From the NCBI GenBank assembly GCA_013817245.1, contig JACDDA010000002.1, forward strand, positions 1 through 64,000: a DNA stretch of 64,000 nucleotides, read 5' to 3'. The notes below the pieces were generated by a model, which did no database searches, had not been told where the DNA came from, and worked only from the letters and a program-made list of their open reading frames with translations. The translations under genes and the position numbers were made by a program. Positions 1 to 64,000 of this stretch are shown here, piece after piece (position 1 is the stretch's first letter; each line of letters begins with the position of its first letter). Source of the stretch: Gammaproteobacteria bacterium. Lineage in GTDB: Bacteria; Pseudomonadota; Gammaproteobacteria; HTCC5015.

Positions 1-128
1 TATGTTTCGATTAAATAATCGACCACGTAAAACACGAGACTATCAAACACCGAATGAAGTCTTGTACAATCGACAGGACAGGTTAGTTATTTTTTAACAA
101 AATTGCAGTTATTGTTTGAATCCGCCGT
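1..128 (+). mobile_element. 3' end of an IS30-like insertion element (transposase C-terminus)
   Basis: Positions 2-97 read as the final 31 codons of a protein ending in TAA. They contain LNNRPRK followed closely by TPNEV, the usual C-terminal signature of IS30-family DDE transposases. The bases after the stop, to about 128, are probably the terminal repeat region, but the other end lies outside the window so this cannot be confirmed. Only the tail is visible, so it is unknown whether the element is intact. Confidence 0.7.
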
Positions 129-138
129 GTCGAATAAA

Positions 139-163
139 AATCAAGGGGTCAGACTCCTTGATT
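139..163. repeat. Inverted repeat with GGTCAGACT loop at the MerR gene 3' end
   Basis: AATCAAGG (139-146) and CCTTGATT (156-163) are perfect 8-bp arms around GGTCAGACT. GGGGTCAGACTCC-type hairpins recur as dispersed repeats in many proteobacterial genomes, some near REP-type transposases; that association is from memory. It lies between the IS30-like end and the MerR gene, and the last codons of that gene, including the stop, are read from the repeat. Confidence 0.55.
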
Positions 164-563
164 TAGCTTCAATAACTCCAGATGCCGCTAACTCCATTAG
201 ACGACGGAACTTTGGACATTCTATATGGCTCGGTGCTGAACATACTGCCGCATGTCTCAGCCCATCTCGCATCGCAGTCAATTTTCGAATAGTTTTGTCG
301 AGCTCCTCGGCCTTATCTGTCAGCAACTGTCGATCAATTTGAGGATGCTCGTCAGTCCCTAACATTCGGGCAATTTCGTCTAGGGAAAATCCCGCTACAC
401 GACCGAGCGCAATCAACGCCAGCCGTTCCAACACGTTGCCCTTGAACAATCTACGCAGGCCCAGTCTGCCAACAGAAGTAATTAACTTCTTCTTCTCGTA
501 GAAGCGCAGCGTGGAAGCAGGAACACCAGAACGTTTAGCGACTTCGGAAATATCCACGCCCAC
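141..563 (-). CDS. MerR-family transcriptional regulator
   Basis: This 140-residue protein opens with a MerR winged helix-turn-helix (DISEVAKRSGVPASTLRFYE, residues 4-23). A dimerisation helix and a CxxxxxxxC segment near residue 107 (CSAPSHIEC) follow, which could bind a metal or sense redox state. MerR proteins activate promoters with over-long spacers, and the facing promoter has exactly a 19-bp spacer, so the divergent DUF2938/DUF2798 genes are its likely targets. The start is GTG at 563; a second GTG two codons on (VDISEV) is equally possible. The last eight residues (KSRSLTP region) are encoded by an inverted repeat next to an IS30-like end, so the native C-terminus may have been replaced. 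The effector is unknown. Confidence 0.85.
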   Translation of the reverse strand: MGVDISEVAKRSGVPASTLRFYEKKKLITSVGRLGLRRLFKGNVLERLALIALGRVAGFSLDEIARMLGTDEHPQIDRQLLTDKAEELDKTIRKLTAMRDGLRHAAVCSAPSHIECPKFRRLMELAASGVIEAKSRSLTP

Positions 564-566
564 CCC

Positions 567-597
567 TTGACCTCAAGTTGACTTCAAGTTGTAAGCT
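567..597 (+). promoter_or_regulatory. MerR-type promoter for the DUF2938 gene
   Basis: TTGACC (567-572) and TAAGCT (592-597) are separated by 19 bp, the lengthened spacer typical of MerR-activated promoters. The spacer holds a near-direct repeat, TTGACCTCAAG then TTGACTTCAAG, with 11-bp period. It lies just upstream of the divergently transcribed MerR start codon. Confidence 0.55.
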
Positions 598-635
598 AGC
601 ACTACTTCTGAATAACGACAATCTTTGGAGCCCAT

Positions 636-1127
636 ATGAACAACTTGATATTCGCTCTTATCATCGGGATAAGCGCGACACTAATCATGGACTTGTGGGG
701 TGTTATTCGTAAATTTCTATTCGATATCACACCACCCAACTATGGACTGGTGGGCCGCTGGATCGCCTACATGCCCCGCGGGCGGTTTCGTCATGAATCC
801 ATCGCGGCATCTTCTCCTGTACACGGCGAATACATCGTAGGTTGGACTGCTCATTACGTGATAGGAATCGCCTTCGCAGCTTTACTAATCAGTATCTGGG
901 GAGGCGAATGGACTCAACATCCAACAATTGGACCCGCACTCGCTGTAGGCATTGGTACCGTCTTAGCCCCCTTCTTAATAATGCAACCGAGTATGGGTGC
1001 CGGTATTGCCGCCTCCCGAACCCCGCATCCGTTATCTGCACGAGTACAAAGCCTCATAACACATACGGTTTTTGGTTTTGGTCTCTATGCAACAGGCTGG
1101 GCTATCCGCTTCTTTTACTCATCATGA
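636..1127 (+). CDS. DUF2938 family membrane protein
   Basis: This 163-residue protein is largely hydrophobic, with about four predicted membrane segments: the N-terminus, residues 70-90, 100-120 and the C-terminus. The sequence matches my recollection of the DUF2938 family (N-terminal MDLWG and a central GWTAHYVIGI segment). A GGAG precedes the ATG. It lies behind the MerR-type promoter and is followed by a DUF2798 gene, so the two are probably co-transcribed. The biochemical function is unknown. Proximity to an IS30 end makes recent acquisition possible. Confidence 0.75.
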   Translation: MNNLIFALIIGISATLIMDLWGVIRKFLFDITPPNYGLVGRWIAYMPRGRFRHESIAASSPVHGEYIVGWTAHYVIGIAFAALLISIWGGEWTQHPTIGPALAVGIGTVLAPFLIMQPSMGAGIAASRTPHPLSARVQSLITHTVFGFGLYATGWAIRFFYSS

Positions 1128-1183
1128 ATAAAGTCTAGCCACAACAATTATTGAATTCAGCAAGTTAAACATAGGAAAATAAA

Positions 1184-1408
1184 ATGCGTATTCCCGCTCG
1201 CTTTGCACCCGTCCTTTTCAGCGCATTACTCTCGGCCATCATGGTCTGTATCGTTTCAGCGTTCGTGCTCATACTTTCACAAGGAATCTATGCAGGATTT
1301 CCTTCGCAGTGGCTCAAAAGCTGTCTAACGATATGGCCGGTTGCGTTTCCAACCGTCGCAATTGTGGCTCCATGGGTACGACGCATCGTCAGCGAAGTAA
1401 CCGGCTAA
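1184..1408 (+). CDS. DUF2798 family small membrane protein
   Basis: This 74-residue protein has two hydrophobic segments (about 8-33 and 47-65), the length and layout of DUF2798. The start is supported by AGGAAAAT just upstream. It lies 56 bp after the DUF2938 gene on the same strand and is probably part of the MerR-controlled unit. The function is unknown. Residues such as PARFAPVLFSALLS and the WP-x-AFPTVAIVAPWVRR end fit the family as I remember it. Confidence 0.7.
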   Translation: MRIPARFAPVLFSALLSAIMVCIVSAFVLILSQGIYAGFPSQWLKSCLTIWPVAFPTVAIVAPWVRRIVSEVTG

Positions 1409-1664
1409 TTTAGCGAAATCAAGAAGTGGGCCACCCCTGATTTGACGACACTTTAGAAAAGAGATAATAGTCTATCGTATTAAAAGGATCAGATCAGAGC
1501 CCCTTAAACGCTCGCGGAATTTATTAAAACGCATTTACCCAAAGGCATGCAAATATTAAACACCTAATATGACGAAATCATTTGCCACTCGATGATTTGC
1601 TTAATAGTCCGCCAATAAAATAAGTACAATACGCCTTCCTTGCCTTATCACTTTTGAGCCTATC

Positions 1665-2306
1665 ATGGAATTTTTAGAATTTATTTTGCACGCGGAAACA
1701 CATTTGCGCTCTTTTATCCAAGATCACGGCGCCTGGATTTATATTTTATTATTCCTGATCATTTTCTGCGAAACGGGTTTAGTAGTGACGCCGATATTAC
1801 CGGGCGATTCATTATTATTTGCCGTAGGCGCATTAGCCGCCGAACAATTACTCGACCTAAACTTAACATTGATATTGCTGTGCATTGCCGGCATTACCGG
1901 CAACAGCCTTAATTACGCTATAGGTCGTTGGCTAGGACCAAAAGTTTTTCATTACGAACGTAGCCGCTGGTTTAATCCGCAATACTTGCAACGCACGCAT
2001 GCTTTTTATGAAAAACACGGCGGCCAAGCGATTGTGCTTGCGCGTTTTATTCCCATCGTACGCACCTTTGCGCCTTTTGTGGCCGGCATCGGCAACATGC
2101 ACGCCGGGAAATTCCTTTTTTATAATGTTATTGGTTGCATAGCCTGGATTGCGATATTTTTATACGCCGGTTTTTATGCAGGTAGTCTGCCCTTTGTGCA
2201 AAATAATTTTAAAATCTTAGTGCTCATTATCATCATCGTATCCTTTGCACCGTTAGTTTATGGTGTATGGAAAACCCGAAAAGAACTTAAACATGAAAAC
2301 CAATAA
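1665..2306 (+). CDS. DedA-family inner-membrane protein
   Basis: This 213-residue membrane protein has the DedA/SNARE-associated signature: an acidic re-entrant motif ETGLVVTPILPGDSLL (about 36-51) and the arginine motif ARFIPIVRTFAPFVAG (about 126-141). Several transmembrane helices and a short basic cytoplasmic tail follow. DedA proteins support membrane homeostasis, and some are undecaprenyl-phosphate or phospholipid translocases. The sequence resembles the YqjA/YghB/DedA group, but I cannot assign an orthologue. It is monocistronic by context, with an 11-bp-stem hairpin directly after the stop. There are no close functional neighbours. Confidence 0.9.
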   Translation: MEFLEFILHAETHLRSFIQDHGAWIYILLFLIIFCETGLVVTPILPGDSLLFAVGALAAEQLLDLNLTLILLCIAGITGNSLNYAIGRWLGPKVFHYERSRWFNPQYLQRTHAFYEKHGGQAIVLARFIPIVRTFAPFVAGIGNMHAGKFLFYNVIGCIAWIAIFLYAGFYAGSLPFVQNNFKILVLIIIIVSFAPLVYGVWKTRKELKHENQ

Positions 2307-2319
2307 TTAACTCATTTCT

Positions 2320-2349
2320 AATTGACCGCACACATGCGGTCAATTTATG
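2320..2349 (+). terminator. Hairpin after the DedA gene
   Basis: AATTGACCGCA (2320-2330), loop CACA, TGCGGTCAATT (2335-2345), then TTAT. The stem is a perfect 11 bp but the T tract is short. It also covers the start of the following broken gene. Confidence 0.6.
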
Positions 2350-2789
2350 AGGACGCATATTCTATTACCATAAAAGTTCCGCAGGTGTATTCCGCCACAG
2401 CCGAACACGTGTTCGACGCATGGTTAGATGCGGATACCGTAGGTCAATGTTGTTTGCAACGCCTAATGGGAAAATGTTGCGAGTGGAAATTGATGCAGCA
2501 ATCGGCGGCACATTTATTATTGTAGAACGCCGCGCAGAAAGTGATGCTGAGCATTACGGACACTACTTACGACGTGATTACCCGCATCGTTTAGCCTTTG
2601 AGTTTGCTGTGGAGAAATACTCGCAAGACCCCAGTCGCGTGACTATCGACATTAAGTCATTATCACAAGGCTGTGAATTAACGTTAACACATGACATAGA
2701 TGCAAAATGGGCTGAATACACAGAGCGTAAAAAAACAAGGCTGGGTTAAGATTTTAGCAAGGCTTGCTCACAAGCCGAGCAAGCTTTAA
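2334..2789 (+). pseudogene. SRPBCC / AHSA1-like protein, two frameshifts
   Basis: Three adjacent frames together make one START-like SRPBCC (activator of Hsp90 ATPase homologue-like) protein. The first carries VPQVYSATAEHVFDAWLD. The second continues MLFATPNGKMLRVEIDAAIGG and ends with CELTLTHDIDAKWAEYTERK. The third, after an A7 run near 2729-2735, continues KQGWVKILARLAHKP to a TAA at 2787-2789. Frame changes are needed near 2440 and at the A7 run. The usual length of about 145 residues is restored if both are corrected. It is either a genuine pseudogene or carries sequencing errors, the homopolymer shift being the more suspect. The first ATG lies inside the preceding hairpin, so the native start is uncertain. 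Confidence 0.75.
2759..2787. terminator. Hairpin between the SRPBCC pseudogene and the outer-membrane gene
   Basis: GCTTGCTC (2762-2769) pairs with GAGCAAGC (2777-2784), extended by A/T and G/T pairs. It lies between two convergent genes but lacks a clear T tract on either strand, so termination is only a guess. Confidence 0.3.
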
Positions 2790-2806
2790 AAAGGAATACA
2801 GGCGAA

Positions 2807-3463
2807 TTACAAATAAATCCGCGCCATAACAAACATACCCGTGTGAACAGAAGAATCGTCAGTACTGGTTTCTATACTAGAATATTTCTCTTCGTAACCG
2901 CCTAATGAAGAGTTATATGAATATTCATATTTATCATTGCTTCCCTTTAATTCCATTTTTTTATAGGTTATTACTGCGCCAATGCCCAAATAAATTTTAT
3001 CGTGCGCCTTATATTCAAAGCCTAAGCGTGGAGCTATAAAGAAGCCGTCTCCTTCCAAATTATGGCTACGTCTATCTAAATACTCATAATCATTATATTG
3101 ATCAATAACTCTATGATACTCATTAACACTAGTCACTTTTTTTCGCGAATATCCGAAATTTAAACCATAGTTAAATAATATTTTTCCTGTGAAGGAATCA
3201 TGTTTATATATTCCCACGCCCAAAGAAGAAACGTCGCTCGAATTACTATAAGCGTATCTATACAAATTATGGGTTGAATAAAGAGGCTCTTCATCATCAG
3301 TTGATTCATGAAATACAAATGGTTCGATAATATAACGCGCTGTTCGTATCGGCATAGATAAGTAACTGCTTCCTCCTAGATCTACGCCCAGACCTATCTC
3401 CGCACTAGTTGCCGGAAAAGAAATAGTGACCAGTAATGCTGCAATGCTTATATATCGAATCAT
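2807..3463 (-). CDS. Predicted outer-membrane beta-barrel protein (paralogue A)
   Basis: This 218-residue protein has a signal peptide (MIRYISIAALLVTISFPATSA). The mature part is rich in alternating polar and aromatic strands and ends in ARIYL, compatible with a small outer-membrane barrel. It is homologous to the gene just upstream: both share the EIGLG start of the mature chain, a PIRTxxYIxEPF block and a GFEYKA/GLEYKA block. No characterised family is recognised. The pair probably arose by tandem duplication and could form one transcript, although 98 bp separate them. Confidence 0.7.
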   Translation of the reverse strand: MIRYISIAALLVTISFPATSAEIGLGVDLGGSSYLSMPIRTARYIIEPFVFHESTDDEEPLYSTHNLYRYAYSNSSDVSSLGVGIYKHDSFTGKILFNYGLNFGYSRKKVTSVNEYHRVIDQYNDYEYLDRRSHNLEGDGFFIAPRLGFEYKAHDKIYLGIGAVITYKKMELKGSNDKYEYSYNSSLGGYEEKYSSIETSTDDSSVHTGMFVMARIYL

Positions 3464-3561
3464 TTTGTAGCCTCTAAATTATATCGTGCTGTTAATTTTA
3501 ACTGTTTGTTTACATGCGGGTCGTGAGCGCTTGCCTCTTAAGATATCGCGAGCTGTTTAAA

Positions 3562-4212
3562 TTAAAAATATAGCCTTACTTTCAAGTTGCTACCTGTAGA
3601 AGTAGAGGACCGCGCTGAAGATGTGCGTTGTTTATCAAATTCTTCGACAGAAGAATAAAGAGTGTTGTAATACGAATATTCTTCAGAAGTGCCTGTTGAT
3701 TTTGTATTTGTGTAAGTCATATAGGCATTTATGCCAACATATATATTCTTATAAGCTTTATATTCAAGCCCAAGTTCTGGCCCCACAAAATATCCAGACC
3801 CATCACTATTATTAGCATCCTGCGACACGCTGATATTTCCATTGGAATCACTTTGATAGCTATAATAGTTATAAGTTTTTTCTTCGGTTTTTATATACCC
3901 CAATTTCACACCATAATTTATAGAAAAATTTTCTGCTAAAGCTTGATACGCATAAATTCCTAAACCAATAGAGTTATTTTCTATGGCACTTTTATAATTA
4001 CTTACACTAGTAGATTCTGATGAGGGCTGATCTTCATTCGCATACTCATAAGACCAATGCGATATAAAAGGCTCAAAAATGTAATGCTCGGTGCGGATTG
4101 GAATTGATATTGAACTATTACCCCAGAATGTTGAACCTAAGCCTATTTCCACACTGCTCGCTGAAAACGAAGCCAGCATTAGTAATATTGTGATGTTTAT
4201 ATTTCGGATCAT
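3562..4212 (-). CDS. Predicted outer-membrane beta-barrel protein (paralogue B)
   Basis: This 216-residue protein has a signal peptide (MIRNINITILLMLASFSASS) and a mature part starting VEIGLG. It has many Tyr/Ser/Asn-rich strands and a C-terminal VRLYF ending, the aromatic terminus expected of a Bam-inserted barrel. It shares the N-terminal signal, the PIRTEHYIFEPF block and the LGLEYKAYKNIYVGI block with its downstream neighbour; the loop regions between differ strongly. Divergent loops on a shared barrel suggest surface variation, but the function is unknown. Confidence 0.7.
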   Translation of the reverse strand: MIRNINITILLMLASFSASSVEIGLGSTFWGNSSISIPIRTEHYIFEPFISHWSYEYANEDQPSSESTSVSNYKSAIENNSIGLGIYAYQALAENFSINYGVKLGYIKTEEKTYNYYSYQSDSNGNISVSQDANNSDGSGYFVGPELGLEYKAYKNIYVGINAYMTYTNTKSTGTSEEYSYYNTLYSSVEEFDKQRTSSARSSTSTGSNLKVRLYF

Positions 4213-4375
4213 TTAGATAGCCCTCTACCATTACATAAATTTATTAGCGCAAAACCGTTTGCTTATTTGTGCGCTTCTCTGCGGGGCGCCGTTTAATGGA
4301 TCCACGCGGCAGGAAGCAAGGTCACGAGGCTTGCTTGTACTTTGCAACATAAACTTCATATAAGCAGTGCTTAGC

Positions 4376-4390
4376 TATAATCGTTATAAT
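4376..4390 (+). promoter_or_regulatory. Two TATAAT boxes just upstream of yheS
   Basis: TATAAT occurs at 4376-4381 and again at 4385-4390, with the yheS ATG at 4400. No good -35 is visible at 17 bp from either. If the second box is used the transcript would start almost at the ATG. Confidence 0.35.
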
Positions 4391-4399
4391 CCCGCCCGC

Positions 4400-6307
4400 A
4401 TGATTACCTTACAAAACCTTAGCCTACAGCGCGGCGTGAAGCCTTTATTAGACGCGGTGAATTTAACGATTCATCCTGGTCAGCGCGTGGCGTTAATTGG
4501 TGCGAACGGCACCGGCAAAACCAGTTTATTTAAATTGTTATTGGGTGAGCTCAATCAAGAAGCGGGCGAGTTAAGTATTCCGCGACAGTGGCGCGTGGCG
4601 CATATGGCGCAGGAAATTGCCGCAAGCGCGCAAAGCGCTTTAGATTTTGTGTTAGACGGTGATGCGGAGTTACGCGTCGTGCAGCGCAATATTGCACTCG
4701 CGGAAAGCAATCACGATCACACGGCATTAGCTCATCATCATTTGCTATTTGACACATTGGATGGTTATACCGCCAATAGTCGTGCAGAAATTTTGTTACG
4801 CGGTTTAGGTTTTGTCAGTAGCGATAGCGCGCGGCCGGTGTCGTCTTTTTCGGGTGGTTGGCGTATGCGTTTAGGTTTGGCGCAAGCGATGATGTGTCGT
4901 TCGGATTTATTGTTACTCGATGAACCCACTAACCATTTAGATTTAGACGCAACCTTATGGGTAGAAAAATGGTTAACGCAATATCGCGGTACCTTATTGT
5001 TAATTTCTCATGATCGTGAATTTATAGATGCAGTGGTTACGCATATCGCGCATTTAGAACAACAGAAAATTATTTTATATGCAGGAAATTATTCAGCGTT
5101 TGAAACCCAACGTGCCGCGCAATTGGCAAATCAGCAAGGGTCGTTTGAAAAACAACAACGCCAAATAGCCGACTTAGAACGTTTTATTACACGCTTTAAA
5201 GCCAAAGCTAGCAAAGCTAAACAAGCGCAAAGCCGTGTCAAACAATTAGAACGCATGGAAAAAATTGCCCCAGCGCATGTAGATTCGCCGTTTAATTTTA
5301 GTTTTAGCGAACCCGACAAATTGTCTGATCCTTTGTTGAAACTAGATCATGCGGATATTGGTTATGCGGACAACATTATTTTGCACGATGTTACGCAAAG
5401 CATACGCCCCGGTATGCGACTCGGTTTATTAGGCGCCAATGGCGCGGGCAAGTCGACTTTTTTACGCAGCTTAACGGCGGAGTTGCCCTTGATAAAAGGT
5501 GCGCGCATTACTGGCGAAAATCTTAACGTTGCGTATTTTGCACAAGATCAATTGCAAGCCTTGGATTTAAACGCCAGTCCTTTATTGCATTTGCAACGAC
5601 TCAGCCCGCACGCGAGCGAACAAAGTTTACGCAGCTTTTTAGGTGGTTTTGATTTTCAGGGTGATCAAGCGCTCAGTGCTATTACGCATTTTTCGGGTGG
5701 CGAAAAAGCGCGTTTAGCACTCGCTATTTGTGTATGGAAGAAACCCAGTTTATTGGTGATGGACGAACCTACCAACCATCTTGATTTAGAAATGCGTCAT
5801 GCGCTGACGATGGCGCTGCAAGCTTATACGGGTGCTTTGATTGTGGTGTCGCATGATCGTTATTTATTGCGCAACACCGTCGATGAGCTGCTATTAATTG
5901 CTAATGGCCACGTTAGTATATTTGCGGGTGATTTGCTTGATTATCAACAACTGCTGTTAAATCAAACTAACGATACAGTTGCTGATGCTCGTCAAGATGG
6001 AAAAACCGTTGACAAAAAAATGTTGCGCCAACAACAAGCGGAGCAACGCCGTTTATTAAAACCGTTGACGGATAAAATAAAACTCGCTGAAACTGAAATG
6101 CAAAAACTGCAACAAGCTTTAGCGAAGATAATAGAATCGTTAAACAATCAAGATTTATATACCGACGCCAACCGCGCTAAATTGCAAGCGGCTTTGCAAC
6201 AGCAAGGCCAGTTGAAAAATGCTTTAGATGTTCAAGAACAGCTCTGGCTAAGCTTGATGGAAGAGCTGGAAATAGTGCAAAACCAGATGGCCACTGAGGC
6301 GTTATAA
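4400..6307 (+). CDS. yheS: ABC-F ATPase, YheS-like
   Basis: This soluble duplicated ABC protein has about 635 residues. The first domain has Walker A GANGTGKTS, signature FSGGWRMRLGLAQAM and Walker B LLLLDEPTNHLD. An ABC-F linker rich in Lys/Gln (FKAKASKAKQAQSRVKQLERM) follows. The second domain has GANGAGKST, FSGGEKARLALAI and LLVMDEPTNHLD, with a C-terminal coiled coil. Length and sequence follow E. coli YheS closely. ABC-F proteins act on the ribosome E site rather than in transport. I chose the ATG at 4400 because homology begins there (MITLQNLSLQRG); an upstream in-frame start at 4367 lies in the promoter. Confidence 0.93.
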   Translation: MITLQNLSLQRGVKPLLDAVNLTIHPGQRVALIGANGTGKTSLFKLLLGELNQEAGELSIPRQWRVAHMAQEIAASAQSALDFVLDGDAELRVVQRNIALAESNHDHTALAHHHLLFDTLDGYTANSRAEILLRGLGFVSSDSARPVSSFSGGWRMRLGLAQAMMCRSDLLLLDEPTNHLDLDATLWVEKWLTQYRGTLLLISHDREFIDAVVTHIAHLEQQKIILYAGNYSAFETQRAAQLANQQGSFEKQQRQIADLERFITRFKAKASKAKQAQSRVKQLERMEKIAPAHVDSPFNFSFSEPDKLSDPLLKLDHADIGYADNIILHDVTQSIRPGMRLGLLGANGAGKSTFLRSLTAELPLIKGARITGENLNVAYFAQDQLQALDLNASPLLHLQRLSPHASEQSLRSFLGGFDFQGDQALSAITHFSGGEKARLALAICVWKKPSLLVMDEPTNHLDLEMRHALTMALQAYTGALIVVSHDRYLLRNTVDELLLIANGHVSIFAGDLLDYQQLLLNQTNDTVADARQDGKTVDKKMLRQQQAEQRRLLKPLTDKIKLAETEMQKLQQALAKIIESLNNQDLYTDANRAKLQAALQQQGQLKNALDVQEQLWLSLMEELEIVQNQMATEAL

Positions 6308-6446
6308 AAATAACTTTAAGTCTACCTGTTTTGCTTATATATTCTCTGCGCGTTGTCCCGAATAAATCCGGGAGAACTTTGGGATAAATTTAGAATAAAT
6401 TTTATATAACATCGGCTAGGGCAAAATTAAACCAAAGGGAAAAATA

Positions 6447-6824
6447 ATGGCGTTACTTTATAGGGTTGTTTTTGTTAATACGGCAGACTCCGAAACTGAT
6501 TTAATGGCAATTAAGCACCGCTTAAGCCAACGTTTTCGTTTGACGCCGACTGCGTTAGACAAATTATTACGTAGCCGCGAAATGATCCTAAAAAATAATT
6601 TGACCGGCGAAAAAGCTGCCACGCTAAAAATGGCTATTGATGAAACCGGCGCTTATGCGCGTATTGAAGCGATGCCCGTGGATACTACGAACCAAGAATC
6701 CGTACCCAGTTTTATGGAAAAACGCCGTGTTGAACGCCGCACACCGAGTAGTCGTGACCGCCGCGTCCGAATTCGCAATGGCGCCATCCAACCGGATCGC
6801 CGAACCAAAGATCGACGCAATTAA
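6447..6824 (+). CDS. Uncharacterised protein with ribosomal L7/L12-like fold and Arg-rich tail
   Basis: This 125-residue protein has an AAGGG ribosome-binding site 7 bases before the ATG. Residues about 20-75 (AIKHRLSQRFRLTPTALDKL, then ATLKMAIDETGAYARIE) look like the small alpha/beta domain of L7/L12 or ClpS type. The last 35 residues are very basic with repeated ERR/DRR/RR motifs and may bind nucleic acid. No characterised homologue is recognised. It converges on srkA with one base between the coding ends. Confidence 0.7.
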   Translation: MALLYRVVFVNTADSETDLMAIKHRLSQRFRLTPTALDKLLRSREMILKNNLTGEKAATLKMAIDETGAYARIEAMPVDTTNQESVPSFMEKRRVERRTPSSRDRRVRIRNGAIQPDRRTKDRRN

Positions 6825-6825
6825 T

Positions 6826-7827
6826 TTATAAAATTTCTAAGGTGTTTTCCGTCAAAGCAAATTGTTGTTCACGCAAAGCCAACACTTGCTCTTCCCAATA
6901 GCGCGACGTATTAAACCATGGAAAGTTATGTGGGAACGCAGGGTCCGTCCAACGCTTCGCTAACCAGGCGCTGTAATTCAACATGCGTAGGGTGCGCAAG
7001 CTTTCGATTAAACGCAGTTCACGTAAATTAAAATCATGGAACTCACGATAACCTTCTAAGATTTCACTGAGCTGTTGGGTTTGTTCGGTTCTATCCCCTG
7101 ATAACAGCATCCACAAATCTTGGATGGCCGGCCCCATTAGTGCATCATCAAAATCTACAAAATGTGCTTGCTCATCGCGCCATAAAATATTGCCCGGATG
7201 GCAATCACCATGCAAACGGATATTTTTATAATTACTGACGTCACTGAATATTTGATTCACTTGCAACAAAATATCGCGCGTTAATGTTTCGTAGGCTTCG
7301 CGTAGATGTTGCGGAATAAAATCATGCGTTAATAAATAATCGACGCTGGCTTCGCCAAAATTTTTGGTATTTAAATTAATCCGATGTTCAAAGGGTTGCG
7401 TCGCGCCTAATGCATGAATACGACCCAAACAACGCCCGATTATTAAGAGGTTATCTAAATTATCTAAAGGCGGCGCATGCCCACCTTGACGCGGGAAAAT
7501 CGCAAACCGAAAACCATCATATTCATGCAAACTGCGCGCTTGCAGTATCAATGGTGGCACGACGGGTAATTCATGCTCTTTAAGTTCGGCGCACCACACG
7601 TGTTCTTCGAGAATTTGCGCATCGCTCCAACGTTCCGGCCGATAAAATTTCGCAATAATCGGCTGGCTATCTTCAATGCCCATTTGATATACACGATTTT
7701 CATAACTGTTTAACGCCAAGATTCGCAAATCAGCGATAAGACCTAGGCTTTCAATCGCGGCAATCACCGTATCGGGATTGAGACGACTGTAAGGATGTTG
7801 TGATTCGTTGCTATTCATCATGTCCAA
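6826..7827 (-). CDS. srkA: Stress response kinase A (YihE/SrkA-like)
   Basis: This 333-residue aminoglycoside-phosphotransferase/choline-kinase-type kinase is close to E. coli SrkA/YihE. Shared elements are LNSYENRVYQ, KFYRPERWSDAQILEEH near the N-terminus, the catalytic loop HGDCHPGNILWRD, the metal-binding VDFDDALMGPAIQDLWMLL, and the C-terminal ADPAFP-like WTDPAFPHNFPW. SrkA is a Ser/Thr kinase linked to stress survival. Two ATGs lie close together at the start (MDM-MNSNE) and either could be used. E. coli srkA sits with dsbA; no dsbA is present here. Confidence 0.93.
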   Translation of the reverse strand: MDMMNSNESQHPYSRLNPDTVIAAIESLGLIADLRILALNSYENRVYQMGIEDSQPIIAKFYRPERWSDAQILEEHVWCAELKEHELPVVPPLILQARSLHEYDGFRFAIFPRQGGHAPPLDNLDNLLIIGRCLGRIHALGATQPFEHRINLNTKNFGEASVDYLLTHDFIPQHLREAYETLTRDILLQVNQIFSDVSNYKNIRLHGDCHPGNILWRDEQAHFVDFDDALMGPAIQDLWMLLSGDRTEQTQQLSEILEGYREFHDFNLRELRLIESLRTLRMLNYSAWLAKRWTDPAFPHNFPWFNTSRYWEEQVLALREQQFALTENTLEIL

Positions 7828-7898
7828 ACAGTTGCTTGCAAGGGGCGCTTAGCCTAGCATGACCGCCCACATAAACCATGACATTCTAATGATTACCT

Positions 7899-8897
7899 AT
7901 GACGACTTACTCAATTCCCAGCCCTAGCGAACAAAGCATTCCTCAAACCGAGAATTTTTTTAAATTCGTGTTGCTGATGGTTTTATTGCAAGCTAGTTTT
8001 TATGTCACGGATTACACGTTGGATCATTTTGCGCTGCAATGGGCTGCGATCGGGCGCATGTTATTTATTGGCAGCATGGCCGTCATGAATGGCTTTTTGA
8101 TTATTGGTCTGGGCGTGTTAGCGCATGACGCAGTACACAAAGTGCTGTTTCGTAATTTGACGCTGAATGAATGGGTCGGCGGGATCGCGACGGGGTTTGT
8201 AATGGTGCCTTTTTATGCTAATCGACAATTTCATTTAACGCATCATCGTTACGCGCATCAGCCTGAGCTTGATCCTGAAAACGAAATGCACAGTCCTTCA
8301 TTTTGGTACGCCGCAACGATTGGCGCGACCATGGGTTTATATCTACAATATAAAATATTTTTTATCGATTTATTCACGCGCTTATTCGATGCGCGTTATA
8401 CCGGCGCATTATTAAAAGACATTACGTTTCTTTTGTTGGCTGCCGGGTTTTATTTTATTTTGCCTACTTTATGGGGTGTGAATTTATTATTTACCTCGGT
8501 AGCGACTTTATTAACTTTTCCGCTGGTATTTTCGTATCGCGCTTTATCCGATCATTATGGAATTCCCGCAGTTGCACGCAAATCGCAACAACGCGAATAT
8601 ATTACCGATGGGACTGCATGGTATAGCGAAACCGATCCGATAAAAGTAACCGGTTGGGTGGTGCTCACGCATCCGTGGTTAGAATGGTTATGGAGCAGCG
8701 TGAATTATCACGAGGTGCATCATAAATATCCGTATTTATCGCACCAACATTTAAAAACAGTTTTTGAAAACACGCGCTCGCAGGTTCCGTACATGGTGAT
8801 TAACGGTTATAGCGCATCATTATGGAATTTATACAAACGGCCTTATTACGAATCGCCAGAACAAGCCCAAACATTTTTAACTGTAAAATCTAATTAG
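7899..8897 (+). CDS. Membrane fatty acid desaturase family protein
   Basis: This 332-residue integral membrane protein has the three histidine clusters of the diiron membrane desaturase/hydroxylase superfamily: HDAVH (about 77), HLTHHRYAH (about 108) and YHEVHHKYP (about 268). Hydrophobic segments precede and separate them. The superfamily includes acyl-lipid desaturases, carotenoid ketolases and alkane hydroxylases. Layout and length fit the FA_desaturase type but the substrate cannot be assigned. The end overlaps the convergent small Cys protein gene by 4 bases. Confidence 0.85.
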   Translation: MTTYSIPSPSEQSIPQTENFFKFVLLMVLLQASFYVTDYTLDHFALQWAAIGRMLFIGSMAVMNGFLIIGLGVLAHDAVHKVLFRNLTLNEWVGGIATGFVMVPFYANRQFHLTHHRYAHQPELDPENEMHSPSFWYAATIGATMGLYLQYKIFFIDLFTRLFDARYTGALLKDITFLLLAAGFYFILPTLWGVNLLFTSVATLLTFPLVFSYRALSDHYGIPAVARKSQQREYITDGTAWYSETDPIKVTGWVVLTHPWLEWLWSSVNYHEVHHKYPYLSHQHLKTVFENTRSQVPYMVINGYSASLWNLYKRPYYESPEQAQTFLTVKSN

Positions 8898-9088
8898 AGC
8901 GCTTTGCTTTTAGTGGCAGCACAACGCTGACAGCGATACAGCGTCACCAGCTTGCCTTGTTTTACGTCGAATTGTTTTTCTTGAACAATTTGCCATTTAT
9001 GAAATCCGTTTAAACATAAAATTTTATTTTTATGCTTATCCGCTAGTTTGATTTGCGGAGGTTTTTTAAATGGAATGATATCGCCCAT
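8894..9088 (-). CDS. Small conserved protein with CxxC
   Basis: This 64-residue basic protein has one Cys near the middle (KILCLNGFHKW) and a C-terminal RCQRC pair, suggesting a small metal site or zinc ribbon. Its N-terminus (MGDIIPFKKPP) is soluble. I do not recognise a function. The reading frame is supported by the ordered Cys/Trp/His motif and an ATG start. Confidence 0.6.
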   Translation of the reverse strand: MGDIIPFKKPPQIKLADKHKNKILCLNGFHKWQIVQEKQFDVKQGKLVTLYRCQRCAATKSKAL

Positions 9089-9173
9089 ATCACATACTCG
9101 TGTAGATCAGCGCGCTTCTGCATGTTGGATACATATTGCACCATGTTGCATAAGCGCGCTTTATTGCCAATGA

Positions 9174-11225
9174 TTATAAAACTACCAGCGCATCTAAGGC
9201 TAAAACGCCATTAGGTAATGCGCGCACCGGATTAATATCAAGTTCTTTTATTTCTGGGTGTTCACACAACAAACGCGAAACGGATACTAACGCTTGCGCT
9301 AACGCTTTTTTATCTTTCGCTGGCGCACCACGCCAACCGTCTAACAACGCTTTGCCGCGCAAACTTTCAATCATTTCTTCTGCATCAACAATATCTAATG
9401 GCGCCAAGCGCGTGCAAACATCTTTAATCGCTTCTGCTTCCGTACCACCCAAACCTAATAATACGGTGGGGCCGAATACGGGATCTTGCAAACCACCAAT
9501 AATTAAATCAACGCCACTGCTCGCCATTTCTTCTACAAAATAACCGCGTTTTTTGTTGCTGCTCTCGATCGCATCAATTGCATCTAGGGCTTTGTTAAAT
9601 TGTTCTTCATTGCTGATTTTTAAATGTACGCCGCCTACATCGGATTTATGCGTAATGGTTCCGTCTAATACTTTTACTACTAAAGGCGGACGAAATTTTG
9701 AAAATGCAACTTGTGCTTCAGCGCGGGTCCAACAGGCTGCGGAATGCGGAGTTTTAAAACCGTATTCATTTAATAATGTTTTACCTTGATGCTCATCTAA
9801 AGCATTACCAATATCCACTTTTAATGCGGCTTTGGGTTTAGCTGTTTCGCTTTTGCCATAACGACTACGACGATGCGCATATTTTGCATCATTAACTAAT
9901 GCAATCACGGCGCGCGCGGCGCGTTCAGGTGATGCAAACGCCGGCACACCTAAATTATTTAATGCTTTTAAAGTAGGATCTATTTCTTCAGGCAAACCTT
10001 GCGTGCCAAATATTAAGGGTTGTTTAACAACACCTTGAGCTTTTGTGAAAACATCCACTGGATCAATGGCGGCAGCCTCGGCAATCGCGTAGGTGATGGT
10101 TGCATCAATCGCGGGATCTTGATTAATGATTTGCAAAATTTCAGCAAACGCAGGCGACGGACGACCCGTGTCGACCGGATTTTTAATATACGTCAGCGGC
10201 GGCAAATGTTCGGCGATTTTTTTAACCGTAGCATCAGACAAATCTGGCATTTCAACGTGTTGTGATTTTAATTGATCCAAAATCAACAAAGCAGGACCTG
10301 CTTGGCCAGTTAATAATGCAATGCCGGGATTTGCTTTTGGTGTTAAACGTCGACGCGCTAATGCGCTTACTGCATCGGCTAATTCATGCGTGCTATCAAC
10401 CACTACTGCACCGGCTTGTTTTAATGCAGAAATTTTTAAATCATAAGAGCCAGCCAAGTTGCCAGTGTGCGATTGCGCAAATGCGCCCACATCAGCGCGA
10501 CCAATCGTAATCGCAACCACAGGTTTTTTCAGTGTGGCTTTGCTAATTGCATTAAATAATTTGCGGCCATCAGCAATGCCTTCTAAGTGCAACGCGATGG
10601 CTTTGGTTGCAGGATCATCCGCTAAAAATTCAATCACGTCCGCCGCATCAACATCCACAGCATTGCCTAAACCTACGGATAAACTAACGCCTAAACCTAA
10701 ATGATGAATTAAAAATGCAACGGTTAAATTCACGCCGCCACTTTGCGCCACAACTGCGATATCGCCTGCGGCAATTTTATCGATGCCAGGCACGAAACAA
10801 ACTGATGCGCCTACTGCTGGACGTAAAAATCCTGAGGTGTTAGGGCCGAGCAAACGAATGTTGTTGTCATGACAAATTTTTAAAATATCATTTTGTAATT
10901 TCAAACCTTCTTCGCCGGATTCACCAAAACCACCGCTGACAATTAACGCTGCGCCTAATTTTGCTTTTGCGCCATCTTGTAATGCGCCCACGCAGGCAGC
11001 AGCAGGAATCGCAAGTAATGCTAAATCAACTGGCTGACCAATTGCTTCTAATGATGGATACGCTTTGTGGCCGAGAATTTCATCGGCTTTTGGATTGATC
11101 GGATACACTTTGCCTGGAAAATTGGCTAACGCTTTTACCGCTTCATAACCCGCTTTGCCGGGTGACGCTGATGCGCCGATGATGGCGATGGATTTAGGAT
11201 TAAATAATCTAGCTAATGTCGTCAT
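9174..11225 (-). CDS. ADP-forming acyl/aryl-CoA ligase (single chain, alpha-beta fusion)
   Basis: This 683-residue NDP-forming CoA ligase has a CoA-binding Rossmann domain first (IAIIGASASPGKAGYEA). The succinyl-CoA-synthetase-like domain carries SHTGNLAGS, whose His253 is at the family's phosphohistidine position, followed by a linker. The C-terminal ATP-grasp domain (VVKVLDGTITHKSDVGGVHL, and ELDINPV near the end) completes it. The family makes acyl-CoA from an acid, ATP and CoA, releasing ADP. As last gene of the gentisate operon it most likely activates an aromatic acid, but this is inferred from context; acetyl- or other short acyl-CoA ligases share the architecture. Confidence 0.85.
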   Translation of the reverse strand: MTTLARLFNPKSIAIIGASASPGKAGYEAVKALANFPGKVYPINPKADEILGHKAYPSLEAIGQPVDLALLAIPAAACVGALQDGAKAKLGAALIVSGGFGESGEEGLKLQNDILKICHDNNIRLLGPNTSGFLRPAVGASVCFVPGIDKIAAGDIAVVAQSGGVNLTVAFLIHHLGLGVSLSVGLGNAVDVDAADVIEFLADDPATKAIALHLEGIADGRKLFNAISKATLKKPVVAITIGRADVGAFAQSHTGNLAGSYDLKISALKQAGAVVVDSTHELADAVSALARRRLTPKANPGIALLTGQAGPALLILDQLKSQHVEMPDLSDATVKKIAEHLPPLTYIKNPVDTGRPSPAFAEILQIINQDPAIDATITYAIAEAAAIDPVDVFTKAQGVVKQPLIFGTQGLPEEIDPTLKALNNLGVPAFASPERAARAVIALVNDAKYAHRRSRYGKSETAKPKAALKVDIGNALDEHQGKTLLNEYGFKTPHSAACWTRAEAQVAFSKFRPPLVVKVLDGTITHKSDVGGVHLKISNEEQFNKALDAIDAIESSNKKRGYFVEEMASSGVDLIIGGLQDPVFGPTVLLGLGGTEAEAIKDVCTRLAPLDIVDAEEMIESLRGKALLDGWRGAPAKDKKALAQALVSVSRLLCEHPEIKELDINPVRALPNGVLALDALVVL

Positions 11226-11266
11226 ATTAAAAGTCCACTCTAATATTAAATTTTAATTTGCTTTAT

Positions 11267-11911
11267 TTATTCGGCATCCGGCTGCGCTTCAGGCGCGGCT
11301 TGTTTGAATGCGTCAAACTGCACTAATGCGTCATTGATGCGCGACAAATGCGGATAAGCATTCATGTCACATTTAAAACGCTTCGCGTTATAAACTTGCG
11401 GCACTAAACATACGTCGGCCATAGTAATGGTATCGCCAAAACAATATTTGCCTGCGTGTCGACTGACTAATTCTTCTAAACCTATAAAACCTTCTGTGAC
11501 CCAATGTTGATACCACGTGTTCGCGGTATCTTCGTCATGTTTCAAAGTGGTTTTTAGATAATTTAAGACGCGTAAATTATTGAGCGGATGAATTTCGCAA
11601 GCAATGGCTTGTGCCATGGCGCGTACGTGCGCGCGGGCAACAATATCCGTCGGTAATAATTTCGCAGTGTTGGGATACGCTTCATCGAGATATTCAATGA
11701 TCGCGAGTGATTGTCCTAACGCATTGCCGTTATCTTCTAAAGCCGGCACTAAACCCATGGGATTTAAAGCAAGATATTCTGGTTTTTTATGTTGACCACC
11801 ATCTTTACGAAAATGCACAAAATGGGGTTCGTAACTTAAACCTTTATGATTCAGCGCAATGCGCACGCGATATGCGGCGGAGCTACGAAAGAAAGTATAG
11901 AGTTTTAACAT
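11267..11911 (-). CDS. Zeta-class GST, probable maleylpyruvate isomerase
   Basis: This 214-residue protein has a thioredoxin-fold N-terminal GST domain with the zeta-class signature SSAAYRVRIAL (about 10-20), NPMGLVPAL and QSLAIIEYLDE, and a helical C-terminal domain. Zeta GSTs isomerise maleylacetoacetate or maleylpyruvate using glutathione. No homogentisate gene is nearby, while gentisate dioxygenase and fumarylpyruvate hydrolase are in the same operon. Conversion of maleylpyruvate to fumarylpyruvate is therefore the likely step. Sequence alone does not separate the two substrates. Confidence 0.85.
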   Translation of the reverse strand: MLKLYTFFRSSAAYRVRIALNHKGLSYEPHFVHFRKDGGQHKKPEYLALNPMGLVPALEDNGNALGQSLAIIEYLDEAYPNTAKLLPTDIVARAHVRAMAQAIACEIHPLNNLRVLNYLKTTLKHDEDTANTWYQHWVTEGFIGLEELVSRHAGKYCFGDTITMADVCLVPQVYNAKRFKCDMNAYPHLSRINDALVQFDAFKQAAPEAQPDAE

Positions 11912-11956
11912 GATGAGCTCTCCTTAAATACGGTAGATAATTTTTTAATTAATATT

Positions 11957-12385
11957 CTAGTCTTCTAGTTCAACAAATCTTTTTATGAAGGCTTCTGGTA
12001 AAGGTAGCGCTACTAACTTACCCACATTTACAGGATCGTTTATTCCCCAAAAACGGGTTTCAGTACCTTCAACGGCCACGACACCTTGATTGATAACGCG
12101 ATGTTGTAATTCAAAGGTGCGCTCGCGCCATGATGTTAGTCGTGTTTCGATGGTTAGCGGTTCGCAATAACGACAAGGGGCGCGAAATTTAGCATTCACA
12201 TCTACTAATGGAATGCCCACCGTGTTGTATTGTTGCATTGCTTGCGGAATAGGCAAATCGATAGCTGCAAAATAAGCCCAGGCCGCACGATCAAACCAAC
12301 GGAAATAATTTGGATAAAACAAAATGCCGGCGTTATCGCATTCGCCCCATTCGGCAGTGAAGGTTTGTATTTGAGTGCGTTTCAT
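11957..12385 (-). CDS. Hotdog acyl-CoA thioesterase, 4-hydroxybenzoyl-CoA thioesterase type
   Basis: This 142-residue single-hotdog protein has the active-site segment WGECDNAGILFYPNYFRWFD (about 13-32). Asp17 sits at the position of the catalytic Asp17 of Pseudomonas 4-hydroxybenzoyl-CoA thioesterase. The family hydrolyses aryl- or acyl-CoA esters in the cytoplasm. Placed between CoA ligase and gentisate dioxygenase genes, it probably frees gentisate from gentisyl-CoA so that ring cleavage can follow. Substrate is inferred from context only. Confidence 0.85.
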   Translation of the reverse strand: MKRTQIQTFTAEWGECDNAGILFYPNYFRWFDRAAWAYFAAIDLPIPQAMQQYNTVGIPLVDVNAKFRAPCRYCEPLTIETRLTSWRERTFELQHRVINQGVVAVEGTETRFWGINDPVNVGKLVALPLPEAFIKRFVELED

Positions 12386-12443
12386 CGGTGTTGTGTTATC
12401 AGCCGACTAAACGGTCGACTGATAACAATCTGCCATGTATTAA

Positions 12444-13133
12444 TTAAACGATTTTGGTAACTAACATTTCGTCGATGCCTTCAATACCACCAGTAATGGT
12501 ATCGCCAACTTTTACAGCGCCAACGCCAGCAGGTGTGCCGGTGTAAATTAAATCGCCAGCTTGTAATTTGAAAAATTTCGATAAGATAGAAACGATTTCC
12601 GCTGTATCCCAAATTAACTCTTTCAAATCCGCTTCTTGACGGGTTTCATTATTTACTTTCAACCAAATCTTGCCAGATTCTAAATGACCAACTTGGCTAA
12701 CAGGATAAATTTTGGTGATCGGTGCAGATAAATCGAAAGCTTTGCCCGCATCCCATGGACGACCTTGTTCACGCGCAACTAATTGTAAATCACGACGTGT
12801 TAAATCGTTACCAACGGCATAACCATATATATAGTCTTTGGCTTTTTCGATCGGCACATTCACGGCTTCTTTACCAATCGCAATGACTAATTCAATTTCG
12901 TGATGAAAGTTTTCGGTTTCAGTTGCATAAGGAACATCAACATTGTTTGCAACAACTGCATCAGCTGGTTTGCAAAAAAAGAATGGCGGATCGCGCTCAG
13001 GATCTTTGCCCATTTCACGCGCATGCGCAGCGTAGTTACGACCCACGCAATAAATGCGATGGACAGGAAAACGATCTTTAGTGCCAGCAACTTCAACGCT
13101 GGGAATTTCAGTGGCGGGAACAACGTAACCCAT
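12444..13133 (-). CDS. Fumarylacetoacetate hydrolase family, probable fumarylpyruvate hydrolase
   Basis: This 229-residue protein is the length of the short FAH-family enzymes. Key motifs are YCVGRNYAAHAREMG, FFFCKPADAV, the metal-binding HHEIELVIAIG (ExE), GNDLTRRDLQ and YTGTPAGVGAV. NagK-type fumarylpyruvate hydrolases have this size and split fumarylpyruvate into fumarate and pyruvate. The operon position, between the dioxygenase and the isomerase, fits the last step of the gentisate route. Isomerase or decarboxylase activity as in other FAH proteins cannot be ruled out. Confidence 0.87.
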   Translation of the reverse strand: MGYVVPATEIPSVEVAGTKDRFPVHRIYCVGRNYAAHAREMGKDPERDPPFFFCKPADAVVANNVDVPYATETENFHHEIELVIAIGKEAVNVPIEKAKDYIYGYAVGNDLTRRDLQLVAREQGRPWDAGKAFDLSAPITKIYPVSQVGHLESGKIWLKVNNETRQEADLKELIWDTAEIVSILSKFFKLQAGDLIYTGTPAGVGAVKVGDTITGGIEGIDEMLVTKIV

Positions 13134-13264
13134 GTGAATCTCCTTTAAAAAATCATGAACAATATAAATGTATATAAATCTGCGATCTCAGCATGCCCAA
13201 TGAATGAGCAGATGACAGATGATCACAGCACAAGAAAGGTGGCGTAGTTTAGCGGTTTGCTACT

Positions 13265-13831
13265 TTAAAAGACATAGAACGTCGCGTTGCTCACTGACAA
13301 CGGCCAACGACCTGCAGTAAATAAACGTAAACGCGCCATGAAAGGATGCCCTTCGCCTGCATCATTCAACATCGCTAAGGCTGCTTGAAAACACGCTTGT
13401 GACGCCGAACCCGCTGCCACTCGACTTAAGTTTTGATCTGCAACACCCATACGCGCTGCTGCTAATGCGGCATGGCCATGCACATGTTCCGCCGACATTT
13501 CATTTACTTCAGTAAGCAACATCAACAAAGCGTATTCGCCGATTGTTTTGCTGGCTTTTTCAAATAATTCTTTGCGTTGTTTCTCTTCCGCTTTCCACCA
13601 AAATTGATCCCATTCAGGATCCATCGTGATGCGCCGCGCTTCCGACCAATTCGCTACTGCTTTTACACTGTACGAAGCAAAACCAATTGTTTTGATGTAT
13701 TGCTCAGCATCGTGTTGCTCGGTTTCAACCATAGGCTCGCCTACTGCTGTAAACCAACTGGCTTCATTAATATCATCGTATAAGCGCTGCAATTTTTTTT
13801 GCTGCGCGGCAAGATCTAACACTGCTGGCAT
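13265..13831 (-). CDS. Unrecognised helical protein, candidate partner subunit of the diiron oxygenase
   Basis: This 188-residue mostly helical soluble protein is rich in Ala, Glu and Trp (PEWDQFWWKAEEKQRKELFEK is the most striking stretch). It is encoded 30 bp after the gentisate dioxygenase gene. I do not recognise a family. It has no clean pair of ExxH motifs as in PaaA, so an iron-free structural subunit, as PaaC is to PaaA, is a reasonable guess. A single AEHVHGH segment near residue 114 might bind metal. Function is open; operon membership is its strongest evidence. Confidence 0.6.
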   Translation of the reverse strand: MPAVLDLAAQQKKLQRLYDDINEASWFTAVGEPMVETEQHDAEQYIKTIGFASYSVKAVANWSEARRITMDPEWDQFWWKAEEKQRKELFEKASKTIGEYALLMLLTEVNEMSAEHVHGHAALAAARMGVADQNLSRVAAGSASQACFQAALAMLNDAGEGHPFMARLRLFTAGRWPLSVSNATFYVF

Positions 13832-13861
13832 ATCAACTCGCTTAATTCGTTAGAGATATTA

Positions 13862-14920
13862 TTAACGTGAGACGGGGCTTTTTTCTTCGCGCCATATACC
13901 AATTTTTTCTTGCACTACACGATCAGAATAACTAAACAACACCGCATCTTCTGGCACTTCGTGATAATGGAAAGTCCAATTTGGAATGGTGAATACATCA
14001 TGCGCTTTCCAATGGAATGTCTGATCGCCAATCACCGTTTTACCGCTGCCTTCAACAACAACATAAACCGTTGCATCAGTAGAACGATAGGGCAAAGTTT
14101 TAAAATCTTTTGGCAATAACTGCATGCTGGTTGCAATGCTTGGCATTGCCCAACCACCCGTAATTGGATTGACGTATTTTAATTTAATGCCGTGCCACGG
14201 ATCCCATTCCGCCGCGTTACGCAAGGTTTCTAAGGCTTCGCGGGTGCGGGTGTACGGATAATTAAAGACCGGTGAATTTAAATTTTTTGGTTTGTAATCA
14301 ATCGGCAATAAACCTGAGCCGTAACGCGCTAAAGCATCACCTTCTGGACGACTAACATCTTGCATTGGCTTACCTAAATCTTCTGCGAAACCGGCGCCGA
14401 AGAAATGCACGAGTTCAATATCTAAGCCATCTAACCAAATAACAGGTTCGTTTACTTCGCTGCCGTGATCGTGCCATGTCCATGCGGGCGTAATAATAAA
14501 ATCGCCTGGATGCATAATGGTTTTTTCGCCATCAACCGCGGTGTATGCGCCGCTACCTTCGATAATAAAACGTAAAGCCGATTGCGAATGACGATGGCTT
14601 GGCGCAACTTCACCGGGCAAAATTAATTGCAGCCCAGCATATAACGAATTAGTGATTTTAGAATCACCACGGAATTCTGGATTTTCTAAAATCAATACGC
14701 GACGAATCGCTTCTTCTGCGGTAATTAAGGTGCCTGCTTCCATCAAATGTTTACGCAGCACACTGTAATCCCAATGCGCAGGTTTGCCTTTGATGATCGG
14801 CGTGGGCGTGACCAATGCGTGCAGAATTTCCCACAGCGGAGTCAGGTTATCCGCGGAAATTTTGTTGTAGTACGACTTACGCACCTGTTGCATTTCTTGA
14901 TCAGCGGGCTTGTTCATCAC
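13862..14920 (-). CDS. Gentisate 1,2-dioxygenase
   Basis: This 352-residue bicupin dioxygenase cleaves gentisate between C1 and C2 to maleylpyruvate using Fe(II) and O2. The first cupin holds the iron ligand pattern HRHSQSALRFIIEGSGAYT (His109, His111) and a later His150 (TWHDHGSE). The second cupin (about 268-340) carries VYVVVEGSGKTVIGD without a full ligand set, as in the family. The length is typical (about 340-370). The neighbouring isomerase and hydrolase genes complete the pathway to fumarate and pyruvate. Start at the first of two Met; either is possible. Confidence 0.92.
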   Translation of the reverse strand: MMNKPADQEMQQVRKSYYNKISADNLTPLWEILHALVTPTPIIKGKPAHWDYSVLRKHLMEAGTLITAEEAIRRVLILENPEFRGDSKITNSLYAGLQLILPGEVAPSHRHSQSALRFIIEGSGAYTAVDGEKTIMHPGDFIITPAWTWHDHGSEVNEPVIWLDGLDIELVHFFGAGFAEDLGKPMQDVSRPEGDALARYGSGLLPIDYKPKNLNSPVFNYPYTRTREALETLRNAAEWDPWHGIKLKYVNPITGGWAMPSIATSMQLLPKDFKTLPYRSTDATVYVVVEGSGKTVIGDQTFHWKAHDVFTIPNWTFHYHEVPEDAVLFSYSDRVVQEKIGIWREEKSPVSR

Positions 14921-14987
14921 ACTACTCCTGTTTCGGTTGTATTCTGCACGTCATCAATTACTGACATTACTTCATTTTGGAAAACTA

Positions 14988-15695
14988 TTACGCCGCTAAT
15001 TTCACTTCTGGCATTACTAAACCATATTTATCAGCAGCTTCTTTAGCGCGAACTAAAAAGTCTTCCACCATTTCTTCGTTCTTACGTTGCTTAATGCCCC
15101 ATTTACGGTACATGTCGTTGTTCTTAGAATTTGGTGCGCCAAAAAACGGTGGTAACAATGGGATGTAACGATTCATCGCTTCTTGTACCGCTTTTCTGCC
15201 TTCTTCGGTTTTGATCAATTCACCAACGAATTCAACGCCGAAGTCATGATGGAAACGTTCTTCCGGCATCGTTGAACGCGCTAAATTGCGCAAAGGATGG
15301 AATGGGCAATGCAACAAATCTTCTACTTGCAAAATTTCTGCTAAGTCAGCAAACATTTTGATCACGCAGAATTCAGCCCAACTGGTTAATTCAAATTCAA
15401 AAATAGTGTTGTGCGCTTTATCGCGACCTGGTTCTAACTGTGCTTCAGGAATGCCGATTTTGTCGCCGAGTTCACGGAAACGCACGTGATGCGCATATTC
15501 TTCCATCGCTACACGGCAGGTTAACCATTTAGCATACGGAGTAGGTGCAAGTGCAATAGCAGGTTCATCAAATGCGCGCGCGCCTTGTAATTCATTTACT
15601 GAATGGCTGCGAACGATTTTGCGAACGGCATCTTTGAATTCTTGTGGTGCGCTTTCGAATTCTTCGATAGTTTTAATTTCGATTTGTGCTGACAT
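14988..15695 (-). CDS. PaaA/BoxB-like diiron oxygenase (candidate aryl-CoA hydroxylase)
   Basis: This 235-residue ferritin-like four-helix protein is related to the phenylacetyl-CoA epoxidase catalytic subunit PaaA. Two ExxH iron motifs are visible, MEEYAHH (Glu66, His69) and MPEERFHHD (Glu146, His149), 80 residues apart. PaaA has ligands Glu72/His75 and Glu155/His158, almost the same spacing. Glu35 and Asp117 fit the remaining two ligands. The family oxidises the ring of CoA-bound aromatics, so with a CoA ligase, a reductase and a thioesterase in the operon this is the likely ring hydroxylase or epoxidase. It is shorter than PaaA (about 310 residues), and no paaBCD genes are present. Confidence 0.82.
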   Translation of the reverse strand: MSAQIEIKTIEEFESAPQEFKDAVRKIVRSHSVNELQGARAFDEPAIALAPTPYAKWLTCRVAMEEYAHHVRFRELGDKIGIPEAQLEPGRDKAHNTIFEFELTSWAEFCVIKMFADLAEILQVEDLLHCPFHPLRNLARSTMPEERFHHDFGVEFVGELIKTEEGRKAVQEAMNRYIPLLPPFFGAPNSKNNDMYRKWGIKQRKNEEMVEDFLVRAKEAADKYGLVMPEVKLAA

Positions 15696-15727
15696 AGTAT
15701 TACCTCCAGAAAAATAATTAAATTTAC

Positions 15728-16666
15728 TTAAACGACAGGTTCGTAATTGAATGCGTCGAGATCCGTTGATAGATCAACAAACTTCGGCACAAAGTCTTCT
15801 TTCATTTGATCCGCCAGCTGCGCTGCTGTCCATTCACCTTCGGCTGGTTTCAGCACGCAGGCAATCGGACGTGGTTGCGAGAACAAAAATATTTCGCGGC
15901 CACGTGCGCCAAACAATTGCCCAGAAATAGCTTGTGCTTCAGGCGAACATAAAAATGCAACGAAGCCGCCCACATGCGCAGCATCAATTTTTTGCGCACG
16001 GGTTTTGTATTCACCTTCGGGCACTAAATCGGTTACGCGGGTTGCCGCAAACGGACAAATTGCATTCGCTGTAACATTCGAACGACTCATTTCTTGCGCG
16101 GTGACGCGTGTCAAACTAAACAAACCGCCTTTTGCACTGGCGTAATTGGAAGTGCCCACGTTACCGTATAAACCCGCCGTCGATAACATGTTAACAACTC
16201 GTCCCCATTGATAACTTTCGCCGCCGCGACCCGACTTTGCTTGATCACGTAATACGGGCGTCGCTGCATTTAATAAATAATACGCAGCCGATAAATTATT
16301 TTGCATAACGCGATCCCAATCGGCGGGATTACCTTTAAACAACATGGCATCACGCAAAATTGCGGCGTTGTTAACAATGATGTCAACGCCGCCAAAAGTG
16401 TCTAGCGCTAATTTCACCGCAGCTTGCGCAGCAGCTGGACTCGCCATATTTTGCGTAAACGCGATCGTGTTCGCGCCTAATGTTTTTGCTAATGCTTGTG
16501 CTACGTTCGCATCTTCGCCGTCACCATTTACGGCGGCGCCGTTATCCGCAATAACAACACTCGCGCCCCGCGCATGTAATGCTTCAACAATGGCTTTACC
16601 AATGCCGCGCGCGCCACCGGTAACAATCGCCACTCGGCCTTGTAATGATTTTGTTTCTGTTGTCAT
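15728..16666 (-). CDS. Short-chain dehydrogenase/reductase
   Basis: This 312-residue classical SDR has the cofactor motif TGGARGIG (16-23), NNAA (99-102) and the catalytic Ser162, Tyr175 and Lys179 (YASAK). The chain is longer than a plain SDR, with a tail of about 60 residues (RPIACVLKPAEGEW onward) like that in 3-hydroxyacyl-CoA-dehydrogenase-type SDRs. It overlaps the reductase gene by 4 bases and lies 33 bp before the diiron oxygenase gene, so the three are co-expressed. It may oxidise a dihydrodiol- or hydroxyacyl-CoA intermediate, which is inference only. Confidence 0.85.
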   Translation of the reverse strand: MTTETKSLQGRVAIVTGGARGIGKAIVEALHARGASVVIADNGAAVNGDGEDANVAQALAKTLGANTIAFTQNMASPAAAQAAVKLALDTFGGVDIIVNNAAILRDAMLFKGNPADWDRVMQNNLSAAYYLLNAATPVLRDQAKSGRGGESYQWGRVVNMLSTAGLYGNVGTSNYASAKGGLFSLTRVTAQEMSRSNVTANAICPFAATRVTDLVPEGEYKTRAQKIDAAHVGGFVAFLCSPEAQAISGQLFGARGREIFLFSQPRPIACVLKPAEGEWTAAQLADQMKEDFVPKFVDLSTDLDAFNYEPVV

Positions 16667-17697
16667 GCTGCGCCACCTAATGCGGTTTGTTCTGCTTGCG
16701 TATAAAACGCATCGGCGTGAATTTTTTCTTTAATCACACCTAATTCGCCACACAGTGCGGTAGCCGCATTTACCATCGGTGGAGGCCCGCATAAATACGC
16801 GCGAAACTCCGCCATGTCTTTAAAGTCGTGACGTACTGCATCGGTTACAAAACCGGTGCGGCGTGTTGTTGCGGCACTGGGTTCGGATAACACCGGCACA
16901 TATTTAAAATTCGGAAATTGCTTAGCCAAATTTTCAAAATGTTCAACTAAATATAAATCACGTTCGTCACGTGCACCGTAATAAAAATGTATCGGCTGGG
17001 TTGCGCCCGCGTGTAATGCGGTTTCAACAATCGACATGATCGGCGCTAATCCTGAACCACCTGCGATACCAATAATAGGGCTGCTGTCTTTTTCACGATA
17101 ATAAGCAGAACCATTGGGGCCTTTGACGCGCACCAGATCACCGACGGCTAATTTTTCTGCAACATAATTACTGAGCAGACCGTTCGGTACTTGCCGAACG
17201 TGAAATTCTAACTCTGCTTCCTCTGGACGATTTGCCATTGAATATTGTCGTTGCGGAATATCGCGCCCCGGCACTTCAAGATCCGCAAATTGACCCGCGG
17301 TAAAGGTATAAGGGCCACCACCATCGATACGAATTTTGATGCGCCAAATATCATGCGTCATCTGATCTTTGGCGGTAATCGTGCAACGCATAATGCGTAA
17401 GGGATGTACCACACGATCTTCGGATTCTAACCAGGCAATTTCGCAATCGCTCCAAGGCACTGCGCGGCAACATAAAACCAAACCTTCATCTTTTTCGGCT
17501 TGGCTAAGTGCAAATTCAGAATAAGACGCCATTTCGACTTCACCGCTATATAAACGGGACTTACACGCCGCGCAATTACCAGCACGGCAATCAAACGGAT
17601 AATTCACGCCTTGCTCGAGCGCAGCATCCAGAATAGTCTGACCCATCTTGACGGTAATGGGCTGCTCAACTTGTCGAATTTTTACTGAAAAGCTCAT
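16663..17697 (-). CDS. Ferredoxin/FAD/NAD(P) oxidoreductase, electron supplier for the diiron oxygenase
   Basis: A reductase of about 344 residues. The N-terminal plant-type 2Fe-2S domain has CRAGNCAAC (CX4CX2C, Cys37, 42, 45) and a fourth Cys near 76. Then come an FAD-binding domain (RQYSMANRP) and a NAD-binding domain (GIAGGSGLAPIMSIV, CGPPPMV). This order matches class IB reductases of the phenol hydroxylase, benzoate dioxygenase and BoxA type. As first gene of the operon it likely passes electrons from NAD(P)H to the PaaA-like protein. I chose ATG at 17697 because GGAAG lies 6 bases upstream; an in-frame start at 17754 would run through the operator. Confidence 0.9.
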   Translation of the reverse strand: MSFSVKIRQVEQPITVKMGQTILDAALEQGVNYPFDCRAGNCAACKSRLYSGEVEMASYSEFALSQAEKDEGLVLCCRAVPWSDCEIAWLESEDRVVHPLRIMRCTITAKDQMTHDIWRIKIRIDGGGPYTFTAGQFADLEVPGRDIPQRQYSMANRPEEAELEFHVRQVPNGLLSNYVAEKLAVGDLVRVKGPNGSAYYREKDSSPIIGIAGGSGLAPIMSIVETALHAGATQPIHFYYGARDERDLYLVEHFENLAKQFPNFKYVPVLSEPSAATTRRTGFVTDAVRHDFKDMAEFRAYLCGPPPMVNAATALCGELGVIKEKIHADAFYTQAEQTALGGAA

Positions 17698-17713
17698 TGC
17701 ACTTCCGCTGCGA

Positions 17714-17740
17714 TATATTGTAAGGTACCCATACAATATA
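17714..17740. promoter_or_regulatory. Perfect inverted repeat, likely MarR operator of the gentisate operon
   Basis: TATATTGTA (17714-17722) and TACAATATA (17732-17740) are perfect 9-bp arms with a 9-bp spacer (AGGTACCCA). The repeat lies between the divergent reductase and MarR genes, immediately downstream of and overlapping the predicted -10 box, so a bound repressor would block initiation. AT-rich dyads of this size are typical MarR-family sites. Confidence 0.75.
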
Positions 17741-17762
17741 GACGGTAAGCCCAAACTGTCAA
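17735..17762 (-). promoter_or_regulatory. Promoter of the CoA/gentisate operon
   Basis: On the minus strand TTGACA (17762-17757) is followed after 16 bp by TATATT (17740-17735). The -10 box is inside the right arm of the inverted repeat. Transcription would start near 17728 and leave about 30 bases of leader before the ATG at 17697. Confidence 0.6.
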
Positions 17763-17835
17763 GTGGATTTTTTAATAAAACCTTAATAATTTATTTCAAT
17801 AACGTTGTTAGCACGCGATCGAGCAGGAAACGACC

Positions 17836-18321
17836 ATGACGGATAAGCCCAGCAAATCACTTAATAAATCCCTTAATAAACCGGGAGACAAAACCCATTA
17901 CGGGATTCTGCCGTCTTTATTAGGATTTCAAGTGCGTCGCGCTCAGTTTGCCATGTTCCAGCATTTTCAAAAATACATAGAAATGACCGATATCACGCCT
18001 AGCCAAACCGGTGTTCTCGTTTTGGTCGGTGAAAATCCTGGCATTAGCCAAGTAGCGCTGGCTAAAGCCATCGGCATCGAACGCGCCAGTCTCGGCGAAG
18101 TCATCGGGCGTTTTGAAAAACAAGGTTGGATTACCCGCAAAGAAGCACCTTGGGATAAACGCTCACTTGCGGTTTATTTAACCGAGGCCGGCGAAAAATT
18201 AGTAAAAGAACTGCTGCCGGCTATTCAAGCGCATGAAGAACTTTTATCGAATAACTTCACAACGGAAGAACGCGAAACCTTAATTCATTTGTTGCGCCGC
18301 TTAGCCGATAATTTCGATTAA
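17836..18321 (+). CDS. MarR-family regulator, likely repressor of the gentisate operon
   Basis: This 161-residue protein has a winged-helix core (ITPSQTGVLVLVGENPGISQ, then VALAKAIGIERASLGEVIGR) and the family's dimerisation helices at both ends. It is divergent from the nine-gene aromatic operon and separated by a short region with a perfect dyad. MarR repressors of aromatic catabolism usually respond to the acid or its CoA ester; the ligand here is unknown. A second MarR in the window (31742-32191) is of the same subfamily. The N-terminal 20 residues (repeated SLNK) are not conserved and the true start may be later. Confidence 0.87.
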   Translation: MTDKPSKSLNKSLNKPGDKTHYGILPSLLGFQVRRAQFAMFQHFQKYIEMTDITPSQTGVLVLVGENPGISQVALAKAIGIERASLGEVIGRFEKQGWITRKEAPWDKRSLAVYLTEAGEKLVKELLPAIQAHEELLSNNFTTEERETLIHLLRRLADNFD

Positions 18322-18495
18322 TCACTCTTAATCACAATTTAATCTTGGAAATCGTCATTAAATCCAACAAAGTTTCATGCAAAATTACAACAGAGTCCCT
18401 ATACTGCGCGCCCCTCTCTGGCCTCGCGTATGTATATAGGATGGGTTGTGGAGGGTTTCGTGAGCGTCGCTCACCTTCACACATAAGGCCCTATC
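18322..18495 (+). promoter_or_regulatory. Leader of deaD with a small hairpin
   Basis: This is the untranslated gap before deaD. It contains a perfect GTGAGC (18460-18465) / GCTCAC (18469-18474) hairpin with a 3-base loop, 22 bases before the ATG at 18496. A long structured leader would fit cold-shock control of deaD, but no known motif can be named. Confidence 0.35.
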
Positions 18496-20586
18496 ATGTC
18501 CGCAATAGCAGAAGACACATCCGATATTATTCGTTTTCAAGATCTCAATTTATCTGAGCCTGTACTTAAAGCAGTATTAGATGTGGGTTATGAAATTCCA
18601 TCGCCGATTCAAGCGCAAATTATTCCGCATATTCTGGCGGGCCGAGACGTTTTAGGCCAAGCCCAAACCGGTACCGGCAAAACCGCTGCATTTGCATTGC
18701 CTTTGTTGTGCCGCATTGATTTGAAAAAAAGCCAACCACAAGTTTTAGTGTTAGCGCCTACTCGCGAACTTGCGATTCAAGTAGCAGAAGCGTTTCAACG
18801 TTATGCGACGCATCTTAAAGGTCTGCATGTGTTGCCTATATATGGCGGCCAGCAATACAGCACGCAGTTACAACAATTAAAACGCGGTGTGCATGTGATT
18901 GTCGGCACGCCCGGTCGCGTCATGGATCACATGCGCCGCGGCACTTTAAATTTAGACGCGCTGCAATGTTTAGTATTAGATGAAGCCGATGAAATGTTGC
19001 GCATGGGTTTTATTGACGACGTTGAATGGGTGTTAGAACAAACACCGCCAAAACGCCAAGTGGCCTTATTTTCTGCAACCATGCCTTCGGTTATTCGTCG
19101 CATCGCGCAACAACATTTACAAGATCCAGAAGAAGTCACTATTAAAGTTCGTACGTCCACGGCTGAAACCATCAATCAGCGTTTCTTAATTGCCAACGGC
19201 AATCAAAAATTAGATGCTTTAACGCGCGTATTAGAAGCCGAAACATTTAACGGTGTGATTATTTTTGTACGCACTAAAATTACCACCGAAGAATTAGCTG
19301 AAAAATTACAAGCACGCGGTTACTCAGCAGCGGCACTGAATGGTGATATTGCCCAGAAACAACGTGAACGTACCGTTGAACGCATTAAAAATGGCCAACT
19401 CGATATTTTAATCGCAACCGATGTTGCAGCACGCGGGCTAGACGTAGAACGTATTAGTCACGTTATTAATTATGATATTCCTTACGATACCGAAGCCTAT
19501 GTGCATCGTATTGGCCGTACGGGCCGCGCTGGTCGTAGTGGTGAAGCTATTTTATTTGTTGCGCCACGTGAAACGCGCATGTTAGCGACGATTGAACGTG
19601 CTACGCGTCAAAAAATCGAACGCATGGAATTACCTTCGGTAGAAATAATTAACGATAAACGTATCACTGCGTTTAAAAAACTCATTGGCGATACGATCAA
19701 CGCCGGCGAGTTAGAATTTTTTAATCAGTTAATTACTGATTTTCACAAAGAAACCGAAATTCCAATGCTCGATATCGCCGGCGCGTTAGCAAAATTGGCG
19801 CAAGGCGACCAACCGTTGTTGATTGAAAACAAACCGTTCAAAAATGATTTCAAAGAATCACGCAGCGATAATTCGCGTCCGCGCGAAGATCGTGCGCCTC
19901 GCGGTGATCGACCACCGCGTCGCGATCGCGATTCACGTTCTGATCGCGATGCCGCACCACGTCATGATCGCGGTGAACGCGATAATAATCGTGGTCAAGA
20001 TCGTAATCGAGATCGTGATGCACCGCCGCGTCGCGAACGCGCGGTTCCAGAAGCGGGCATGGCACGTTTTCGAGTGGATGTCGGTCATGATCATGGCGTT
20101 AAACCCGGCAACTTAGTGGGTGCAATTGCTAATGAAACCGGTATCGACAGCGCTTACATCGGTCATATCAAAATTCATGACGATTACAGCACCGTCGACT
20201 TGCCGAGTGATTTGCCATCCAAATCGTTACAAGTGTTACAAAAAACATGGGTAGCCGGTCGTCAATTGTCTATTCGCCGCATTGATGGCGATGATGCACA
20301 GGAATCTTCAGATAACGTTCGCACTGCAGCACCGCGTGATCCCAATAAACGCGCCAGCCGTCCTGCAAAATCCACTGCGGAATATGGTGACAGACCCGCT
20401 CGCTCCGATAGATCAGATAGACCAGAAAGATCAGACAAGCCAACCGCGCGCGCGCCCAAAGCCGCTTTTGATGGCGAAAAACCAGCCCGCAAATTAGCTT
20501 TAAAAGAAAGTGACGGTAGCACCAGTCCGCGCAAACCTATTAAAGCCGGCAAACCTAGCTACAAGCCCAAAAATAAAGCAGAGTAA
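18496..20586 (+). CDS. deaD: DEAD-box ATP-dependent RNA helicase DeaD/CsdA
   Basis: A 696-residue helicase. Motifs in order are a Q motif (GYEIPSPIQAQ), AQTGTGKT, PTRELAIQ, GTPGRV, DEADEML, SATMP, then in the second RecA domain ATDVAARGLD and HRIGRTGRAGR. An Arg/Asp-rich repeat stretch follows (about 455-515), then a DbpA-type RNA-binding domain (MARFRVDVGHDHGVKPGNLV) and a basic Ser/Arg/Asp tail. This order is that of DeaD/CsdA, which unwinds structured RNA in ribosome assembly and mRNA decay, chiefly in the cold. The neighbour cspA fits a cold-response setting. Confidence 0.93.
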   Translation: MSAIAEDTSDIIRFQDLNLSEPVLKAVLDVGYEIPSPIQAQIIPHILAGRDVLGQAQTGTGKTAAFALPLLCRIDLKKSQPQVLVLAPTRELAIQVAEAFQRYATHLKGLHVLPIYGGQQYSTQLQQLKRGVHVIVGTPGRVMDHMRRGTLNLDALQCLVLDEADEMLRMGFIDDVEWVLEQTPPKRQVALFSATMPSVIRRIAQQHLQDPEEVTIKVRTSTAETINQRFLIANGNQKLDALTRVLEAETFNGVIIFVRTKITTEELAEKLQARGYSAAALNGDIAQKQRERTVERIKNGQLDILIATDVAARGLDVERISHVINYDIPYDTEAYVHRIGRTGRAGRSGEAILFVAPRETRMLATIERATRQKIERMELPSVEIINDKRITAFKKLIGDTINAGELEFFNQLITDFHKETEIPMLDIAGALAKLAQGDQPLLIENKPFKNDFKESRSDNSRPREDRAPRGDRPPRRDRDSRSDRDAAPRHDRGERDNNRGQDRNRDRDAPPRRERAVPEAGMARFRVDVGHDHGVKPGNLVGAIANETGIDSAYIGHIKIHDDYSTVDLPSDLPSKSLQVLQKTWVAGRQLSIRRIDGDDAQESSDNVRTAAPRDPNKRASRPAKSTAEYGDRPARSDRSDRPERSDKPTARAPKAAFDGEKPARKLALKESDGSTSPRKPIKAGKPSYKPKNKAE

Positions 20587-20606
20587 GTCCTGATAGCGTG
20601 ACATTT

Positions 20607-20630
20607 CGCCAAGTGCATCCGCATTTGGCG
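20607..20630 (+). other. Strong hairpin after deaD
   Basis: CGCCAAGTGC (20607-20616), loop ATCC, GCATTTGGCG (20621-20630), with one G-T pair. No T tract follows, so it is not a classical terminator; it may protect the 3' end or be part of the cspA leader. A near-repeat of T-run and A-run blocks lies downstream (about 20647-20690). Confidence 0.45.
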
Positions 20631-20817
20631 CTCGCCACCCGACAAAATGATGTTTTTTCTCTAAAAAAAGATGGTTTTTGCTAAAAAAAGGGCGTAGATT
20701 TGCTGCTGCTGCGGATTTTGCCGCGATTGTTTAGGTTCGTATCCTCGTGTTACTCCAAAAACTCCCCGCTTATAAAGCTGCAGTTCTTCTTCAACTTCTC
20801 TAAATTGGTAAATAGAA

Positions 20818-21021
20818 ATGGCTACAGGTACTGTTAAATGGTTCAACGAGTCTAAGGGTTATGGTTTCATCACCCCAGACAATGGCAGCAAAGACGTGTT
20901 TGTACACTTCCAAGCTATCCAAGGCTCCGGTTTCCGCACTTTGGCCGAAGGCCAAAAAGTGGCTTTCGACATCGAGCAAGGCCCCAAAGGCCCTCAAGCA
21001 GCGAATGTTGTAGCACAGTAA
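20818..21021 (+). CDS. cspA: Cold-shock protein, CspA family
   Basis: This 67-residue single cold-shock domain has the RNP1 motif (KGYGFITP) and RNP2 motif (VFVHF). It binds single-stranded RNA and acts as an RNA chaperone and antiterminator. The upstream gap is about 230 bp, long enough for the structured leader usual for csp genes, and a clear terminator follows. Whether it is cold-induced cannot be told from sequence; several csp paralogues usually exist in one genome. Confidence 0.93.
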
Positions 21022-21047
21022 TTTTACTGTTCTATCGCGACTTGAAC

Positions 21048-21072
21048 AAAAGCCCCGCCATGCGGGGTTTTT
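21048..21072 (+). terminator. Rho-independent terminator of cspA
   Basis: CCCCGC (21053-21058), loop CAT, GCGGGG (21062-21067), then TTTTT. An AAAAG run precedes the stem, so weak function on the opposite strand for rlmKL is possible. Confidence 0.88.
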
Positions 21073-21102
21073 GCTTTTTAGCTTATTAAGTTAAAGACCG
21101 CA

Positions 21103-23250
21103 TTAAGATGCGTGTTTAATTTGATAAACCTGATGAATATGTAAATCCCGCAAAAAATCAGGATCTGTCATGGCGCGACTCACATCTTTTATGTGATAAC
21201 GCGTTTCTAACACAGCATCCAATTTAAATTTACGATAATTCGTCGAAAAAATTAAAACCCCACCTTTGCTCAATAAACGCATTACATGTTGAATGATTTC
21301 AGCATGGTCACGTTGAATATCTAAAGTGCCTTCCATGCCTTTAGAGTTTGAAAAACTCGGTGGATCTAGGAAAATTACATCATATTGTCCATACGCCGTT
21401 TCTATCCATTCCAAACAATTGGCGCGCAAGACGCGGTGTTTGCGTAAGTCCATGCCGTTCAATTTAAAATTATGTTCAGCCCATTCGATATAGGTATTCG
21501 ACAAATCAACGCTCACACTTTCACTAGCGCCCGCCAAAGCGGCTTGCACCGTAACGCTGCCGGTATAACAAAATAAATTTAAAAAACGTTGGCCTTGTAC
21601 ATTTTCAGCAATCCAACGGCGCACCGGCCGATGATCTAAAAATAATCCTGTATCCAAATAGTCAGTTAAGTTTATTGAATACTGTGCCGGGCCTTCTTGC
21701 ACAATCATGGTTTCGCCGCGTTGATTCAATTTTTGATATTGTTCTTTGCCTTTTTGACGGCGACGTTCTTTATAAAAAATTCTTTCTTCTGGCACATTCA
21801 ACGCTACCGGTAACGCACGCTGAATTTCTTTAAAGCGTTTAGCGGCCGCTTCATCATCCACGGTTTTCGGTGCGGCATATTCGGCTACATGCACATAGTT
21901 TGCGTAAATATCGACGGCTACCGAATATTCCGGCATATCCGCATCATACAAACGATACGCATGAATATTATTTTTCTTAACCCAACTCGCTAATTTTTTC
22001 TGATTTTTTTGCAAGCGATTAGCAAACATTTGCGCGCCTTCGCTTAAGCGCGGAATCCCATCACGAAAATTTTCTGCTTGCACTGAAAACAACAATAACT
22101 TACACGGCAAGGCACCATTAAACAGCGCGTACGATTTTTGCGAACGCAAACCTAATGCGTGACCAAAATCAGGATTGCCAGTAAAAATCGCCGCCTGCCA
22201 TGATTGGAATCCTTTTTTTATACTCGTGCCAATCTGCGCGTACAACGCTCGCAAACCTTTTTCTTCACTAAGGCGTTCGCCGTAAGGTGGATTAGTAATC
22301 AATAATCCCTGCACCTTATTTTTATCGTCGTCTTCATTAAGTATTTGCTGCGTAGGATTTTTTAAGTGCTCAACCGCTTGCTGCTCAAAATGTAAATGTT
22401 TCGCAACGCCGGCGCGCAATGCATTGGCTCGTGCTTGTTGTAATACTTTGGCATCTTGATCATAACCATACGCTATTATTTCTTGCAGTGGTTTTTGTGC
22501 GGCGCTGGCTGCGTCTACTTGCAACTGCCACAAAGCCGGATCATGCCCACGCCATGCATCTAATTCAAAAGGCGCGCGCAACACACCAGGAGCAATATTT
22601 GCTGCCATTAAAGCCGCTTCAATCAACAAGGTACCCGAGCCGCACAACGGATCTACAATGGGCGCATGATCCATTAGCGCTGGCCAACCCGCGCGAATTA
22701 ATAAAGCGGCCGCTAAATTTTCTTTGAGCGGTGCGATGCCTGCTTCTAAACGATAACCGCGCTGATGTAGTGAATGACCATTGAGCTGCAAACTCAAAGT
22801 TAAATGTTCGTGATGCAAACGCGCATGAATGCGTATGTCAGGATTTTGTGTATCAACGGAAGGTCGATCGCCCAACTGATTACGCATGCGATCAACAACC
22901 GCATCTTTAATGCGTTGCGCGCCAAATTGTGTATGACGAATATGTTCGTTACTGCCATCAAAATTAACGACAAACGTTGTGGATGTTTGTAAATGCTCTT
23001 CCCACGGAATGTTGGCCGCGATCTCGTACAATGCCTCGGGCGAATCTAATTTTGCTTGCGCTAAAATAATGCGAATGCCATTGGCTAAACGCGTCCACAA
23101 ACCGACACGATAAATTTCTTCCAGAGTCATGTCGGCCGCAACACCTGCTACCGCTGTTTTGCTTACAGTAATACCAAGCTGCGCGCATTCATCAGCTAAC
23201 AAACCTTCGATTGATTTAGGGCAGGTAATAAAACATTCGTATTGAGTCAT
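21103..23250 (-). CDS. rlmL: Fused 23S rRNA methyltransferase RlmKL (m2G2445 / m7G2069)
   Basis: A 715-residue double methyltransferase. The N-terminal half has a THUMP domain and an RlmL domain (DPLCGSGTLLIEAALMAANI, then LLITNPPYGERL). The C-terminal half is RlmK (LNLFCYTGSVTVQAALAGA, then DVIFLDPPSFSNSKGM). The fusion is the usual gammaproteobacterial form, about 700 residues in E. coli. It modifies 23S rRNA at G2445 and G2069 during assembly. It is monocistronic in appearance. Confidence 0.94.
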   Translation of the reverse strand: MTQYECFITCPKSIEGLLADECAQLGITVSKTAVAGVAADMTLEEIYRVGLWTRLANGIRIILAQAKLDSPEALYEIAANIPWEEHLQTSTTFVVNFDGSNEHIRHTQFGAQRIKDAVVDRMRNQLGDRPSVDTQNPDIRIHARLHHEHLTLSLQLNGHSLHQRGYRLEAGIAPLKENLAAALLIRAGWPALMDHAPIVDPLCGSGTLLIEAALMAANIAPGVLRAPFELDAWRGHDPALWQLQVDAASAAQKPLQEIIAYGYDQDAKVLQQARANALRAGVAKHLHFEQQAVEHLKNPTQQILNEDDDKNKVQGLLITNPPYGERLSEEKGLRALYAQIGTSIKKGFQSWQAAIFTGNPDFGHALGLRSQKSYALFNGALPCKLLLFSVQAENFRDGIPRLSEGAQMFANRLQKNQKKLASWVKKNNIHAYRLYDADMPEYSVAVDIYANYVHVAEYAAPKTVDDEAAAKRFKEIQRALPVALNVPEERIFYKERRRQKGKEQYQKLNQRGETMIVQEGPAQYSINLTDYLDTGLFLDHRPVRRWIAENVQGQRFLNLFCYTGSVTVQAALAGASESVSVDLSNTYIEWAEHNFKLNGMDLRKHRVLRANCLEWIETAYGQYDVIFLDPPSFSNSKGMEGTLDIQRDHAEIIQHVMRLLSKGGVLIFSTNYRKFKLDAVLETRYHIKDVSRAMTDPDFLRDLHIHQVYQIKHAS

Positions 23251-23307
23251 TATGATTTCATTTGTTTTTTGAGAAATATATTAAAAAAATATTTTTGTTT
23301 AAGCGTA

Positions 23308-24210
23308 TTAAGCTTGAATCCAATATTTAACGTTTTGAGTTTTTAAAAAAGTTTCGGCGTGTTTACCATGCAACATCGCCAGCGTAGATAAAATTCCCGC
23401 TTGCGTACACGTTGCCGCTGCCACACTCACCGAACGTGGCGCATTATTAACCGGCCAAGCCGTGCGCGGATTTAAGATATGACTATAACGTTTGCCTTTA
23501 CGTAACAAATAACGGCGCGCATCACCACTAGTCGTCAGAGCACCTTGCTGTAGTTTAATCAACATACTCACGCCCGTGCCGCCAACTGATTCGATACCCA
23601 CTTCCCAATAAGGTCGTTGTTTAGGTGCTGCGCTTGCGCATAAGTCACCACCAAAATTAATTAACACGGGTAATTGATACTTTGTTATCACGCATTGTAA
23701 AGCACTGTCCACTGCGTACTCTTTGCCGATACCACCTAAATCTATTTCCATCCCGGCCGGTAAAGTAATAAACGGTTTTTGCCATTGTACTTTTGACCAT
23801 CCAATATACGGCAACAACGCTTTCGCAGCCTGCCGCGCAGGAATATTATCTGAACCATCAAAACGCCAAATTTTTCGCAACACACCGCAGGTTACATCAA
23901 ACAAACCATCGCTTAAAACATAACAATGTGCAGCAAAATCTAATAACCGCGCAACTTCATCATCTACTTCAATTGCATTGCCGGCACTATGATTGATTGC
24001 ATAAATAATATTGTCGTCACGATAACGGCTGAATTTTTGTTCAACTCGCCAAGCCTCATCGGCAACCAATTTAGTGATCGCCGCACACACAGATGCATCA
24101 TGAGTCTCCACAATAACCTCGCAAGGCGAAGCCATCGCGACAAATTGCCCTACCCAAAAATCGCCTCGCGCCAGCGGTTCACTCAAGGTGTGTGATAAAT
24201 GATCTGGCAT
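23308..24210 (-). CDS. ApbE-type FAD:protein FMN transferase
   Basis: This 300-residue protein has ApbE motifs: DLGGIGKEYAVD (about 153), GALTTSGDARRYL, SHILNPRTAWPV and the C-terminal CTQAGILSTLAML. ApbE proteins transfer FMN from FAD onto Ser/Thr of target proteins, normally outside the cytoplasm. This one starts MPDHLSHTLSEP and shows no signal peptide or lipobox, unlike typical ApbE. It is divergent from TlpA, DUF4266 and DUF3570 genes, an association I recall as recurrent in flavinylation surveys. The target is probably encoded by those genes or elsewhere. The symbol is left blank because several subfamilies exist. Confidence 0.85.
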   Translation of the reverse strand: MPDHLSHTLSEPLARGDFWVGQFVAMASPCEVIVETHDASVCAAITKLVADEAWRVEQKFSRYRDDNIIYAINHSAGNAIEVDDEVARLLDFAAHCYVLSDGLFDVTCGVLRKIWRFDGSDNIPARQAAKALLPYIGWSKVQWQKPFITLPAGMEIDLGGIGKEYAVDSALQCVITKYQLPVLINFGGDLCASAAPKQRPYWEVGIESVGGTGVSMLIKLQQGALTTSGDARRYLLRKGKRYSHILNPRTAWPVNNAPRSVSVAAATCTQAGILSTLAMLHGKHAETFLKTQNVKYWIQA

Positions 24211-24343
24211 TTTTATTTATCGTCCTCGCTGACGCCCATTTGCGTCTTTTAACTGACCAACAATGCCGCAATGATGGCACTTCGGCGAGCTAGTATATTA
24301 GAATGGCCACGATCTGGCAGACTGTTCTTGTGGAGATAAAAGA

Positions 24344-24835
24344 ATGAGATTTTCAGTTGTACGCGCGATCTTAATCGTGCTCATTGGTTTTATGGCTAGT
24401 GTTAGTAACCTCGCCTTTAGTGCGCAAGCCCCTCAGTTTGTTTTACCTACCGCCAAAGGTACGCCCGTTTCATTGGCTAGTTTGCGCGGCAAAGTGGTTT
24501 ATGTAGATTTTTGGGCTTCATGGTGTGGCCCCTGTCGTAAATCATTTCCGTGGATGAGCGAAATGCAAACCCGTTACGGCGAAAAATTCAAAGTTGTTGC
24601 CATCAATCTCGACGAAAATCGCAATGATGCGTATAAATTTATTACTGAAATCAAACCTAATTTCACTATCGTATTTGACCCTAAAGGCACGAGCGCCGAA
24701 AGCTACAAAGTGATTGGTATGCCGAGTTCTTATTTAATTGATAAAAATGGCAAACTAGTCGACTCATTTGTAGGTTATCGTTTCGAAGACAAAGCCATGG
24801 TTGAAAAGAAAATTAACGCTCTGTTAGCTCAATAA
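24344..24835 (+). CDS. TlpA-like periplasmic thioredoxin
   Basis: This 163-residue protein has a signal peptide or anchor (residues 1-27) and a thioredoxin fold with WCGPC active site (VDFWASWCGPCRKS), the expected cis-Pro region (GMPSSYLID) and an AhpC/TSA-like order. It acts as a disulfide reductase or isomerase in the periplasm. A GGAGATAAAAG sequence supports the ATG. The gene directly precedes a lipoprotein ending in two cysteines, so that C-terminal Cys pair is a reasonable substrate. Confidence 0.9.
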   Translation: MRFSVVRAILIVLIGFMASVSNLAFSAQAPQFVLPTAKGTPVSLASLRGKVVYVDFWASWCGPCRKSFPWMSEMQTRYGEKFKVVAINLDENRNDAYKFITEIKPNFTIVFDPKGTSAESYKVIGMPSSYLIDKNGKLVDSFVGYRFEDKAMVEKKINALLAQ

Positions 24836-24869
24836 CATTCTCTTATCCTCTTAAATTAAGGGCTACTTC

Positions 24870-25097
24870 ATGCGAACGATTTTTATGAAGACTAGATTTT
24901 TACTGCTGCTAGGGCTGCTGTTCACTTTATGCGCCTGTGCACCCATTAAACCTTGGGAGCGCGGCATATTGGCGCAACCCACCATGCAATTAGTGCCAGA
25001 CAAAATGGTCAGCTATGGCAATGACCATATTTATTTTAGTAAAGAAGGCTCAACCGGTGGTAAGGGCGTAGGCGGAGGTGGCTGTGGCTGCAACTAA
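24870..25097 (+). CDS. DUF4266 small lipoprotein with GGCGCN tail
   Basis: This 75-residue protein has an N-terminal hydrophobic segment and lipobox (LFTLCAC), so Cys near residue 22 is probably lipidated. A short soluble part (PIKPWERGILAQPTMQL) follows, then a Gly-rich tail (GGKGVGGGG) ending CGCN. AAGGG lies 7 bases before the ATG at 24870; a second Met is 5 codons on. DUF4266 members share PWE-x-G-x-LA and the CGCN end, as I recall. The function is unknown. The stop overlaps the start of the next gene. The SKEGSTGG stretch loosely resembles ApbE target motifs. Confidence 0.78.
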   Translation: MRTIFMKTRFLLLLGLLFTLCACAPIKPWERGILAQPTMQLVPDKMVSYGNDHIYFSKEGSTGGKGVGGGGCGCN

Positions 25098-26328
25098 AAC
25101 AAAATTTATTGCTGGCAATCTCGCTGTTGCGACGTGCGCCTTGTTATCACAACAGGTGCGCGCATCGGCCGTTGAAAATGATTGGGTATTAGATACCTCC
25201 TACCTTTCTTATACTGAATCCGATAATCGTGTCGCGGTTGATAAACTCATTATTAAGGTTGATGGCGCCATCAGTGAACGGGACTCGGTTGCCTTAGGCT
25301 TTATTTTTGACACCATGAGCGGCGCTACGCCTACTGGCGCAGTACAAGCGACTAACCTCGTTAGCGTTTCAGGTGCTTCTGGTGCAGGCGGCTTAGGCGC
25401 CGGCGGTGCCGCATTATCACTCGCGCCGTTTGAAGACACGCGCTTAGGCGTAGATTTTACCTGGAGCCATGCGAACAATCGTTTTTGGCGCACCAAATAT
25501 GGTGCCGCTGTTTCGGTAGAAAATGACTATACCTCGCTGACCGGCAGCATTAATCAAGAAATGGAAACCGAAGATAAGCTACGCATGGTTGCGTATGGCA
25601 TCTCACTATCACAAGACGCCATCTCACGCACCGGCGGCGACACACCCGGCCCCTTAACCAATATTGATGATGGCACCGTCTATGGTGAAGGCGAACGCAA
25701 CACGGTAGATATGTTTACCGGCGTTACGCAAGTGATTAATGCCAGAATGTTAGCGCGCTTTAATTTATCGTACACCTTGTCAGCGGGTTACCATTCCGAT
25801 CCATACAAAGTGGTCAGCGTTGCCAATGAAGATGACATTGAATTAGAACGTTATTATGAAAGCCGACCCGATCGTCGTCGTCGCTCATCTTTCTTCAGCG
25901 AATTGGTCTATCAAACTAAAAAAGGCAGCGATTTACACGTTTCTCATCGTTACTACAATGATGACTGGGGCATTGAATCTCAAACACTCGAGTACACTCA
26001 GTACTTTCATTTCAAAGGCAATAACGGTGTCATCTTTGCCAATGACTGGTATTTAGCGCCCAGCGTGCGTTATTACACTCAAACGAAAGCTGATTTCTTT
26101 TACCGCAGTATTCCGGTATTTAGCGAACTACCAGACTACGCCAGTGCAGACGGCCGTTTAGATGACATGCAAACTTATTCAGCCGGCGTGCAATACAGCC
26201 GACCTGCAGGACGAGGCGGTGAGTTCCGTGCGCGCGTGTTGAACGTATATCAAACATTTGAAGATTCTACCTTTGATCAACTGTCTTCTCTCACTTTCCA
26301 AGTGAGTTACAAAGTGAGTTTTTATTAA
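25078..26328 (+). CDS. DUF3570 outer-membrane beta-barrel protein
   Basis: This 416-residue protein has an N-terminal signal-like segment (FIAGNLAVATCALLSQQVRASA) and a long barrel rich in acidic turns (DVSYLSYTESDNR-like), ending in a typical aromatic C-terminus (SYKVSFY). This is the DUF3570 family pattern. The reading frame begins at GTG 25078 or GTG 25084, inside the end of the DUF4266 gene, so translation is probably coupled. It is the last gene of the cluster; a terminator follows. The role is unknown; export or anchoring of the small lipoprotein is one possibility. Confidence 0.8.
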   Translation: MAVAATKTKFIAGNLAVATCALLSQQVRASAVENDWVLDTSYLSYTESDNRVAVDKLIIKVDGAISERDSVALGFIFDTMSGATPTGAVQATNLVSVSGASGAGGLGAGGAALSLAPFEDTRLGVDFTWSHANNRFWRTKYGAAVSVENDYTSLTGSINQEMETEDKLRMVAYGISLSQDAISRTGGDTPGPLTNIDDGTVYGEGERNTVDMFTGVTQVINARMLARFNLSYTLSAGYHSDPYKVVSVANEDDIELERYYESRPDRRRRSSFFSELVYQTKKGSDLHVSHRYYNDDWGIESQTLEYTQYFHFKGNNGVIFANDWYLAPSVRYYTQTKADFFYRSIPVFSELPDYASADGRLDDMQTYSAGVQYSRPAGRGGEFRARVLNVYQTFEDSTFDQLSSLTFQVSYKVSFY

Positions 26329-26355
26329 GCGTTTAATTTAAAAATAGTGAAGTAA

Positions 26356-26383
26356 TAAAAAAGCCGCTTAAAGCGGCTTTTTT
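26356..26383. terminator. Bidirectional terminator after DUF3570 and DUF1501 genes
   Basis: AAGCCGCTT (26361-26369), one base, AAGCGGCTT (26371-26379) with A run before and T run after. It serves the converging genes on both strands. Confidence 0.88.
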
Positions 26384-26404
26384 ATATTTCGAAATAACAT
26401 TTGT

Positions 26405-27871
26405 TTAGAACAATGACGGTTCGTCAGCTACGCTTTCATTAAGTGGAGAATCATTACTCGTCAATACTTCTGGGTTTTGCACACCAAAATATTTATACAC
26501 CGTTGAAGCAATCGCCATAGGTTCTGCTTCATAACTATCATTGGTGGGCATTAAATCTTGGTTATTCTGTTTAGAAGGGCCTACTCGCTGCGTTTTACCA
26601 ACAACTTTACCTAATGCGCCTACCGGCCGTACTTGGCCCGCTCCAGCGGAACCTGGTGCTCCCAGCGTATAAAGTATTTGAGTATTACCATGATCCCAAC
26701 CGCTCGATGCATTGAGATTACAGTGGCGTCCAAACTCACCAAACACATTAATCACGATATTATTTTTGTGCGGGCTTGCAGAATTGGCAATATGATTATT
26801 TACAGCAAACCGTAAAGCTTGCATTAATTGCCGCATACGATCTGCATAACGATCTGTACCATTATTATGATCATCCCAACCGCCCAAACCTCCACCAACA
26901 GTAATAAAAAAACTGTCCGCATTAGTAGACAACGCTAATGTTACCGCAGCTTTAATGCGCCCAGAATACCCATTATTAGCAGGATAAATATTACCGGCCA
27001 ATTCGCCTCGTAGCCCATCAACTAAACCTTCCATTTGTTGACGTAACACAAAACTATCAACCGCTTTGGAATAACGCACGCGGTGCTGCGCCGTAACCAC
27101 TTTGTCAATCAAAGCATTTAACTCAGCATTATATGCCGCATCAACACCTAAATCACGGGCAAATGGATTATCTAGAGTTTCACTGAGCGTGATACCTTTA
27201 AGAGTCAAAGGCAAACTTCTACTAGGATCAGGTGCAAATGCCGTCGTTGCGCCTTCGAAAGAAACAAAGGGTAGCACTAATTGATCCACCGTTTTACCAC
27301 CTAAGGCAGCGGAACCATTCAATACTCCGCGATTAAGATCCATCAGCGTGGCAATACGAGTACCCATACCAGGCGTATTATCAATATCAAGCGAACCCTT
27401 CAATCCCATAAAAATACTTTGACGATGTGAACGACTATCTTCTTTGCGTTTAGTCAACGTACGATAAACCGTCATTTGACCGTCTGTGACCATCTCACTC
27501 ATTTCAGTGCCGCCCGCATCTTTCCAAAAACCTCGGCTATTAATTTGGCCATTGGTAGCATCCGCTGCCGTTGTAGTTGTAATTCCATTAATAGTATTAG
27601 CGTATGAAGTTTGCGAATTTAAATTAATATCGCCTATGTTTGTAAGATTAGCAGCCAAATCAGAAGGGCCACCGTATAAAAAAATATTGATAACACGAGG
27701 CATTGCTGCTGCGGAAGGCGGGGTTAAAACCGCAGCGGCATAATTTGGAGCTGCGGCATAAGCCTTATTCAACAAGGAATGCATCGTTAGTGAAGCAGGA
27801 ATAATTACACGAGTTGCACCAGCAATACTGGCTGCCTTTAAAAAATCTCTACGTTTCATATAAGCACCCAA
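26405..27871 (-). CDS. DUF1501 family protein, Tat-exported
   Basis: A protein of about 484-488 residues with a twin-arginine signal (MKRRDFLKAASIAGA). The mature part has DUF1501 features: the FLYGGPSD metal-site-like start, KNNIVINVFGEFGRHCNLN and SGWDHGNTQILYTLG near the C-terminus. The family is remotely related to alkaline-phosphatase-like sulfatases but its activity is unknown. It follows the lipoprotein gene by 3 bp, so they form one unit. The first start is GTG at 27871; ATG at 27859 begins directly at the Tat signal and is preferred. Confidence 0.85.
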   Translation of the reverse strand: MGAYMKRRDFLKAASIAGATRVIIPASLTMHSLLNKAYAAAPNYAAAVLTPPSAAAMPRVINIFLYGGPSDLAANLTNIGDINLNSQTSYANTINGITTTTAADATNGQINSRGFWKDAGGTEMSEMVTDGQMTVYRTLTKRKEDSRSHRQSIFMGLKGSLDIDNTPGMGTRIATLMDLNRGVLNGSAALGGKTVDQLVLPFVSFEGATTAFAPDPSRSLPLTLKGITLSETLDNPFARDLGVDAAYNAELNALIDKVVTAQHRVRYSKAVDSFVLRQQMEGLVDGLRGELAGNIYPANNGYSGRIKAAVTLALSTNADSFFITVGGGLGGWDDHNNGTDRYADRMRQLMQALRFAVNNHIANSASPHKNNIVINVFGEFGRHCNLNASSGWDHGNTQILYTLGAPGSAGAGQVRPVGALGKVVGKTQRVGPSKQNNQDLMPTNDSYEAEPMAIASTVYKYFGVQNPEVLTSNDSPLNESVADEPSLF

Positions 27872-27874
27872 CCC

Positions 27875-29524
27875 TTAATTTATTGCCGGAAAATAATAAA
27901 ATTCTGGCAGACGTGAGATGTAATCAAACGTTAACCGCGCAACATCACCATAATTACCCGTTCTGATTCTTAACTGGCCGTTCACTTGTTGCGTCCAGCC
28001 GCGTGCTACAAAAATATTAAATAAATCTGTTTGCTCGACTGGCAAGGCTGAACGAGTTAGTGCTGATAAAAATAAGAAATTTAAATATTGTTCAGGCGTC
28101 ATCACAGCAATATTACTACGCAGCTGACTGCCATTATCAGTGTAAATAATACGCCTGTTGTAATTGTTAATTTGCCGCAACAATTGTTCACGCACAGCTT
28201 TGTGATAATTAGCAAAACTTAATGCATCCATAGGTGTTTCGGCTTGACGGCCAATTTTGTATTCCATCGGCGCCCATGACATATCCCCAAGATATATAGC
28301 ATTACCTTGATTACTTGCTAAATTTCTAAATACATCACGATTAGTATCGCCACCTGTACCCACATCAGGATTCCATTTAAAAGTACCGAGTAAAGAAAAA
28401 TAATTTTCTTCGAAAGATTTAGGACGTTCGGTATATAACAAATATTGGCGGGAGAATAAAACCGCTTTAAAAATGTCTTCAAAAGTTTCGGGGTTACTGC
28501 CCGCAATCGATTGAATCATGGCTTGGCGAACATCATTCGTACTTTCGGCCATTAAAGAATTTACAATAATTTCTGTTACTCGCGGAATAACTAATGGATG
28601 ACCCGCGATCATGTCGTAAACATCTTCACAATCAACTATGTAATAAGCGCCAAATACAATTTGCGGCACTGTATTACGTATACCAGTTCCTCTTAGTTGG
28701 TAACCATCGTCATCACCTGTGAGCGAATAATTTTTGCAGGCAATCCCGCCTTTTCGCGAATCTTCTTTGGTATCAAACAATCCTAAATATAACTCTGCCG
28801 CTTCTAAAAAATGATTTTCGGCAGAACGGGAAACGCGCCAGCGCGATAAAGTGGGTAAATGTGAACGAATGATTTGGCGAACAGATTGTTTATTTTTAAG
28901 CCCTGTATACAGACGCTCATAGTTATTAAAGCCATCATTTATATCTGTACTTTCCATTTCTAGTGCGGGCGAAAACATAATCGTGTTACTTAAGAACCAT
29001 GCCATCCAATGCACAAACGCATCACGACTCACTGGATATTCATATATGAACGCCAAAGGAGTTTCACGTGCGCTGTAATCATTAGTATCGTTGTTCGGAT
29101 CATAACTAAAATTATATTTAGCGCCTCCTGGAATAGGATTGCCCTGTGCGTCTACACCACTAATTTCCGTAATAACCGCATCATTTTGATAATTAGGCAC
29201 TAAGGTTCTTAAGGCGCTGCGCATATTGGTTAAATATTTTGCATCGTTGACTGTCGCTGCACGCGCTAGGCTGCGAGTGCCGGTAGTGGTCGCGCTACCG
29301 GAAAAAAAGCTTTCTACTGGCACGCCTTTAAACATTGCGCCATTTAATTTCCGCGCGACTTGATATTGCTGTTCGGGTGTTAACGACGCATATTCTGCAT
29401 CGGTCATGCCTGCTGCATAACCTGATGTTTGTAAATCGCCGTTGTCACCATCGCTGGGTAAACCAGGATTACACCCTGCGAGCAAGATGCTCGAAAGTAC
29501 CAATAATGTCAGTAGTAGTCTCAT
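27875..29524 (-). CDS. Lipoprotein encoded upstream of DUF1501
   Basis: A 549-residue protein from ATG 29524. It has a lipoprotein signal (LLVLSSILLAGC) and a long mature chain with paired segments such as MTDAEYASLTPEQQYQVARKL and PVSRDAFVHWMAWFLS. I do not recognise a family with confidence. Across bacteria DUF1501 genes are usually paired with DUF1800 genes; this protein occupies that position but shows no clear DUF1800 signature to me. The earlier in-frame start at 29539 is TTG and less likely. It may act at the inner face of the outer membrane. Confidence 0.7.
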   Translation of the reverse strand: MRLLLTLLVLSSILLAGCNPGLPSDGDNGDLQTSGYAAGMTDAEYASLTPEQQYQVARKLNGAMFKGVPVESFFSGSATTTGTRSLARAATVNDAKYLTNMRSALRTLVPNYQNDAVITEISGVDAQGNPIPGGAKYNFSYDPNNDTNDYSARETPLAFIYEYPVSRDAFVHWMAWFLSNTIMFSPALEMESTDINDGFNNYERLYTGLKNKQSVRQIIRSHLPTLSRWRVSRSAENHFLEAAELYLGLFDTKEDSRKGGIACKNYSLTGDDDGYQLRGTGIRNTVPQIVFGAYYIVDCEDVYDMIAGHPLVIPRVTEIIVNSLMAESTNDVRQAMIQSIAGSNPETFEDIFKAVLFSRQYLLYTERPKSFEENYFSLLGTFKWNPDVGTGGDTNRDVFRNLASNQGNAIYLGDMSWAPMEYKIGRQAETPMDALSFANYHKAVREQLLRQINNYNRRIIYTDNGSQLRSNIAVMTPEQYLNFLFLSALTRSALPVEQTDLFNIFVARGWTQQVNGQLRIRTGNYGDVARLTFDYISRLPEFYYFPAIN

Positions 29525-29539
29525 CGCTTTGTACCGCAA

Positions 29540-30046
29540 GATGCTAAGTAAATAGGTTATGTCTCATCGTTTATAGCCTACTCACCAGGCTCGATAGACA
29601 CTTTTTTGTTCGCACTGATGTGCTGTTTTGTTGCCAATGCCGCTAACGCAGACATTCGCCTTACAGCTACGTGCGGTCGATTATAGTCAGAAATGTGTAG
29701 GCTGTGTCGAGATGCCGACAGCCGCTTAATTGATTGTTTTTGTTAGCATTGTTTAATGAAATCTAAAAAACCATGCGCACTTTTTTAGTGCTGTGGATTT
29801 GTTGTTAAAAATCAAACAATTAATCTTGTGCACAAGGCTTTCACGTAGATTCTTTCTAATACTTACAACGCTACATGGCTGTTGATAGCGTTCTAAAATT
29901 CCGATTAGTGGTGGTTTTTTAGCTCTATAAACCAATCGGTAAGCTGAATAGATGTTTGGGTTGATGCTTTGAAAAATACCAGCTCAACAATCCCTTTTGC
30001 CGAGCCTGAGCATTTGTTCATTTCATTTATTCAGTCGCCTTTAACA
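29540..30046. other. 507-bp gap with an orphan NtrC-like site
   Basis: No gene is visible here. At 29777-29791 GCACT-TTTTT-AGTGC fits the NtrC core (GCACY-N5-RGTGC), like those of the glnA and ntrB regions. On the minus strand, toward the lipoprotein gene, TGGCAA-N5-CAGC (29636-29622) keeps the GG and GC of a sigma-54 promoter at correct spacing, though only weakly matching. No strong -35/-10 was seen. The remaining bases are AT-rich. Confidence 0.4.
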
Positions 30047-31564
30047 TCAAGCACCGATGGCTTTAGCATCAATAATATGTTGCTTCCAAATTTGTGGACC
30101 AGTTTGATGCACTGATTCACCTTTGCTATCTACCGCGACTGTCACTGGCATGTCTTCGACGACAAATTCATGGATCGCTTCCATGCCTAAATCTTCAAAA
30201 CCTACAATATGAGCTTTACGTATGGCTTTAGAGACTAAATACGCTGCACCACCTACCGCCATTAAATAAACGGCTTGATGTTTTTTGATCGCTTCAATCG
30301 CAATAGGTCCGCGTTCGGCTTTACCGATCATGCCGATCAAACCGGTTTGCGCGAGCATGGTTTCGGTAAATTTATCCATTCGCGTTGCGGTGGTCGGGCC
30401 GGCCGGGCCGACCACTTCATTGCCCACTGGATCGACGGGGCCCACGTAATAAATGAATTTATTTTTAAAATCGACCGGTAATTTTTCACCTTTGGCTAAC
30501 ATATCCACCATGCGTTTATGCGCGGCATCACGGCCGGTAAACATGCTACCGCTCAGCAATAAGGTTTCGCCCGGCTGCCAAGTTTGGATTTCCGCCGGGG
30601 TGACATTATTTAAATTTACGCGCTTAACACTGGCACCAATTTCCCAGGCGATCTTGGGCCAGTCTTCTAATTTTGGTACTGGCAATTCAGCGATACCGCT
30701 GCCGTCTAATTCAAAATGCACATGCCGTGTCGCGGCGCAGTTCGGAATCATTGCTACTGGTTTATTCGCTGCGTGAGTTGGGTAATCCAAAATTTGCACA
30801 TCAAGCACGGTCGTTAAACCGCCTAAACCTTGCGCGCCAATACCTAAATCATTCACGGCTTGGAAAATTTCCAAACGTAATTCTTCTAAACCATTTTGTG
30901 CGCCGCGTGCTTTGAGCTCATGAATGTCGATAGACTTCATGCAGGCTTCTTTAGCCATCAACATGGCTTTTTCTGCGGTGCCGCCAATGCCAATACCTAA
31001 AATACCCGGCGGACACCAACCCGCGCCCATGGTGGGTACTGTTTTAACGATCCAATCGACTATCGAATCGGATGGATTCAACATGGCTAGTTTTGATTTC
31101 GCTTCGGAGCCGCCACCTTTGGCCGCCACTTGTACATCAATAACATCACCGGGCACCACGCTCATATGAATAACCGCAGGGGTGTTGTCTTTGGTATTGA
31201 TACGTTTTCCGGCGGGATCGCTCAAAATCGACGCGCGTAATTTATTATCGGGATGGTTATAAGCACGACGCACACCTTCATTCACCATTTCTTCGACGCT
31301 CAATTGGGTATCCCACTGCACTTGCATACCGATTTTTAAAATCACGGTGACGATGCCTGTGTCTTGGCAAATGGGACGATGACCTTCTGCGCACATGCGT
31401 GAGTTGATCAAAATTTGCGCCAGCGCGTCTTTGGCTGAAGCGGATTCTTCTTTTAGATAGGCTGCATGCACCGCATCAATAAAATCTTTCGGGTGGTAAT
31501 ACGAAATGTGCTGCAACGCGTCAGCAATACTTTGAATAAAATCGTCTTGGCGAATAACGGTCAT
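30047..31564 (-). CDS. Class I fumarate hydratase (4Fe-4S)
   Basis: A 505-residue one-chain class I fumarase. The Fe-S ligand region has RMCAEGHRPICQDTG near the N-terminus, with further Cys in GAGWCPPGILGIGIGG and PNCAATRHVHFEL. The C-terminal half has PVGNEVVGPAGPTTATRMDKF. This oxygen-sensitive fumarase interconverts fumarate and malate. I chose ATG 31564 since GAGAG lies 4 bases upstream; the TTG at 31579 is unlikely. The neighbouring MarR gene is divergent. Fumarate is a product of the gentisate operon, though that lies 12 kb away. FumA or FumB type cannot be separated. Confidence 0.93.
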   Translation of the reverse strand: MTVIRQDDFIQSIADALQHISYYHPKDFIDAVHAAYLKEESASAKDALAQILINSRMCAEGHRPICQDTGIVTVILKIGMQVQWDTQLSVEEMVNEGVRRAYNHPDNKLRASILSDPAGKRINTKDNTPAVIHMSVVPGDVIDVQVAAKGGGSEAKSKLAMLNPSDSIVDWIVKTVPTMGAGWCPPGILGIGIGGTAEKAMLMAKEACMKSIDIHELKARGAQNGLEELRLEIFQAVNDLGIGAQGLGGLTTVLDVQILDYPTHAANKPVAMIPNCAATRHVHFELDGSGIAELPVPKLEDWPKIAWEIGASVKRVNLNNVTPAEIQTWQPGETLLLSGSMFTGRDAAHKRMVDMLAKGEKLPVDFKNKFIYYVGPVDPVGNEVVGPAGPTTATRMDKFTETMLAQTGLIGMIGKAERGPIAIEAIKKHQAVYLMAVGGAAYLVSKAIRKAHIVGFEDLGMEAIHEFVVEDMPVTVAVDSKGESVHQTGPQIWKQHIIDAKAIGA

Positions 31565-31741
31565 AACACTCTCTCGCAACAGCAGCAGCAGTAGTCAAAT
31601 AAGGATCGGAACAGAACGGTGATTGGACAAGATTCTCAGCTTGGTGTATTTAGTTTGTAACACCCACTATCGGCAAGGCCAACTATTCATGCGGCAGTTT
31701 ACCACTGGCATTCATTCGACTGAAGCGAAACACGTGCGATC

Positions 31742-32191
31742 ATGAGCCGCACAGAATTTCTAGATCTCGATATCCTGCCGCAGTTGATTGGTTACAATAT
31801 TCAACGCGCGCAAATTGCGGTGTATCGGGATTTTATGCGCAGCGTCGAAGATTACGGCATGACGCCTACGCAGTTTGCCGTATTAGCCTTGGTCGGCGCC
31901 AATGCGGGAGTTTCACAAGTAAGCTTGGGGAAAACGCTAAACGTGGATCGCGCCACCATTATGGCGGTAGTGGATAAATTGCAAAATCGGAATTTATTAG
32001 AACGACGACCTTCGGTGCAAGATCGACGCAAACAAGATTTACATTTAACCGCGCATGGCGAAGAGAGCTTACAGATTTTGCGAAACCGCATTCACGCGCA
32101 TGAAGCGCGTTTAACGACTCAGTTTTCTAGCGATGAAGGTCTCGAATTAATTCGCCTATTACAAAAACTGCAACGGTCGCCACGTGATTAA
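31742..32191 (+). CDS. MarR-family regulator (second copy)
   Basis: A 149-residue protein, winged-helix core MTPTQFAVLALVGANAGVSQ, then VSLGKTLNVDRATIMAVVDKL, wing RRPSVQDRRKQDLHLT. Its N-terminal helix (ILPQLIGYNIQRAQIAVYRDF) aligns with that of the MarR at 17836 (LPSLLGFQVRRAQFAMFQHF), so the two are close relatives. It is divergent from class I fumarase and may regulate it or itself. No dyad like that of the gentisate operon is seen in the 160-bp gap. Confidence 0.87.
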   Translation: MSRTEFLDLDILPQLIGYNIQRAQIAVYRDFMRSVEDYGMTPTQFAVLALVGANAGVSQVSLGKTLNVDRATIMAVVDKLQNRNLLERRPSVQDRRKQDLHLTAHGEESLQILRNRIHAHEARLTTQFSSDEGLELIRLLQKLQRSPRD

Positions 32192-32243
32192 CGCGCGCCA
32201 TATTAATGATGAGTTAGAGTGAAATTTACTAGAAAGTTATTAG

Positions 32244-33257
<1,014 letters not shown>

Positions 33258-34058
33258 ATGTCGCATTCGGTTGATCGCTATGCCGTCATGGGTTTTCCGA
33301 TTGAACACAGTCGTTCACCGGAGATTCATTTAAATTTTGCAGCCCAAATGCAACAAGCGCTGGAATACACGCGCATTGAAGTACAGCCCGAAGATTTTTC
33401 AACGGCATTAAACGCATTTCAAGACAGTGGCGGCAAGGGTTTAAATATCACCGTGCCATTAAAAGAATTGGCATGGCGCGCTTGCCTACAACGCGATGAA
33501 TTTGCTGAGCGCGCAAAAGCCGTTAACACCATTCGCTTTAACGCCGATGGCACACGCGAAGGTTTTAATACGGATGGAATCGGTTTGGTGCGCGATCTTA
33601 CGAAACACCAAATTGAGTTACCCGACAAACGTATTTTAATTTTGGGTGCAGGCGGTGCTGTGCGCGGCATTTTAGCGCCGTTGTTACAACAATCACCCGC
33701 TGAATTAGTGATTGCTAATCGCACGCTCAGCAAAGCCCAACAACTCGTTAGCGAATTTGAAGACTTAGGTTTTTTACACGCGGTCGAATTAAATAATGTG
33801 GGTAAATATGCGTATGACATTATTATTAATGCCACCAGCAGCGGTTTGTATAATGAATGCCCCAACATCGCGGCTGACGCCATTAATTCGCATACAGTTA
33901 TTTATGACATGGTGTACGGCAAAGAAACCGCATTTATACAATGGGCAAAAACCCAAGGCGCGACCCAAACATTCGATGGTATGGGCATGTTGATCGAACA
34001 AGCAGCCGAAGCTTTTAGAATCTGGCGCGGCGTATTACCGAACACCCAAAATATCTAA
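33258..34058 (+). CDS. aroE: Shikimate 5-dehydrogenase
   Basis: A 266-residue NADPH-dependent shikimate dehydrogenase of the aromatic amino acid pathway. Motifs are the substrate-binding HSRSPEIHLNFA, the catalytic Lys in LNITVPLKELAW, FNTDGIGLVRDL with the conserved Asp, the NADP-binding GAGGAVRGI, and GMGMLIEQAAEAF near the C-terminus. The ATG directly abuts the hemB stop, indicating a shared transcript. Length is usual (about 270). Confidence 0.94.
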   Translation: MSHSVDRYAVMGFPIEHSRSPEIHLNFAAQMQQALEYTRIEVQPEDFSTALNAFQDSGGKGLNITVPLKELAWRACLQRDEFAERAKAVNTIRFNADGTREGFNTDGIGLVRDLTKHQIELPDKRILILGAGGAVRGILAPLLQQSPAELVIANRTLSKAQQLVSEFEDLGFLHAVELNNVGKYAYDIIINATSSGLYNECPNIAADAINSHTVIYDMVYGKETAFIQWAKTQGATQTFDGMGMLIEQAAEAFRIWRGVLPNTQNI

Positions 34059-34194
34059 GAATAACTAAGCCTTTTGTTATGGGCCTTTAACGCAGTGCTG
34101 CTGTCGTCGAATCACTTTATACTGGCTCGCATTCGGCAAGGCATGAATTTTGTACCTCGATTTTTATTTTTAGAACCCGTTTAGGAGTTGCAAT

Positions 34195-35229
34195 ATGTTT
34201 CGTCAACCATGGCTCACCCTGATTATTAGCGCTTCAGTTTTGAACGCGATTGCTATGCCTGTTCATGCCTACAGTTATTTAAGCTCATTACCTGGCACAC
34301 GCGCAGCGGGTATGGCCGGCGCATTCACTGCGCAAGCCGATGACAGCAGCGCCATTTATTACAATCCAGCCGGTTTAGCATTAACGACACCCGAACATAA
34401 TGAATTCACCATTGGCATGGCAGAAGCGCCTGCCATTAAAGGCGCCAACAACAACATGATCAGTGGTAATTCAAAAGTAGCTTGGTTAGATTTTCGTTTG
34501 AGCAAGCATATGAATTTTGCTCATTTTCAAACCTTGCAATACTTAAACCACAGCGGCAAAACTATTAATAACTATCAAACATCTGCGGCTACGGCTGTCA
34601 GTCTGGGCCGTTATATCCACATTGGTGGTAGTTTTGATGTGGTTTCAGCTACACAAAATTACGCAGTTGAAGATAGCGCCTTAGGTGGAACTGTCGGCGT
34701 GCTTTTCCGCTTTTTTGATTACGAAGAATTTGTGTTTGATGGCGGGTTTAATTACAAAACCGAAGCAGACTTAAAATCATATCTCACTGAAGGTTATCTA
34801 GGTCGTCCGGCATCCGCCGCCTTGGGCTTACATACTGGCATATTAATAAAAGAAAACTGGGTGCATGTTAATTTACAAGTAGAAGGCGCTGATTGGAAAA
34901 CCATTACAGGCTCTACTGGTGACGAAACCGACACCACTATTTATGGTGAAAAATATTATTTTGGAAAATATACGCGCATTGCTTTAGGTGCTGAAGTGAT
35001 TCGGCCGTTAAACGCCAAAAAAGAACTTTCTATGCGCGTTGGTTTTTCGCAAGGCGCGGATGACAATGAAATTGCTCCATATGACTATGACAGCATCACA
35101 CTCGGCGCGGGCATATCTTTTGATAAGAAACGCATGCTTAACTTTTCATTTGAAAAACGCGATGCTGAATTAAATGTGCTCAACAATAGCGTGAAATTAC
35201 TTTCGTTTTCGTTTTCAGAAAACTTCTAA
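34195..35229 (+). CDS. FadL/PorV-like outer-membrane protein
   Basis: A 344-residue protein with a signal peptide (about 1-26) and the N-terminal box GTRAAGMAGAFTAQADDSSA, YYNPAGLA, the hallmark of the FadL/TodX and PorV/UPF0164 barrels. The rest alternates strands and turns and ends in a terminal Phe (FSFSENF). FadL-type barrels admit hydrophobic compounds including fatty acids and aromatics, so it could serve uptake. No hatch NPA repeat beyond the first box is visible, so a PorV-like role is as likely. AGGAG precedes the ATG. Confidence 0.8.
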   Translation: MFRQPWLTLIISASVLNAIAMPVHAYSYLSSLPGTRAAGMAGAFTAQADDSSAIYYNPAGLALTTPEHNEFTIGMAEAPAIKGANNNMISGNSKVAWLDFRLSKHMNFAHFQTLQYLNHSGKTINNYQTSAATAVSLGRYIHIGGSFDVVSATQNYAVEDSALGGTVGVLFRFFDYEEFVFDGGFNYKTEADLKSYLTEGYLGRPASAALGLHTGILIKENWVHVNLQVEGADWKTITGSTGDETDTTIYGEKYYFGKYTRIALGAEVIRPLNAKKELSMRVGFSQGADDNEIAPYDYDSITLGAGISFDKKRMLNFSFEKRDAELNVLNNSVKLLSFSFSENF

Positions 35230-35250
35230 CATTACTTTTAAAGTGTTAGT

Positions 35251-35769
35251 TTAATATTGGTTTTTTAATTTTGTATAATGCGCGCCTGAGTATTTGAAGT
35301 AGTTTTTTTCTTCTTCGCTCAGTTCGCGCATTTTCTTTGCAGGACTGCCGGCCCACAAGCCACCATCTAATACTTTACCCGGTGTGACTAACGCGCCCGC
35401 TGCAAGCAAAGTATGTTTTTTGATCAATACGCGATCTAAAACAATAGCACTAATACCAATTAAACATTCATCTTCCACTACACACGCATGCAACACGGCA
35501 TTGTGGCCAATAGTCACATCATTACCAATCACTAAAGGCACGCCTTCGGGATTGTGTTCATTTTTATGTGTGACGTGCAAAGTTACATTGTCTTGAATGC
35601 TGGTACGTTCGCCGATGCTAATGTTATTAACATCACCACGAATCACGGCACCCGGCCAAACACTACTGTCTGCGCCGATAGTGACGTTGCCAATAACGGT
35701 GGCAGCAGCATCAACATACGCGGTGGGATGCAGAATGGGATCAACGCCTTGGAATGGTCTTACTGTCAT
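35251..35769 (-). CDS. Gamma-carbonic-anhydrase-like protein (YrdA type)
   Basis: A 172-residue left-handed beta-helix protein with hexapeptide repeats (VIGNVTIGADSSVWPGAVIRG, IGHNAVLHACVVEDECLIG). The His ligands of the gamma-CA site are in NVTLHVTHKNEHNPEG and TIGHNAVLH. Members of the YrdA/CaiE-like group bind zinc; enzymatic activity is often not shown. The size matches. It lies head to tail after gor with 20 bp between and could be co-transcribed. Confidence 0.9.
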   Translation of the reverse strand: MTVRPFQGVDPILHPTAYVDAAATVIGNVTIGADSSVWPGAVIRGDVNNISIGERTSIQDNVTLHVTHKNEHNPEGVPLVIGNDVTIGHNAVLHACVVEDECLIGISAIVLDRVLIKKHTLLAAGALVTPGKVLDGGLWAGSPAKKMRELSEEEKNYFKYSGAHYTKLKNQY

Positions 35770-35789
35770 AACAATATCCTAAATAATTT

Positions 35790-37166
35790 TTATCTTAAAG
35801 TTACTAATTCTTCGCCACTGGTGGGATGAATTGCTAGCGTATCATCAAAATCTTTTTTGGTAGCGCCCATGCGGATTGCCACTGCAAAACCTTGCAAAAT
35901 TTCATCAACGCCATTACCAATCATATGGCAGCCAATTACTTTTTCTTCAGCACCTTGCACAATAAGCTTCATCCAGGTTTTATTCGCGTTATCGCTAAAA
36001 GCATACCGCATAGACGTAAATTCGGTTTGATAAATTTTTATGTCGTCGCCGTACTGTTCGCGTGCTTGCGCTTCGGTTAACCCCACCACGGCAATCGGCG
36101 GATGCGTAAAAACTACGCTGGGAATTACGTCGTACAATAAACGGCGCTGGGCTTGCGCATTAAATAAACGATCCGCTAGTCGCCTACCTGCAGCGACGGC
36201 TACGGGCGTTAACGCCGCTCGACCCGTAACATCACCCAACGCATAAATACCTGTGACATTAGTATTTTGATATTCATCGGTTATTACATAATTTTTATTA
36301 TCTAATTTAATTTTTGCAGCGTTTAAATTTAATTTTTTAATGTTTGCTTGGCGTCCAATCGCCCAAATAACACAATCAGTTTGTTCGGTACTTGCATCAT
36401 CAAAATGAGCAATCAGTTGTTCTGTAGTTTTTTCAAGCTGAAGGATATTGCTATGCGCACGAATCGTGACGCCGGCTTTTTTTAACACTTGCAACAAACG
36501 TTCGCTAATGCCTGCATCAAATTCACGCAATGGTTTGTCCTGGCGCAACACTAACGTAACGGCGCTACCTAACGCGCTCAACATACTCGCTAATTCCACT
36601 CCAATATAACCCGCGCCGACAATCATAACGCGTACGGGTTGTTCGCTTAGTTCAAAAAAACCATCTGAGTTAATGCCGTGTTCTGCGCCGATAATGCTAG
36701 GCATTGTCGGATAACCACCCGTCGCGATAATAATATGTGATGCGTGATATAAATGACCGTTTACACTAACCGTATGAGCATCTACAAACTGTGCTTCGCC
36801 TTTAATGACAGTCACAGAATTTTTATCTAACCCGCGCTGATAAGCTGCGTGCAAATGCTCAATATAAGCACTGCGTTTAGCGATGAGTATTGGCCACGAA
36901 AAACCATGCGTTGCGTTTTTATTAAACGCAAATCCATAGTCCGCAGCTAAATCTAATGTTTCTGCAATATCAGTGGCATACCACATGATTTTTTTTGGTA
37001 CGCAACCTACATTCACACAGGTGCCACCTAAAACATTAGCTTCAATCAAGACTACGCGTTGACCGTATTGCGCAGCACGATTGGCGGCGGCAATACCACC
37101 ACTGCCCGCACCGATCACCAATAGATCCCAATTTTCTTTGTTCATAATGTTATAAGTTTCGCTCAT
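35790..37166 (-). CDS. gor: Glutathione-disulfide reductase
   Basis: A 458-residue FAD flavoprotein: FAD motif GAGSGGIAAANRAA, redox pair GGTCVNVGCVPKK, NADPH-binding domain (GAGYIGVELASML) with the NADPH-type Arg residues in VLRQDKPLREFD, FAD motif ALGDV, and C-terminal HPTSGEELVTLR with the catalytic His/Glu. This is the full class I glutathione reductase set. Start MSETYN; a Met seven codons later (MNKENWD) is closer to the conserved start and equally plausible. It supplies reduced glutathione, needed also by the zeta-GST isomerase. Confidence 0.93.
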   Translation of the reverse strand: MSETYNIMNKENWDLLVIGAGSGGIAAANRAAQYGQRVVLIEANVLGGTCVNVGCVPKKIMWYATDIAETLDLAADYGFAFNKNATHGFSWPILIAKRSAYIEHLHAAYQRGLDKNSVTVIKGEAQFVDAHTVSVNGHLYHASHIIIATGGYPTMPSIIGAEHGINSDGFFELSEQPVRVMIVGAGYIGVELASMLSALGSAVTLVLRQDKPLREFDAGISERLLQVLKKAGVTIRAHSNILQLEKTTEQLIAHFDDASTEQTDCVIWAIGRQANIKKLNLNAAKIKLDNKNYVITDEYQNTNVTGIYALGDVTGRAALTPVAVAAGRRLADRLFNAQAQRRLLYDVIPSVVFTHPPIAVVGLTEAQAREQYGDDIKIYQTEFTSMRYAFSDNANKTWMKLIVQGAEEKVIGCHMIGNGVDEILQGFAVAIRMGATKKDFDDTLAIHPTSGEELVTLR

Positions 37167-37222
37167 GATTCAATAGCTTTGTTAAACTGTGAACAAGACT
37201 ATCACGAACGGATTATTCTGTA

Positions 37223-38245
37223 ATGCGCTGGCGCTTGATTATTAATTTTATCCATAAGCTGAAAACAATCTGCCTGCAATGGGCTCATTATTTATATCGC
37301 GCTGCACTCAAGGTGTTCTGCGCTATTAAATCCGCTGGCCAACGTTGCTGGACAGCGCCTTTTACTTTGCGCATGCGTGATCGCCTGTATTGGTACGCAC
37401 GACTGTGTCGTTTACACAAACCTATTGGTACTTTTTTATTATTATGGCCCACATTGTGGGCATTATGGATTGCCAGCAAAGGACAACCTGATTATGTGAT
37501 TTTAACTATTTTCATATTAGGCACATGGTTAATGCGTTCGGCTGGTTGCGCGCTCAATGATATTGCCGATCGCAAAATTGATGGCCGAGTCCAACGCACT
37601 CAAGATCGACCTATTGTTATGGGTAAGGTTTCGGTAACTGAAGCACTTTGTGTATTTGTGCTGTTGTGCGGCGGTGCATTTTTATTAGTTTTGCAACTTA
37701 ACCAATTAACTATTTATCTTTCTTTGGGCGCATTAATCTTAGCCAGCATTTATCCCTTTGCGAAACGTTACACTTATTTGCCGCAAGTAATTTTAGGCGC
37801 CGCTTTTAGTGCGAGTATTCCCATGGCATTCGCTGCACAAACAAATGAATTGCCTGCTATCGCGTGGTTGTTATATGCGATTTCTGTCATTTGGTGTACG
37901 GCGTATGATACGCAATACGCGATGGCGGATTATGCTGACGATATTAAAATCGGCGTTAAGTCATTAGCCATTTTATTACGCGCGATGTTTGGCAACGCCG
38001 ATGTTTGGATCATCATGAGTTTGCATAGTTTGGCTTTGTTAGGTTTGTTAATGATCGGTCAGAAGTTAAATTTTTCTATTTGGTTTTATGCCGCATGTGC
38101 GTTGGCAGTTGTAAATTTAATTTATCAAGCTTGGTTAATTCGCCAACATGATCCCGCGCGTTGTTTTAGAGCGTTTATGGCGAATAATTATTTAGGCGCT
38201 ACTATTTTCGCGGGTTTATTAGCGCATTATCATTTATCAACATAA
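37223..38245 (+). CDS. ubiA: 4-hydroxybenzoate octaprenyltransferase
   Basis: A UbiA prenyltransferase of the ubiquinone pathway, prenylating 4-hydroxybenzoate in the inner membrane. It has the two Asp-rich motifs, NDIADRKIDGRVQRTQDRP and DTQYAMADYADD, amid nine or so hydrophobic helices. The listed frame gives 340 residues, about 50 longer than E. coli UbiA. Homology starts near Met51 (MRDRLYWYARLCRLHKPIG), so ATG 37373 may be the true start, although neither site has a strong ribosome-binding site. The 3' end overlaps the convergent comF by 16 bases. Confidence 0.92.
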   Translation: MRWRLIINFIHKLKTICLQWAHYLYRAALKVFCAIKSAGQRCWTAPFTLRMRDRLYWYARLCRLHKPIGTFLLLWPTLWALWIASKGQPDYVILTIFILGTWLMRSAGCALNDIADRKIDGRVQRTQDRPIVMGKVSVTEALCVFVLLCGGAFLLVLQLNQLTIYLSLGALILASIYPFAKRYTYLPQVILGAAFSASIPMAFAAQTNELPAIAWLLYAISVIWCTAYDTQYAMADYADDIKIGVKSLAILLRAMFGNADVWIIMSLHSLALLGLLMIGQKLNFSIWFYAACALAVVNLIYQAWLIRQHDPARCFRAFMANNYLGATIFAGLLAHYHLST

Positions 38246-38964
38246 ACCGCTCGCGCTAGCGCCCATACTTCTACATGCTGCGCGCCAGCGCGTTTTAACA
38301 CGCGGGCTAACTCATTGGCAGTTGATCCTGATGTCATAACATCGTCAACGATCGCCACTCGTTTAGGTATCACACCCTTTATTTTAAAAGCGCCACGCAC
38401 ATTGCTGCGACGTTGTTTAGCGGATAAATCTTTCTGTTCAGTCGTCGCTTTAATGCGCTGACAACTTGCGCGCAATACCGGCAAGCGCCAATGTTTGGCT
38501 AAATCATAAGCGATTAATGCGGCTTGATTAAAACCGCGTGGTCGTTCGCGGCTGTGGTGCAAGGGCACCGGAATTAATGCGTCTATGTTTTGGTACGAAA
38601 TACTCGTACATTGCTGCAACCATAATTCACTTAGAGCCCGACCCATCGCGAGCTGCTTGTCATATTTAAAACGATGAATTGCACTACGCACGGGTTCTTC
38701 ATAAATCCACGCCGCGTGCGCGCTATCAAATATGGGATGCTTTTTTTGGCAAGCGCCGCATAACACACCCGACGCAAATGGCCCGTTTAAAGGTAAAGCA
38801 CAAGCAGTGCACGCATTTTGCAGCAGCGGTAAATCTTGCGCGCAAGCGGCGCAACAATCGCGCGCGGTATCGCTGGTTTGGCCACAAAATACGCAATGGC
38901 CCGGCCAGTAGCAGTGAGTTTTAAGGCGCTTGATCCACGCCGTGATGATTGTTCGCCCGTCCAT
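38230..38964 (-). CDS. comF: ComF-family phosphoribosyltransferase-like protein
   Basis: A 244-residue protein. The N-terminal zinc ribbon has CVFCGQTSDTARDCCAAC and a second pair CTACALPLNG/CGAC. The type I PRTase domain has IPVPLHHSRERPRGFNQA and the PRPP loop VAIVDDVMTSGSTANEL. ComF proteins function in DNA uptake in competent bacteria; in others they have a gluconate/competence-related role (YhgH/GntX). It is next to bioB, as in many gammaproteobacteria. Confidence 0.92.
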   Translation of the reverse strand: MDGRTIITAWIKRLKTHCYWPGHCVFCGQTSDTARDCCAACAQDLPLLQNACTACALPLNGPFASGVLCGACQKKHPIFDSAHAAWIYEEPVRSAIHRFKYDKQLAMGRALSELWLQQCTSISYQNIDALIPVPLHHSRERPRGFNQAALIAYDLAKHWRLPVLRASCQRIKATTEQKDLSAKQRRSNVRGAFKIKGVIPKRVAIVDDVMTSGSTANELARVLKRAGAQHVEVWALARAVYVDK

Positions 38965-39128
38965 GCACCTAATTCCTTATAGGATTATTTTAATTATTCG
39001 ACCGTCAACCTATTTGCCGACTTCCTGTTTACGGCCAATTGCTGCAGAATGGCCACTGTTGCAAAACCCCTTGATGCGGTCAACGCAAAAACTAATTTAA
39101 TTTATTCTCATTTCTTGAGGCGCACGTC

Positions 39129-40160
39129 ATGACCCAAACTACGCATTCATCTATTGCCATTCGCCACAATTGGCAATTAAAAGAAGTACAAGCGCTATTT
39201 GCGCTGCCGTTTAATGAATTGTTATTTAAAGCGCAGACGATTCATCGCGAAAATTTTAATCCGAACGCCGTCCAAATGAGCACCTTGCTGAGCATTAAAA
39301 CCGGCGCTTGTCCGGAAGATTGCGGTTATTGCCCACAAAGCGCGCATCACGATACTGAAATAGAAAAAGAACGTTTATTGCCGTTAGATGAAGTCATCAG
39401 CGCGGCGCGTGCGGCTAAAGATAAAGGCGCTTCACGTTTTTGTATGGGTGCTGCTTGGCGCAATCCCACGGATAAGAATTTAGATAAAGTCATCGACATG
39501 ATTACCGCTGTGCGTAGCGAAGGTTTGGAAACCTGTGTAACGTTAGGCATGTTGTCAGGCGCGCAAGCGCAGCGTTTAAAAGATTCTGGTTTAGATTATT
39601 ACAATCACAATTTAGATACGTCGCCGGAATTTTATGGTCAAGTGATTACGACCCGCACTTATCAAGATCGTTTAGATACTTTGTCGCATGTGCGCGATGC
39701 GGGTATTAATGTGTGTTGCGGCGGCATTGTAGGTATGGGCGAAAAACCCGCAGATCGTGCAGGTTTGTTAATGCAATTAGCTAATCTGCCACAACATCCA
39801 GAATCGGTGCCGATTAATTTATTAGTGCAAGTAAAAGGTACACCACTGCATGGTGTTGATGCCTTAGATCCTATCGATTTTGTTAAAACAATCGCGGTGG
39901 CTAGAATTTTAATGCCCGCATCGTATGTGCGTTTATCCGCAGGTCGCACTGACATGGACGATAGCACGCAAGCGTTATGTTTTTTCGCCGGTGCAAATTC
40001 TGTGTTCTACGGTGAAAAATTATTGACCACTGAAAATCCTGATATGGATCATGATCAGCGTTTATTCGCTAAATTAGGTTTAACGAAACTTGATCCGCTA
40101 GTGAATAAACAAACGTCACGCGAAGATCCACACTGCGCTAGCATTCGTCTCAGCGCGTAA
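39129..40160 (+). CDS. bioB: Biotin synthase
   Basis: A 343-residue radical-SAM enzyme that inserts sulfur into dethiobiotin. The 4Fe-4S motif [11 protein letters not shown] (CxxxCxxC) and the downstream conserved blocks [13 protein letters not shown] and VNLLV-like [12 protein letters not shown] and RLSAGR are present. The 2Fe-2S ligand Cys residues (CVTLG, CCGGIVG) are retained. A promoter region of about 165 bp lies upstream; no BirA-type operator was recognised. bioF follows 3 bp later. Confidence 0.95.
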
Positions 40161-40163
40161 ATC

Positions 40164-41348
40164 ATGCCAGACTTTGATCGCTTAGCGCGTGCGTTAGAAC
40201 AACGACGCGCTGAACATCTTTATCGCACTTGTCGCATTACGGAATCTCCGCAAGCACCTGAAATGATTATCGACGGCAAAGCTGTTATCAGCTTTTGCAG
40301 CAATGATTATTTGGGTCTCGCTAATCATCCAAAAATTATCGAAGCATTTACGCAAGGCGCGCAACGTTGGGGCGTGGGCAGCGGCGCGGCGCATTTAATC
40401 AACGGCCATAGCGGCGCACATGCCGAACTTGAAATAGCCTTGGCTGAATTTACTGGCTGCGAACGTGCGCTCTTATTCTCTACTGGTTATATGGCAAATT
40501 TGGGCGTTGCTTCCGCTTTTATCGGTCGACACGATCGCGTTTTCCAAGATCGTTGGAATCATGCTTCGTTAATTGATGCCGGCGTAATGAGCCGCGCCAA
40601 AGTACAACGTTATGCGCATACCGATACAGATGCGCTAGCCGCTTTATTAAATGCTGAATTAAATACTGATACCCAAAAACAAAATTGGGTATTAACGGAT
40701 GCCGTGTTTTCGATGGATGGCGATCTTGCGCCACTGCCCGCACTCGCGCAATTATGCGCAAAACCTCATTCATGGTTAGTCGTAGATGATGCGCATGGTT
40801 TTGGCGTATTAGGCCCACAAGGTCGCGGCAGTTGTGCTTTATTTAATTTAGATCAACAACAAATACCAATTGTGATGGGTACTTTAGGCAAAGCTTTTGG
40901 CACCGCAGGCGCTTTTGTTGCGGGTCGCCGCGAAATCATCGAAACCTTGATTCAACAAGCACACACCTATGTTTATACCACCGCGATGCCAGCAGCTTTA
41001 GCCTGCGCGAGTTTGGCGAGTCTTGAGTTAGTCCGTGAAGAACAATGGCGGCGCGAGCGATTGCAGCAATTAATCCAATTGTTTCATAGGTTAATAGATC
41101 AAGCAGGTTTGCCGCGTTTAGCGAGCAATACACCTATCCAACCGATTTTAGTCGGCGACAGCGCACGGGCTTTGCGTTTAAGTCAGGCTTTATTTGAGCA
41201 AAATATATTAGTGACCGCGATTCGGCCGCCGACTGTACCTGTTGGGACTGCGCGTTTGCGAATTACCTTATCGGCGGCGCACACGGATGCGCAGTTATTA
41301 CGCTTATGCGAAACCCTGGCTTCCGTTTGGCAAGAATGTCCGCTATAA
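40164..41348 (+). CDS. bioF: 8-amino-7-oxononanoate synthase
   Basis: A 394-residue PLP enzyme of the alpha-oxoamine synthase family joining pimeloyl-ACP (or CoA) and alanine. Blocks are FCSNDYLGLANHP, GSGAAHLINGHSGAHAELE, FSTGYMANLG, VDDAHGFGVLG and the PLP lysine in GTLGKAFGTAGAFV. The end of bioB and this start are 3 bp apart, so they are an operon. bioA, bioC, bioD and bioH were not found in the window. Confidence 0.95.
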   Translation: MPDFDRLARALEQRRAEHLYRTCRITESPQAPEMIIDGKAVISFCSNDYLGLANHPKIIEAFTQGAQRWGVGSGAAHLINGHSGAHAELEIALAEFTGCERALLFSTGYMANLGVASAFIGRHDRVFQDRWNHASLIDAGVMSRAKVQRYAHTDTDALAALLNAELNTDTQKQNWVLTDAVFSMDGDLAPLPALAQLCAKPHSWLVVDDAHGFGVLGPQGRGSCALFNLDQQQIPIVMGTLGKAFGTAGAFVAGRREIIETLIQQAHTYVYTTAMPAALACASLASLELVREEQWRRERLQQLIQLFHRLIDQAGLPRLASNTPIQPILVGDSARALRLSQALFEQNILVTAIRPPTVPVGTARLRITLSAAHTDAQLLRLCETLASVWQECPL

Positions 41349-41385
41349 AGTCGTATTGCTTTACTCACCGATCGAGAACTTAATC

Positions 41386-42003
41386 ATGCGCTATCGTTTA
41401 TTAAGCTATGTTTTGCTAACCACTGCTTTGTTCGCTAACCCTTGTCTGGCATTAGGCAAATGGGGTTATTACGTAGGTTTGTCTCATGGTGGCGATTCAA
41501 TCAGTGATGCTTACAATCAAAATGCGATTGGTAATGCGGATAGCACAAAATTAAATAAACTCACTGATAGTTTACAAGCTGGTGGCTTGGCGCATGTTGC
41601 GCTAGGTTATCAAATGGACATCACTTCGAGTGGCTCATGGATAGGTCGTGCTACCGTGGGTTGGAAATTTGATAGTCGCGCTTCAGGCACAGATAACATT
41701 AGTTTTGATCGTTATCCGGTTGAACTTGCGGTGTACCACGAAGCGATTCCCGAACATTTTTTTGGCTTCGGTATCATCAGAGAACATTCGCCTTATATTG
41801 ATATCAGTCTAAGCAGCGGCTCTAATCTTGATGTGGATTTAAACACCGCCACCGGTTTTGCGTTGCTTTACGGCTGGCAGGTATATGGAAAAACCGAATT
41901 AGGCGCACGTTACACCAATATTTCGTATGAAGGCGGCGGTCTTAATGGTTCTTTAGACGGCAGTAGCATCGGGATGTATGTGACCCAATATTTTGATCGC
42001 TAG
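41386..42003 (+). CDS. Predicted outer-membrane protein
   Basis: A 205-residue protein with signal peptide (MRYRLLSYVLLTTALFANPCLA). The mature part has barrel-like strands (KWGYYVGLSHGGDS, VALGYQMDI, GKTELGARYTNISYEGGG) and a terminal YFDR. The start at ATG 41386 is supported by GAGA upstream; the longer frame from 41242 runs through the end of bioF and is not credible. It resembles small barrels with an eight-strand OmpA/OmpW-like plan; no precise family recognised. Confidence 0.72.
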   Translation: MRYRLLSYVLLTTALFANPCLALGKWGYYVGLSHGGDSISDAYNQNAIGNADSTKLNKLTDSLQAGGLAHVALGYQMDITSSGSWIGRATVGWKFDSRASGTDNISFDRYPVELAVYHEAIPEHFFGFGIIREHSPYIDISLSSGSNLDVDLNTATGFALLYGWQVYGKTELGARYTNISYEGGGLNGSLDGSSIGMYVTQYFDR

Positions 42004-42006
42004 ATA

Positions 42007-42681
42007 TTACAACCAACCACGGCTCGCAAAGGAACAACTGTCCGTATCGCCCACCACTAAATGATCTAACACGCGAATATCTAATAACGCTAAAGCCGAT
42101 TTAATGCGTTCAGTTAAACGTTTATCTGCATCACTCGGTTCTGCAATGCCTGACGGATGATTATGCGCAAGAATCAACGCAGCCGCATTTAATGCTAACG
42201 CTCGACGCGCAATTTCTCGCGGATACACACTCGCACTATCGAGTGTCCCACGAAATAATTCTTCAAACCCTAATACCCGATGTTTGTTATCTAGAAACAA
42301 ACAAGCAAATACTTCATAAGGGTAATCTCGTAACCGCGCGCGAATATAAATTTCAGCGGCGTCTGGCGAAGTCAGCGCGTCACTGCGTTGCAAATTTGCC
42401 AATAAATGACGTTTAACAATTTCTAAGGCTGCTTGTAACTGTGCATATTTTGCTTCGCCAATCCCAGGCAACGCCAATACTTGCGCGGCATCTGCGCTTA
42501 ATAAACTTCGCAAATCACCAAAGTGTTGAATTAGAGTTCTTGCTAAAGCAACCGCGCTTTGACCTTTGATGCCTGTGCGTAAAAAAATTGCCAGTAATTC
42601 CGCATCCGATAATGCGGCAGCGCCTTTAGTTAATAATTTTTCACGCGGTCTTTCCGCTAACGGCCAATCCTTGATCGTCAT
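42007..42681 (-). CDS. radC: RadC/YicR-like JAB-domain protein
   Basis: A 224-residue RadC-family protein: N-terminal helix-hairpin-helix region ([24 protein letters not shown]) and a C-terminal JAMM/MPN metalloprotease-like domain ([20 protein letters not shown]), containing the HxH...SxxD zinc pattern. The historical link to DNA repair is weak; the activity is unknown. It lies 118 bp after ntrC and ends 4 bp after the convergent barrel gene. Confidence 0.92.
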
Positions 42682-42798
42682 AATAATATCCCTGTGTTGA
42701 TGCGTTCATTTTGTGTTACAGCCCAAACGTTAATCTACCAGAACGCTAATCTATTTTAGATAAGCATTACCTCAATGGCAATGCATTGTCTTGAATGC

Positions 42799-44208
42799 TT
42801 AATCTTCCATTCCTAATTCTTTTAATTTGCGCGTTAAGGTGTTACGACCCCAGCCTAATAATTTTGCTGCGTCTTGTTTACGTCCGCCGGTTTTGCGCAA
42901 AGCAACGTTAATTAAACAACGCTCAAATGAAGGCAGCGCTTCAGATAATAAATCGTGTGCGCCAGCTTGTAATTGTTCGGTCGCCCAATCATCTAAAATA
43001 TGTTCCCATTGAATAGCTTGCTTATCCGCATTTTTTGCATTGGTTTTTTCTAATAATTCTGGTGGCAATTCGCCCATTTGAATCACGCGACCACTTGCCA
43101 TCACGGTTAACCAACGACTTAAGTTTTCTAACTGCCGAACATTACCAGGCCATTCTTGAGTTTTTAGCCACGCTTCAACATCAGGTGATAATGCTTTTAC
43201 ATCCACCGATAACTCAAGCGCCGCTTGTTTTAAAAAATGACGCATTAATAAAGGCACATCTTGGCGGCGTTCACGCAATGCAGGAATATGCACACGTATT
43301 ACATTTAGACGATGAAACAAGTCTTCACGAAAACGTCCATCCGCAACTAACTTTTCTAAATCTTGATGAGTTGCTGCAATAATGCGCACATTCACGCGCA
43401 CCGGCGCATGACCGCCGACGCGATAAAATTCACCATCCGATAAAACCCGCAACAAGCGCGTTTGTAATTCCGCTGGCATGTCGCCAATTTCGTCTAAAAA
43501 TAAAGTGCCTTCATTCGCTTGTTCAAACCGACCTTGACGTTGCGCTTGTGCGCCGGTGAATGCGCCGCGCTCATGACCAAATAATTCAGACTCTAATAAA
43601 TCTTTTGGAATAGCGGCCATATTTAAAGCAATAAACGGTTTGCTCGCGCGTGGACTATGACGATGCAATGCGCGCGCAACTAATTCTTTACCCGTGCCAG
43701 ATTCACCGTTGATTAACACCGTAATATTAGATTGCGATAAACGACCAATCGCACGAAACACTTCTTGCATCGCCGGTGCTTCGCCAATAATTTCAGGGGC
43801 TTTATCGTCACTGTGTTCAGTCGTATGTATGGCTTGTTGACGAAACTCACATGCTCTGCGCGTTAAAGCAACTGCGTCATTAACATCAAACGGTTTTGGC
43901 AAATATTCAAATGCGCCACCTTCGTACGCCGATACTGCGCTGTCTAAATCTGAATGCGCAGTAGTAATAATGATAGGAATTTCAGGATAGTCTTTACGAA
44001 AGCGCTGCATAAAACCTAAGCCATCTAAACCCGGCATACGAATATCCGTAATCACAACATCAGGTCGTTGATCTTTTAACGCTAACAAAGCTTCGTCGGC
44101 ACTTTCAAACGTTGAAACATGTAAATTGGCTTGTTGCAAAGCACGTTGTAGTACCCAACGAATGGATTGATCGTCATCAATCACCCAAATATTATCGTGC
44201 TTCAACAT
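42799..44208 (-). CDS. glnG: Nitrogen regulator NtrC (sigma-54 activator)
   Basis: A 469-residue response regulator: receiver domain with Asp55 (ITDIRMPGLDG), AAA+ domain with Walker A GESGTGKE, GAFTGA loop that contacts sigma-54 and Walker B LFLDEIGDM, and a C-terminal Fis-type helix-turn-helix (DAAKLLGWGRNTLTRKLKEL). Phosphorylated NtrC activates glnA and other nitrogen genes. The start overlaps the ntrB end by 17 bases, so translation is coupled. NtrC-like sites occur upstream of glnA and ntrB. Confidence 0.95.
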   Translation of the reverse strand: MLKHDNIWVIDDDQSIRWVLQRALQQANLHVSTFESADEALLALKDQRPDVVITDIRMPGLDGLGFMQRFRKDYPEIPIIITTAHSDLDSAVSAYEGGAFEYLPKPFDVNDAVALTRRACEFRQQAIHTTEHSDDKAPEIIGEAPAMQEVFRAIGRLSQSNITVLINGESGTGKELVARALHRHSPRASKPFIALNMAAIPKDLLESELFGHERGAFTGAQAQRQGRFEQANEGTLFLDEIGDMPAELQTRLLRVLSDGEFYRVGGHAPVRVNVRIIAATHQDLEKLVADGRFREDLFHRLNVIRVHIPALRERRQDVPLLMRHFLKQAALELSVDVKALSPDVEAWLKTQEWPGNVRQLENLSRWLTVMASGRVIQMGELPPELLEKTNAKNADKQAIQWEHILDDWATEQLQAGAHDLLSEALPSFERCLINVALRKTGGRKQDAAKLLGWGRNTLTRKLKELGMED

Positions 44209-45289
44209 GTTGTGTTTCCGTTATGTGATCTTGCGTGCGATTAATGGGAATAAAAAATGTAAATTGGGTGCGACCGGGTTCGCTTTGACATTCGATTAAA
44301 CCATCGTGTAATTGCAATAATGATTGCGCAATAGTTAAACCTAAACCGGTGCCTTCTGAACGACCCGTTACCATCGGATAAAAAATCTGTGCAGCTAATT
44401 CCGTCGGAATACCAGAGCCGTTATCAATGATGTCGAGACGCAACACTAAACGATGAATATTACGCCCTATCGTGAACGCTCTTAATGCACGCGTACGAAA
44501 AGTAATTACGCCGCTATCGCCCGTGGCTTGCCACGCATTGCGCACAATATTTAAAGTTGCTTGAATTAACTGACCACGATCAGCCCAAATTTCTGGAATG
44601 CTAGGATCGTAGTCTTGAATGAAACGCAGTTGTGCGCCCGCTTCAGCAATAATTAAACGCATCACGTGTTGCAACACTTCATGAATATTGACGGTGGTTT
44701 TATCTGGCCGCGTATTCGGCCCCAACATATTGCGCACTAATGCGCGCAAACGATCGGCTTCTTGAATAATAATTTGCGTGTATTCTTTTGCGTCTTCCGA
44801 TAATTCACGTTCTAACAATTGTGCCGCACCACGCAAACCGCCTAATGGATTATTGATTTCATGCGCGAGTCCCCGCGCCATTTCATGAATCGTGGCATTT
44901 TGTGCGATGCGTTGTTCTTCGCGCGCAATCCGCAGGATGCGATCAATCGGATTTAATTCAATTAACACGCGTTGCGCTATCGCGCCTTCGTAAATCGGTG
45001 TAATCGAACAATCAACGGTGCATTCTTGGCCATTCGGTAATTGCAAAGTCAATTCTCGATAAGTGTAGTCATGACCGGACGCTAAACTCCGCTGCACACA
45101 ACTGGCCAAATCTCCCGCCGCAATATTCAAATGGATCTGCGAAAACTCTAAATGCTGCGCCATCCGCAAACTGGTGCCCAACAAGGCTTCTGCCGCCGGA
45201 TTCATATACATCACGGCTAACGCCCGGTCGGTTAGCACAACCGCCGTATTGAGGTGTTCGAGTATTCGCGCGTAATCATTGGGGTTCAT
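44192..45289 (-). CDS. glnL: Nitrogen sensor kinase NtrB
   Basis: A 365-residue cytoplasmic histidine kinase: N-terminal PAS domain (about 5-120), H-box EMARGLAHEINNPLGGLRGA with the phosphorylated His, N-box and G-box GTGLGLTIAQSLL. NtrB responds to PII (GlnB), phosphorylating or dephosphorylating NtrC by nitrogen status. No membrane segment, as expected. An NtrC-like palindrome lies about 150 bp upstream. Confidence 0.95.
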   Translation of the reverse strand: MNPNDYARILEHLNTAVVLTDRALAVMYMNPAAEALLGTSLRMAQHLEFSQIHLNIAAGDLASCVQRSLASGHDYTYRELTLQLPNGQECTVDCSITPIYEGAIAQRVLIELNPIDRILRIAREEQRIAQNATIHEMARGLAHEINNPLGGLRGAAQLLERELSEDAKEYTQIIIQEADRLRALVRNMLGPNTRPDKTTVNIHEVLQHVMRLIIAEAGAQLRFIQDYDPSIPEIWADRGQLIQATLNIVRNAWQATGDSGVITFRTRALRAFTIGRNIHRLVLRLDIIDNGSGIPTELAAQIFYPMVTGRSEGTGLGLTIAQSLLQLHDGLIECQSEPGRTQFTFFIPINRTQDHITETQHVEAR

Positions 45290-45434
45290 AACGATTCTTT
45301 ATTCTCCAAGCCGCGCTAATGCAAAATTCAAACCAATCACCACGCTAATTAATTTTCAGTTCAACAATAAAAAAATCTGCTTTTTCAGCGAGTTATCAAG
45401 CAAAACTACGGGTAGGGAAAAGCACGAACAGACA

Positions 45435-45455
45435 TGCGCACTATTATAGTGCGCA
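45435..45455. promoter_or_regulatory. NtrC-like palindrome upstream of ntrB
   Basis: GCGCACTATTATAGTGCGC (45436-45454) is a perfect palindrome, extended by one pair to 45435-45455. Its core GCACT-ATTAT-AGTGC fits GCACY-N5-RGTGC of NtrC sites. Its place, between the DUF4124 gene and ntrB, fits autogenous control like the site at E. coli glnL. Confidence 0.65.
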
Positions 45456-45504
45456 ACAAGACAAGGCATGCGCTGGTTTGAAGCTATTTACTCAAATAAT
45501 AAGA

Positions 45505-46116
45505 CTATTTTTTTTTAGCTTTGGCGATAACGGGTTTTTTATACAAAGGATGCGAGGGATTTAAAACGGTGGCCTGTTGTGCATGAACATTCACTGCCGG
45601 CGCTTCAATCAGCGTTTGGCCATTTTTATCAACGACTTTGGCGCTAATGCTATGGGTACCGCGTTCTACCTGGCCAACATTCGTGCTCGCCGTATTTTCA
45701 GCGACCACTTTACCGTCCATGAGTAATTGCAGTGTGTGGCCTTGTGAACTTTGTAAATCCGGCTGCAAGGAAGCGCTGATGGTTAGCGTATCGGTGTTAA
45801 CTTTAATTATTTGATCTGCGGTGGGTACTAAAATTGTCAAACTGGTGTATTGAAATACGGGCTCGCGGCCATTGCCAAAATTCACCGCAGGCACATCCAC
45901 TACCGGTCGTGAATTGATAATGGGCAAGGCCATTTCGGTGGCGTCTTCTTTAGGCGGCAAATCGGTATAGGTCACGTTGCCTTGTTTATCCAACACTTTA
46001 TAAAGCTTTTTAACCGCAGGCGCGTCGGCAGCGGGCTCGGTGGAAGGTATGCCTTGGCTTACTGCGAACGAGGCCATTAAGCAGCTACTCAGTAAAACTG
46101 TCATTAAAATGCGCAT
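45505..46116 (-). CDS. DUF4124-type periplasmic protein
   Basis: This 203-residue exported protein has an N-terminal signal peptide (MRILMTVLLSSCLMASFA). A DUF4124-like segment follows (KLYKVLDKQGNVTYTDLPP), then beta-rich repeats resembling an Ig-like fold (GHTLQLLMDGKVVA) and a Lys-rich end (KAKKK). I chose ATG 46116 since GAGGG lies upstream. Found between glnA and ntrB, as in some other gammaproteobacteria; the function is unknown. Confidence 0.78.
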   Translation of the reverse strand: MRILMTVLLSSCLMASFAVSQGIPSTEPAADAPAVKKLYKVLDKQGNVTYTDLPPKEDATEMALPIINSRPVVDVPAVNFGNGREPVFQYTSLTILVPTADQIIKVNTDTLTISASLQPDLQSSQGHTLQLLMDGKVVAENTASTNVGQVERGTHSISAKVVDKNGQTLIEAPAVNVHAQQATVLNPSHPLYKKPVIAKAKKK

Positions 46117-46152
46117 AAAACCCTCACAGCTTAGAAGTGGCTTTATTGTAGC

Positions 46153-46190
46153 CCAAAAAAAACGCCCCTTTAAAGAAAGGGGCGTTTTTA
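46153..46190 (-). terminator. Rho-independent terminator of glnA
   Basis: AACGCCCCTTT (46161-46171), loop AAAG, AAAGGGGCGTT (46176-46186). On the minus strand the stem is followed by a run of eight T. It separates glnA from the DUF4124 and ntrBC genes. Confidence 0.92.
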
Positions 46191-46210
46191 CTGACCGACG
46201 TACTGTTAAA

Positions 46211-47620
46211 TTAAACGCTGTAATACAGTTCAAATTCAGCAGGATGGGTCGCCATACGTAAACGAGTAACTTCTTCCATTTTCAATTCGATGTAAGCATC
46301 AATCAAATCGTCGGTGAATACACCACCCATGGTGAGAAATTCACGATCGTTATCCAATGCATCCAACGCCATATCTAATGAATGACAAACTTTAGAGATC
46401 TTTTTGTCTTCTTCAGGCGGCAAGTCATACAAGTTTTTATCCATAGCATCGCCAGGGTGAATCTTGTTTTTAATGCCGTCCAAACCAGCCATCAACATTG
46501 CTGCGAAAGCTAAGTAAGGGTTCGCGCTGCAATCAGGGAAACGTACTTCGATACGACGACCTTTAGGATTGCTAACGTAAGGAATACGAATTGATGCAGA
46601 ACGATTACGCGCTGAATAAGCCAACATAACAGGCGCTTCGTAGCCAGGAACCAGGCGCTTGTAAGAGTTGGTTGAGGCATTAGTAAACGCATTCAAGGCT
46701 TTAGCATGCTTCAGAATACCGCCAATGTAGAACAATGCGGTTTCAGACAAACCACCATATAAATCACCGGTGAAGAGGTTCTTGCCGCCCTTCGCTAATG
46801 ATTGATGCACATGCATACCGCTGCCGTTATCACCCACTAAAGGCTTCGGCATGAAAGTCGCGGTTTTGCCATATTGGTGAGCAACGTTATGCACCACGTA
46901 TTTATGGGTTTGTAACTCGTCAGCTTTCAAGGTCAAGGTGTTAAAGCGGGTACCAATTTCGCATTGGCCAGCTGTAGCTACTTCGTGATGATGCACTTCA
47001 ACGACATGACCCATTTCTTCTAAGGTCGTGCACATAGCTGAACGTAAATCTTGTAAAGAGTCGATAGGTGGAACTGGGAAATAACCGCCTTTTACTACCG
47101 GACGATGGCCAGTATTGCCGCCTTCGAAGGTTCCTTTAGAAGACCATGCGGCTTCTTCAGAACCGATTTGGAAAAACGAACCTTCAATGCTATTGCCCCA
47201 TTTGACGTCGTCAAATACGAAGAACTCGGCTTCTGGACCAAAAAACGCCGTATCAGCAATGCCGGTTGATTTCATATAGGTTTCAGCGCGTTTTGCTAAT
47301 GAACGTGGATCACGCTCATAACCTTGCATAGTGGCAGGCTCAATAACGTCGCAACGCAAAATCAAGGTGGTTTCTTGGAAGAAAGGATCCAAAACAGCAG
47401 ATTCAGGATCTGGCATCAAAATCATGTCGGATTCATTAATGCCTTTCCAACCAGCAATAGAAGAACCATCGAACATTTTGCCTTCTTCGAAGGTGCTCGC
47501 TTCTACCGTGCTAGCGGGTGCGGTTACGTGTTGTTCTTTACCCTTAGTATCGGTAAAGCGGAAATCGACGTATCGAACGTCTTTTTCTTTAATTAATTTT
47601 AAAACGTCATTAGCAGACAT
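46211..47620 (-). CDS. glnA: Glutamine synthetase, type I
   Basis: A 469-residue enzyme making glutamine from glutamate, ammonia and ATP. Motifs: [22 protein letters not shown], the ATP-binding block [29 protein letters not shown] and the adenylylation Tyr in [10 protein letters not shown], the mark of GSI-beta enzymes regulated by GlnE. I chose ATG 47620, which has GGAG 6 bases upstream; the TTG at 47632 is less likely. A sigma-54 promoter and two NtrC-like sites lie upstream. Confidence 0.95.
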
Positions 47621-47682
47621 CTCATGCTCCAAAAACAGTTAATCGGGTCTGGGAAGCTCAAAAGGCTTTGGCTGCCGCTACA

Positions 47683-47697
47683 GCATAAAATGTGCCA
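47683..47697 (-). promoter_or_regulatory. Sigma-54 promoter of glnA
   Basis: On the minus strand TGGCAC-ATTTT-ATGC (47697-47683) fits TGGCAC-N5-TTGC with one mismatch and retains the invariant GG (-24) and GC (-12). The start would be near 47671, about 50 bp before the ATG at 47620. Confidence 0.85.
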
Positions 47698-47758
47698 TGC
47701 GTCGCAGATAACAAAAGTCTTCAAAAACAAAGTGGTGGATGCGGGTTATCGTATAAAT

Positions 47759-47773
47759 GCACTGCTTGAGAGC
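47759..47773. promoter_or_regulatory. NtrC-like site 1 upstream of glnA
   Basis: GCACT-GCTTG-AGAGC fits the core GCACY-N5-RGTGC with one mismatch. Its centre is about 95 bp upstream of the predicted glnA start. Confidence 0.6.
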
Positions 47774-47790
47774 GCTTATAGCGGGTGCCA

Positions 47791-47805
47791 GCACTAATTT
47801 AGTGC
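47791..47805. promoter_or_regulatory. NtrC-like site 2 upstream of glnA
   Basis: GCACT-AATTT-AGTGC is a perfect dyad. It is exactly 32 bp, three helical turns, from site 1, the spacing of the two strong NtrC sites of E. coli glnA, at about -127. Confidence 0.75.
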
Positions 47806-47969
47806 GCCACTTGCTGTCTCTTTCATTCCCTATTAAGTACGGCCGTTGCCGACCGTTTACAGCGCGGGCATTCTGCCCGATGCGCGTCTTATTGAAAAGC
47901 TTTGCTTAGCTATTCAAGACTTACTGATTATTAGGGCGGCAGGCTATACTTGCGCGCCTTGTTATATGA

Positions 47970-48935
47970 GTGGTGTTACACGTGAGCTCGAGTCTAGAAA
48001 AAAGTATTCCAAAAAAATTCGATCCTAAATTTGATGTAACCACCTTCCAAGGCTTAATCCTAAGCTTGCAAGATTACTGGGCTCAGCACGGCTGCGCTAT
48101 TTTGCAACCTTATGATATGGAAATGGGCGCAGGCACATTTCACCCCTCGACTTTTTTACGCGCGATTGGCCCCGAACCTTGGCGTGCTGCGTATGTACAA
48201 CCTTCACGTCGTCCCACCGATGGCCGTTACGGCGAAAACCCCAATCGCTTACAACATTATTATCAGTTTCAAGTACTGCTCAAACCGTCGCCGGACAATA
48301 TTCAAGAATTGTATTTAGATTCATTACGCATGTTAGGTTTTGATCTTCTGGTGCACGACATTCGCTTCGTCGAAGACAACTGGGAATCACCGACATTAGG
48401 CGCGTGGGGTTTGGGTTGGGAGGTTTGGCTAAATGGAATGGAAGTCACGCAATTTACTTATTTCCAACAAGTCGGTGGCTTAGATTGCAAACCTGTCAGC
48501 GGTGAAATCACTTACGGTTTAGAACGCTTAGCGATGTATTTGCAAAATGTGGAAAGTGTTTACGATTTAGTGTGGGCTCGCGGACCACAAGGCGTAGTAA
48601 CGTATGGTCATGTGTATCATCAAAACGAAGTTGAACAATCGCGTTATAACTTTGAAGAAGCGGATACCGCTTGGTTATTCAGTGCGTTCGATCAACATGA
48701 AAAAGAATGTTTACGTTTGCTAGAAAAAGCCTTGCCATTGCCAGCGTATGAACAAATCTTAAAAGCGTCGCATACCTTTAATTTGCTGGATGCGCGGCAT
48801 GCAATTTCAGTCACCGAACGCCAACGATTTATTTTGCGTGTGCGGACATTGGCGCGCGAAGTTGCGCAAGCGTATTACCAAGCGCGTGAAACATTAGGCT
48901 TTCCTATGTTGTCTGCTACTAAGGAAACTCACTAA
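47970..48935 (+). CDS. glyQ: Glycyl-tRNA synthetase alpha subunit
   Basis: The catalytic alpha subunit of the (alpha-beta)2 glycyl-tRNA synthetase. Conserved block [17 protein letters not shown], then [20 protein letters not shown] and [20 protein letters not shown]. Homology begins about 20 codons after the first start; GTG at 47970, 47973 or 47982 are all possible and no ribosome-binding site is decisive. The stop overlaps glyS ATG by one base. Confidence 0.94.
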
Positions 48936-51016
48936 TGAGCGCAACAAAATTATCCAGCCTGCTCATCGAAATTGGCACCGAAGAATTACCACCTTTAGCA
49001 TTGCCCGCTTTATCCAGCGCATTTGCAGAAGGAATTCAACGCGGCTTTAAAGATTTAGGTTTTAGTGAATTCAGCATAGAAACATTTGCCACGCCACGCC
49101 GTTTAGCCGTGTTGTTAAAAAATGTTCCGCTACAACAACCCGATCAAAAAATTGAACGTCGTGGACCACCAGCACAAGCCGCGTTTGATAAAGACGGCAA
49201 ACCTACAAAAGCTGCCGAAGCATTTGCACAATCTTGCGGTGTTAGCATCGAAAAAATTCAACGCTTAAAAACCGATAAAGGCGAATACCTTTATTACGAA
49301 GCAACCCAAGCCGGCGCTGCAACCACTGAATGTGTCGCGGCGATTGTGCAAACATCACTCGATGCTTTACCGATTCCTAAGCGCATGCGCTGGGGCAGTG
49401 GCAATGCAGAATTTGTCCGTCCCGTTAAATGGTTGGTTTTATTATTTGGCGAACAGATTATTCCCGCCACTATTTTAGGCGTGACAGCATCGAACCAAAC
49501 ATTTGGGCATCGTTTTTATAACGCTGATGCCATCACGCTAAAACATGCTGATGATTATGAAAAAATCTTAGCGGATGCGAAAGTGATCGCCAACTTTGCA
49601 AAACGCCGCGATGCCATTCAACAACAAGTACAAACTGCAGCAACAACAGTGGGCGGCAATATTCGTTGGCAACAAGATAGTGATTTATTAAACGAGGTCA
49701 CCGCCTTAGTTGAATGGCCTTCTGCCGTTAGCTGCCAATTCGAAACGCATTTCCTTGCCGTACCTGCCGAAGCGTTGGTTTCCACAATGAAAACCAATCA
49801 GCGTTATTTCGCCGTTTATGATGCACAAGACAAACTCACCGCGCATTTTATTACCGTTGCCAATATTGAAAGCGCCGATGTTGCACAAGTACGCGCGGGC
49901 AATGAACGTGTCGTACGTCCGCGTTTTGCGGATGCGAAGTTTTTCTTTGAAAATGATAAACGCAGCACCTTAGCCGCAAGACAAAACAAATTAAATGACA
50001 TCGTATTTCAAACCAAATTAGGCTCTATCGGTGACAAAGTTAATCGCATGGTTAGCATTGCTTTAGTCATCAGCAAAACCATTAACGCTGATGAATCATC
50101 GATCACCACCGCGGGTGGTCTTGCGAAATGTGATTTGTTAACGGATATGGTGCAAGAATTTCCAGAATTACAAGGCATCATCGGTAGTTATTATGCGCGT
50201 TATGACGGTGAAGCCGATGAAGTCTGCGCTGCGATTCGTGAACATTATTTACCCCGCTTTGCCGGTGACGTTTTACCCGAAACCAAAACCGGTCAGGCGC
50301 TGGCCTTAGCTGATCGCATTGATACCTTATTAGGTGTTTTTAGTATTGGCCAACAACCGACCGGCTCCAAAGATCCGTTTGGTTTGCGCCGCGCTGCCAT
50401 TGGCGTGATTCGTATTATTCTCGATAAAAAACTCGATATTGATTTATTAGAGCTGTTAAAAAAATCAGCAGCTGATGACTTTAAAGCTGAGCTTAATGCG
50501 CGCGCCGCAGCGGAGCCGGTATTTGATTACATCATCGGTCGTCTACGCGCTGAATATGAAAACGACGGCTTTACACCACAACAATTCGAAGCGGTGTTGG
50601 CCTGCAAACCTACGCGCTTATTAGATTTTGATAAACGCATGCGCGCCTTAGCTGCGTTTCAAAAATTAGATGCGAGCACATCATTGGCAGCCGCCAACAA
50701 ACGCATTAGCAATATCTTGAAAAAGACTGCAGCGCCTGCTAACACAAATATTAATGTTGCATTGCTAAACGAAACCGCAGAGAAAAATTTGTATCAGGCA
50801 CTTATTACACTACTGCCAACGGTAGAGCCACTGATCCATAACAGTCAATACGAACAAGCTTTAGTACAACTCGCGGCATTACGAGAACCCGTTGATGCGT
50901 TTTTTGAAAACGTCATGGTGATGGCTGATGATACCGCCGTGCGTAATAATCGCTTGAATCTATTACTACAGTTAAAAAATACCTTCGGCAGCATTGCCGA
51001 TATCAGTCATTTATAA
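48935..51016 (+). CDS. glyS: Glycyl-tRNA synthetase beta subunit
   Basis: A 693-residue beta subunit. Conserved N-terminus LLIEIGTEELPPLALP, ATPRRLAVLLK, GPPAQAAFDKDG and central KMRWGSGNAEFVRPVKWL-like KRMRWGSGNAEFVRPVKW, HRFYNADAI, and TGSKDPFGLRRAA near residue 480. The C-terminal anticodon-binding part is complete. It binds tRNA and partners GlyQ. The start overlaps the glyQ stop. Confidence 0.95.
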   Translation: MSATKLSSLLIEIGTEELPPLALPALSSAFAEGIQRGFKDLGFSEFSIETFATPRRLAVLLKNVPLQQPDQKIERRGPPAQAAFDKDGKPTKAAEAFAQSCGVSIEKIQRLKTDKGEYLYYEATQAGAATTECVAAIVQTSLDALPIPKRMRWGSGNAEFVRPVKWLVLLFGEQIIPATILGVTASNQTFGHRFYNADAITLKHADDYEKILADAKVIANFAKRRDAIQQQVQTAATTVGGNIRWQQDSDLLNEVTALVEWPSAVSCQFETHFLAVPAEALVSTMKTNQRYFAVYDAQDKLTAHFITVANIESADVAQVRAGNERVVRPRFADAKFFFENDKRSTLAARQNKLNDIVFQTKLGSIGDKVNRMVSIALVISKTINADESSITTAGGLAKCDLLTDMVQEFPELQGIIGSYYARYDGEADEVCAAIREHYLPRFAGDVLPETKTGQALALADRIDTLLGVFSIGQQPTGSKDPFGLRRAAIGVIRIILDKKLDIDLLELLKKSAADDFKAELNARAAAEPVFDYIIGRLRAEYENDGFTPQQFEAVLACKPTRLLDFDKRMRALAAFQKLDASTSLAAANKRISNILKKTAAPANTNINVALLNETAEKNLYQALITLLPTVEPLIHNSQYEQALVQLAALREPVDAFFENVMVMADDTAVRNNRLNLLLQLKNTFGSIADISHL

Positions 51017-51036
51017 ATTACGTCTGGATAAACACC

Positions 51037-51771
51037 GTGTTTAAAAAACTAGAACTCTACATTCGCGCTATTATTTATTTTTTATTTTCTGCGACCGTTA
51101 CCGTCACGCATGGCATTGGCATGATTTCCTTAGGCTGGATATCTTTCGCTTCATGCTCCGCCATTGGTCGTCACTGGTGTCGTTGCAATATTTGGGCATT
51201 AAAATATATCTGCAAGCTGGATTATCGAGTAGAAGGTGCTGAGCATATTCCGACCACACCCACTATTGTGCTTTCCAAACATCAGTCGGCTTATGAAACG
51301 TATTTGTTCATGAAATTATTTCCACCCATTTCATGGGTGTTAAAACGTGAATTGTTTTTAATTCCTGTGTTTGGTTGGAGCTTGGCATTAACCAAACCGA
51401 TTGCTATTGATCGTAAAGCCGGCGCACGCGCAATTGATCAAGTCGTTAAACAAGGCATTCAAAGTTTAAAAGAAGGGCGATGGGTCGTTATTTTTCCTGA
51501 AGGCACACGCACACGTCCTGGCAGCCCAGTAAATTATCGCGCGGGTGGTAGCGTGCTCGCCGTTAAAAGCGGTCAACCCATTTTACCCGTCGCTTTAAAC
51601 ACGGGTGCATTTTGGCCAAAAGGTCAATTCATTAAATACCCTGGCACCATCACCGTTTGTTTTGGCCCATTGATTGAAACCACCAACAAAACATCTGAAG
51701 AAGTTTTGGCAGAAACCAAAGCATGGATAGAAAATAAAATGGAAGAAATCAATCAACGGGCGACTGTTTAA
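51037..51771 (+). CDS. Lysophospholipid acyltransferase, PlsC family
   Basis: A 244-residue membrane-bound acyltransferase likely to acylate 1-acylglycerol-3-phosphate. One N-terminal membrane segment (IRAIIYFLFSATVTV), the acceptor motif KHQSAYETYL (HX4E where HX4D is usual), VLKRELFLIPVFGW and FPEGTRTRPG. The Glu variant is common in one subfamily. The start is GTG. It follows glyS by 20 bp and precedes a DUF1232 gene, so they may be one unit. Confidence 0.88.
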   Translation: MFKKLELYIRAIIYFLFSATVTVTHGIGMISLGWISFASCSAIGRHWCRCNIWALKYICKLDYRVEGAEHIPTTPTIVLSKHQSAYETYLFMKLFPPISWVLKRELFLIPVFGWSLALTKPIAIDRKAGARAIDQVVKQGIQSLKEGRWVVIFPEGTRTRPGSPVNYRAGGSVLAVKSGQPILPVALNTGAFWPKGQFIKYPGTITVCFGPLIETTNKTSEEVLAETKAWIENKMEEINQRATV

Positions 51772-51780
51772 CATTTAACT

Positions 51781-52167
51781 ATGTTGCCGCAAAAAAACTG
51801 GCGTACTTTTTTTAGAACAGCTCTACAAAACCTTCGTCAACACGCCCTTAGCGCTTTTTTTCTGGCGCGTCATCCGCGCACACCCGTGCTTGCTCGTTTA
51901 CTGCTAGTTTTAATAGTCGCTTATGCGTTTAGCCCAATTGATTTTATTCCTGACTTTATTCCGATCTTAGGTCAGCTGGATGATTTATTATTTGTGTCAT
52001 TAGGCATTTTTATTGTACGGCAATTAGTTTCAGCATCACTGTGGAATGAATGCGCGGACATGGCTAAAACTACACTAGCAAAACCACCGAGTAGCAAGGT
52101 AGGTTTATTCATTGTTATTGCTCTGTGGTTAATCATCATTTCATTGAGCGTTTATTATTTTATTTAA
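51781..52167 (+). CDS. DUF1232 membrane protein
   Basis: A 128-residue protein with the DUF1232 core (YAFSPIDFIPDFIPILGQLDDL), between hydrophobic segments, and a C-terminal membrane helix (LFIVIALWLIIISLSVYYF). Function unknown; the family is widespread as small membrane proteins. It begins 9 bp after the acyltransferase, suggesting co-transcription. Confidence 0.85.
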   Translation: MLPQKNWRTFFRTALQNLRQHALSAFFLARHPRTPVLARLLLVLIVAYAFSPIDFIPDFIPILGQLDDLLFVSLGIFIVRQLVSASLWNECADMAKTTLAKPPSSKVGLFIVIALWLIIISLSVYYFI

Positions 52168-52326
52168 TCATCTAATACAAAAAAATAGCTTGGTAGATGC
52201 GCGGCATAAAATATGCATCGGCATTTTTAATCAAAAACATTCGACTCGTCGTTACGTGACTATAGCGGCGGAGCGACGAGCGAAATCTCTTTTGAGTTTT
52301 TATGTCACATTGCGATGGCAAAAAAT

Positions 52327-52361
52327 GAATAATGATATTATTCACCTAGGTGAATAATATC
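52327..52361. promoter_or_regulatory. 28-bp perfect palindrome with a third half-site
   Basis: GATATTATTCACCT (52334-52347) is directly followed by its exact reverse complement (52348-52361). An additional GAATAAT at 52327-52333 forms a second dyad with ATTATTC (52337-52343). The GTGAATA half is repeated at 52698-52704 / 52717-52723 near the Fic gene. It is within the 240-bp gap after DUF1232, which also has a CTCGTCG/CGACGAG pair (52245-52280). Operator or terminator function is open. Confidence 0.7.
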
Positions 52362-52407
52362 CCCGGATTTCACCGAATCAATTCGGTTTCATCCAGGCTA
52401 CATACTA

Positions 52408-52623
52408 TTATTTTACATCGGCAATTATTTCAATTATTTTCGACAAACAATTCTCGCCACAAACCCGACAACAGCCTCTTATATATTTATGGTTAGCTTC
52501 AATGTATATCTGAGCATTGGTGATACCTAGATCAGCTAACTGACATTTGGAGCACCAAGTATCTTTCAGATACGAATTCTTTTCAGTTTCTGACAGGGTA
52601 TTTAAGTCGATTATTTTCTTCAT
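52408..52623 (-). CDS. Small Cys-rich protein
   Basis: A 71-residue protein from ATG 52623, which has AGGAAA at the right distance. Cys pattern CSKC in the middle and RGCCRVCGENC nearer the end suggests a zinc- or metal-binding site. No family recognised. Genes on both sides run the other way, so it is probably its own transcript. The longer frame to 52674 starts at a less likely upstream codon. Confidence 0.65.
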   Translation of the reverse strand: MKKIIDLNTLSETEKNSYLKDTWCSKCQLADLGITNAQIYIEANHKYIRGCCRVCGENCLSKIIEIIADVK

Positions 52624-52697
52624 GTTTTCCTTAGCCAGGTAGCGTAGCGAGCAAGGGACAATAACATCAGGCATTGTGCCGACTGTAAAGATAGCCA

Positions 52698-52723
52698 GTG
52701 AATACTCTCTGCTTATTATTCAC
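52698..52723. promoter_or_regulatory. Inverted repeat upstream of the Fic gene
   Basis: GTGAATA (52698-52704) and TATTCAC (52717-52723) are perfect arms 12 bp apart, the same half-site as in the palindrome at 52334-52361. It is 64 bp upstream of the Fic ATG. Confidence 0.5.
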
Positions 52724-52786
52724 TCTGAATTTCTGCTTAAAGTTAACATCTCGAAAAATGGGTGTAATTGGGTGTATTATTGGTTG

Positions 52787-53836
52787 ATGCTGAAAACCAA
52801 CACCCTCCAGATCACCCCTCAAATCCTCAATCTCATCGCCAAAATCGATGAGTTTAAAGGCGCGTGGCGCGCTTTGGGGACGCTGGCGCCCGAGCGTTTA
52901 TCGGCGCTGCGGCGGGTTGCTACTATCGAAAGCATCGGTTCTTCCACGCGCATCGAGGGCAGCAAGCTGTCCGATCGAGAGGTGGAACTGCTGTTATCTA
53001 AGCTTGAAATCAAATCTTTTGCTTCCCGCGACGAACAAGAAGTAGCGGGTTATGCGGAGCTGATGGATGTGGTGTTTTCGTCTTGGCAATCGATTCCATT
53101 CACTGAAAACCATCTTAAACAATTGCATCAAATCCTACTGCGCTATAGTGAAAAGGACGATTGGCATCGCGGTAGTTACAAAACCAACGCGAACAATATC
53201 GTTGCTTTCGACGAAAACGGTGTGCAAATTGGCATCGTGTTTCAAACCGCCTCGCCTTTTGATACGCCGCGCTTAATGACAGACCTGTTGACGTGGGTGA
53301 ATGAAGAACGCGAAGCGTCCCACTTACATCCGCTGCTAATTATCGCGCTATATGTTGTGGTATTTTTGGAAATCCATCCTTTCCAGGATGGCAATGGCCG
53401 ATTAAGCCGAGTGTTAACCACGCTTTTGCTGTTACAAGCGGGTTATGTTTATGTGCCATATAGTTCGCTAGAAAGTGTGATCGAACAAAACAAAGAAGCT
53501 TATTATCTAGCGTTGCGGCAAACACAAAGCACCATTCGCAACGATTCGCCGAACTGGCAACCATGGCTTATATTTTTTCTCAGCTCGCTTGCCGACCAAG
53601 TTGAACGGCTTACCAAAAAAGTGAAACGCGAAAAAATCGTGCTAGCGGCTATGCCAGAATTATCTTTGCAAATTGTAGAATTCGCGCGCGAACATGGTCG
53701 CATCACTATTGGCGAAGCGATTAAACTCACTAATACTAGTCGCAATACACTGAAACAACATTTTCGAACACTTGTTGAGCGTGGCACACTAAACCAACAT
53801 GGTAGTGGTCGCGGTGTTTGGTACACCTTACGCTGA
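52787..53836 (+). CDS. Fic-domain protein with C-terminal winged helix
   Basis: A 349-residue protein from ATG 52787. The N-terminal inhibitory motif is STRIEG (about 53-58, S/TxxxEG). The Fic core is HPFQDGNGRLSR (His197 to Arg208), with the catalytic His, Asp, GNGR and final Arg all intact. A winged-helix DNA-binding end follows (ITIGEAIKLTNTSRNTLKQH). Fic proteins transfer AMP (or other nucleotides) from ATP to protein hydroxyls, and this one may also regulate transcription. The substrate is unknown. A longer GTG start (52676) runs through the promoter and is rejected. Confidence 0.9.
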   Translation: MLKTNTLQITPQILNLIAKIDEFKGAWRALGTLAPERLSALRRVATIESIGSSTRIEGSKLSDREVELLLSKLEIKSFASRDEQEVAGYAELMDVVFSSWQSIPFTENHLKQLHQILLRYSEKDDWHRGSYKTNANNIVAFDENGVQIGIVFQTASPFDTPRLMTDLLTWVNEEREASHLHPLLIIALYVVVFLEIHPFQDGNGRLSRVLTTLLLLQAGYVYVPYSSLESVIEQNKEAYYLALRQTQSTIRNDSPNWQPWLIFFLSSLADQVERLTKKVKREKIVLAAMPELSLQIVEFAREHGRITIGEAIKLTNTSRNTLKQHFRTLVERGTLNQHGSGRGVWYTLR

Positions 53837-53891
53837 ACAAGCTGCAATTTTAAAAATTTTTTTAATATTAATTTAACGCTCGTGAACAAAT

Positions 53892-55004
53892 ATGGCTGAA
53901 CCTTTAAAAAATCATTTTGGCGTAGACGTACCGAAAAAAATCGCAGCAATGATCAGCGCAGTTTATCCACGTTTTCCTACAGAGGCATTTATTACGGATG
54001 CGCTCACGGGTTATCAAGCATTAGAGTTAATGCCGCGTGGTTGGCATATCGCGCATGTTTTACGTCGGCATTTGCCGCAGGATTACGCAAAGGCTGCTGA
54101 AATATTAATGGCGTCGCTGGGAGCCAAACTAACGCAAACCGATAACAATGGCATGGCACCTTTTTTATATATGCCGCATGCATTTTTTGTTGCTGAATAT
54201 GGTTTAGATCATTTTGAAATTTCGATGCAAGCGCAGTATGAATTAACTCAGCGTTTCACTGCTGAATTCAGTATTCGTCCTTATCTTATGCAGCATCAAG
54301 CAAAAACCTTGGCGCGTTTGCGCGAGTGGACAAAGGACGAAAACGCATCTGTGCGACGCCTGGTTTCTGAAGGCACACGGCCGCGTTTGCCATGGGCACC
54401 ACGTCTGCGTGAATTCCAACGTGATCCGACACCTGTTTTAGCTTTGCTTGAATGTTTAAAAGATGATCCCGCTTTATATGTGCGGCGTTCGGTGGCTAAT
54501 AATTTAAATGATATTGGCAAAGATCATCCCGATATACTAGTTAAGACTGCCAAAAGCTGGATGCAGGATGCGGATGAAAATCGTCGCTGGATTGTGCGGC
54601 ATGCTTTACGTTCAGCGGTTAAAAATGCAGATGCTGCGGCATTGCAGATTTTAGGTTTTAGCAAAAGCAAAACGTTGTTGACGCAGAATGCCAAGATTAA
54701 ACCTAAGCGTGCGGCAATAGGCGAAGCGGTGGTTATTAGTTTTGAGATTCAAAACAAATCAACTAAACCGCAATCAGCACTAGTAGATTTCTGCATACAT
54801 TTTGTAAAAGCCAATGGCAAGACTAGCGCCAAAGTATTTAAGCTTAAAAAACTGGTTTTAGCGCCGGGTGAAATATGCGCGCTTAGCAAAAAGATTTCTT
54901 TAAAAGAGATGACGACTCGCAAGCATTATGCGGGGCTACATAAAGTAAATTTATTAATTAATGGCGCTAGCTCGTCATTGGGTGAGTTTTATTTACGCAT
55001 ATAA
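53892..55004 (+). CDS. AlkD-like HEAT-repeat DNA alkylation repair protein
   Basis: A 370-residue protein of the COG4335/AlkD-related family. N-terminal and central alpha-helical HEAT-like repeats contain ASVRRLVSEGTRPRLPWAPR and LYVRRSVANNLNDIGKDHPD. A beta-rich C-terminal part of about 100 residues follows (KIKPKRAAIGEAVVISFEIQ). AlkD removes alkylated bases such as N7-methylguanine; I cannot confirm its catalytic Trp/Asp/Arg set here, so glycosylase activity is inferred. It lies 55 bp after the Fic gene and may share its transcript. Confidence 0.82.
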   Translation: MAEPLKNHFGVDVPKKIAAMISAVYPRFPTEAFITDALTGYQALELMPRGWHIAHVLRRHLPQDYAKAAEILMASLGAKLTQTDNNGMAPFLYMPHAFFVAEYGLDHFEISMQAQYELTQRFTAEFSIRPYLMQHQAKTLARLREWTKDENASVRRLVSEGTRPRLPWAPRLREFQRDPTPVLALLECLKDDPALYVRRSVANNLNDIGKDHPDILVKTAKSWMQDADENRRWIVRHALRSAVKNADAAALQILGFSKSKTLLTQNAKIKPKRAAIGEAVVISFEIQNKSTKPQSALVDFCIHFVKANGKTSAKVFKLKKLVLAPGEICALSKKISLKEMTTRKHYAGLHKVNLLINGASSSLGEFYLRI

Positions 55005-55014
55005 CATCCTGCAA

Positions 55015-55042
55015 TAAAAAAGCCGCAGAAGCGGCTTTTTTA
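55015..55042. terminator. Bidirectional terminator
   Basis: AGCCGC (55021-55026), loop AGAA, GCGGCT (55031-55036) with A6 before and T6 after. It lies between converging genes. Confidence 0.9.
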
Positions 55043-55063
55043 TTCTAAATATTAAAAAAAATC

Positions 55064-55738
55064 CTAGCTATAAATTTCTTCGATGTGTTTTTCGTTCAAG
55101 ATGGTTTCACACAATAAACGCAAGAAAAATTGCGGCAAGGTTAAGTCATCGGCTGAATCGATATAAGCAGCAATGCACTCATCATGTGACACAAAATGCA
55201 GTGTAGGCTCATCCATTGCATTTAATTCAGCGGGATTACCAATAATCCAGTTTTGACCATAATCAATCACACCTAATAAATCGGGCAAGGAGTAACCCGC
55301 TTCTTCTAATGATTCAATAAAACTTTCGTTGTCGTCGCTGGCTTCTTCGAGAACATTAAAATCCCAGCCCCATTCTTTACAACCGCCATCTTCATTTAAA
55401 CCATTAAACGTAAACCAACCGCCGCCACGCGCTTCCCAATGGATGCCGTTATGCGCTTGTGCAAGCGCCACCCAAGAAGCTGGGGCTGCGTCATCATCAC
55501 CTTCAAACGGTGCTTCGCATTTAATGTCAGCCATTTCACCTTTGTTGTCCGCATACTCAAAGCGCAACACTAATTTTTCATCAATAATGTCAGCTTCGAC
55601 AAATTGTTCCATTAAGTTATCGAGCAGCTCTTCATCTTCGGAACCGCTAACTAAAAACATAAGATGCTCGCGCACTTGTTCGCTGACATCTTCTTTGTTG
55701 CCGACTAATGCTTGCCAATCTTCGTAGTAACTTGTCAT
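55064..55738 (-). CDS. Acidic protein of unknown function
   Basis: A 224-residue soluble protein, very acidic (many Asp/Glu, few Lys/Arg). Middle part HNGIHWEARGGGWFTFNG, NEDGGCKEWGWDF, then SLPDLLGVIDYGQNWIIGN resembles SMI1/KNR4 or SUKH-like immunity folds, but this is not certain. No signal peptide. Alone on its strand except the small membrane gene upstream; no toxin gene nearby. Low confidence in any function. Confidence 0.6.
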   Translation of the reverse strand: MTSYYEDWQALVGNKEDVSEQVREHLMFLVSGSEDEELLDNLMEQFVEADIIDEKLVLRFEYADNKGEMADIKCEAPFEGDDDAAPASWVALAQAHNGIHWEARGGGWFTFNGLNEDGGCKEWGWDFNVLEEASDDNESFIESLEEAGYSLPDLLGVIDYGQNWIIGNPAELNAMDEPTLHFVSHDECIAAYIDSADDLTLPQFFLRLLCETILNEKHIEEIYS

Positions 55739-55774
55739 AGTGCCTCTTAATGTACGCTGCTTGATGAAGGTGAT

Positions 55775-56251
55775 TTATTTTATTAACTGTTTGGCTAAGA
55801 ATTTTCTAAATACAATGAAACTGACCGCAATGCTTATTTTAATCAACAAGCTTGCGAGCCATATACGGTCGCCCAGTTGACGCGAGGTATCATAACTATC
55901 TGTGCCTACAATAAATATGTTGTAACCAATTGTGTTAACAATTGATGAGATGTCGCTGACTAAAACAAAAATACCAATCAGCGCAAAACAAACGGCGATA
56001 TTAGTTTGGGTAAAATACTGCGCTTGTTGTTGGTTGGTTTGAACAATAAGCTTGTTTGAAATGTACCACATTAACCATAAAGCAAAAATCGCAATTATCG
56101 ACAGTAAAGCAAAAAAGCCATACACGATCGGACGCACTTCACCGGCTTGGACTAAACCTAACACCAAACTAGGAAAGCTGGTGAGCATATAAAACATGGA
56201 CAGCAAGGTCATAAACTTTAGTGCCAGTGCTGTGAGTTCGCGTTGTGTCAT
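55775..56251 (-). CDS. Small membrane protein
   Basis: A 158-residue protein with about four predicted membrane segments (residues 15-33, 42-65, 85-110, 130-150) and a basic C-terminus. No recognised family; DUF2975-like proteins have a similar layout. It lies 9 bp after tas on the same strand and may be co-transcribed. Confidence 0.6.
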   Translation of the reverse strand: MTQRELTALALKFMTLLSMFYMLTSFPSLVLGLVQAGEVRPIVYGFFALLSIIAIFALWLMWYISNKLIVQTNQQQAQYFTQTNIAVCFALIGIFVLVSDISSIVNTIGYNIFIVGTDSYDTSRQLGDRIWLASLLIKISIAVSFIVFRKFLAKQLIK

Positions 56252-56260
56252 GATAGATCC

Positions 56261-57307
56261 TTATGGGCAGGGATTGGGATAACGAATATGAATAGTGTCT
56301 ATTGCATTTAATAACTCTGTCGATAATACAACATTAAGACTGCTAATGTTTTCAGCAAGCTGGGTTAACGCAGTTGCGCCCACTAGTGTGCTCGCTACAA
56401 AAGGTCGGCTAATAACATAGGCCAATGCCATTTGCACGGGTGTTAGATTATTTTCTTGTGCGAGCGCTGTGTATGCCGCAGCGGCCTCATGACCTTGTGC
56501 ATTATTGTAACGTTGAAAACGATTAAACAAAGTCAGCCGCGCATTTGCAGGTTTTTTGCCTTGCGCATATTTCCCACTTAACAATCCAAACGCTAAAGGC
56601 GAATACGCTAATAGCGGTAAATTTTCACGATGACTCATTTCTGCCAAACCAATTTCAAATGAGCGATTTATTAAGTTATACGGATTTTGGATGCTAACAA
56701 TTTTAGGTAAATTATGTTGTTGCGCTAATTGCAAATATTGCATTACACCCCAAGGGGTTTCATTTGAAATGCCGATGTAACGTATTTTTCCCGTCTGCAC
56801 AAGTGTTGCTAGTGCTTGCAAGGTTTCTAATATGCTGGTGCTAATGGGCGTGTCTTTATGCGCATAACCCAACTTACCAAAATAATTCGCCGGGCGTTCT
56901 GGCCAATGCAATTGATACAAGTCTATGTAGTCTGTTTGCAAACGCCGCAATGAATCATCAACGGCTTGATTAAGTTGCGGCGCATTAAAAAGCGGGCCTC
57001 CGCGCAAATAATCCATATCGCGGCCTGGGCCTGCGGCTTTGGTGGCCAGTATAAAGTCATCACGCTTATTACGTTTATTTATCCACGTGCCAATGTAACG
57101 CTCGGTTGAGCCTTGTGTTGTTTGCTTCGGCGGCACCGGATACATTTCTGCGCTATCAATAAAATTGATGCCTTGGCTCAGCGCATAATCTAATTGCGCG
57201 TGTGCTTCTGTTTCGCTATTTTGTTCGCCCCAGGTCATCGTTCCTAAACCAATCGCGGAGATTGATAAATCACTGTGGCCTAATTGATGGTAACGCATAG
57301 CGCTCAT
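56261..57307 (-). CDS. tas: Aldo-keto reductase, Tas-like
   Basis: A 348-residue aldo/keto reductase closely like E. coli Tas: MRYHQLGHSDLSISAIGLGT, FIDSAEMYPVPP with the catalytic Asp/Tyr, Lys in FILATKAAG, His in YQLHWPERP, and YIGISNETPWGVMQYL. Tas of E. coli is implicated in tyrosine-auxotroph suppression; the substrate is unknown. The fourth codon (ATG 57298) is at the conserved start and is probably used. It follows the phosphoribulokinase gene. Confidence 0.92.
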   Translation of the reverse strand: MSAMRYHQLGHSDLSISAIGLGTMTWGEQNSETEAHAQLDYALSQGINFIDSAEMYPVPPKQTTQGSTERYIGTWINKRNKRDDFILATKAAGPGRDMDYLRGGPLFNAPQLNQAVDDSLRRLQTDYIDLYQLHWPERPANYFGKLGYAHKDTPISTSILETLQALATLVQTGKIRYIGISNETPWGVMQYLQLAQQHNLPKIVSIQNPYNLINRSFEIGLAEMSHRENLPLLAYSPLAFGLLSGKYAQGKKPANARLTLFNRFQRYNNAQGHEAAAAYTALAQENNLTPVQMALAYVISRPFVASTLVGATALTQLAENISSLNVVLSTELLNAIDTIHIRYPNPCP

Positions 57308-57308
57308 A

Positions 57309-58190
57309 TTATTTTAGCGCTCGCGCTTGGTCGACCAAACGTTTAATGGTGGGCGTAAAAATAAGTTCCATCGCAAAAATTAATTTTGGTCCTGGAATTA
57401 CAATGGTATTACGCCGCGACATAAATGAATTATCAATCATTTGTAGTAAATACGGAAAGCTCACTTCGAATTTTTCCGGTTGGTCAAAACGAATGACAAC
57501 TAAGCTTTCATCCAATGTCGGTACATCGCGTGCAATAAAAGGATTTGAAGTATCGACGGTAGGCACGCGCTGAAAATTTATATCAGTGCGACTGAATTGT
57601 GGGGTGATATAACGCACATAATCATTCATACGGCGTAAAATAGTCGCAACACTGTCTTCGGTGGTATAACCACGTTGTTCACTATCACGATGAATTTTTT
57701 GTATCCATTCCAAATTAACGGTGGGCGTTACGCCAATTAATAAATCCACATGTTGCGCCACATCAACTTCATCCGTCACTACGCCGCCATGCAAACCTTC
57801 ATACAATAATAAATCACTGCCTTCCGGCATATTTGCCCATGGCGTAAATTCACCGGGTTTTTGCGGTACAAAACGCAGCGCTTCTTTATCATCATGCAGA
57901 TAATGACGAATCGTACCTGCACCCGTTTCGCCATAGCTTTTAAACAAGCTTTCGAGTTTTTTAAATAAATTACCTTCGGGGCCAAAATGACTTAAATTTT
58001 TATTCGCCGCATGCGCTTTACGAATTGCCACACGCATTTCTTCACGATTGTAATAATGGAAACTATCGCCGGCTACAAATGCTGCTTGGATATTTTCGCG
58101 ATGAAAAACATGCTCAAACGCCACACGCACTGAAGAAGTACCCGCACCCGAGGAACCAGTCACTGCCACTATAGGATGTTTTTTAGACAT
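57309..58190 (-). CDS. Phosphoribulokinase (orphan, PrkB-like)
   Basis: A 293-residue class I bacterial PRK. Walker A-like GSSGAGTSS (about 12-20), the catalytic-Asp segment DSFHYYNREE (about 42), YEGLHGGVVTDEVDVAQHVD and the C-terminal IIFR-like VVIRFDQPEKFEVSFPYL. The family phosphorylates ribulose-5-phosphate for the Calvin cycle. No RuBisCO genes are in the window, as in E. coli prkB whose role is unknown. Immediately upstream of tas, 1-bp gap. Confidence 0.9.
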   Translation of the reverse strand: MSKKHPIVAVTGSSGAGTSSVRVAFEHVFHRENIQAAFVAGDSFHYYNREEMRVAIRKAHAANKNLSHFGPEGNLFKKLESLFKSYGETGAGTIRHYLHDDKEALRFVPQKPGEFTPWANMPEGSDLLLYEGLHGGVVTDEVDVAQHVDLLIGVTPTVNLEWIQKIHRDSEQRGYTTEDSVATILRRMNDYVRYITPQFSRTDINFQRVPTVDTSNPFIARDVPTLDESLVVIRFDQPEKFEVSFPYLLQMIDNSFMSRRNTIVIPGPKLIFAMELIFTPTIKRLVDQARALK

Positions 58191-58266
58191 CTATTTACCG
58201 CCATTAATTTAGCTTAGTGCGTTGGGAATGAGCGCAGTATAACGCTTTGTTTTGCGCCGTCATCGG

Positions 58267-58947
58267 CTATTTCTTGCGATACACTAAATCCGTCACTTCA
58301 TGACCTAAACGTAAACCGCGCCGTTCAAATTTAGTTTCCGGTCTGGCAATAGCATATTCAACAGTGCGCTTTTCAAACACATCAAACGCCATCATGACAT
58401 TTTGGGTATGTACAGCATAATCCGTCCAATCCGTTGCTACATGAAACCAACCATTTGTGGCTAACAAAATATGCAACTGCTCAATAAAAGCAGACTGTAC
58501 GATACGACGCTTATGATGCTTTTTTTTATGCCATGGATCAGGAAAAAATAATTGCACGCCGTGTAAACTGTGCGCGGCTATCGCGTGCTGCAACACTTCA
58601 ACCGCGTCTGTGTTTAACACGCGCACATTCGTCAGTTGTAATTCTTCTAAGCGCATTAACAAATGACCGATGCCAGGTTTATGCACTTCTATGCCGATAA
58701 AATCTAGGTGTGGGTTTTGTAACGCTTGTTGCGCTAAGGATTCGCCGTTACCAAAACCAATTTCTAAAATGACCGGCGCGTGGCGATTAAAAATGATGTC
58801 GAAATTAAATTTTTGCTCAGTGGAAATACTTAAGCCGAATCGCGGCAGTAATTCTTTTAATGCGCGTTGCTGACCTAGCGTTAAACGGCCTTCGCGTAAT
58901 ACAAAACTGCGGATTTTGCGCAGCGTTCGTTGGGTTATATCATTCAC
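58267..58947 (-). CDS. trmB: tRNA (guanine-N7-)-methyltransferase
   Basis: A 226-residue SAM-dependent enzyme methylating G46 in tRNA. Motifs: EIGFGNGESLAQQA (SAM binding), FFPDPWHKKKHHKRRIV (catalytic PDPW and KKxHxKRR) and FHVATDWTDYA. The C-terminal end includes FERRGLRLGHEVTDL. Usual gammaproteobacterial length of about 230. Downstream of thiG, spacing 42 bp, in the same direction. Confidence 0.95.
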   Translation of the reverse strand: MNDITQRTLRKIRSFVLREGRLTLGQQRALKELLPRFGLSISTEQKFNFDIIFNRHAPVILEIGFGNGESLAQQALQNPHLDFIGIEVHKPGIGHLLMRLEELQLTNVRVLNTDAVEVLQHAIAAHSLHGVQLFFPDPWHKKKHHKRRIVQSAFIEQLHILLATNGWFHVATDWTDYAVHTQNVMMAFDVFEKRTVEYAIARPETKFERRGLRLGHEVTDLVYRKK

Positions 58948-58989
58948 AGTTATTTAAAATAAGCGCCGTTTTTACAAGCGCTATCAAAC

Positions 58990-59775
58990 TTAAAAAAATG
59001 TGCCATCAATCGGCGATGACGCTGATGCATAACGTCGACGTGGCATGCGTCCCGCAAGAAATGCTTCACGGCCCGCTTCTATGCCTTTTTTCATTGCAGA
59101 TGCCATTAGCACAGGATTTTTTGCAGCAGCGATCGCGGTGTTCATTAACACGCCATCACAACCTAATTCCATTGCAATGGTTGCATCTGATGCAGTGCCG
59201 ACACCGGCATCAACAATAATGGGAACGTTTGCATTTTCGATAATCGTTAATAAGTTATATTTATTTTGTATGCCGAGGCCTGAGCCTATGGGGGCTGCGA
59301 GTGGCATGACAGCAACACAACCGATTTTTTCTAGTTCTTTAGCGATAATGGGATCGTCGCTGGTGTACACCATCACATCAAAACCTTCTTTGACTAAAAT
59401 TTCTGCGGCTTTTAAGGTTTGAGTAATATCAGGATATAAGGTGGTTTGATCACCGAGCACTTCTAGTTTTACTAATGTATGGCCATCGAGCAATTCACGC
59501 GCTAAGCGGCAAGTGCGCACGGCATCTTCTGCGGTATAACAAAATGCGGTGTTAGGTAATAAAGTAAATTCTGTTGGCGGAATGATATCTAATAAATTAG
59601 GCTCGCCAGGATTTTGGCCAATGTTGGTACGGCGCAACGCGACGGTTACAATTTGCGCGCCGCTCATGCGAATAGCTTGTTCGGTTTCAACAAAATCTTT
59701 GTACTTGCCCGTGCCTACTAAGAGACGCGATTGAAAACTATATTTGCCAATAATAAGTTTATCGGTGTTTGACAT
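58990..59775 (-). CDS. thiG: Thiazole synthase
   Basis: A 261-residue TIM-barrel enzyme of thiamine synthesis forming the thiazole phosphate ring from DXP, dehydroglycine and ThiS-thiocarboxylate. The Schiff-base Lys lies in [16 protein letters not shown]; other blocks are [23 protein letters not shown] and [11 protein letters not shown]. It directly follows thiS, 1-bp gap, as usual. No ThiC/ThiE/ThiH genes in the window. Confidence 0.95.
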
Positions 59776-59776
59776 A

Positions 59777-59977
59777 TCATCCTCCGCCTATGGCGTGCAC
59801 AATTTCTACGCGATCGTTTTCTTGGAAGCGATATTCGTCATAACGACTACGCGGTAATATTTCTAAATTAATTTCCACCGCTAAACGTCGATTCACTAAA
59901 TCCATTAGCTGTAATAAATCTTTTACGGTGGTGTTCGCTGAAAGTTCTTTGGCTTCGCCATTAACCGTGATGCGCAT
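59777..59977 (-). CDS. thiS: Sulfur carrier protein ThiS
   Basis: A 66-residue ubiquitin-like protein ([12 protein letters not shown] start) ending in GGG, the C-terminal Gly pair that is thiocarboxylated. Partner of ThiG. No Shine-Dalgarno is visible because the ATG is preceded directly by a run of six T from a hairpin, so an unusual or attenuated start is possible. Confidence 0.93.
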
Positions 59978-59981
59978 AAAA

Positions 59982-60018
59982 AATGCCGCTCATATCTATA
60001 TAGACTGGGAGCGGCATT
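59982..60018 (-). terminator. Hairpin with T tract between ccmI and thiS
   Basis: GAGCGGCATT pairs with AATGCCGCTC, a perfect 10-bp stem with a 17-base loop. On the minus strand it ends in T6 and the next bases are the thiS ATG. It either ends the ccm transcript or acts as an attenuator for thiS; GAG of a possible ribosome-binding site is inside the stem. Confidence 0.75.
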
Positions 60019-60062
60019 GTACCGGAAAACAATAGACCCTCGCAGGTCTACTGTTGACGCGG

Positions 60063-61319
60063 CTAAGGTACGATTTCGGAAATAACTAATTCAACGGTAG
60101 CAGCATCACTCGGCTTAACGGCCATGCTTAAAGGACTTTGCAAGTCGCCGGAGGTTGCAGTGGGTTGGCTGCCTTTAGAAAGTCTCGCGCCGACCACGAC
60201 TTCTGGGAAAGCGGAGATAAGCATTTGCGGCATCATCGCTTTGCTGTCATCCAAATAAATGGTTAAAGGTAAATCCGCAATCGTGCCACGAAACGCCGCT
60301 AATGGCATAGGCGGGCCGCTTTTCGCTTTAGCAAATACAAACAAACGATCGCTAGGGCTGGCTTTCGCTTTAAGTGCGGGCGATAAACTGACTTTTACAG
60401 TAACGCCAGGACCTTTGCCGCTCGCCGCTTGCGGTGCATTGGCTGCTGGTTCTGCTGGTTCTGCTGGTGCAGCCTGCACATCTTTCACTTTGCCACCGGC
60501 TGCGATAATGCGTTGTTGCACCATATTTAATTGTGTAGGCGGCACACCTTCTTCTAAAAGTTTTTGCCAAATAGCGATAGCGCCTTTTTTATCGCCTGCT
60601 TCTTCTTTCGCCAAACCTAATAACCAACGACCATATTGTGAAGTAGGGTCAATCGCTAACGCTTGTTCAATTAATTTGCGCGGCTCACCTGCAAAGCTAC
60701 CATTTTGAGTCGTGGTAGAAACATCGGCTAATTGAAACAAGGCATCCGGATTATTGGGATTTAACGCAACGGCGCGTTGTAATGCTTCACGACCTTTAAT
60801 GAGTTGACCGGTTTGCAAATATGTACGCGCGAGCAACATCCAACCGCTGACGTCATTTGGATTTTCTGCCAAACGTTGTTCTAAACCTGCAGTCATTTGA
60901 TCAACCGAATCATTCTGACCGTGTTCTTGAGCTTGTGCCTGCGGATTAACAATCGCATTAGGCTCGCCCAATTTTAAATATAAGCCAATGCCTACTAGCG
61001 GTATGCCAATACCGAGTACCCAGGCAAGCGCGCCAACAGTTTGTTTATTCACAGTGTTTTCCTCCAGTACATCAGTCGGTAGATCTTCTAATAAAGCATG
61101 TTCTAAATCACTTTTGTTACGTGCGTACAAAGCCGCGTCTAATTCACCGGCCGCATAACGTTTTTCAAGGAACGCAAATTTTTCTCGGTAAATGTCGAGA
61201 ATTTGTTGTTTGCGATCGGCACTCGCTATTAGTCGAGGGTTTTGATAAGCGCCGCGAATAACAAAATAAATTGCTGCGGCAACCATTACTATACAAATCA
61301 ACCAAAAGACCGCTGTCAT
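60063..61319 (-). CDS. ccmI: Cytochrome c-type biogenesis protein CcmI
   Basis: A 418-residue membrane protein. Two N-terminal membrane helices (1-22 and about 92-115) with a cytoplasmic loop, then periplasmic TPR repeats (NPNDVSGWMLLARTYLQTG, NPNNPDALFQLADV), and a C-terminal domain (KVSLSPALKAKASPSDRLFVF). CcmI binds apocytochrome c and delivers it to CcmFH. Fused into ccmH in E. coli but separate here, as in Pseudomonas. Last of the ccmFGHI series. Confidence 0.93.
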   Translation of the reverse strand: MTAVFWLICIVMVAAAIYFVIRGAYQNPRLIASADRKQQILDIYREKFAFLEKRYAAGELDAALYARNKSDLEHALLEDLPTDVLEENTVNKQTVGALAWVLGIGIPLVGIGLYLKLGEPNAIVNPQAQAQEHGQNDSVDQMTAGLEQRLAENPNDVSGWMLLARTYLQTGQLIKGREALQRAVALNPNNPDALFQLADVSTTTQNGSFAGEPRKLIEQALAIDPTSQYGRWLLGLAKEEAGDKKGAIAIWQKLLEEGVPPTQLNMVQQRIIAAGGKVKDVQAAPAEPAEPAANAPQAASGKGPGVTVKVSLSPALKAKASPSDRLFVFAKAKSGPPMPLAAFRGTIADLPLTIYLDDSKAMMPQMLISAFPEVVVGARLSKGSQPTATSGDLQSPLSMAVKPSDAATVELVISEIVP

Positions 61320-61375
61320 GCTAAGTTACCCTAGTGAATTTAGTGAATTTAATTACTAAATGTACGAATACACAT

Positions 61376-61870
61376 TTATTGTTTAGGCGCATTGCCAGCA
61401 TCAGTGTTGTTTAACAATGCTTGAATACGTTTTTGTTCTTCTTCATTTAATTTTGCCGGCACCGCTGCTGCTAACGCTCGGTTGCGTCGCCGCAAAAACA
61501 CGATCATCCCCAGCACGCCCACAACGGCCAAAATAAAAGGGCCAAACCATAAGGCTGCGGTTTTTGCTTTTACGGGTGGCCGATATAAAACAAAATCGCC
61601 ATAACGTTGCGTCATGAATTCAATAATTTCTTTTTCGCTCATGTCGCTTTCAACCATGCGATACAGTTCTGCACGCAAGTCATTAGCCAAACCCGCAGAA
61701 GAATCTGCAATGCTTTGATTTTGACAAACTAAACAGCGTAATTCCTGACTTAAGCGATGGAAACGTTCGCGATATTCGTCTTTGGAAAAAGTCAGTATTT
61801 CATCGGCAGCCTGCGCACCTGATGAAAGGATGAAAACTAAACTCATCATAATTAATAACAAACGTTTCAT
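61376..61870 (-). CDS. ccmH: Cytochrome c-type biogenesis protein CcmH
   Basis: A 164-residue protein with signal peptide (1-21) and a CcmH domain with the redox motif LRCLVCQNQSIADSSA (CxxC), then a C-terminal membrane helix (FGPFILAVVGVLGMIVFL). It reduces or holds apocytochrome c in the haem-ligation complex with CcmF. Overlaps ccmG end by 1 base. Confidence 0.94.
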   Translation of the reverse strand: MKRLLLIMMSLVFILSSGAQAADEILTFSKDEYRERFHRLSQELRCLVCQNQSIADSSAGLANDLRAELYRMVESDMSEKEIIEFMTQRYGDFVLYRPPVKAKTAALWFGPFILAVVGVLGMIVFLRRRNRALAAAVPAKLNEEEQKRIQALLNNTDAGNAPKQ

Positions 61871-62412
61871 TATAGTTGCTCCTGCAACGTTTTAATGCGG
61901 GGCGCAAATTCCTTCGACCATGCATCTGGCGTGACCGGGCCAATATGTTTGTAACGAATGATGCCTTGTTTATCAATTAAAAAAGTTTCCGGCGCACCGT
62001 AGACACCCAGATCTAAACCAACGCGACCGGTGTAATCAAAAGCCACTGCGGTATAAGGATTGCCGTGTTGTTGTAACCAAGCCAAACCATCACTTCGCTC
62101 GTCTTTATAATTAAAGCCATAAATTGGTATGACTCCATATTGCGATAACTGTAAGAAAAAAGGATGCTCAACTAAACATTGCTGACACCAACTCGCCCAG
62201 ACGTTGAGCAAATAAATTTGGCCTTTTAAATAATCTGGCGAAATAACTTCGTCAGCTTGTTCTAAATGCAAGGTTGGCAACGTAAATGCGGGCACCGGTT
62301 TATCAATCAACGGCGACGGCACTTCTCTGGGATCAAGAAATAAACCTTGCGCTAAAAATCCAACTACAACAAAAAAAATAAGGAGCGGGATTAAAAATAT
62401 CCAGCGCCGCAT
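61870..62412 (-). CDS. ccmG: Thiol:disulfide interchange protein CcmG/DsbE
   Basis: A 180-residue membrane-anchored thioredoxin: N-terminal helix (FLIPLLIFFVVVGFLAQGLF), active site WASWCQQC in a thioredoxin fold, then GAPETFLID with the cis-Pro-side loop. It reduces apocytochrome c cysteines before haem attachment. Starts 2 bases after the ccmF stop, overlaps the ccmH start by 1 base. Confidence 0.94.
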   Translation of the reverse strand: MRRWIFLIPLLIFFVVVGFLAQGLFLDPREVPSPLIDKPVPAFTLPTLHLEQADEVISPDYLKGQIYLLNVWASWCQQCLVEHPFFLQLSQYGVIPIYGFNYKDERSDGLAWLQQHGNPYTAVAFDYTGRVGLDLGVYGAPETFLIDKQGIIRYKHIGPVTPDAWSKEFAPRIKTLQEQL

Positions 62413-62414
62413 GA

Positions 62415-64000
62415 TTATGCATCTCCTGTAGCGATTTTATTATCATTCGCGGCAAGATCTTTTTTCTCAGTAGGACGCACACGATAACGACGATCCGATG
62501 CAGCCAAAATACCACCCAGCACCATTAATAATGGGCCGTACCAGGTCCATCGTTGGAACGGTTTAAAATGCAAGCGCATTGCCCATGCACCACCATTGCC
62601 CACAGGATCCGCTAAAGACACATATAGATCACGGAAAAATCCCGCGCCAATGCCAGCTTCTGTCATATGTTTATCTTGTACTGGGTAATGCCGTTTTTCA
62701 GGATGCAATACCATTACTTGTTTATTATTTTTAAAAATAGTCATGGTGGCGTAGTCGACCGAATAATTTGGCCCTTCGCGTTGATCCATACCATCAAAAC
62801 GAAATAAATAACCGGCTAATAAATACGTATCACCAGGATACATTTTAACGTCTTCTTCGACTTTGTACGTGGTCGCTGCCATCGCACCAATAATAAATAC
62901 GCCAACACCAAAATGCGCTAAACACATGCCAACAAAACCGCGCGGCAATTTGCGTAAACTGCCCCAAATATCTTGCCGAGAAATGCGCAGTGCAATATTT
63001 TGTAAAGTACTAAACATTACCCACAATGCAATTATCGTCGCCAACACAATCATAAAGCGTAATTCATGCGTCAAAATATAAACCATTGCTACGCCTAAAA
63101 GAATACTCAAGACGGCGGAGATACGTAAACGCGCCGCTAACACTAAGGGGTCATCTTTGCCCCAGCGCGCCATCGGTCCAAAACCTAATAAAAATGCTAG
63201 TGGTAACATTAACGGCACAAACACAGCATTAAAATACGGCACACCTACTGAAATTTTACCCATGCCTAAAGCATCAACAAACAAAGGATAAAGCGTGCCA
63301 AAAAATACCGTGCCGCATACCACTACTAACAACACATTATTTAATAACAATAATAATTCTTTAGAGAACAAAGAAAATTGTCCGCCACTTGAAACAGCGG
63401 TTGAACGCCACGCAAATAAAATTAACGCGCCGCCAATAACCACAGCAAGGAAGGCGAGAATAAATACACCGCGCTCAGGATCAGTAGCAAACGCATGCAC
63501 TGATACCAATACACCGGAACGCACTAAAAACGTTCCTAACAAACTAAACGAAAATGCAAAAATAGATAACAAAATAGTCCACGCTTTAAACGCGCCGCGT
63601 TGTTCTGTTACCGCTAACGAGTGAATTAATGCAGTAGCAATTAACCACGGCATAAACGATGCGTTTTCAACAGGATCCCAGAACCACCAACCGCCCCAAC
63701 CTAATTCGTAATACGCCCACCAACTACCTAAGGCAATACCGGCTGTTAGAAATACCCATGCAACCGTCGTCCAAGGTCGTGTCCAACGAATCCATGCGGC
63801 ATCAATTTTCCCTTCAAGCAATGCAGCAATTGCAAATGCAAATGGCACTACCATGCCAACATAACCCATGTACAACATCGGCGGATGAATAATTAAACCA
63901 ATGTCTTGTAATTGTGGATTTAAATCATTGCCATCGAGTGGCATTGGAATTAAACGTTCGAACGGATTCGACGTGAATAAAGTAAATGCAATGAAACCGG
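62415..64000 (-). CDS. ccmF: Cytochrome c-type biogenesis protein CcmF (5' part beyond the window)
   Basis: The C-terminal 528 or so codons of the haem lyase CcmF, whose full length is about 650 residues. The WWD domain (GWGGWWFWDPVENASFMPW) and the many membrane helices are present. The frame is open up to the window edge, so the Met at 63944 is internal; the sequence before it (NPFERLIP) is still conserved. First of the visible ccmFGHI genes. Confidence 0.95.
   Translation of the reverse strand, partial: GFIAFTLFTSNPFERLIPMPLDGNDLNPQLQDIGLIIHPPMLYMGYVGMVVPFAFAIAALLEGKIDAAWIRWTRPWTTVAWVFLTAGIALGSWWAYYELGWGGWWFWDPVENASFMPWLIATALIHSLAVTEQRGAFKAWTILLSIFAFSFSLLGTFLVRSGVLVSVHAFATDPERGVFILAFLAVVIGGALILFAWRSTAVSSGGQFSLFSKELLLLLNNVLLVVVCGTVFFGTLYPLFVDALGMGKISVGVPYFNAVFVPLMLPLAFLLGFGPMARWGKDDPLVLAARLRISAVLSILLGVAMVYILTHELRFMIVLATIIALWVMFSTLQNIALRISRQDIWGSLRKLPRGFVGMCLAHFGVGVFIIGAMAATTYKVEEDVKMYPGDTYLLAGYLFRFDGMDQREGPNYSVDYATMTIFKNNKQVMVLHPEKRHYPVQDKHMTEAGIGAGFFRDLYVSLADPVGNGGAWAMRLHFKPFQRWTWYGPLLMVLGGILAASDRRYRVRPTEKKDLAANDNKIATGDA

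Follow-up and report, generated by a model that had tools for sequence, protein, structure and literature searches.

What is the function of an operon that places a PaaA-like di-iron oxygenase gene among genes for CoA activation, thioester hydrolysis and gentisate cleavage? The question is raised by a locus in the window, the 64,000-nucleotide stretch of gammaproteobacterial DNA analyzed here. Two CoA-dependent aerobic strategies for aromatic compounds, the paa and box pathways, are well described; in both, the ring is opened after epoxidation without a ring-cleavage dioxygenase. A route from benzoyl-CoA via 3-hydroxybenzoyl-CoA to gentisate was once proposed for denitrifying bacteria, and the box pathway later replaced this proposal. 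Judged from its gene content, the operon probably serves the breakdown of a simple aromatic acid by an aerobic hybrid (CoA-dependent) route, which would proceed via gentisyl-CoA and gentisate to fumarate and pyruvate.

Organization of the operon

Nine ORFs are tightly packed on the minus strand between 9174 and 17754 (ORF list), with spacing that ranges from a 4-bp overlap to ~130 bp (Table 1). The first-pass annotation had described a nine-gene operon with this content, which is borne out by the ORFs and the family scores. The same block recurs in ~18 bacterial families, which argues that the operon is more than a chance assembly. GDO, the isomerase and the hydrolase make up a gentisate ring-cleavage set within one operon; the family models of the latter two cannot tell pyruvate substrates from acetoacetate ones. 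With Pfam and NCBIfam, the nine genes yielded neither a crotonase nor an aldehyde dehydrogenase of the kind that opens the ring in the Box and Paa pathways. The ORF of the reductase is listed from a TTG codon at 17754, and an ATG at 17697 is a further in-frame candidate. Because the promoter-like site (17762-17735) overlaps the TTG codon and many orthologues begin with MSF, the ATG is probably the true start.

Table 1. Coordinates and assignments of the operon features in the window.
Feature	Position	Strand	Basis
MarR-family regulator, divergent	17836..18321	+	closest NCBIfam model is the Saro_0803 family, score below its cut-off
Candidate operon promoter, sigma-70-like TTGACA-16-TATATT	17735..17762	-	11/12; consensus match only
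Reductase, 2Fe-2S ferredoxin - FAD - NAD domains	16663..17697	-	BenC/MmoC order; Fer2-FAD-NAD
SDR	15728..16666	-	closest solved relative is a (3R)-hydroxyacyl-CoA dehydrogenase, MFE-2 type
PaaA', PaaA-like di-iron oxygenase subunit	14988..15695	-	PaaA_PaaC PF05138, 68 bits vs 28.5
GDO, gentisate 1,2-dioxygenase, GTG start	13862..14920	-	TIGR02272, 548 bits vs cut-off 442
X188, 188 aa, mostly helical, conserved	13265..13831	-	outside every Pfam/NCBIfam family
FAH-family hydrolase, probably fumarylpyruvate hydrolase	12444..13133	-	PF01557 (FAA_hydrolase), 182 bits
Hotdog thioesterase, 4-hydroxybenzoyl-CoA thioesterase kind	11957..12385	-	PDB 5wh9 E 9e-22, 1bvq E 2e-19
Zeta GST, glutathione-dependent maleylpyruvate/maleylacetoacetate isomerase	11267..11911	-	TIGR01262, 298 bits vs 171
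ADP-forming acyl-CoA ligase, 683 aa, alpha + ATP-grasp beta fused	9174..11225	-	CoA_binding + Succ_CoA_lig + ATP-grasp_5

PaaA' and the accompanying proteins

The AF2 model of PaaA' (pLDDT 95.7) adopts the ferritin-like PaaA/BoxB fold, with TM values of 0.87 to PaaA and about 0.7 to BoxB (Foldseek). The six di-iron ligands (E35, E66, H69, D117, E146 and H149) are invariant in 58 of 58 sequences and match all six ligands of PaaA (E42, E72, H75, D126, E155 and H158; PMC4498308). K93, the counterpart of the pocket-entrance residue Lys103 of PaaA, is invariant in 30 aligned PaaA' sequences, and Val62 aligns with Lys68 of the PaaA 'lysine bridge'. A weak profile match to the BoxB structure was also obtained (3per, E 2e-4). 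PaaA' scores 75 bits against TIGR02156, the PaaA equivalog model, which is below the curated cut-off of 280. It is the only PF05138 protein encoded in the genome, and no PaaB, PaaC or PaaE-type reductase was detected among the operon genes with Pfam and NCBIfam. A true paa operon is ruled out by the TIGR02156 score and the missing subunits. The first-pass annotation had listed a PaaA-like oxygenase with its reductase: both genes are present, whereas neither PaaB nor PaaC accompanies them and the reductase is unlike PaaE in architecture.

X188 was present in 47 of the 57 related loci; some of the 10 loci in which it was not detected lie on truncated contigs. The only fold match of its AF2 model (pLDDT 95) is a weak one to the Imm5-like RhsI2. 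X188 may act as an accessory to the oxygenase. The idea of a degenerate PaaC-like subunit was rejected, as there was no profile similarity to PaaA', no PDB sequence match and no di-iron fold match.

The SDR conserves the S-Y-K catalytic pattern and an Asp at the end of β2 (58 sequences), and its nearest solved relative works on hydroxyacyl-CoA. Hydroxylation of an already hydroxylated aryl-CoA requires no dehydrogenase, so the SDR lacks an explanation in such a reaction.

CoA activation and thioester hydrolysis

The ligase of the window matches 4-hydroxybutyrate-CoA ligase (ADP-forming; 8wzu) over its full length with an E value of 2e-92, and its closest solved relatives use small hydroxy acids. 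The type of CoA-activating enzyme varies across loci, from the fused ADP-forming enzyme of the window and alpha-only ADP-type proteins at many loci to FadD-like AMP-forming ligases at L155, L161, L162 and L163. Locus L154 is the sole one at which a benzoate/3-hydroxybenzoate-CoA-ligase-like enzyme occurs together with a 4HBT thioesterase, and this ligase type hints indirectly that the ligase of the window may accept an aromatic acid. The linked ADP-type ligases are for the most part alpha-only proteins of ~470 aa, and no strong ATP-grasp_5 partner was detected in two of the genomes checked; for these reasons they may not be ordinary ligases.

The best PDB matches of the thioesterase are 4-hydroxybenzoyl-CoA thioesterases. 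The motif WG..D...I.FYPN, the region of the 4HBT catalytic Asp, is kept in six linked copies, in line with 4-hydroxybenzoyl-CoA thioesterase class I. A 4HBT thioesterase was detected beside only five of the 57 related loci (L129, L154, L156, L157 and L160).

Distribution and linkage of the module

Initial searches revealed no orthologues among the relatives of the source and in its class, and an exact-peptide-pattern scan of genome contigs retrieved one relative only. Extreme rarity of the module was overturned by whole-genome searches. When the same gene set was sought in other genomes, the check that the first-pass annotation had proposed, it was recovered in ~18 families, with PaaA' proteins ~60-68% identical in orthologous modules. 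Modules occur in 20 of 399 genomes of one order (probably Burkholderiales) and in 18 of 289 genomes of another class (probably Alphaproteobacteria); one order within that class carries them in 47 of 76 genomes. Outside that one order, GDO is found in 34 of 37 loci, usually straight after PaaA', and the immediate downstream position is occupied by GDO in 32 related loci from many families as well as in the window. The order reductase-SDR-PaaA'-GDO with a divergent MarR gene is seen in many lineages, and the MarR orthologue points away from the module in most related loci. Of the 57 related loci, 24 gave FAH hydrolase hits, and a few of these hits are more distant members of the family.

The G493 order has 20 loci without a linked GDO, and the module could therefore serve another product there. 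Those read in detail have an alpha/beta hydrolase, a PaaI-like thioesterase and an MFS transporter nearby. An unlinked GDO of the same group was found elsewhere in both genomes searched (G493 and L008).

The window copy lies on a long branch, with weak support, and the nearest copies are those of the other class (probably Alphaproteobacteria); lateral transfer of this copy is only a guess. A plasmid origin was rejected: the tblastn matches of PaaA' to plasmids were all <60%, those listed being ~26-28%, and X188 had no match. No viral contig bearing the module was found.

Comparison with known systems

PaaA' shares with PaaABCE the fold, the ligand set, an NAD(P)H reductase that includes a ferredoxin domain and, presumably, CoA-thioester chemistry. 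In contrast, PaaA' is only ~25% identical to PaaA and ~70 aa shorter; PaaC is missing from the genome, PaaB and PaaD from the operon, and PaaG/Z counterparts are also lacking. The operon finishes with gentisate cleavage, and the domain order of the reductase is that of BenC/MmoC and not that of PaaE. BoxB, like PaaA', is a di-iron subunit without PaaC, and it serves an aryl-CoA hybrid strategy such as is predicted for PaaA'. However, BoxB has ~475 aa, BoxA has two 4Fe-4S clusters, and the ring is opened by BoxC/BoxD in the box pathway instead of by GDO.

The proposed logic of aryl acid to aryl-CoA, gentisyl-CoA and gentisate is shared with the Sdg type of Streptomyces WA46. SdgC is a flavin hydroxylase, whereas the present operon has a di-iron protein with its reductase, the SDR and X188. 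The SdgC step of salicylate degradation via salicylyl-CoA and gentisyl-CoA has been described (PMC6460240, PMC13215587). BH1999 of Bacillus halodurans is a 4HBT-class gentisyl-CoA thioesterase within a gentisate cluster, and the accessible part of that report describes no tie to a PaaA-type oxygenase (PMC516016). The classical gentisate pathway of the mhb cluster likewise has GDO, an isomerase and an FAH-type hydrolase but is entered by hydroxylation of the free acid (PMC3572157).

Proposed pathway and alternative explanations

Each reaction of the pathway is predicted from the gene identities, the intact di-iron ligands and the conserved linkage. The ADP-forming ligase would convert the acid to an aryl-CoA thioester. 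Electrons from NADH would pass through the ferredoxin-flavin reductase to PaaA', which, helped by X188, would introduce oxygen into the ring of the thioester and so yield gentisyl-CoA. The SDR, which falls into the (3R)-hydroxyacyl-CoA dehydrogenase class, is likely to oxidize or rearomatize a ring carbinol beside the thioester. The 4HBT-type thioesterase would free gentisate, which GDO, the isomerase and the FAH hydrolase would successively convert to fumarate and pyruvate. The operon is probably kept repressed by MarR and induced once the regulator binds an aromatic acid or the corresponding CoA ester. 3-Hydroxybenzoate is a tentative first choice of substrate; salicylate is possible with less confidence, and benzoate, which would need two oxygenations, is somewhat more doubtful. 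Both 4-hydroxybenzoate, with a carboxyl shift, and any other acid are unlikely.

The first-pass annotation had proposed a path from aryl-CoA via gentisyl-CoA to gentisate. GDO lies within the operon in numerous lineages, the CoA-activation enzymes vary and 4HBT-type thioesterases recur, which together support an aryl-CoA route that ends in gentisate; gentisyl-CoA as the specific intermediate stays a prediction. PaaA' might instead oxygenate a non-aromatic or unrelated CoA ester, with the gentisate genes just co-regulated. This explanation draws on the G493-order loci and their neighbors and on the SDR, whose (3R)-hydroxyacyl-CoA dehydrogenase relatives normally act on aliphatic chains. It is improbable given the position of GDO straight after PaaA', the same-group GDO elsewhere in the G493 and L008 genomes, and the coupling of the module with a benzoate-CoA-ligase-like enzyme at L154.

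Use of the free aromatic acid by the oxygenase, with the ligase and the thioesterase only recycling or detoxifying side-product thioesters, is slightly less probable still. Known gentisate routes often hydroxylate free 3-hydroxybenzoate or salicylate (PMC3572157, PMC13215587), and most related loci have neither a linked thioesterase nor a complete ligase. Nevertheless, the closest characterized proteins, PaaA and BoxB, both act on aryl-CoA thioesters (PMC4498308), the Lys103 counterpart K93 is invariant, and CoA-activating genes keep recurring while their type varies. The epoxidase fold of PaaA' would also suit a Box/Paa-like route, in which hydrolysis would open an aryl-CoA epoxide and a different substrate would be left to the gentisate genes. 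However, the nine genes include no PaaG/PaaZ/BoxC/BoxD-type gene, the ring-cleavage genes on hand are those for gentisate, and PF05138 is represented by a single gene genome-wide, which makes this route very unlikely.

Discussion

The route via an aryl-CoA to gentisate appears to be a widespread bacterial pathway that is new to description. The first-pass annotation knew of no characterized equivalent with a PaaA-type enzyme, and a literature search that covered few subscription papers also found no PaaA-type gentisate route. There is an even chance that PaaA' and X188, with a BenC-like reductase and an assisting SDR, represent a novel class of di-iron aryl-CoA hydroxylase made up of two proteins and define a third aerobic hybrid pathway beside paa and box, which would end in gentisate and be carried by several percent of the members of two large proteobacterial groups. 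The gene set is a concrete candidate for the benzoyl-CoA/3-hydroxybenzoyl-CoA/gentisate chemistry that was once proposed. X188 and the SDR are targets for understanding how a protein with the PaaA fold can function when PaaB and PaaC are lacking. If the proposal is true, CoA-level hydroxylation followed by an ordinary ring-cleavage dioxygenase would be a third strategy, and genome-based prediction of aromatic degradation would change, because the oxygenase is recognized only weakly as PaaA and one of the genes belongs to no family.

Organization of the operon

The operon is tightly spaced: the reductase gene overlaps the SDR gene by 4 bp, and the widest gap (~130 bp) separates X188, the gene for a 188-aa protein, from the FAH (fumarylpyruvate-type) hydrolase gene. 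Window ORFs and family models confirmed the nine-gene set of the first-pass annotation, with a CoA ligase, a PaaA-like protein (PaaA'), a reductase, an SDR, a thioesterase and gentisate genes. The assignments of gentisate 1,2-dioxygenase (GDO; TIGR02272, 548 bits against a cut-off of 442) and the isomerase (TIGR01262, 298 bits against 171) are firm. The other proteins are clear at the domain level except X188, to which the Pfam and NCBIfam models assigned no family. The TTG annotated as the reductase start lies within a promoter-like site, so sequence context makes the ATG at 17697 the more likely start; the product then begins MSFSVKIRQ, and orthologous reductases begin similarly.

Features of the window
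Feature	Position	Strand or orientation	Remark
Nine-gene operon	17754 down to 9174	minus	window ORFs
X188	13265-13831	minus	no named family
MarR gene	17836-18321	divergent from operon	window ORFs
TTGACA-16-TATATT	17762-17735		promoter-like
Tandem ORF pair	2807-4212		two similar ORFs, signal-peptide-like starts
cspA thermoregulator RNA match	20698-21076		RF01766, 94 bits
Methyltransferase gene	21103-23250	convergent	flanks RF01766 match
Second MarR and class I fumarate hydratase	30047-32191	divergent genes	adjoining

The second MarR belongs to the same Saro_0803-like group as the operon's MarR (37% identity), and the gentisate operon is predicted to yield fumarate as one of its end products. A DEAD-box helicase gene lies on the other side of the RNA match, and the tandem ORFs apparently encode a duplicated exported protein.

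PaaA' retains the di-iron ligands of PaaA

A score of 75 bits against the TIGR02156 cut-off of 280, with ~25% identity to PaaA proteins from other genomes, rules out a true PaaA. The predicted structure (AF2 pLDDT 95.7) nevertheless has the PaaA/BoxB fold, with a TM of 0.87 to PaaA and ~0.7 to BoxB. The six iron-ligand residues listed for PaaA (PMC4498308) correspond to E35, E66, H69, D117, E146 and H149, which are invariant in 58 of 58 sequences. K93, the counterpart of the pocket-entrance residue Lys103 in PaaA, is invariant in the 30 aligned sequences, whereas Val62 occupies the position of Lys68 of the PaaA 'lysine bridge'. PaaA' is the single PF05138 gene in the window genome, which therefore has no PaaC; PaaB was not found among the operon genes. 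The reductase shares its ferredoxin-FAD-NAD domain order with BenC and MmoC, unlike PaaE. X188, detected in 47 of 57 related loci, shows no detectable relationship to PaaC. Its confidently predicted fold bears a weak likeness to an Imm5-like immunity protein and to no other, and two members also touch the Imm5_like Pfam model.

The nearest solved structure to the SDR is by far a (3R)-hydroxyacyl-CoA dehydrogenase (E 2e-58). The Ser-Tyr-Lys pattern is kept, as is a conserved acidic residue of the kind typical of NAD use. At ring carbon 2, a hydroxyl occupies the position beta to the thioester; the SDR may therefore oxidise a carbinol of this kind, after which the ring would rearomatise. Such a step would argue for a 3-hydroxybenzoyl-CoA that is oxygenated at the ortho position.

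Distribution and linkage to GDO

Early searches made PaaA' appear nearly unique, which wider whole-genome searches overturned. As the search proposed at first pass now shows, the gene set recurs in other genomes: PaaA' occurs in 47/76 genomes of the order of genome G493 (probably Reyranella-like), 18/289 of its class (probably Alphaproteobacteria) and 20/399 of the order of genome G109 (probably Burkholderiales), with which the copy of L008, a Betaproteobacteria MAG locus, groups. Linked clusters occur in five families of one order and 12 of the other class, as well as in the family of the window genome.

In a gene-order comparison of the 57 loci, the divergent MarR and reductase-SDR-PaaA' arrangement is nearly constant. 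Outside G493's order, 34 of 37 loci contain GDO, which immediately follows PaaA' in 32; one of the three without it is a 3-kb contig (L164). The L008 genome is another exception, its GDO lying away from the module (55% identical to the window GDO), and G493 has a single GDO away from the module that shares 69% identity with a cluster GDO. None of the 23 control loci, with either a true PaaA or a distantly related protein, contains GDO; they total ~83 kb and are shorter than the test loci.

In L139, L130 and ~13 other Burkholderiales-type loci, genes for a BKACE-type beta-keto acid cleavage enzyme and a PdxA homologue separate the FAH gene from the ligase gene, and nine of these clusters hold a D-threonate-kinase-like protein. 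Class A flavin monooxygenases in or near the module (L160:5377-6573; L008:7153-8808) could be peripheral hydroxylases and might give a clue to the substrate.

CoA activation and the proposed route

The ligase of the window is ADP-forming and complete, and its alignment with 4-hydroxybutyrate-CoA ligase runs over the full length; its nearest solved relatives give no indication for or against aromatic acids. Alpha-only ADP-type homologues (~470 aa, lacking an ATP-grasp domain) replace it in loci including L139, L150, L157 and L160, and FadD-like AMP-forming ligases in L155, L161, L162 and L163. In NCBIfam, the L154 ligase comes closest to 3-hydroxybenzoate-CoA ligase HbdA (280 bits, far under the 1000 of the cut-off) and to the benzoate-CoA ligase family (268 bits; cut-off 375), and in the PDB to anthranilate- and benzoate-CoA ligases; L154 also holds the 4HBT (4-hydroxybenzoyl-CoA) thioesterase. 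No close benzoate-CoA ligase occurs in the window genome, where the best matches to the L154 enzyme are 26% identical. Since unrelated ligase types replace one another across loci, this comparison provides good evidence that CoA activation matters to the module. The CoA reading is weakened because the thioesterase adjoins the module in only 5 of 57 other loci and because two of the genomes with alpha-only ligases (G1375 and G1282) showed no strong ATP-grasp_5 partner.

Our literature search for a gentisate/CoA route with a PaaA-type enzyme returned no characterised equivalent; it found CoA routes through SdgC (PMC6460240, PMC13215587), the gentisyl-CoA thioesterase BH1999 (PMC516016) and free-acid routes (PMC3572157). 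The original reading of aryl-CoA conversion to gentisate is mostly right, with the substrate, thioester intermediate and SDR step putative, and the operon is filed here as a new form of aerobic hybrid aromatic degradation.

Follow-up and report, generated by a model that had tools for sequence, protein, structure and literature searches.

The 1,2-phenylacetyl-CoA epoxidase PaaABCE opens a route in which the aromatic ring is cleaved and its product is then passed to beta-oxidation. In its catalytic subunit from Escherichia coli, PaaA, the iron ligands are E42, E72, H75, D126, E155 and H158, and PaaA is reported to be insoluble without its partner PaaC (PMC4498308). The benzoyl-CoA epoxidase BoxB/BoxA represents a second diiron oxygenase system acting on an aryl-CoA, as is proposed here for the locus under study, and likewise operates with no PaaC partner; its component BoxA carries two [4Fe-4S] clusters (PMC4498308). 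A short PaaA-like chain, SSO1313, is also available from Sulfolobus solfataricus as a structure (PDB 4mud).

In the window, the stretch of 64,000 nucleotides of gammaproteobacterial DNA that was analysed, a 235-residue PaaA-like protein is encoded on the minus strand (positions 14988 to 15695), where an earlier note on this DNA had placed it. Its assignment as a diiron oxygenase subunit is based on a PF05138 match, predicted fold, conserved iron ligands and clade membership. The protein matches Pfam PaaA_PaaC (PF05138) at 8e-19 with 68.3 bits, above the gathering cut-off of 28.5, and the NCBIfam PaaA equivalog (TIGR02156) at 4.6e-21 with 75.1 bits, below the curated cut-off of 280. The two ExxH motifs said to lie 80 residues apart are E66-x-x-H69 and E146-x-x-H149, with exactly that spacing, and alignment indicated that all six E. 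coli PaaA iron ligands are retained. Each of the corresponding residues, E35, E66, H69, D117, E146 and H149, is the same throughout 17 PaaA-like sequences and is matched by the identical residue in 15 aligned PaaA sequences, a conservation across relatives which excludes a chance origin of the motifs. At position 62, all 17 members of the PaaA-like clade have V where 15 of 15 PaaA sequences have K (K68), the residue proposed to act as a lysine bridge according to the title of the E49Q K68Q mutant structure and the text of PMC4498308; electron delivery or the chemistry itself may therefore differ in this clade. Four further positions near the ligands (H70, K113, E120 and E125) are fixed in the PaaA-like clade and different in PaaA.

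The AlphaFold model of the PaaA-like protein (pLDDT 90.2) matches PaaA (PDB 3pw8; TMq 0.85) and SSO1313 (TM 0.82/0.86), with further structural matches to PaaC, BoxB and aldehyde-deformylating oxygenase. SSO1313 resembles it as a short, 235-residue PaaA-like chain, although the two share only 18% identity over the structural alignment, whereas BoxB, at approximately 470 aa, gives only a weak sequence match (E 0.18-1.1). In the tree, the PaaA-like proteins form a clade of their own, apart from both PaaA and PaaC (SH-aLRT support of 100). A short PaaA-like protein that adjoins a radical SAM protein, observed on an Alteromonas plasmid together with a MaoC-like dehydratase and in Tistrella with PaaI-like and Rieske-type genes (loci L032:8956-11311 and L033:4991-7690), is a weakly supported sister (81) of this clade. 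Tandem pairs of adjacent, divergent PF05138 proteins of approximately 240-280 aa were also seen at two loci (L025 and L027), and in the tree these fall outside both PaaA and PaaC.

The PaaA-like gene belongs to an operon which runs from 17754 down to 9174, with all genes on the minus strand and gaps of -4 to 131 bp. The first gene (16663 to 17754) encodes an NAD(P)H reductase of the BenC/MmoC type with an N-terminal [2Fe-2S] ferredoxin domain followed by FAD and NAD domains (PF00111, PF00970 and PF00175); it scores 246 bits against NCBIfam BenC, which is below the cut-off, and, since homologue matches begin near residue 17-20, the ATG near 17697 is probably its real start. Next is an SDR oxidoreductase of 312 aa (15728 to 16666; PF00106, 7.6e-38), hydroxyacyl-CoA dehydrogenase/FabG-like, whose homologues (39-59% identical) adjoin the PaaA-like gene in related operons. 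The PaaA-like gene is followed by those for gentisate 1,2-dioxygenase (13862 to 14920; TIGR02272, 547.9 bits, above the cut-off of 442.1), a 188-residue protein here termed p188 (13265 to 13831), an FAA-hydrolase family protein that is probably a fumarylpyruvate hydrolase (12444 to 13133; PF01557, 1.1e-53) and whose homologues from several related clusters share 49-60% identity with it, a hotdog acyl-CoA thioesterase (11957 to 12385; PF13279, 4.7e-15), a maleylacetoacetate/maleylpyruvate isomerase of the GST family (11267 to 11911; TIGR01262, 297.8 bits, above the cut-off of 171) and, after a gap of 41 bp, an ADP-forming acyl-CoA synthetase (9174 to 11225; PF13549, PF13607 and PF13380) which is proposed to be the aryl-CoA ligase. 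The thioesterase probably acts on gentisyl-CoA: its D17 and D32 correspond by sequence to the active-site residues known for the 4HBT class I group, of which the Bacillus halodurans gentisyl-CoA thioesterase is a member (PMC516016). A divergent MarR-family regulator is encoded upstream on the plus strand (17836 to 18321; PF01047, 8.1e-13). Together these genes specify a complete gentisate pathway that also has CoA activation and a thioesterase, and no description of the operon was found in the open-access literature on gentisyl-CoA, on PaaA with gentisate or on 3-hydroxybenzoyl-CoA.

The window system shares with PaaABCE the catalytic fold, the six iron ligands, a pathway based on CoA esters and an NAD(P)H reductase with a [2Fe-2S] domain. 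In contrast to PaaABCE, it includes neither PaaB nor PaaC: a search of the window genome found no PaaC, the PaaA-like protein being its single PF05138 protein, a profile search of the same genome found no PaaB (PF06243), and PaaB was also absent from 17 of 19 other PaaA-like carriers tested. The oxygenase chain, at 235 aa, has no C-terminal extension and carries V in place of K68, the ferredoxin domain of the reductase is N-terminal rather than C-terminal as in PaaE (PMC4498308), and the product branch leads to gentisate instead of ring opening and beta-oxidation. p188 had been regarded as the only partner available to the oxygenase, a view which no longer holds given the ferredoxin-type reductase and the SDR in the same operon; nor is p188 adjacent to the PaaA-like gene in the window, the gentisate 1,2-dioxygenase gene lying between them.

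Our leading interpretation, to which we accord slightly less than even confidence, is that of an aryl-CoA oxygenase which feeds gentisate, with p188 as its probable structural or assembly partner. The ADP-forming synthetase would produce the aryl-CoA, for which salicylyl-CoA (2-hydroxybenzoyl-CoA) and 3-hydroxybenzoyl-CoA are the simplest candidates because a single oxygen atom would then be needed, benzoyl-CoA requiring two; neighbouring CoA ligases did not single out one substrate. Via the N-terminal-ferredoxin reductase, NAD(P)H would supply electrons to the diiron site of the PaaA-like protein, and this protein, judging from its conserved iron ligands and fold, would oxygenate the ring. 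The SDR may act on the oxygenated intermediate or perform a related oxidation, after which the thioesterase would free gentisate, and the dioxygenase, isomerase and FAA hydrolase, each recognised by family, would convert this to fumarate and pyruvate through standard chemistry. p188 would take over part of the structural task of PaaC/PaaB as a non-catalytic adaptor or assembly factor that binds the PaaA-like chain and steadies either the chain itself or its contact with the reductase. What the operon indicates is a net hydroxylation of the ring that yields gentisate, and the term "epoxidase" applied in the earlier note is best considered putative. The salicylyl-CoA 5-hydroxylase SdgC is a flavoprotein and not a diiron enzyme. 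The SdgC route of Streptomyces WA46, in which an aryl-CoA is converted to gentisyl-CoA and then to gentisate (PMC6460240), follows the same sequence of intermediates as that proposed here.

p188 was correctly noted as an unrecognised 188-residue frame; it is located on the minus strand, and searches of Pfam, NCBIfam and the PDB returned no family match by sequence or profile. It is considered to represent a new family with an RhsI2-like predicted fold and, on the basis of model, synteny and tree, is proposed to be an accessory or structural partner. Its AlphaFold model (pLDDT 91.3, pTM 0.88) consists mostly of helices, with a short pair of strands at the C-terminus, and the only clear structural match is the immunity protein RhsI2 (PDB 8cm0 and 9t38; VIA Z 11.7 over 142 residues, 3.7 A), the next unrelated chain scoring a VIA Z of 4.0. 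p188 differs from RhsI2 in sharing only 16% identity with it, in having no sequence-profile match to it and in its genomic setting, and the common predicted fold does not show a common function. RhsI2 is a protein-binding protein, which by analogy would fit, without proving, an adaptor role. W26, F27, L170 and G174 are the only invariant residues in a diverse p188 set, so that a conserved metal site is unlikely, and the lack of any invariant acidic or His residue across the wider family fits a non-catalytic role. The relationship to PaaC that had been thought worth seeking by profile was not found (hhalign probability 0.2%), and homology of p188 to PaaC, PaaA or the PaaA-like proteins is rejected, with profile comparison probabilities of <1%. 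Ferritin-like structures were absent among the best Foldseek/VIA matches of the model, which leaves room for families not listed there, nor did a haem-oxygenase-like diiron fold emerge clearly, AetD and UndA appearing only as noise (probabilities of 0.01-0.03).

Operon sampling covered Pseudomonadota, within which the PaaA-like clade is mostly alphaproteobacterial. A profile search located the gene in 22 of 385 sampled Alphaproteobacteria, and one alphaproteobacterial family, f232, has relatives with 62-65% identity in 46 of 75 genomes. Close relatives were not found in 368 other sampled genomes of the window's class, and both the PaaA-like gene and p188 are absent from the window's relatives in its own order (four genomes, including that of the window). 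Plasmid searches returned only remote PaaA-type relatives (25-28% identity) and no p188 match, the viral contigs searched yielded no matches, and the only p188 hit of a genome contig scan (L001) arose by chance in an unrelated protein of Prevotellaceae. The f232 loci have the order MarR / reductase - SDR - PaaA-like - p188, with MarR at the same place in 20 of 20 of them and in many other loci; a gentisate dioxygenase above the cut-off is encoded in all 13 f232 genomes tested, unlinked to the oxygenase operon. Other families mostly share the window order (L141-L144, L146-L150 and others), and FNR-SDR-PaaA-like-(GDO)-p188, where GDO is gentisate dioxygenase, recurs in many alphaproteobacterial families. 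A frame resembling peptidase C26 (gamma-glutamyl hydrolase type) was recognised by eye from translations at L152, L214 and L218; it adjoins the gentisate dioxygenase gene in f232 genomes and is near a reductase-p188 pair in L152.

p188 might have proved to be missing from most related operons. It is instead beside the PaaA-like gene in 30 of 31 f232 genomes examined, and, from coordinates, the two genes are within approximately 1.2 kb of each other, with at most one gene between them, in 19 of the 22 alphaproteobacterial genomes identified by profile. In two of the remaining three, p188 is on another contig, while the oxygenase operon of the third (G829, L202) has no p188. In G979, with p188 on another contig, the oxygenase contig ends near a dioxygenase gene and the p188 contig begins with one (L181/L204); because both break at the dioxygenase, they may form a single locus. 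One f232 genome, G822, has the oxygenase operon with no p188 beside the oxygenase. With p188 start codons in high-GC genomes picked by homology, a 4-bp overlap of the oxygenase stop and p188 start was seen in 13 of 28 f232 loci. At L073, L075 and L079, an insert of approximately 690 bp, which looks to encode a PIN-domain toxin-like and a small antitoxin-like protein, separates the otherwise coupled genes.

The p188 family extends beyond the oxygenase, being present in 78 of the 385 sampled Alphaproteobacteria, approximately 57 of which carry p188 relatives and no PaaA-like gene, many of them between lolA and xth. The gene preceding p188 is often that for gentisate dioxygenase and not the oxygenase gene, and members of a sister subfamily, which have no PaaA-like gene in their vicinity, either adjoin gentisate dioxygenase or lie in the lolA-xth interval. 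The paralogue between lolA and xth (exonuclease III) seen at L153, L154 and L156-L160 (approximately 5.7-6.8 kb) is covered by no Pfam or NCBIfam family, and L152 and L169 carry a reductase-p188 pair near lolA and xth with neither a PaaA-like nor a gentisate dioxygenase gene adjoining. In an unrooted tree of 63 p188 members, obtained by a short search and supported by SH-aLRT only, a branch with support of 99 parts most oxygenase-operon members from the lolA-xth members. Its 23-row side comprises 20 oxygenase-operon members, the window, L181, which is dioxygenase-linked and has the oxygenase on another contig of its genome, and L152, which is beside the reductase only; the other side holds all lolA-xth members, most dioxygenase-only members and a single oxygenase-operon p188 (L141). 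Of 22 oxygenase genomes, 18 carry the oxygenase-side subfamily, against 1 of 363 others (Fisher p 4e-26, uncorrected for phylogeny). A p188 subfamily therefore tracks the oxygenase, and its history may still be that of a neighbourhood passenger. The earlier suggestion of a new structural subunit of a simplified epoxidase is upheld insofar as PaaB and PaaC are lacking and p188 is a conserved companion; p188 relatives with no PaaA-like gene nearby, and the G822 and G829 oxygenases with no adjoining p188, argue against an exclusive subunit.

Ranking close behind the structural or assembly partner reading, and a real if lesser possibility, is that p188 assists the gentisate branch (the dioxygenase or later steps) or is a passenger of the lolA-xth neighbourhood, where the operon is often found, with the PaaA-like protein acting as a homo-oligomer with the reductase alone. 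This would account for the gentisate dioxygenase-p188 pairs with no adjoining PaaA-like gene (L151, L155, L166, L173, L182, L191, L197 and L201), for lolA-p188-xth arrangements with no catabolic gene in many genomes and for the several full operons directly upstream of xth (L142, L145, L146, L190, L196 and L205). It is more difficult to reconcile with p188 following the oxygenase, with no dioxygenase gene between, in f232, L145, G1151 and L185, with the frequent overlap of oxygenase and p188 codons in f232 and with loci that keep the oxygenase-p188 pair in the absence of xth, as f232, the window and several others do. The separate position of most oxygenase-linked p188 in the tree, and the presence of both p188 kinds in one genome (G1149; L198 and L199), likewise argue against it.

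It is unlikely that the PaaA-like protein, instead of yielding gentisyl-CoA directly, forms an epoxide or dihydrodiol of benzoyl-CoA or a hydroxybenzoyl-CoA which the SDR re-aromatises before thioester cleavage. The SDR adjoins the oxygenase in the oxygenase loci read, and the relatives PaaA and BoxB do form epoxides (PMC4498308), but weak PF05138 matches in BoxB-length frames suggest candidate BoxB proteins in several oxygenase carriers, in which case a second benzoyl-CoA epoxidase would be superfluous. That p188 is an immunity-type protein unrelated to the pathway, as its best structural match (RhsI2) and a weak Pfam Imm5_like match (PF21805; best 0.0077) in two p188 relatives might suggest, is highly improbable, since none of the regular neighbours of p188 was recognised as a toxin gene, p188 is firmly linked to catabolic genes, and the window p188 has no sequence-level match to RhsI2 or Imm5_like, the latter giving no match anywhere in the window genome.

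Returning to p188 as a structural or assembly partner, the insolubility of E. coli PaaA without PaaC means that a clade free of PaaB and PaaC raises the question of what stabilises the oxygenase and by which route electrons reach its iron. We advance, as a tentative and less secure extension, the possibility that diiron aryl-CoA monooxygenases include a new class whose PaaA-like chain is held by an unrelated adaptor, the RhsI2-fold p188, in place of PaaC/PaaB. Such an enzyme would give many Alphaproteobacteria and, perhaps through transfer, this gammaproteobacterium access to gentisate by way of CoA esters. If p188 is the stabiliser, studies could turn to a simpler aryl-CoA oxygenase, and there would be a first functional lead for a protein family that is common in Alphaproteobacteria and uncharacterised.
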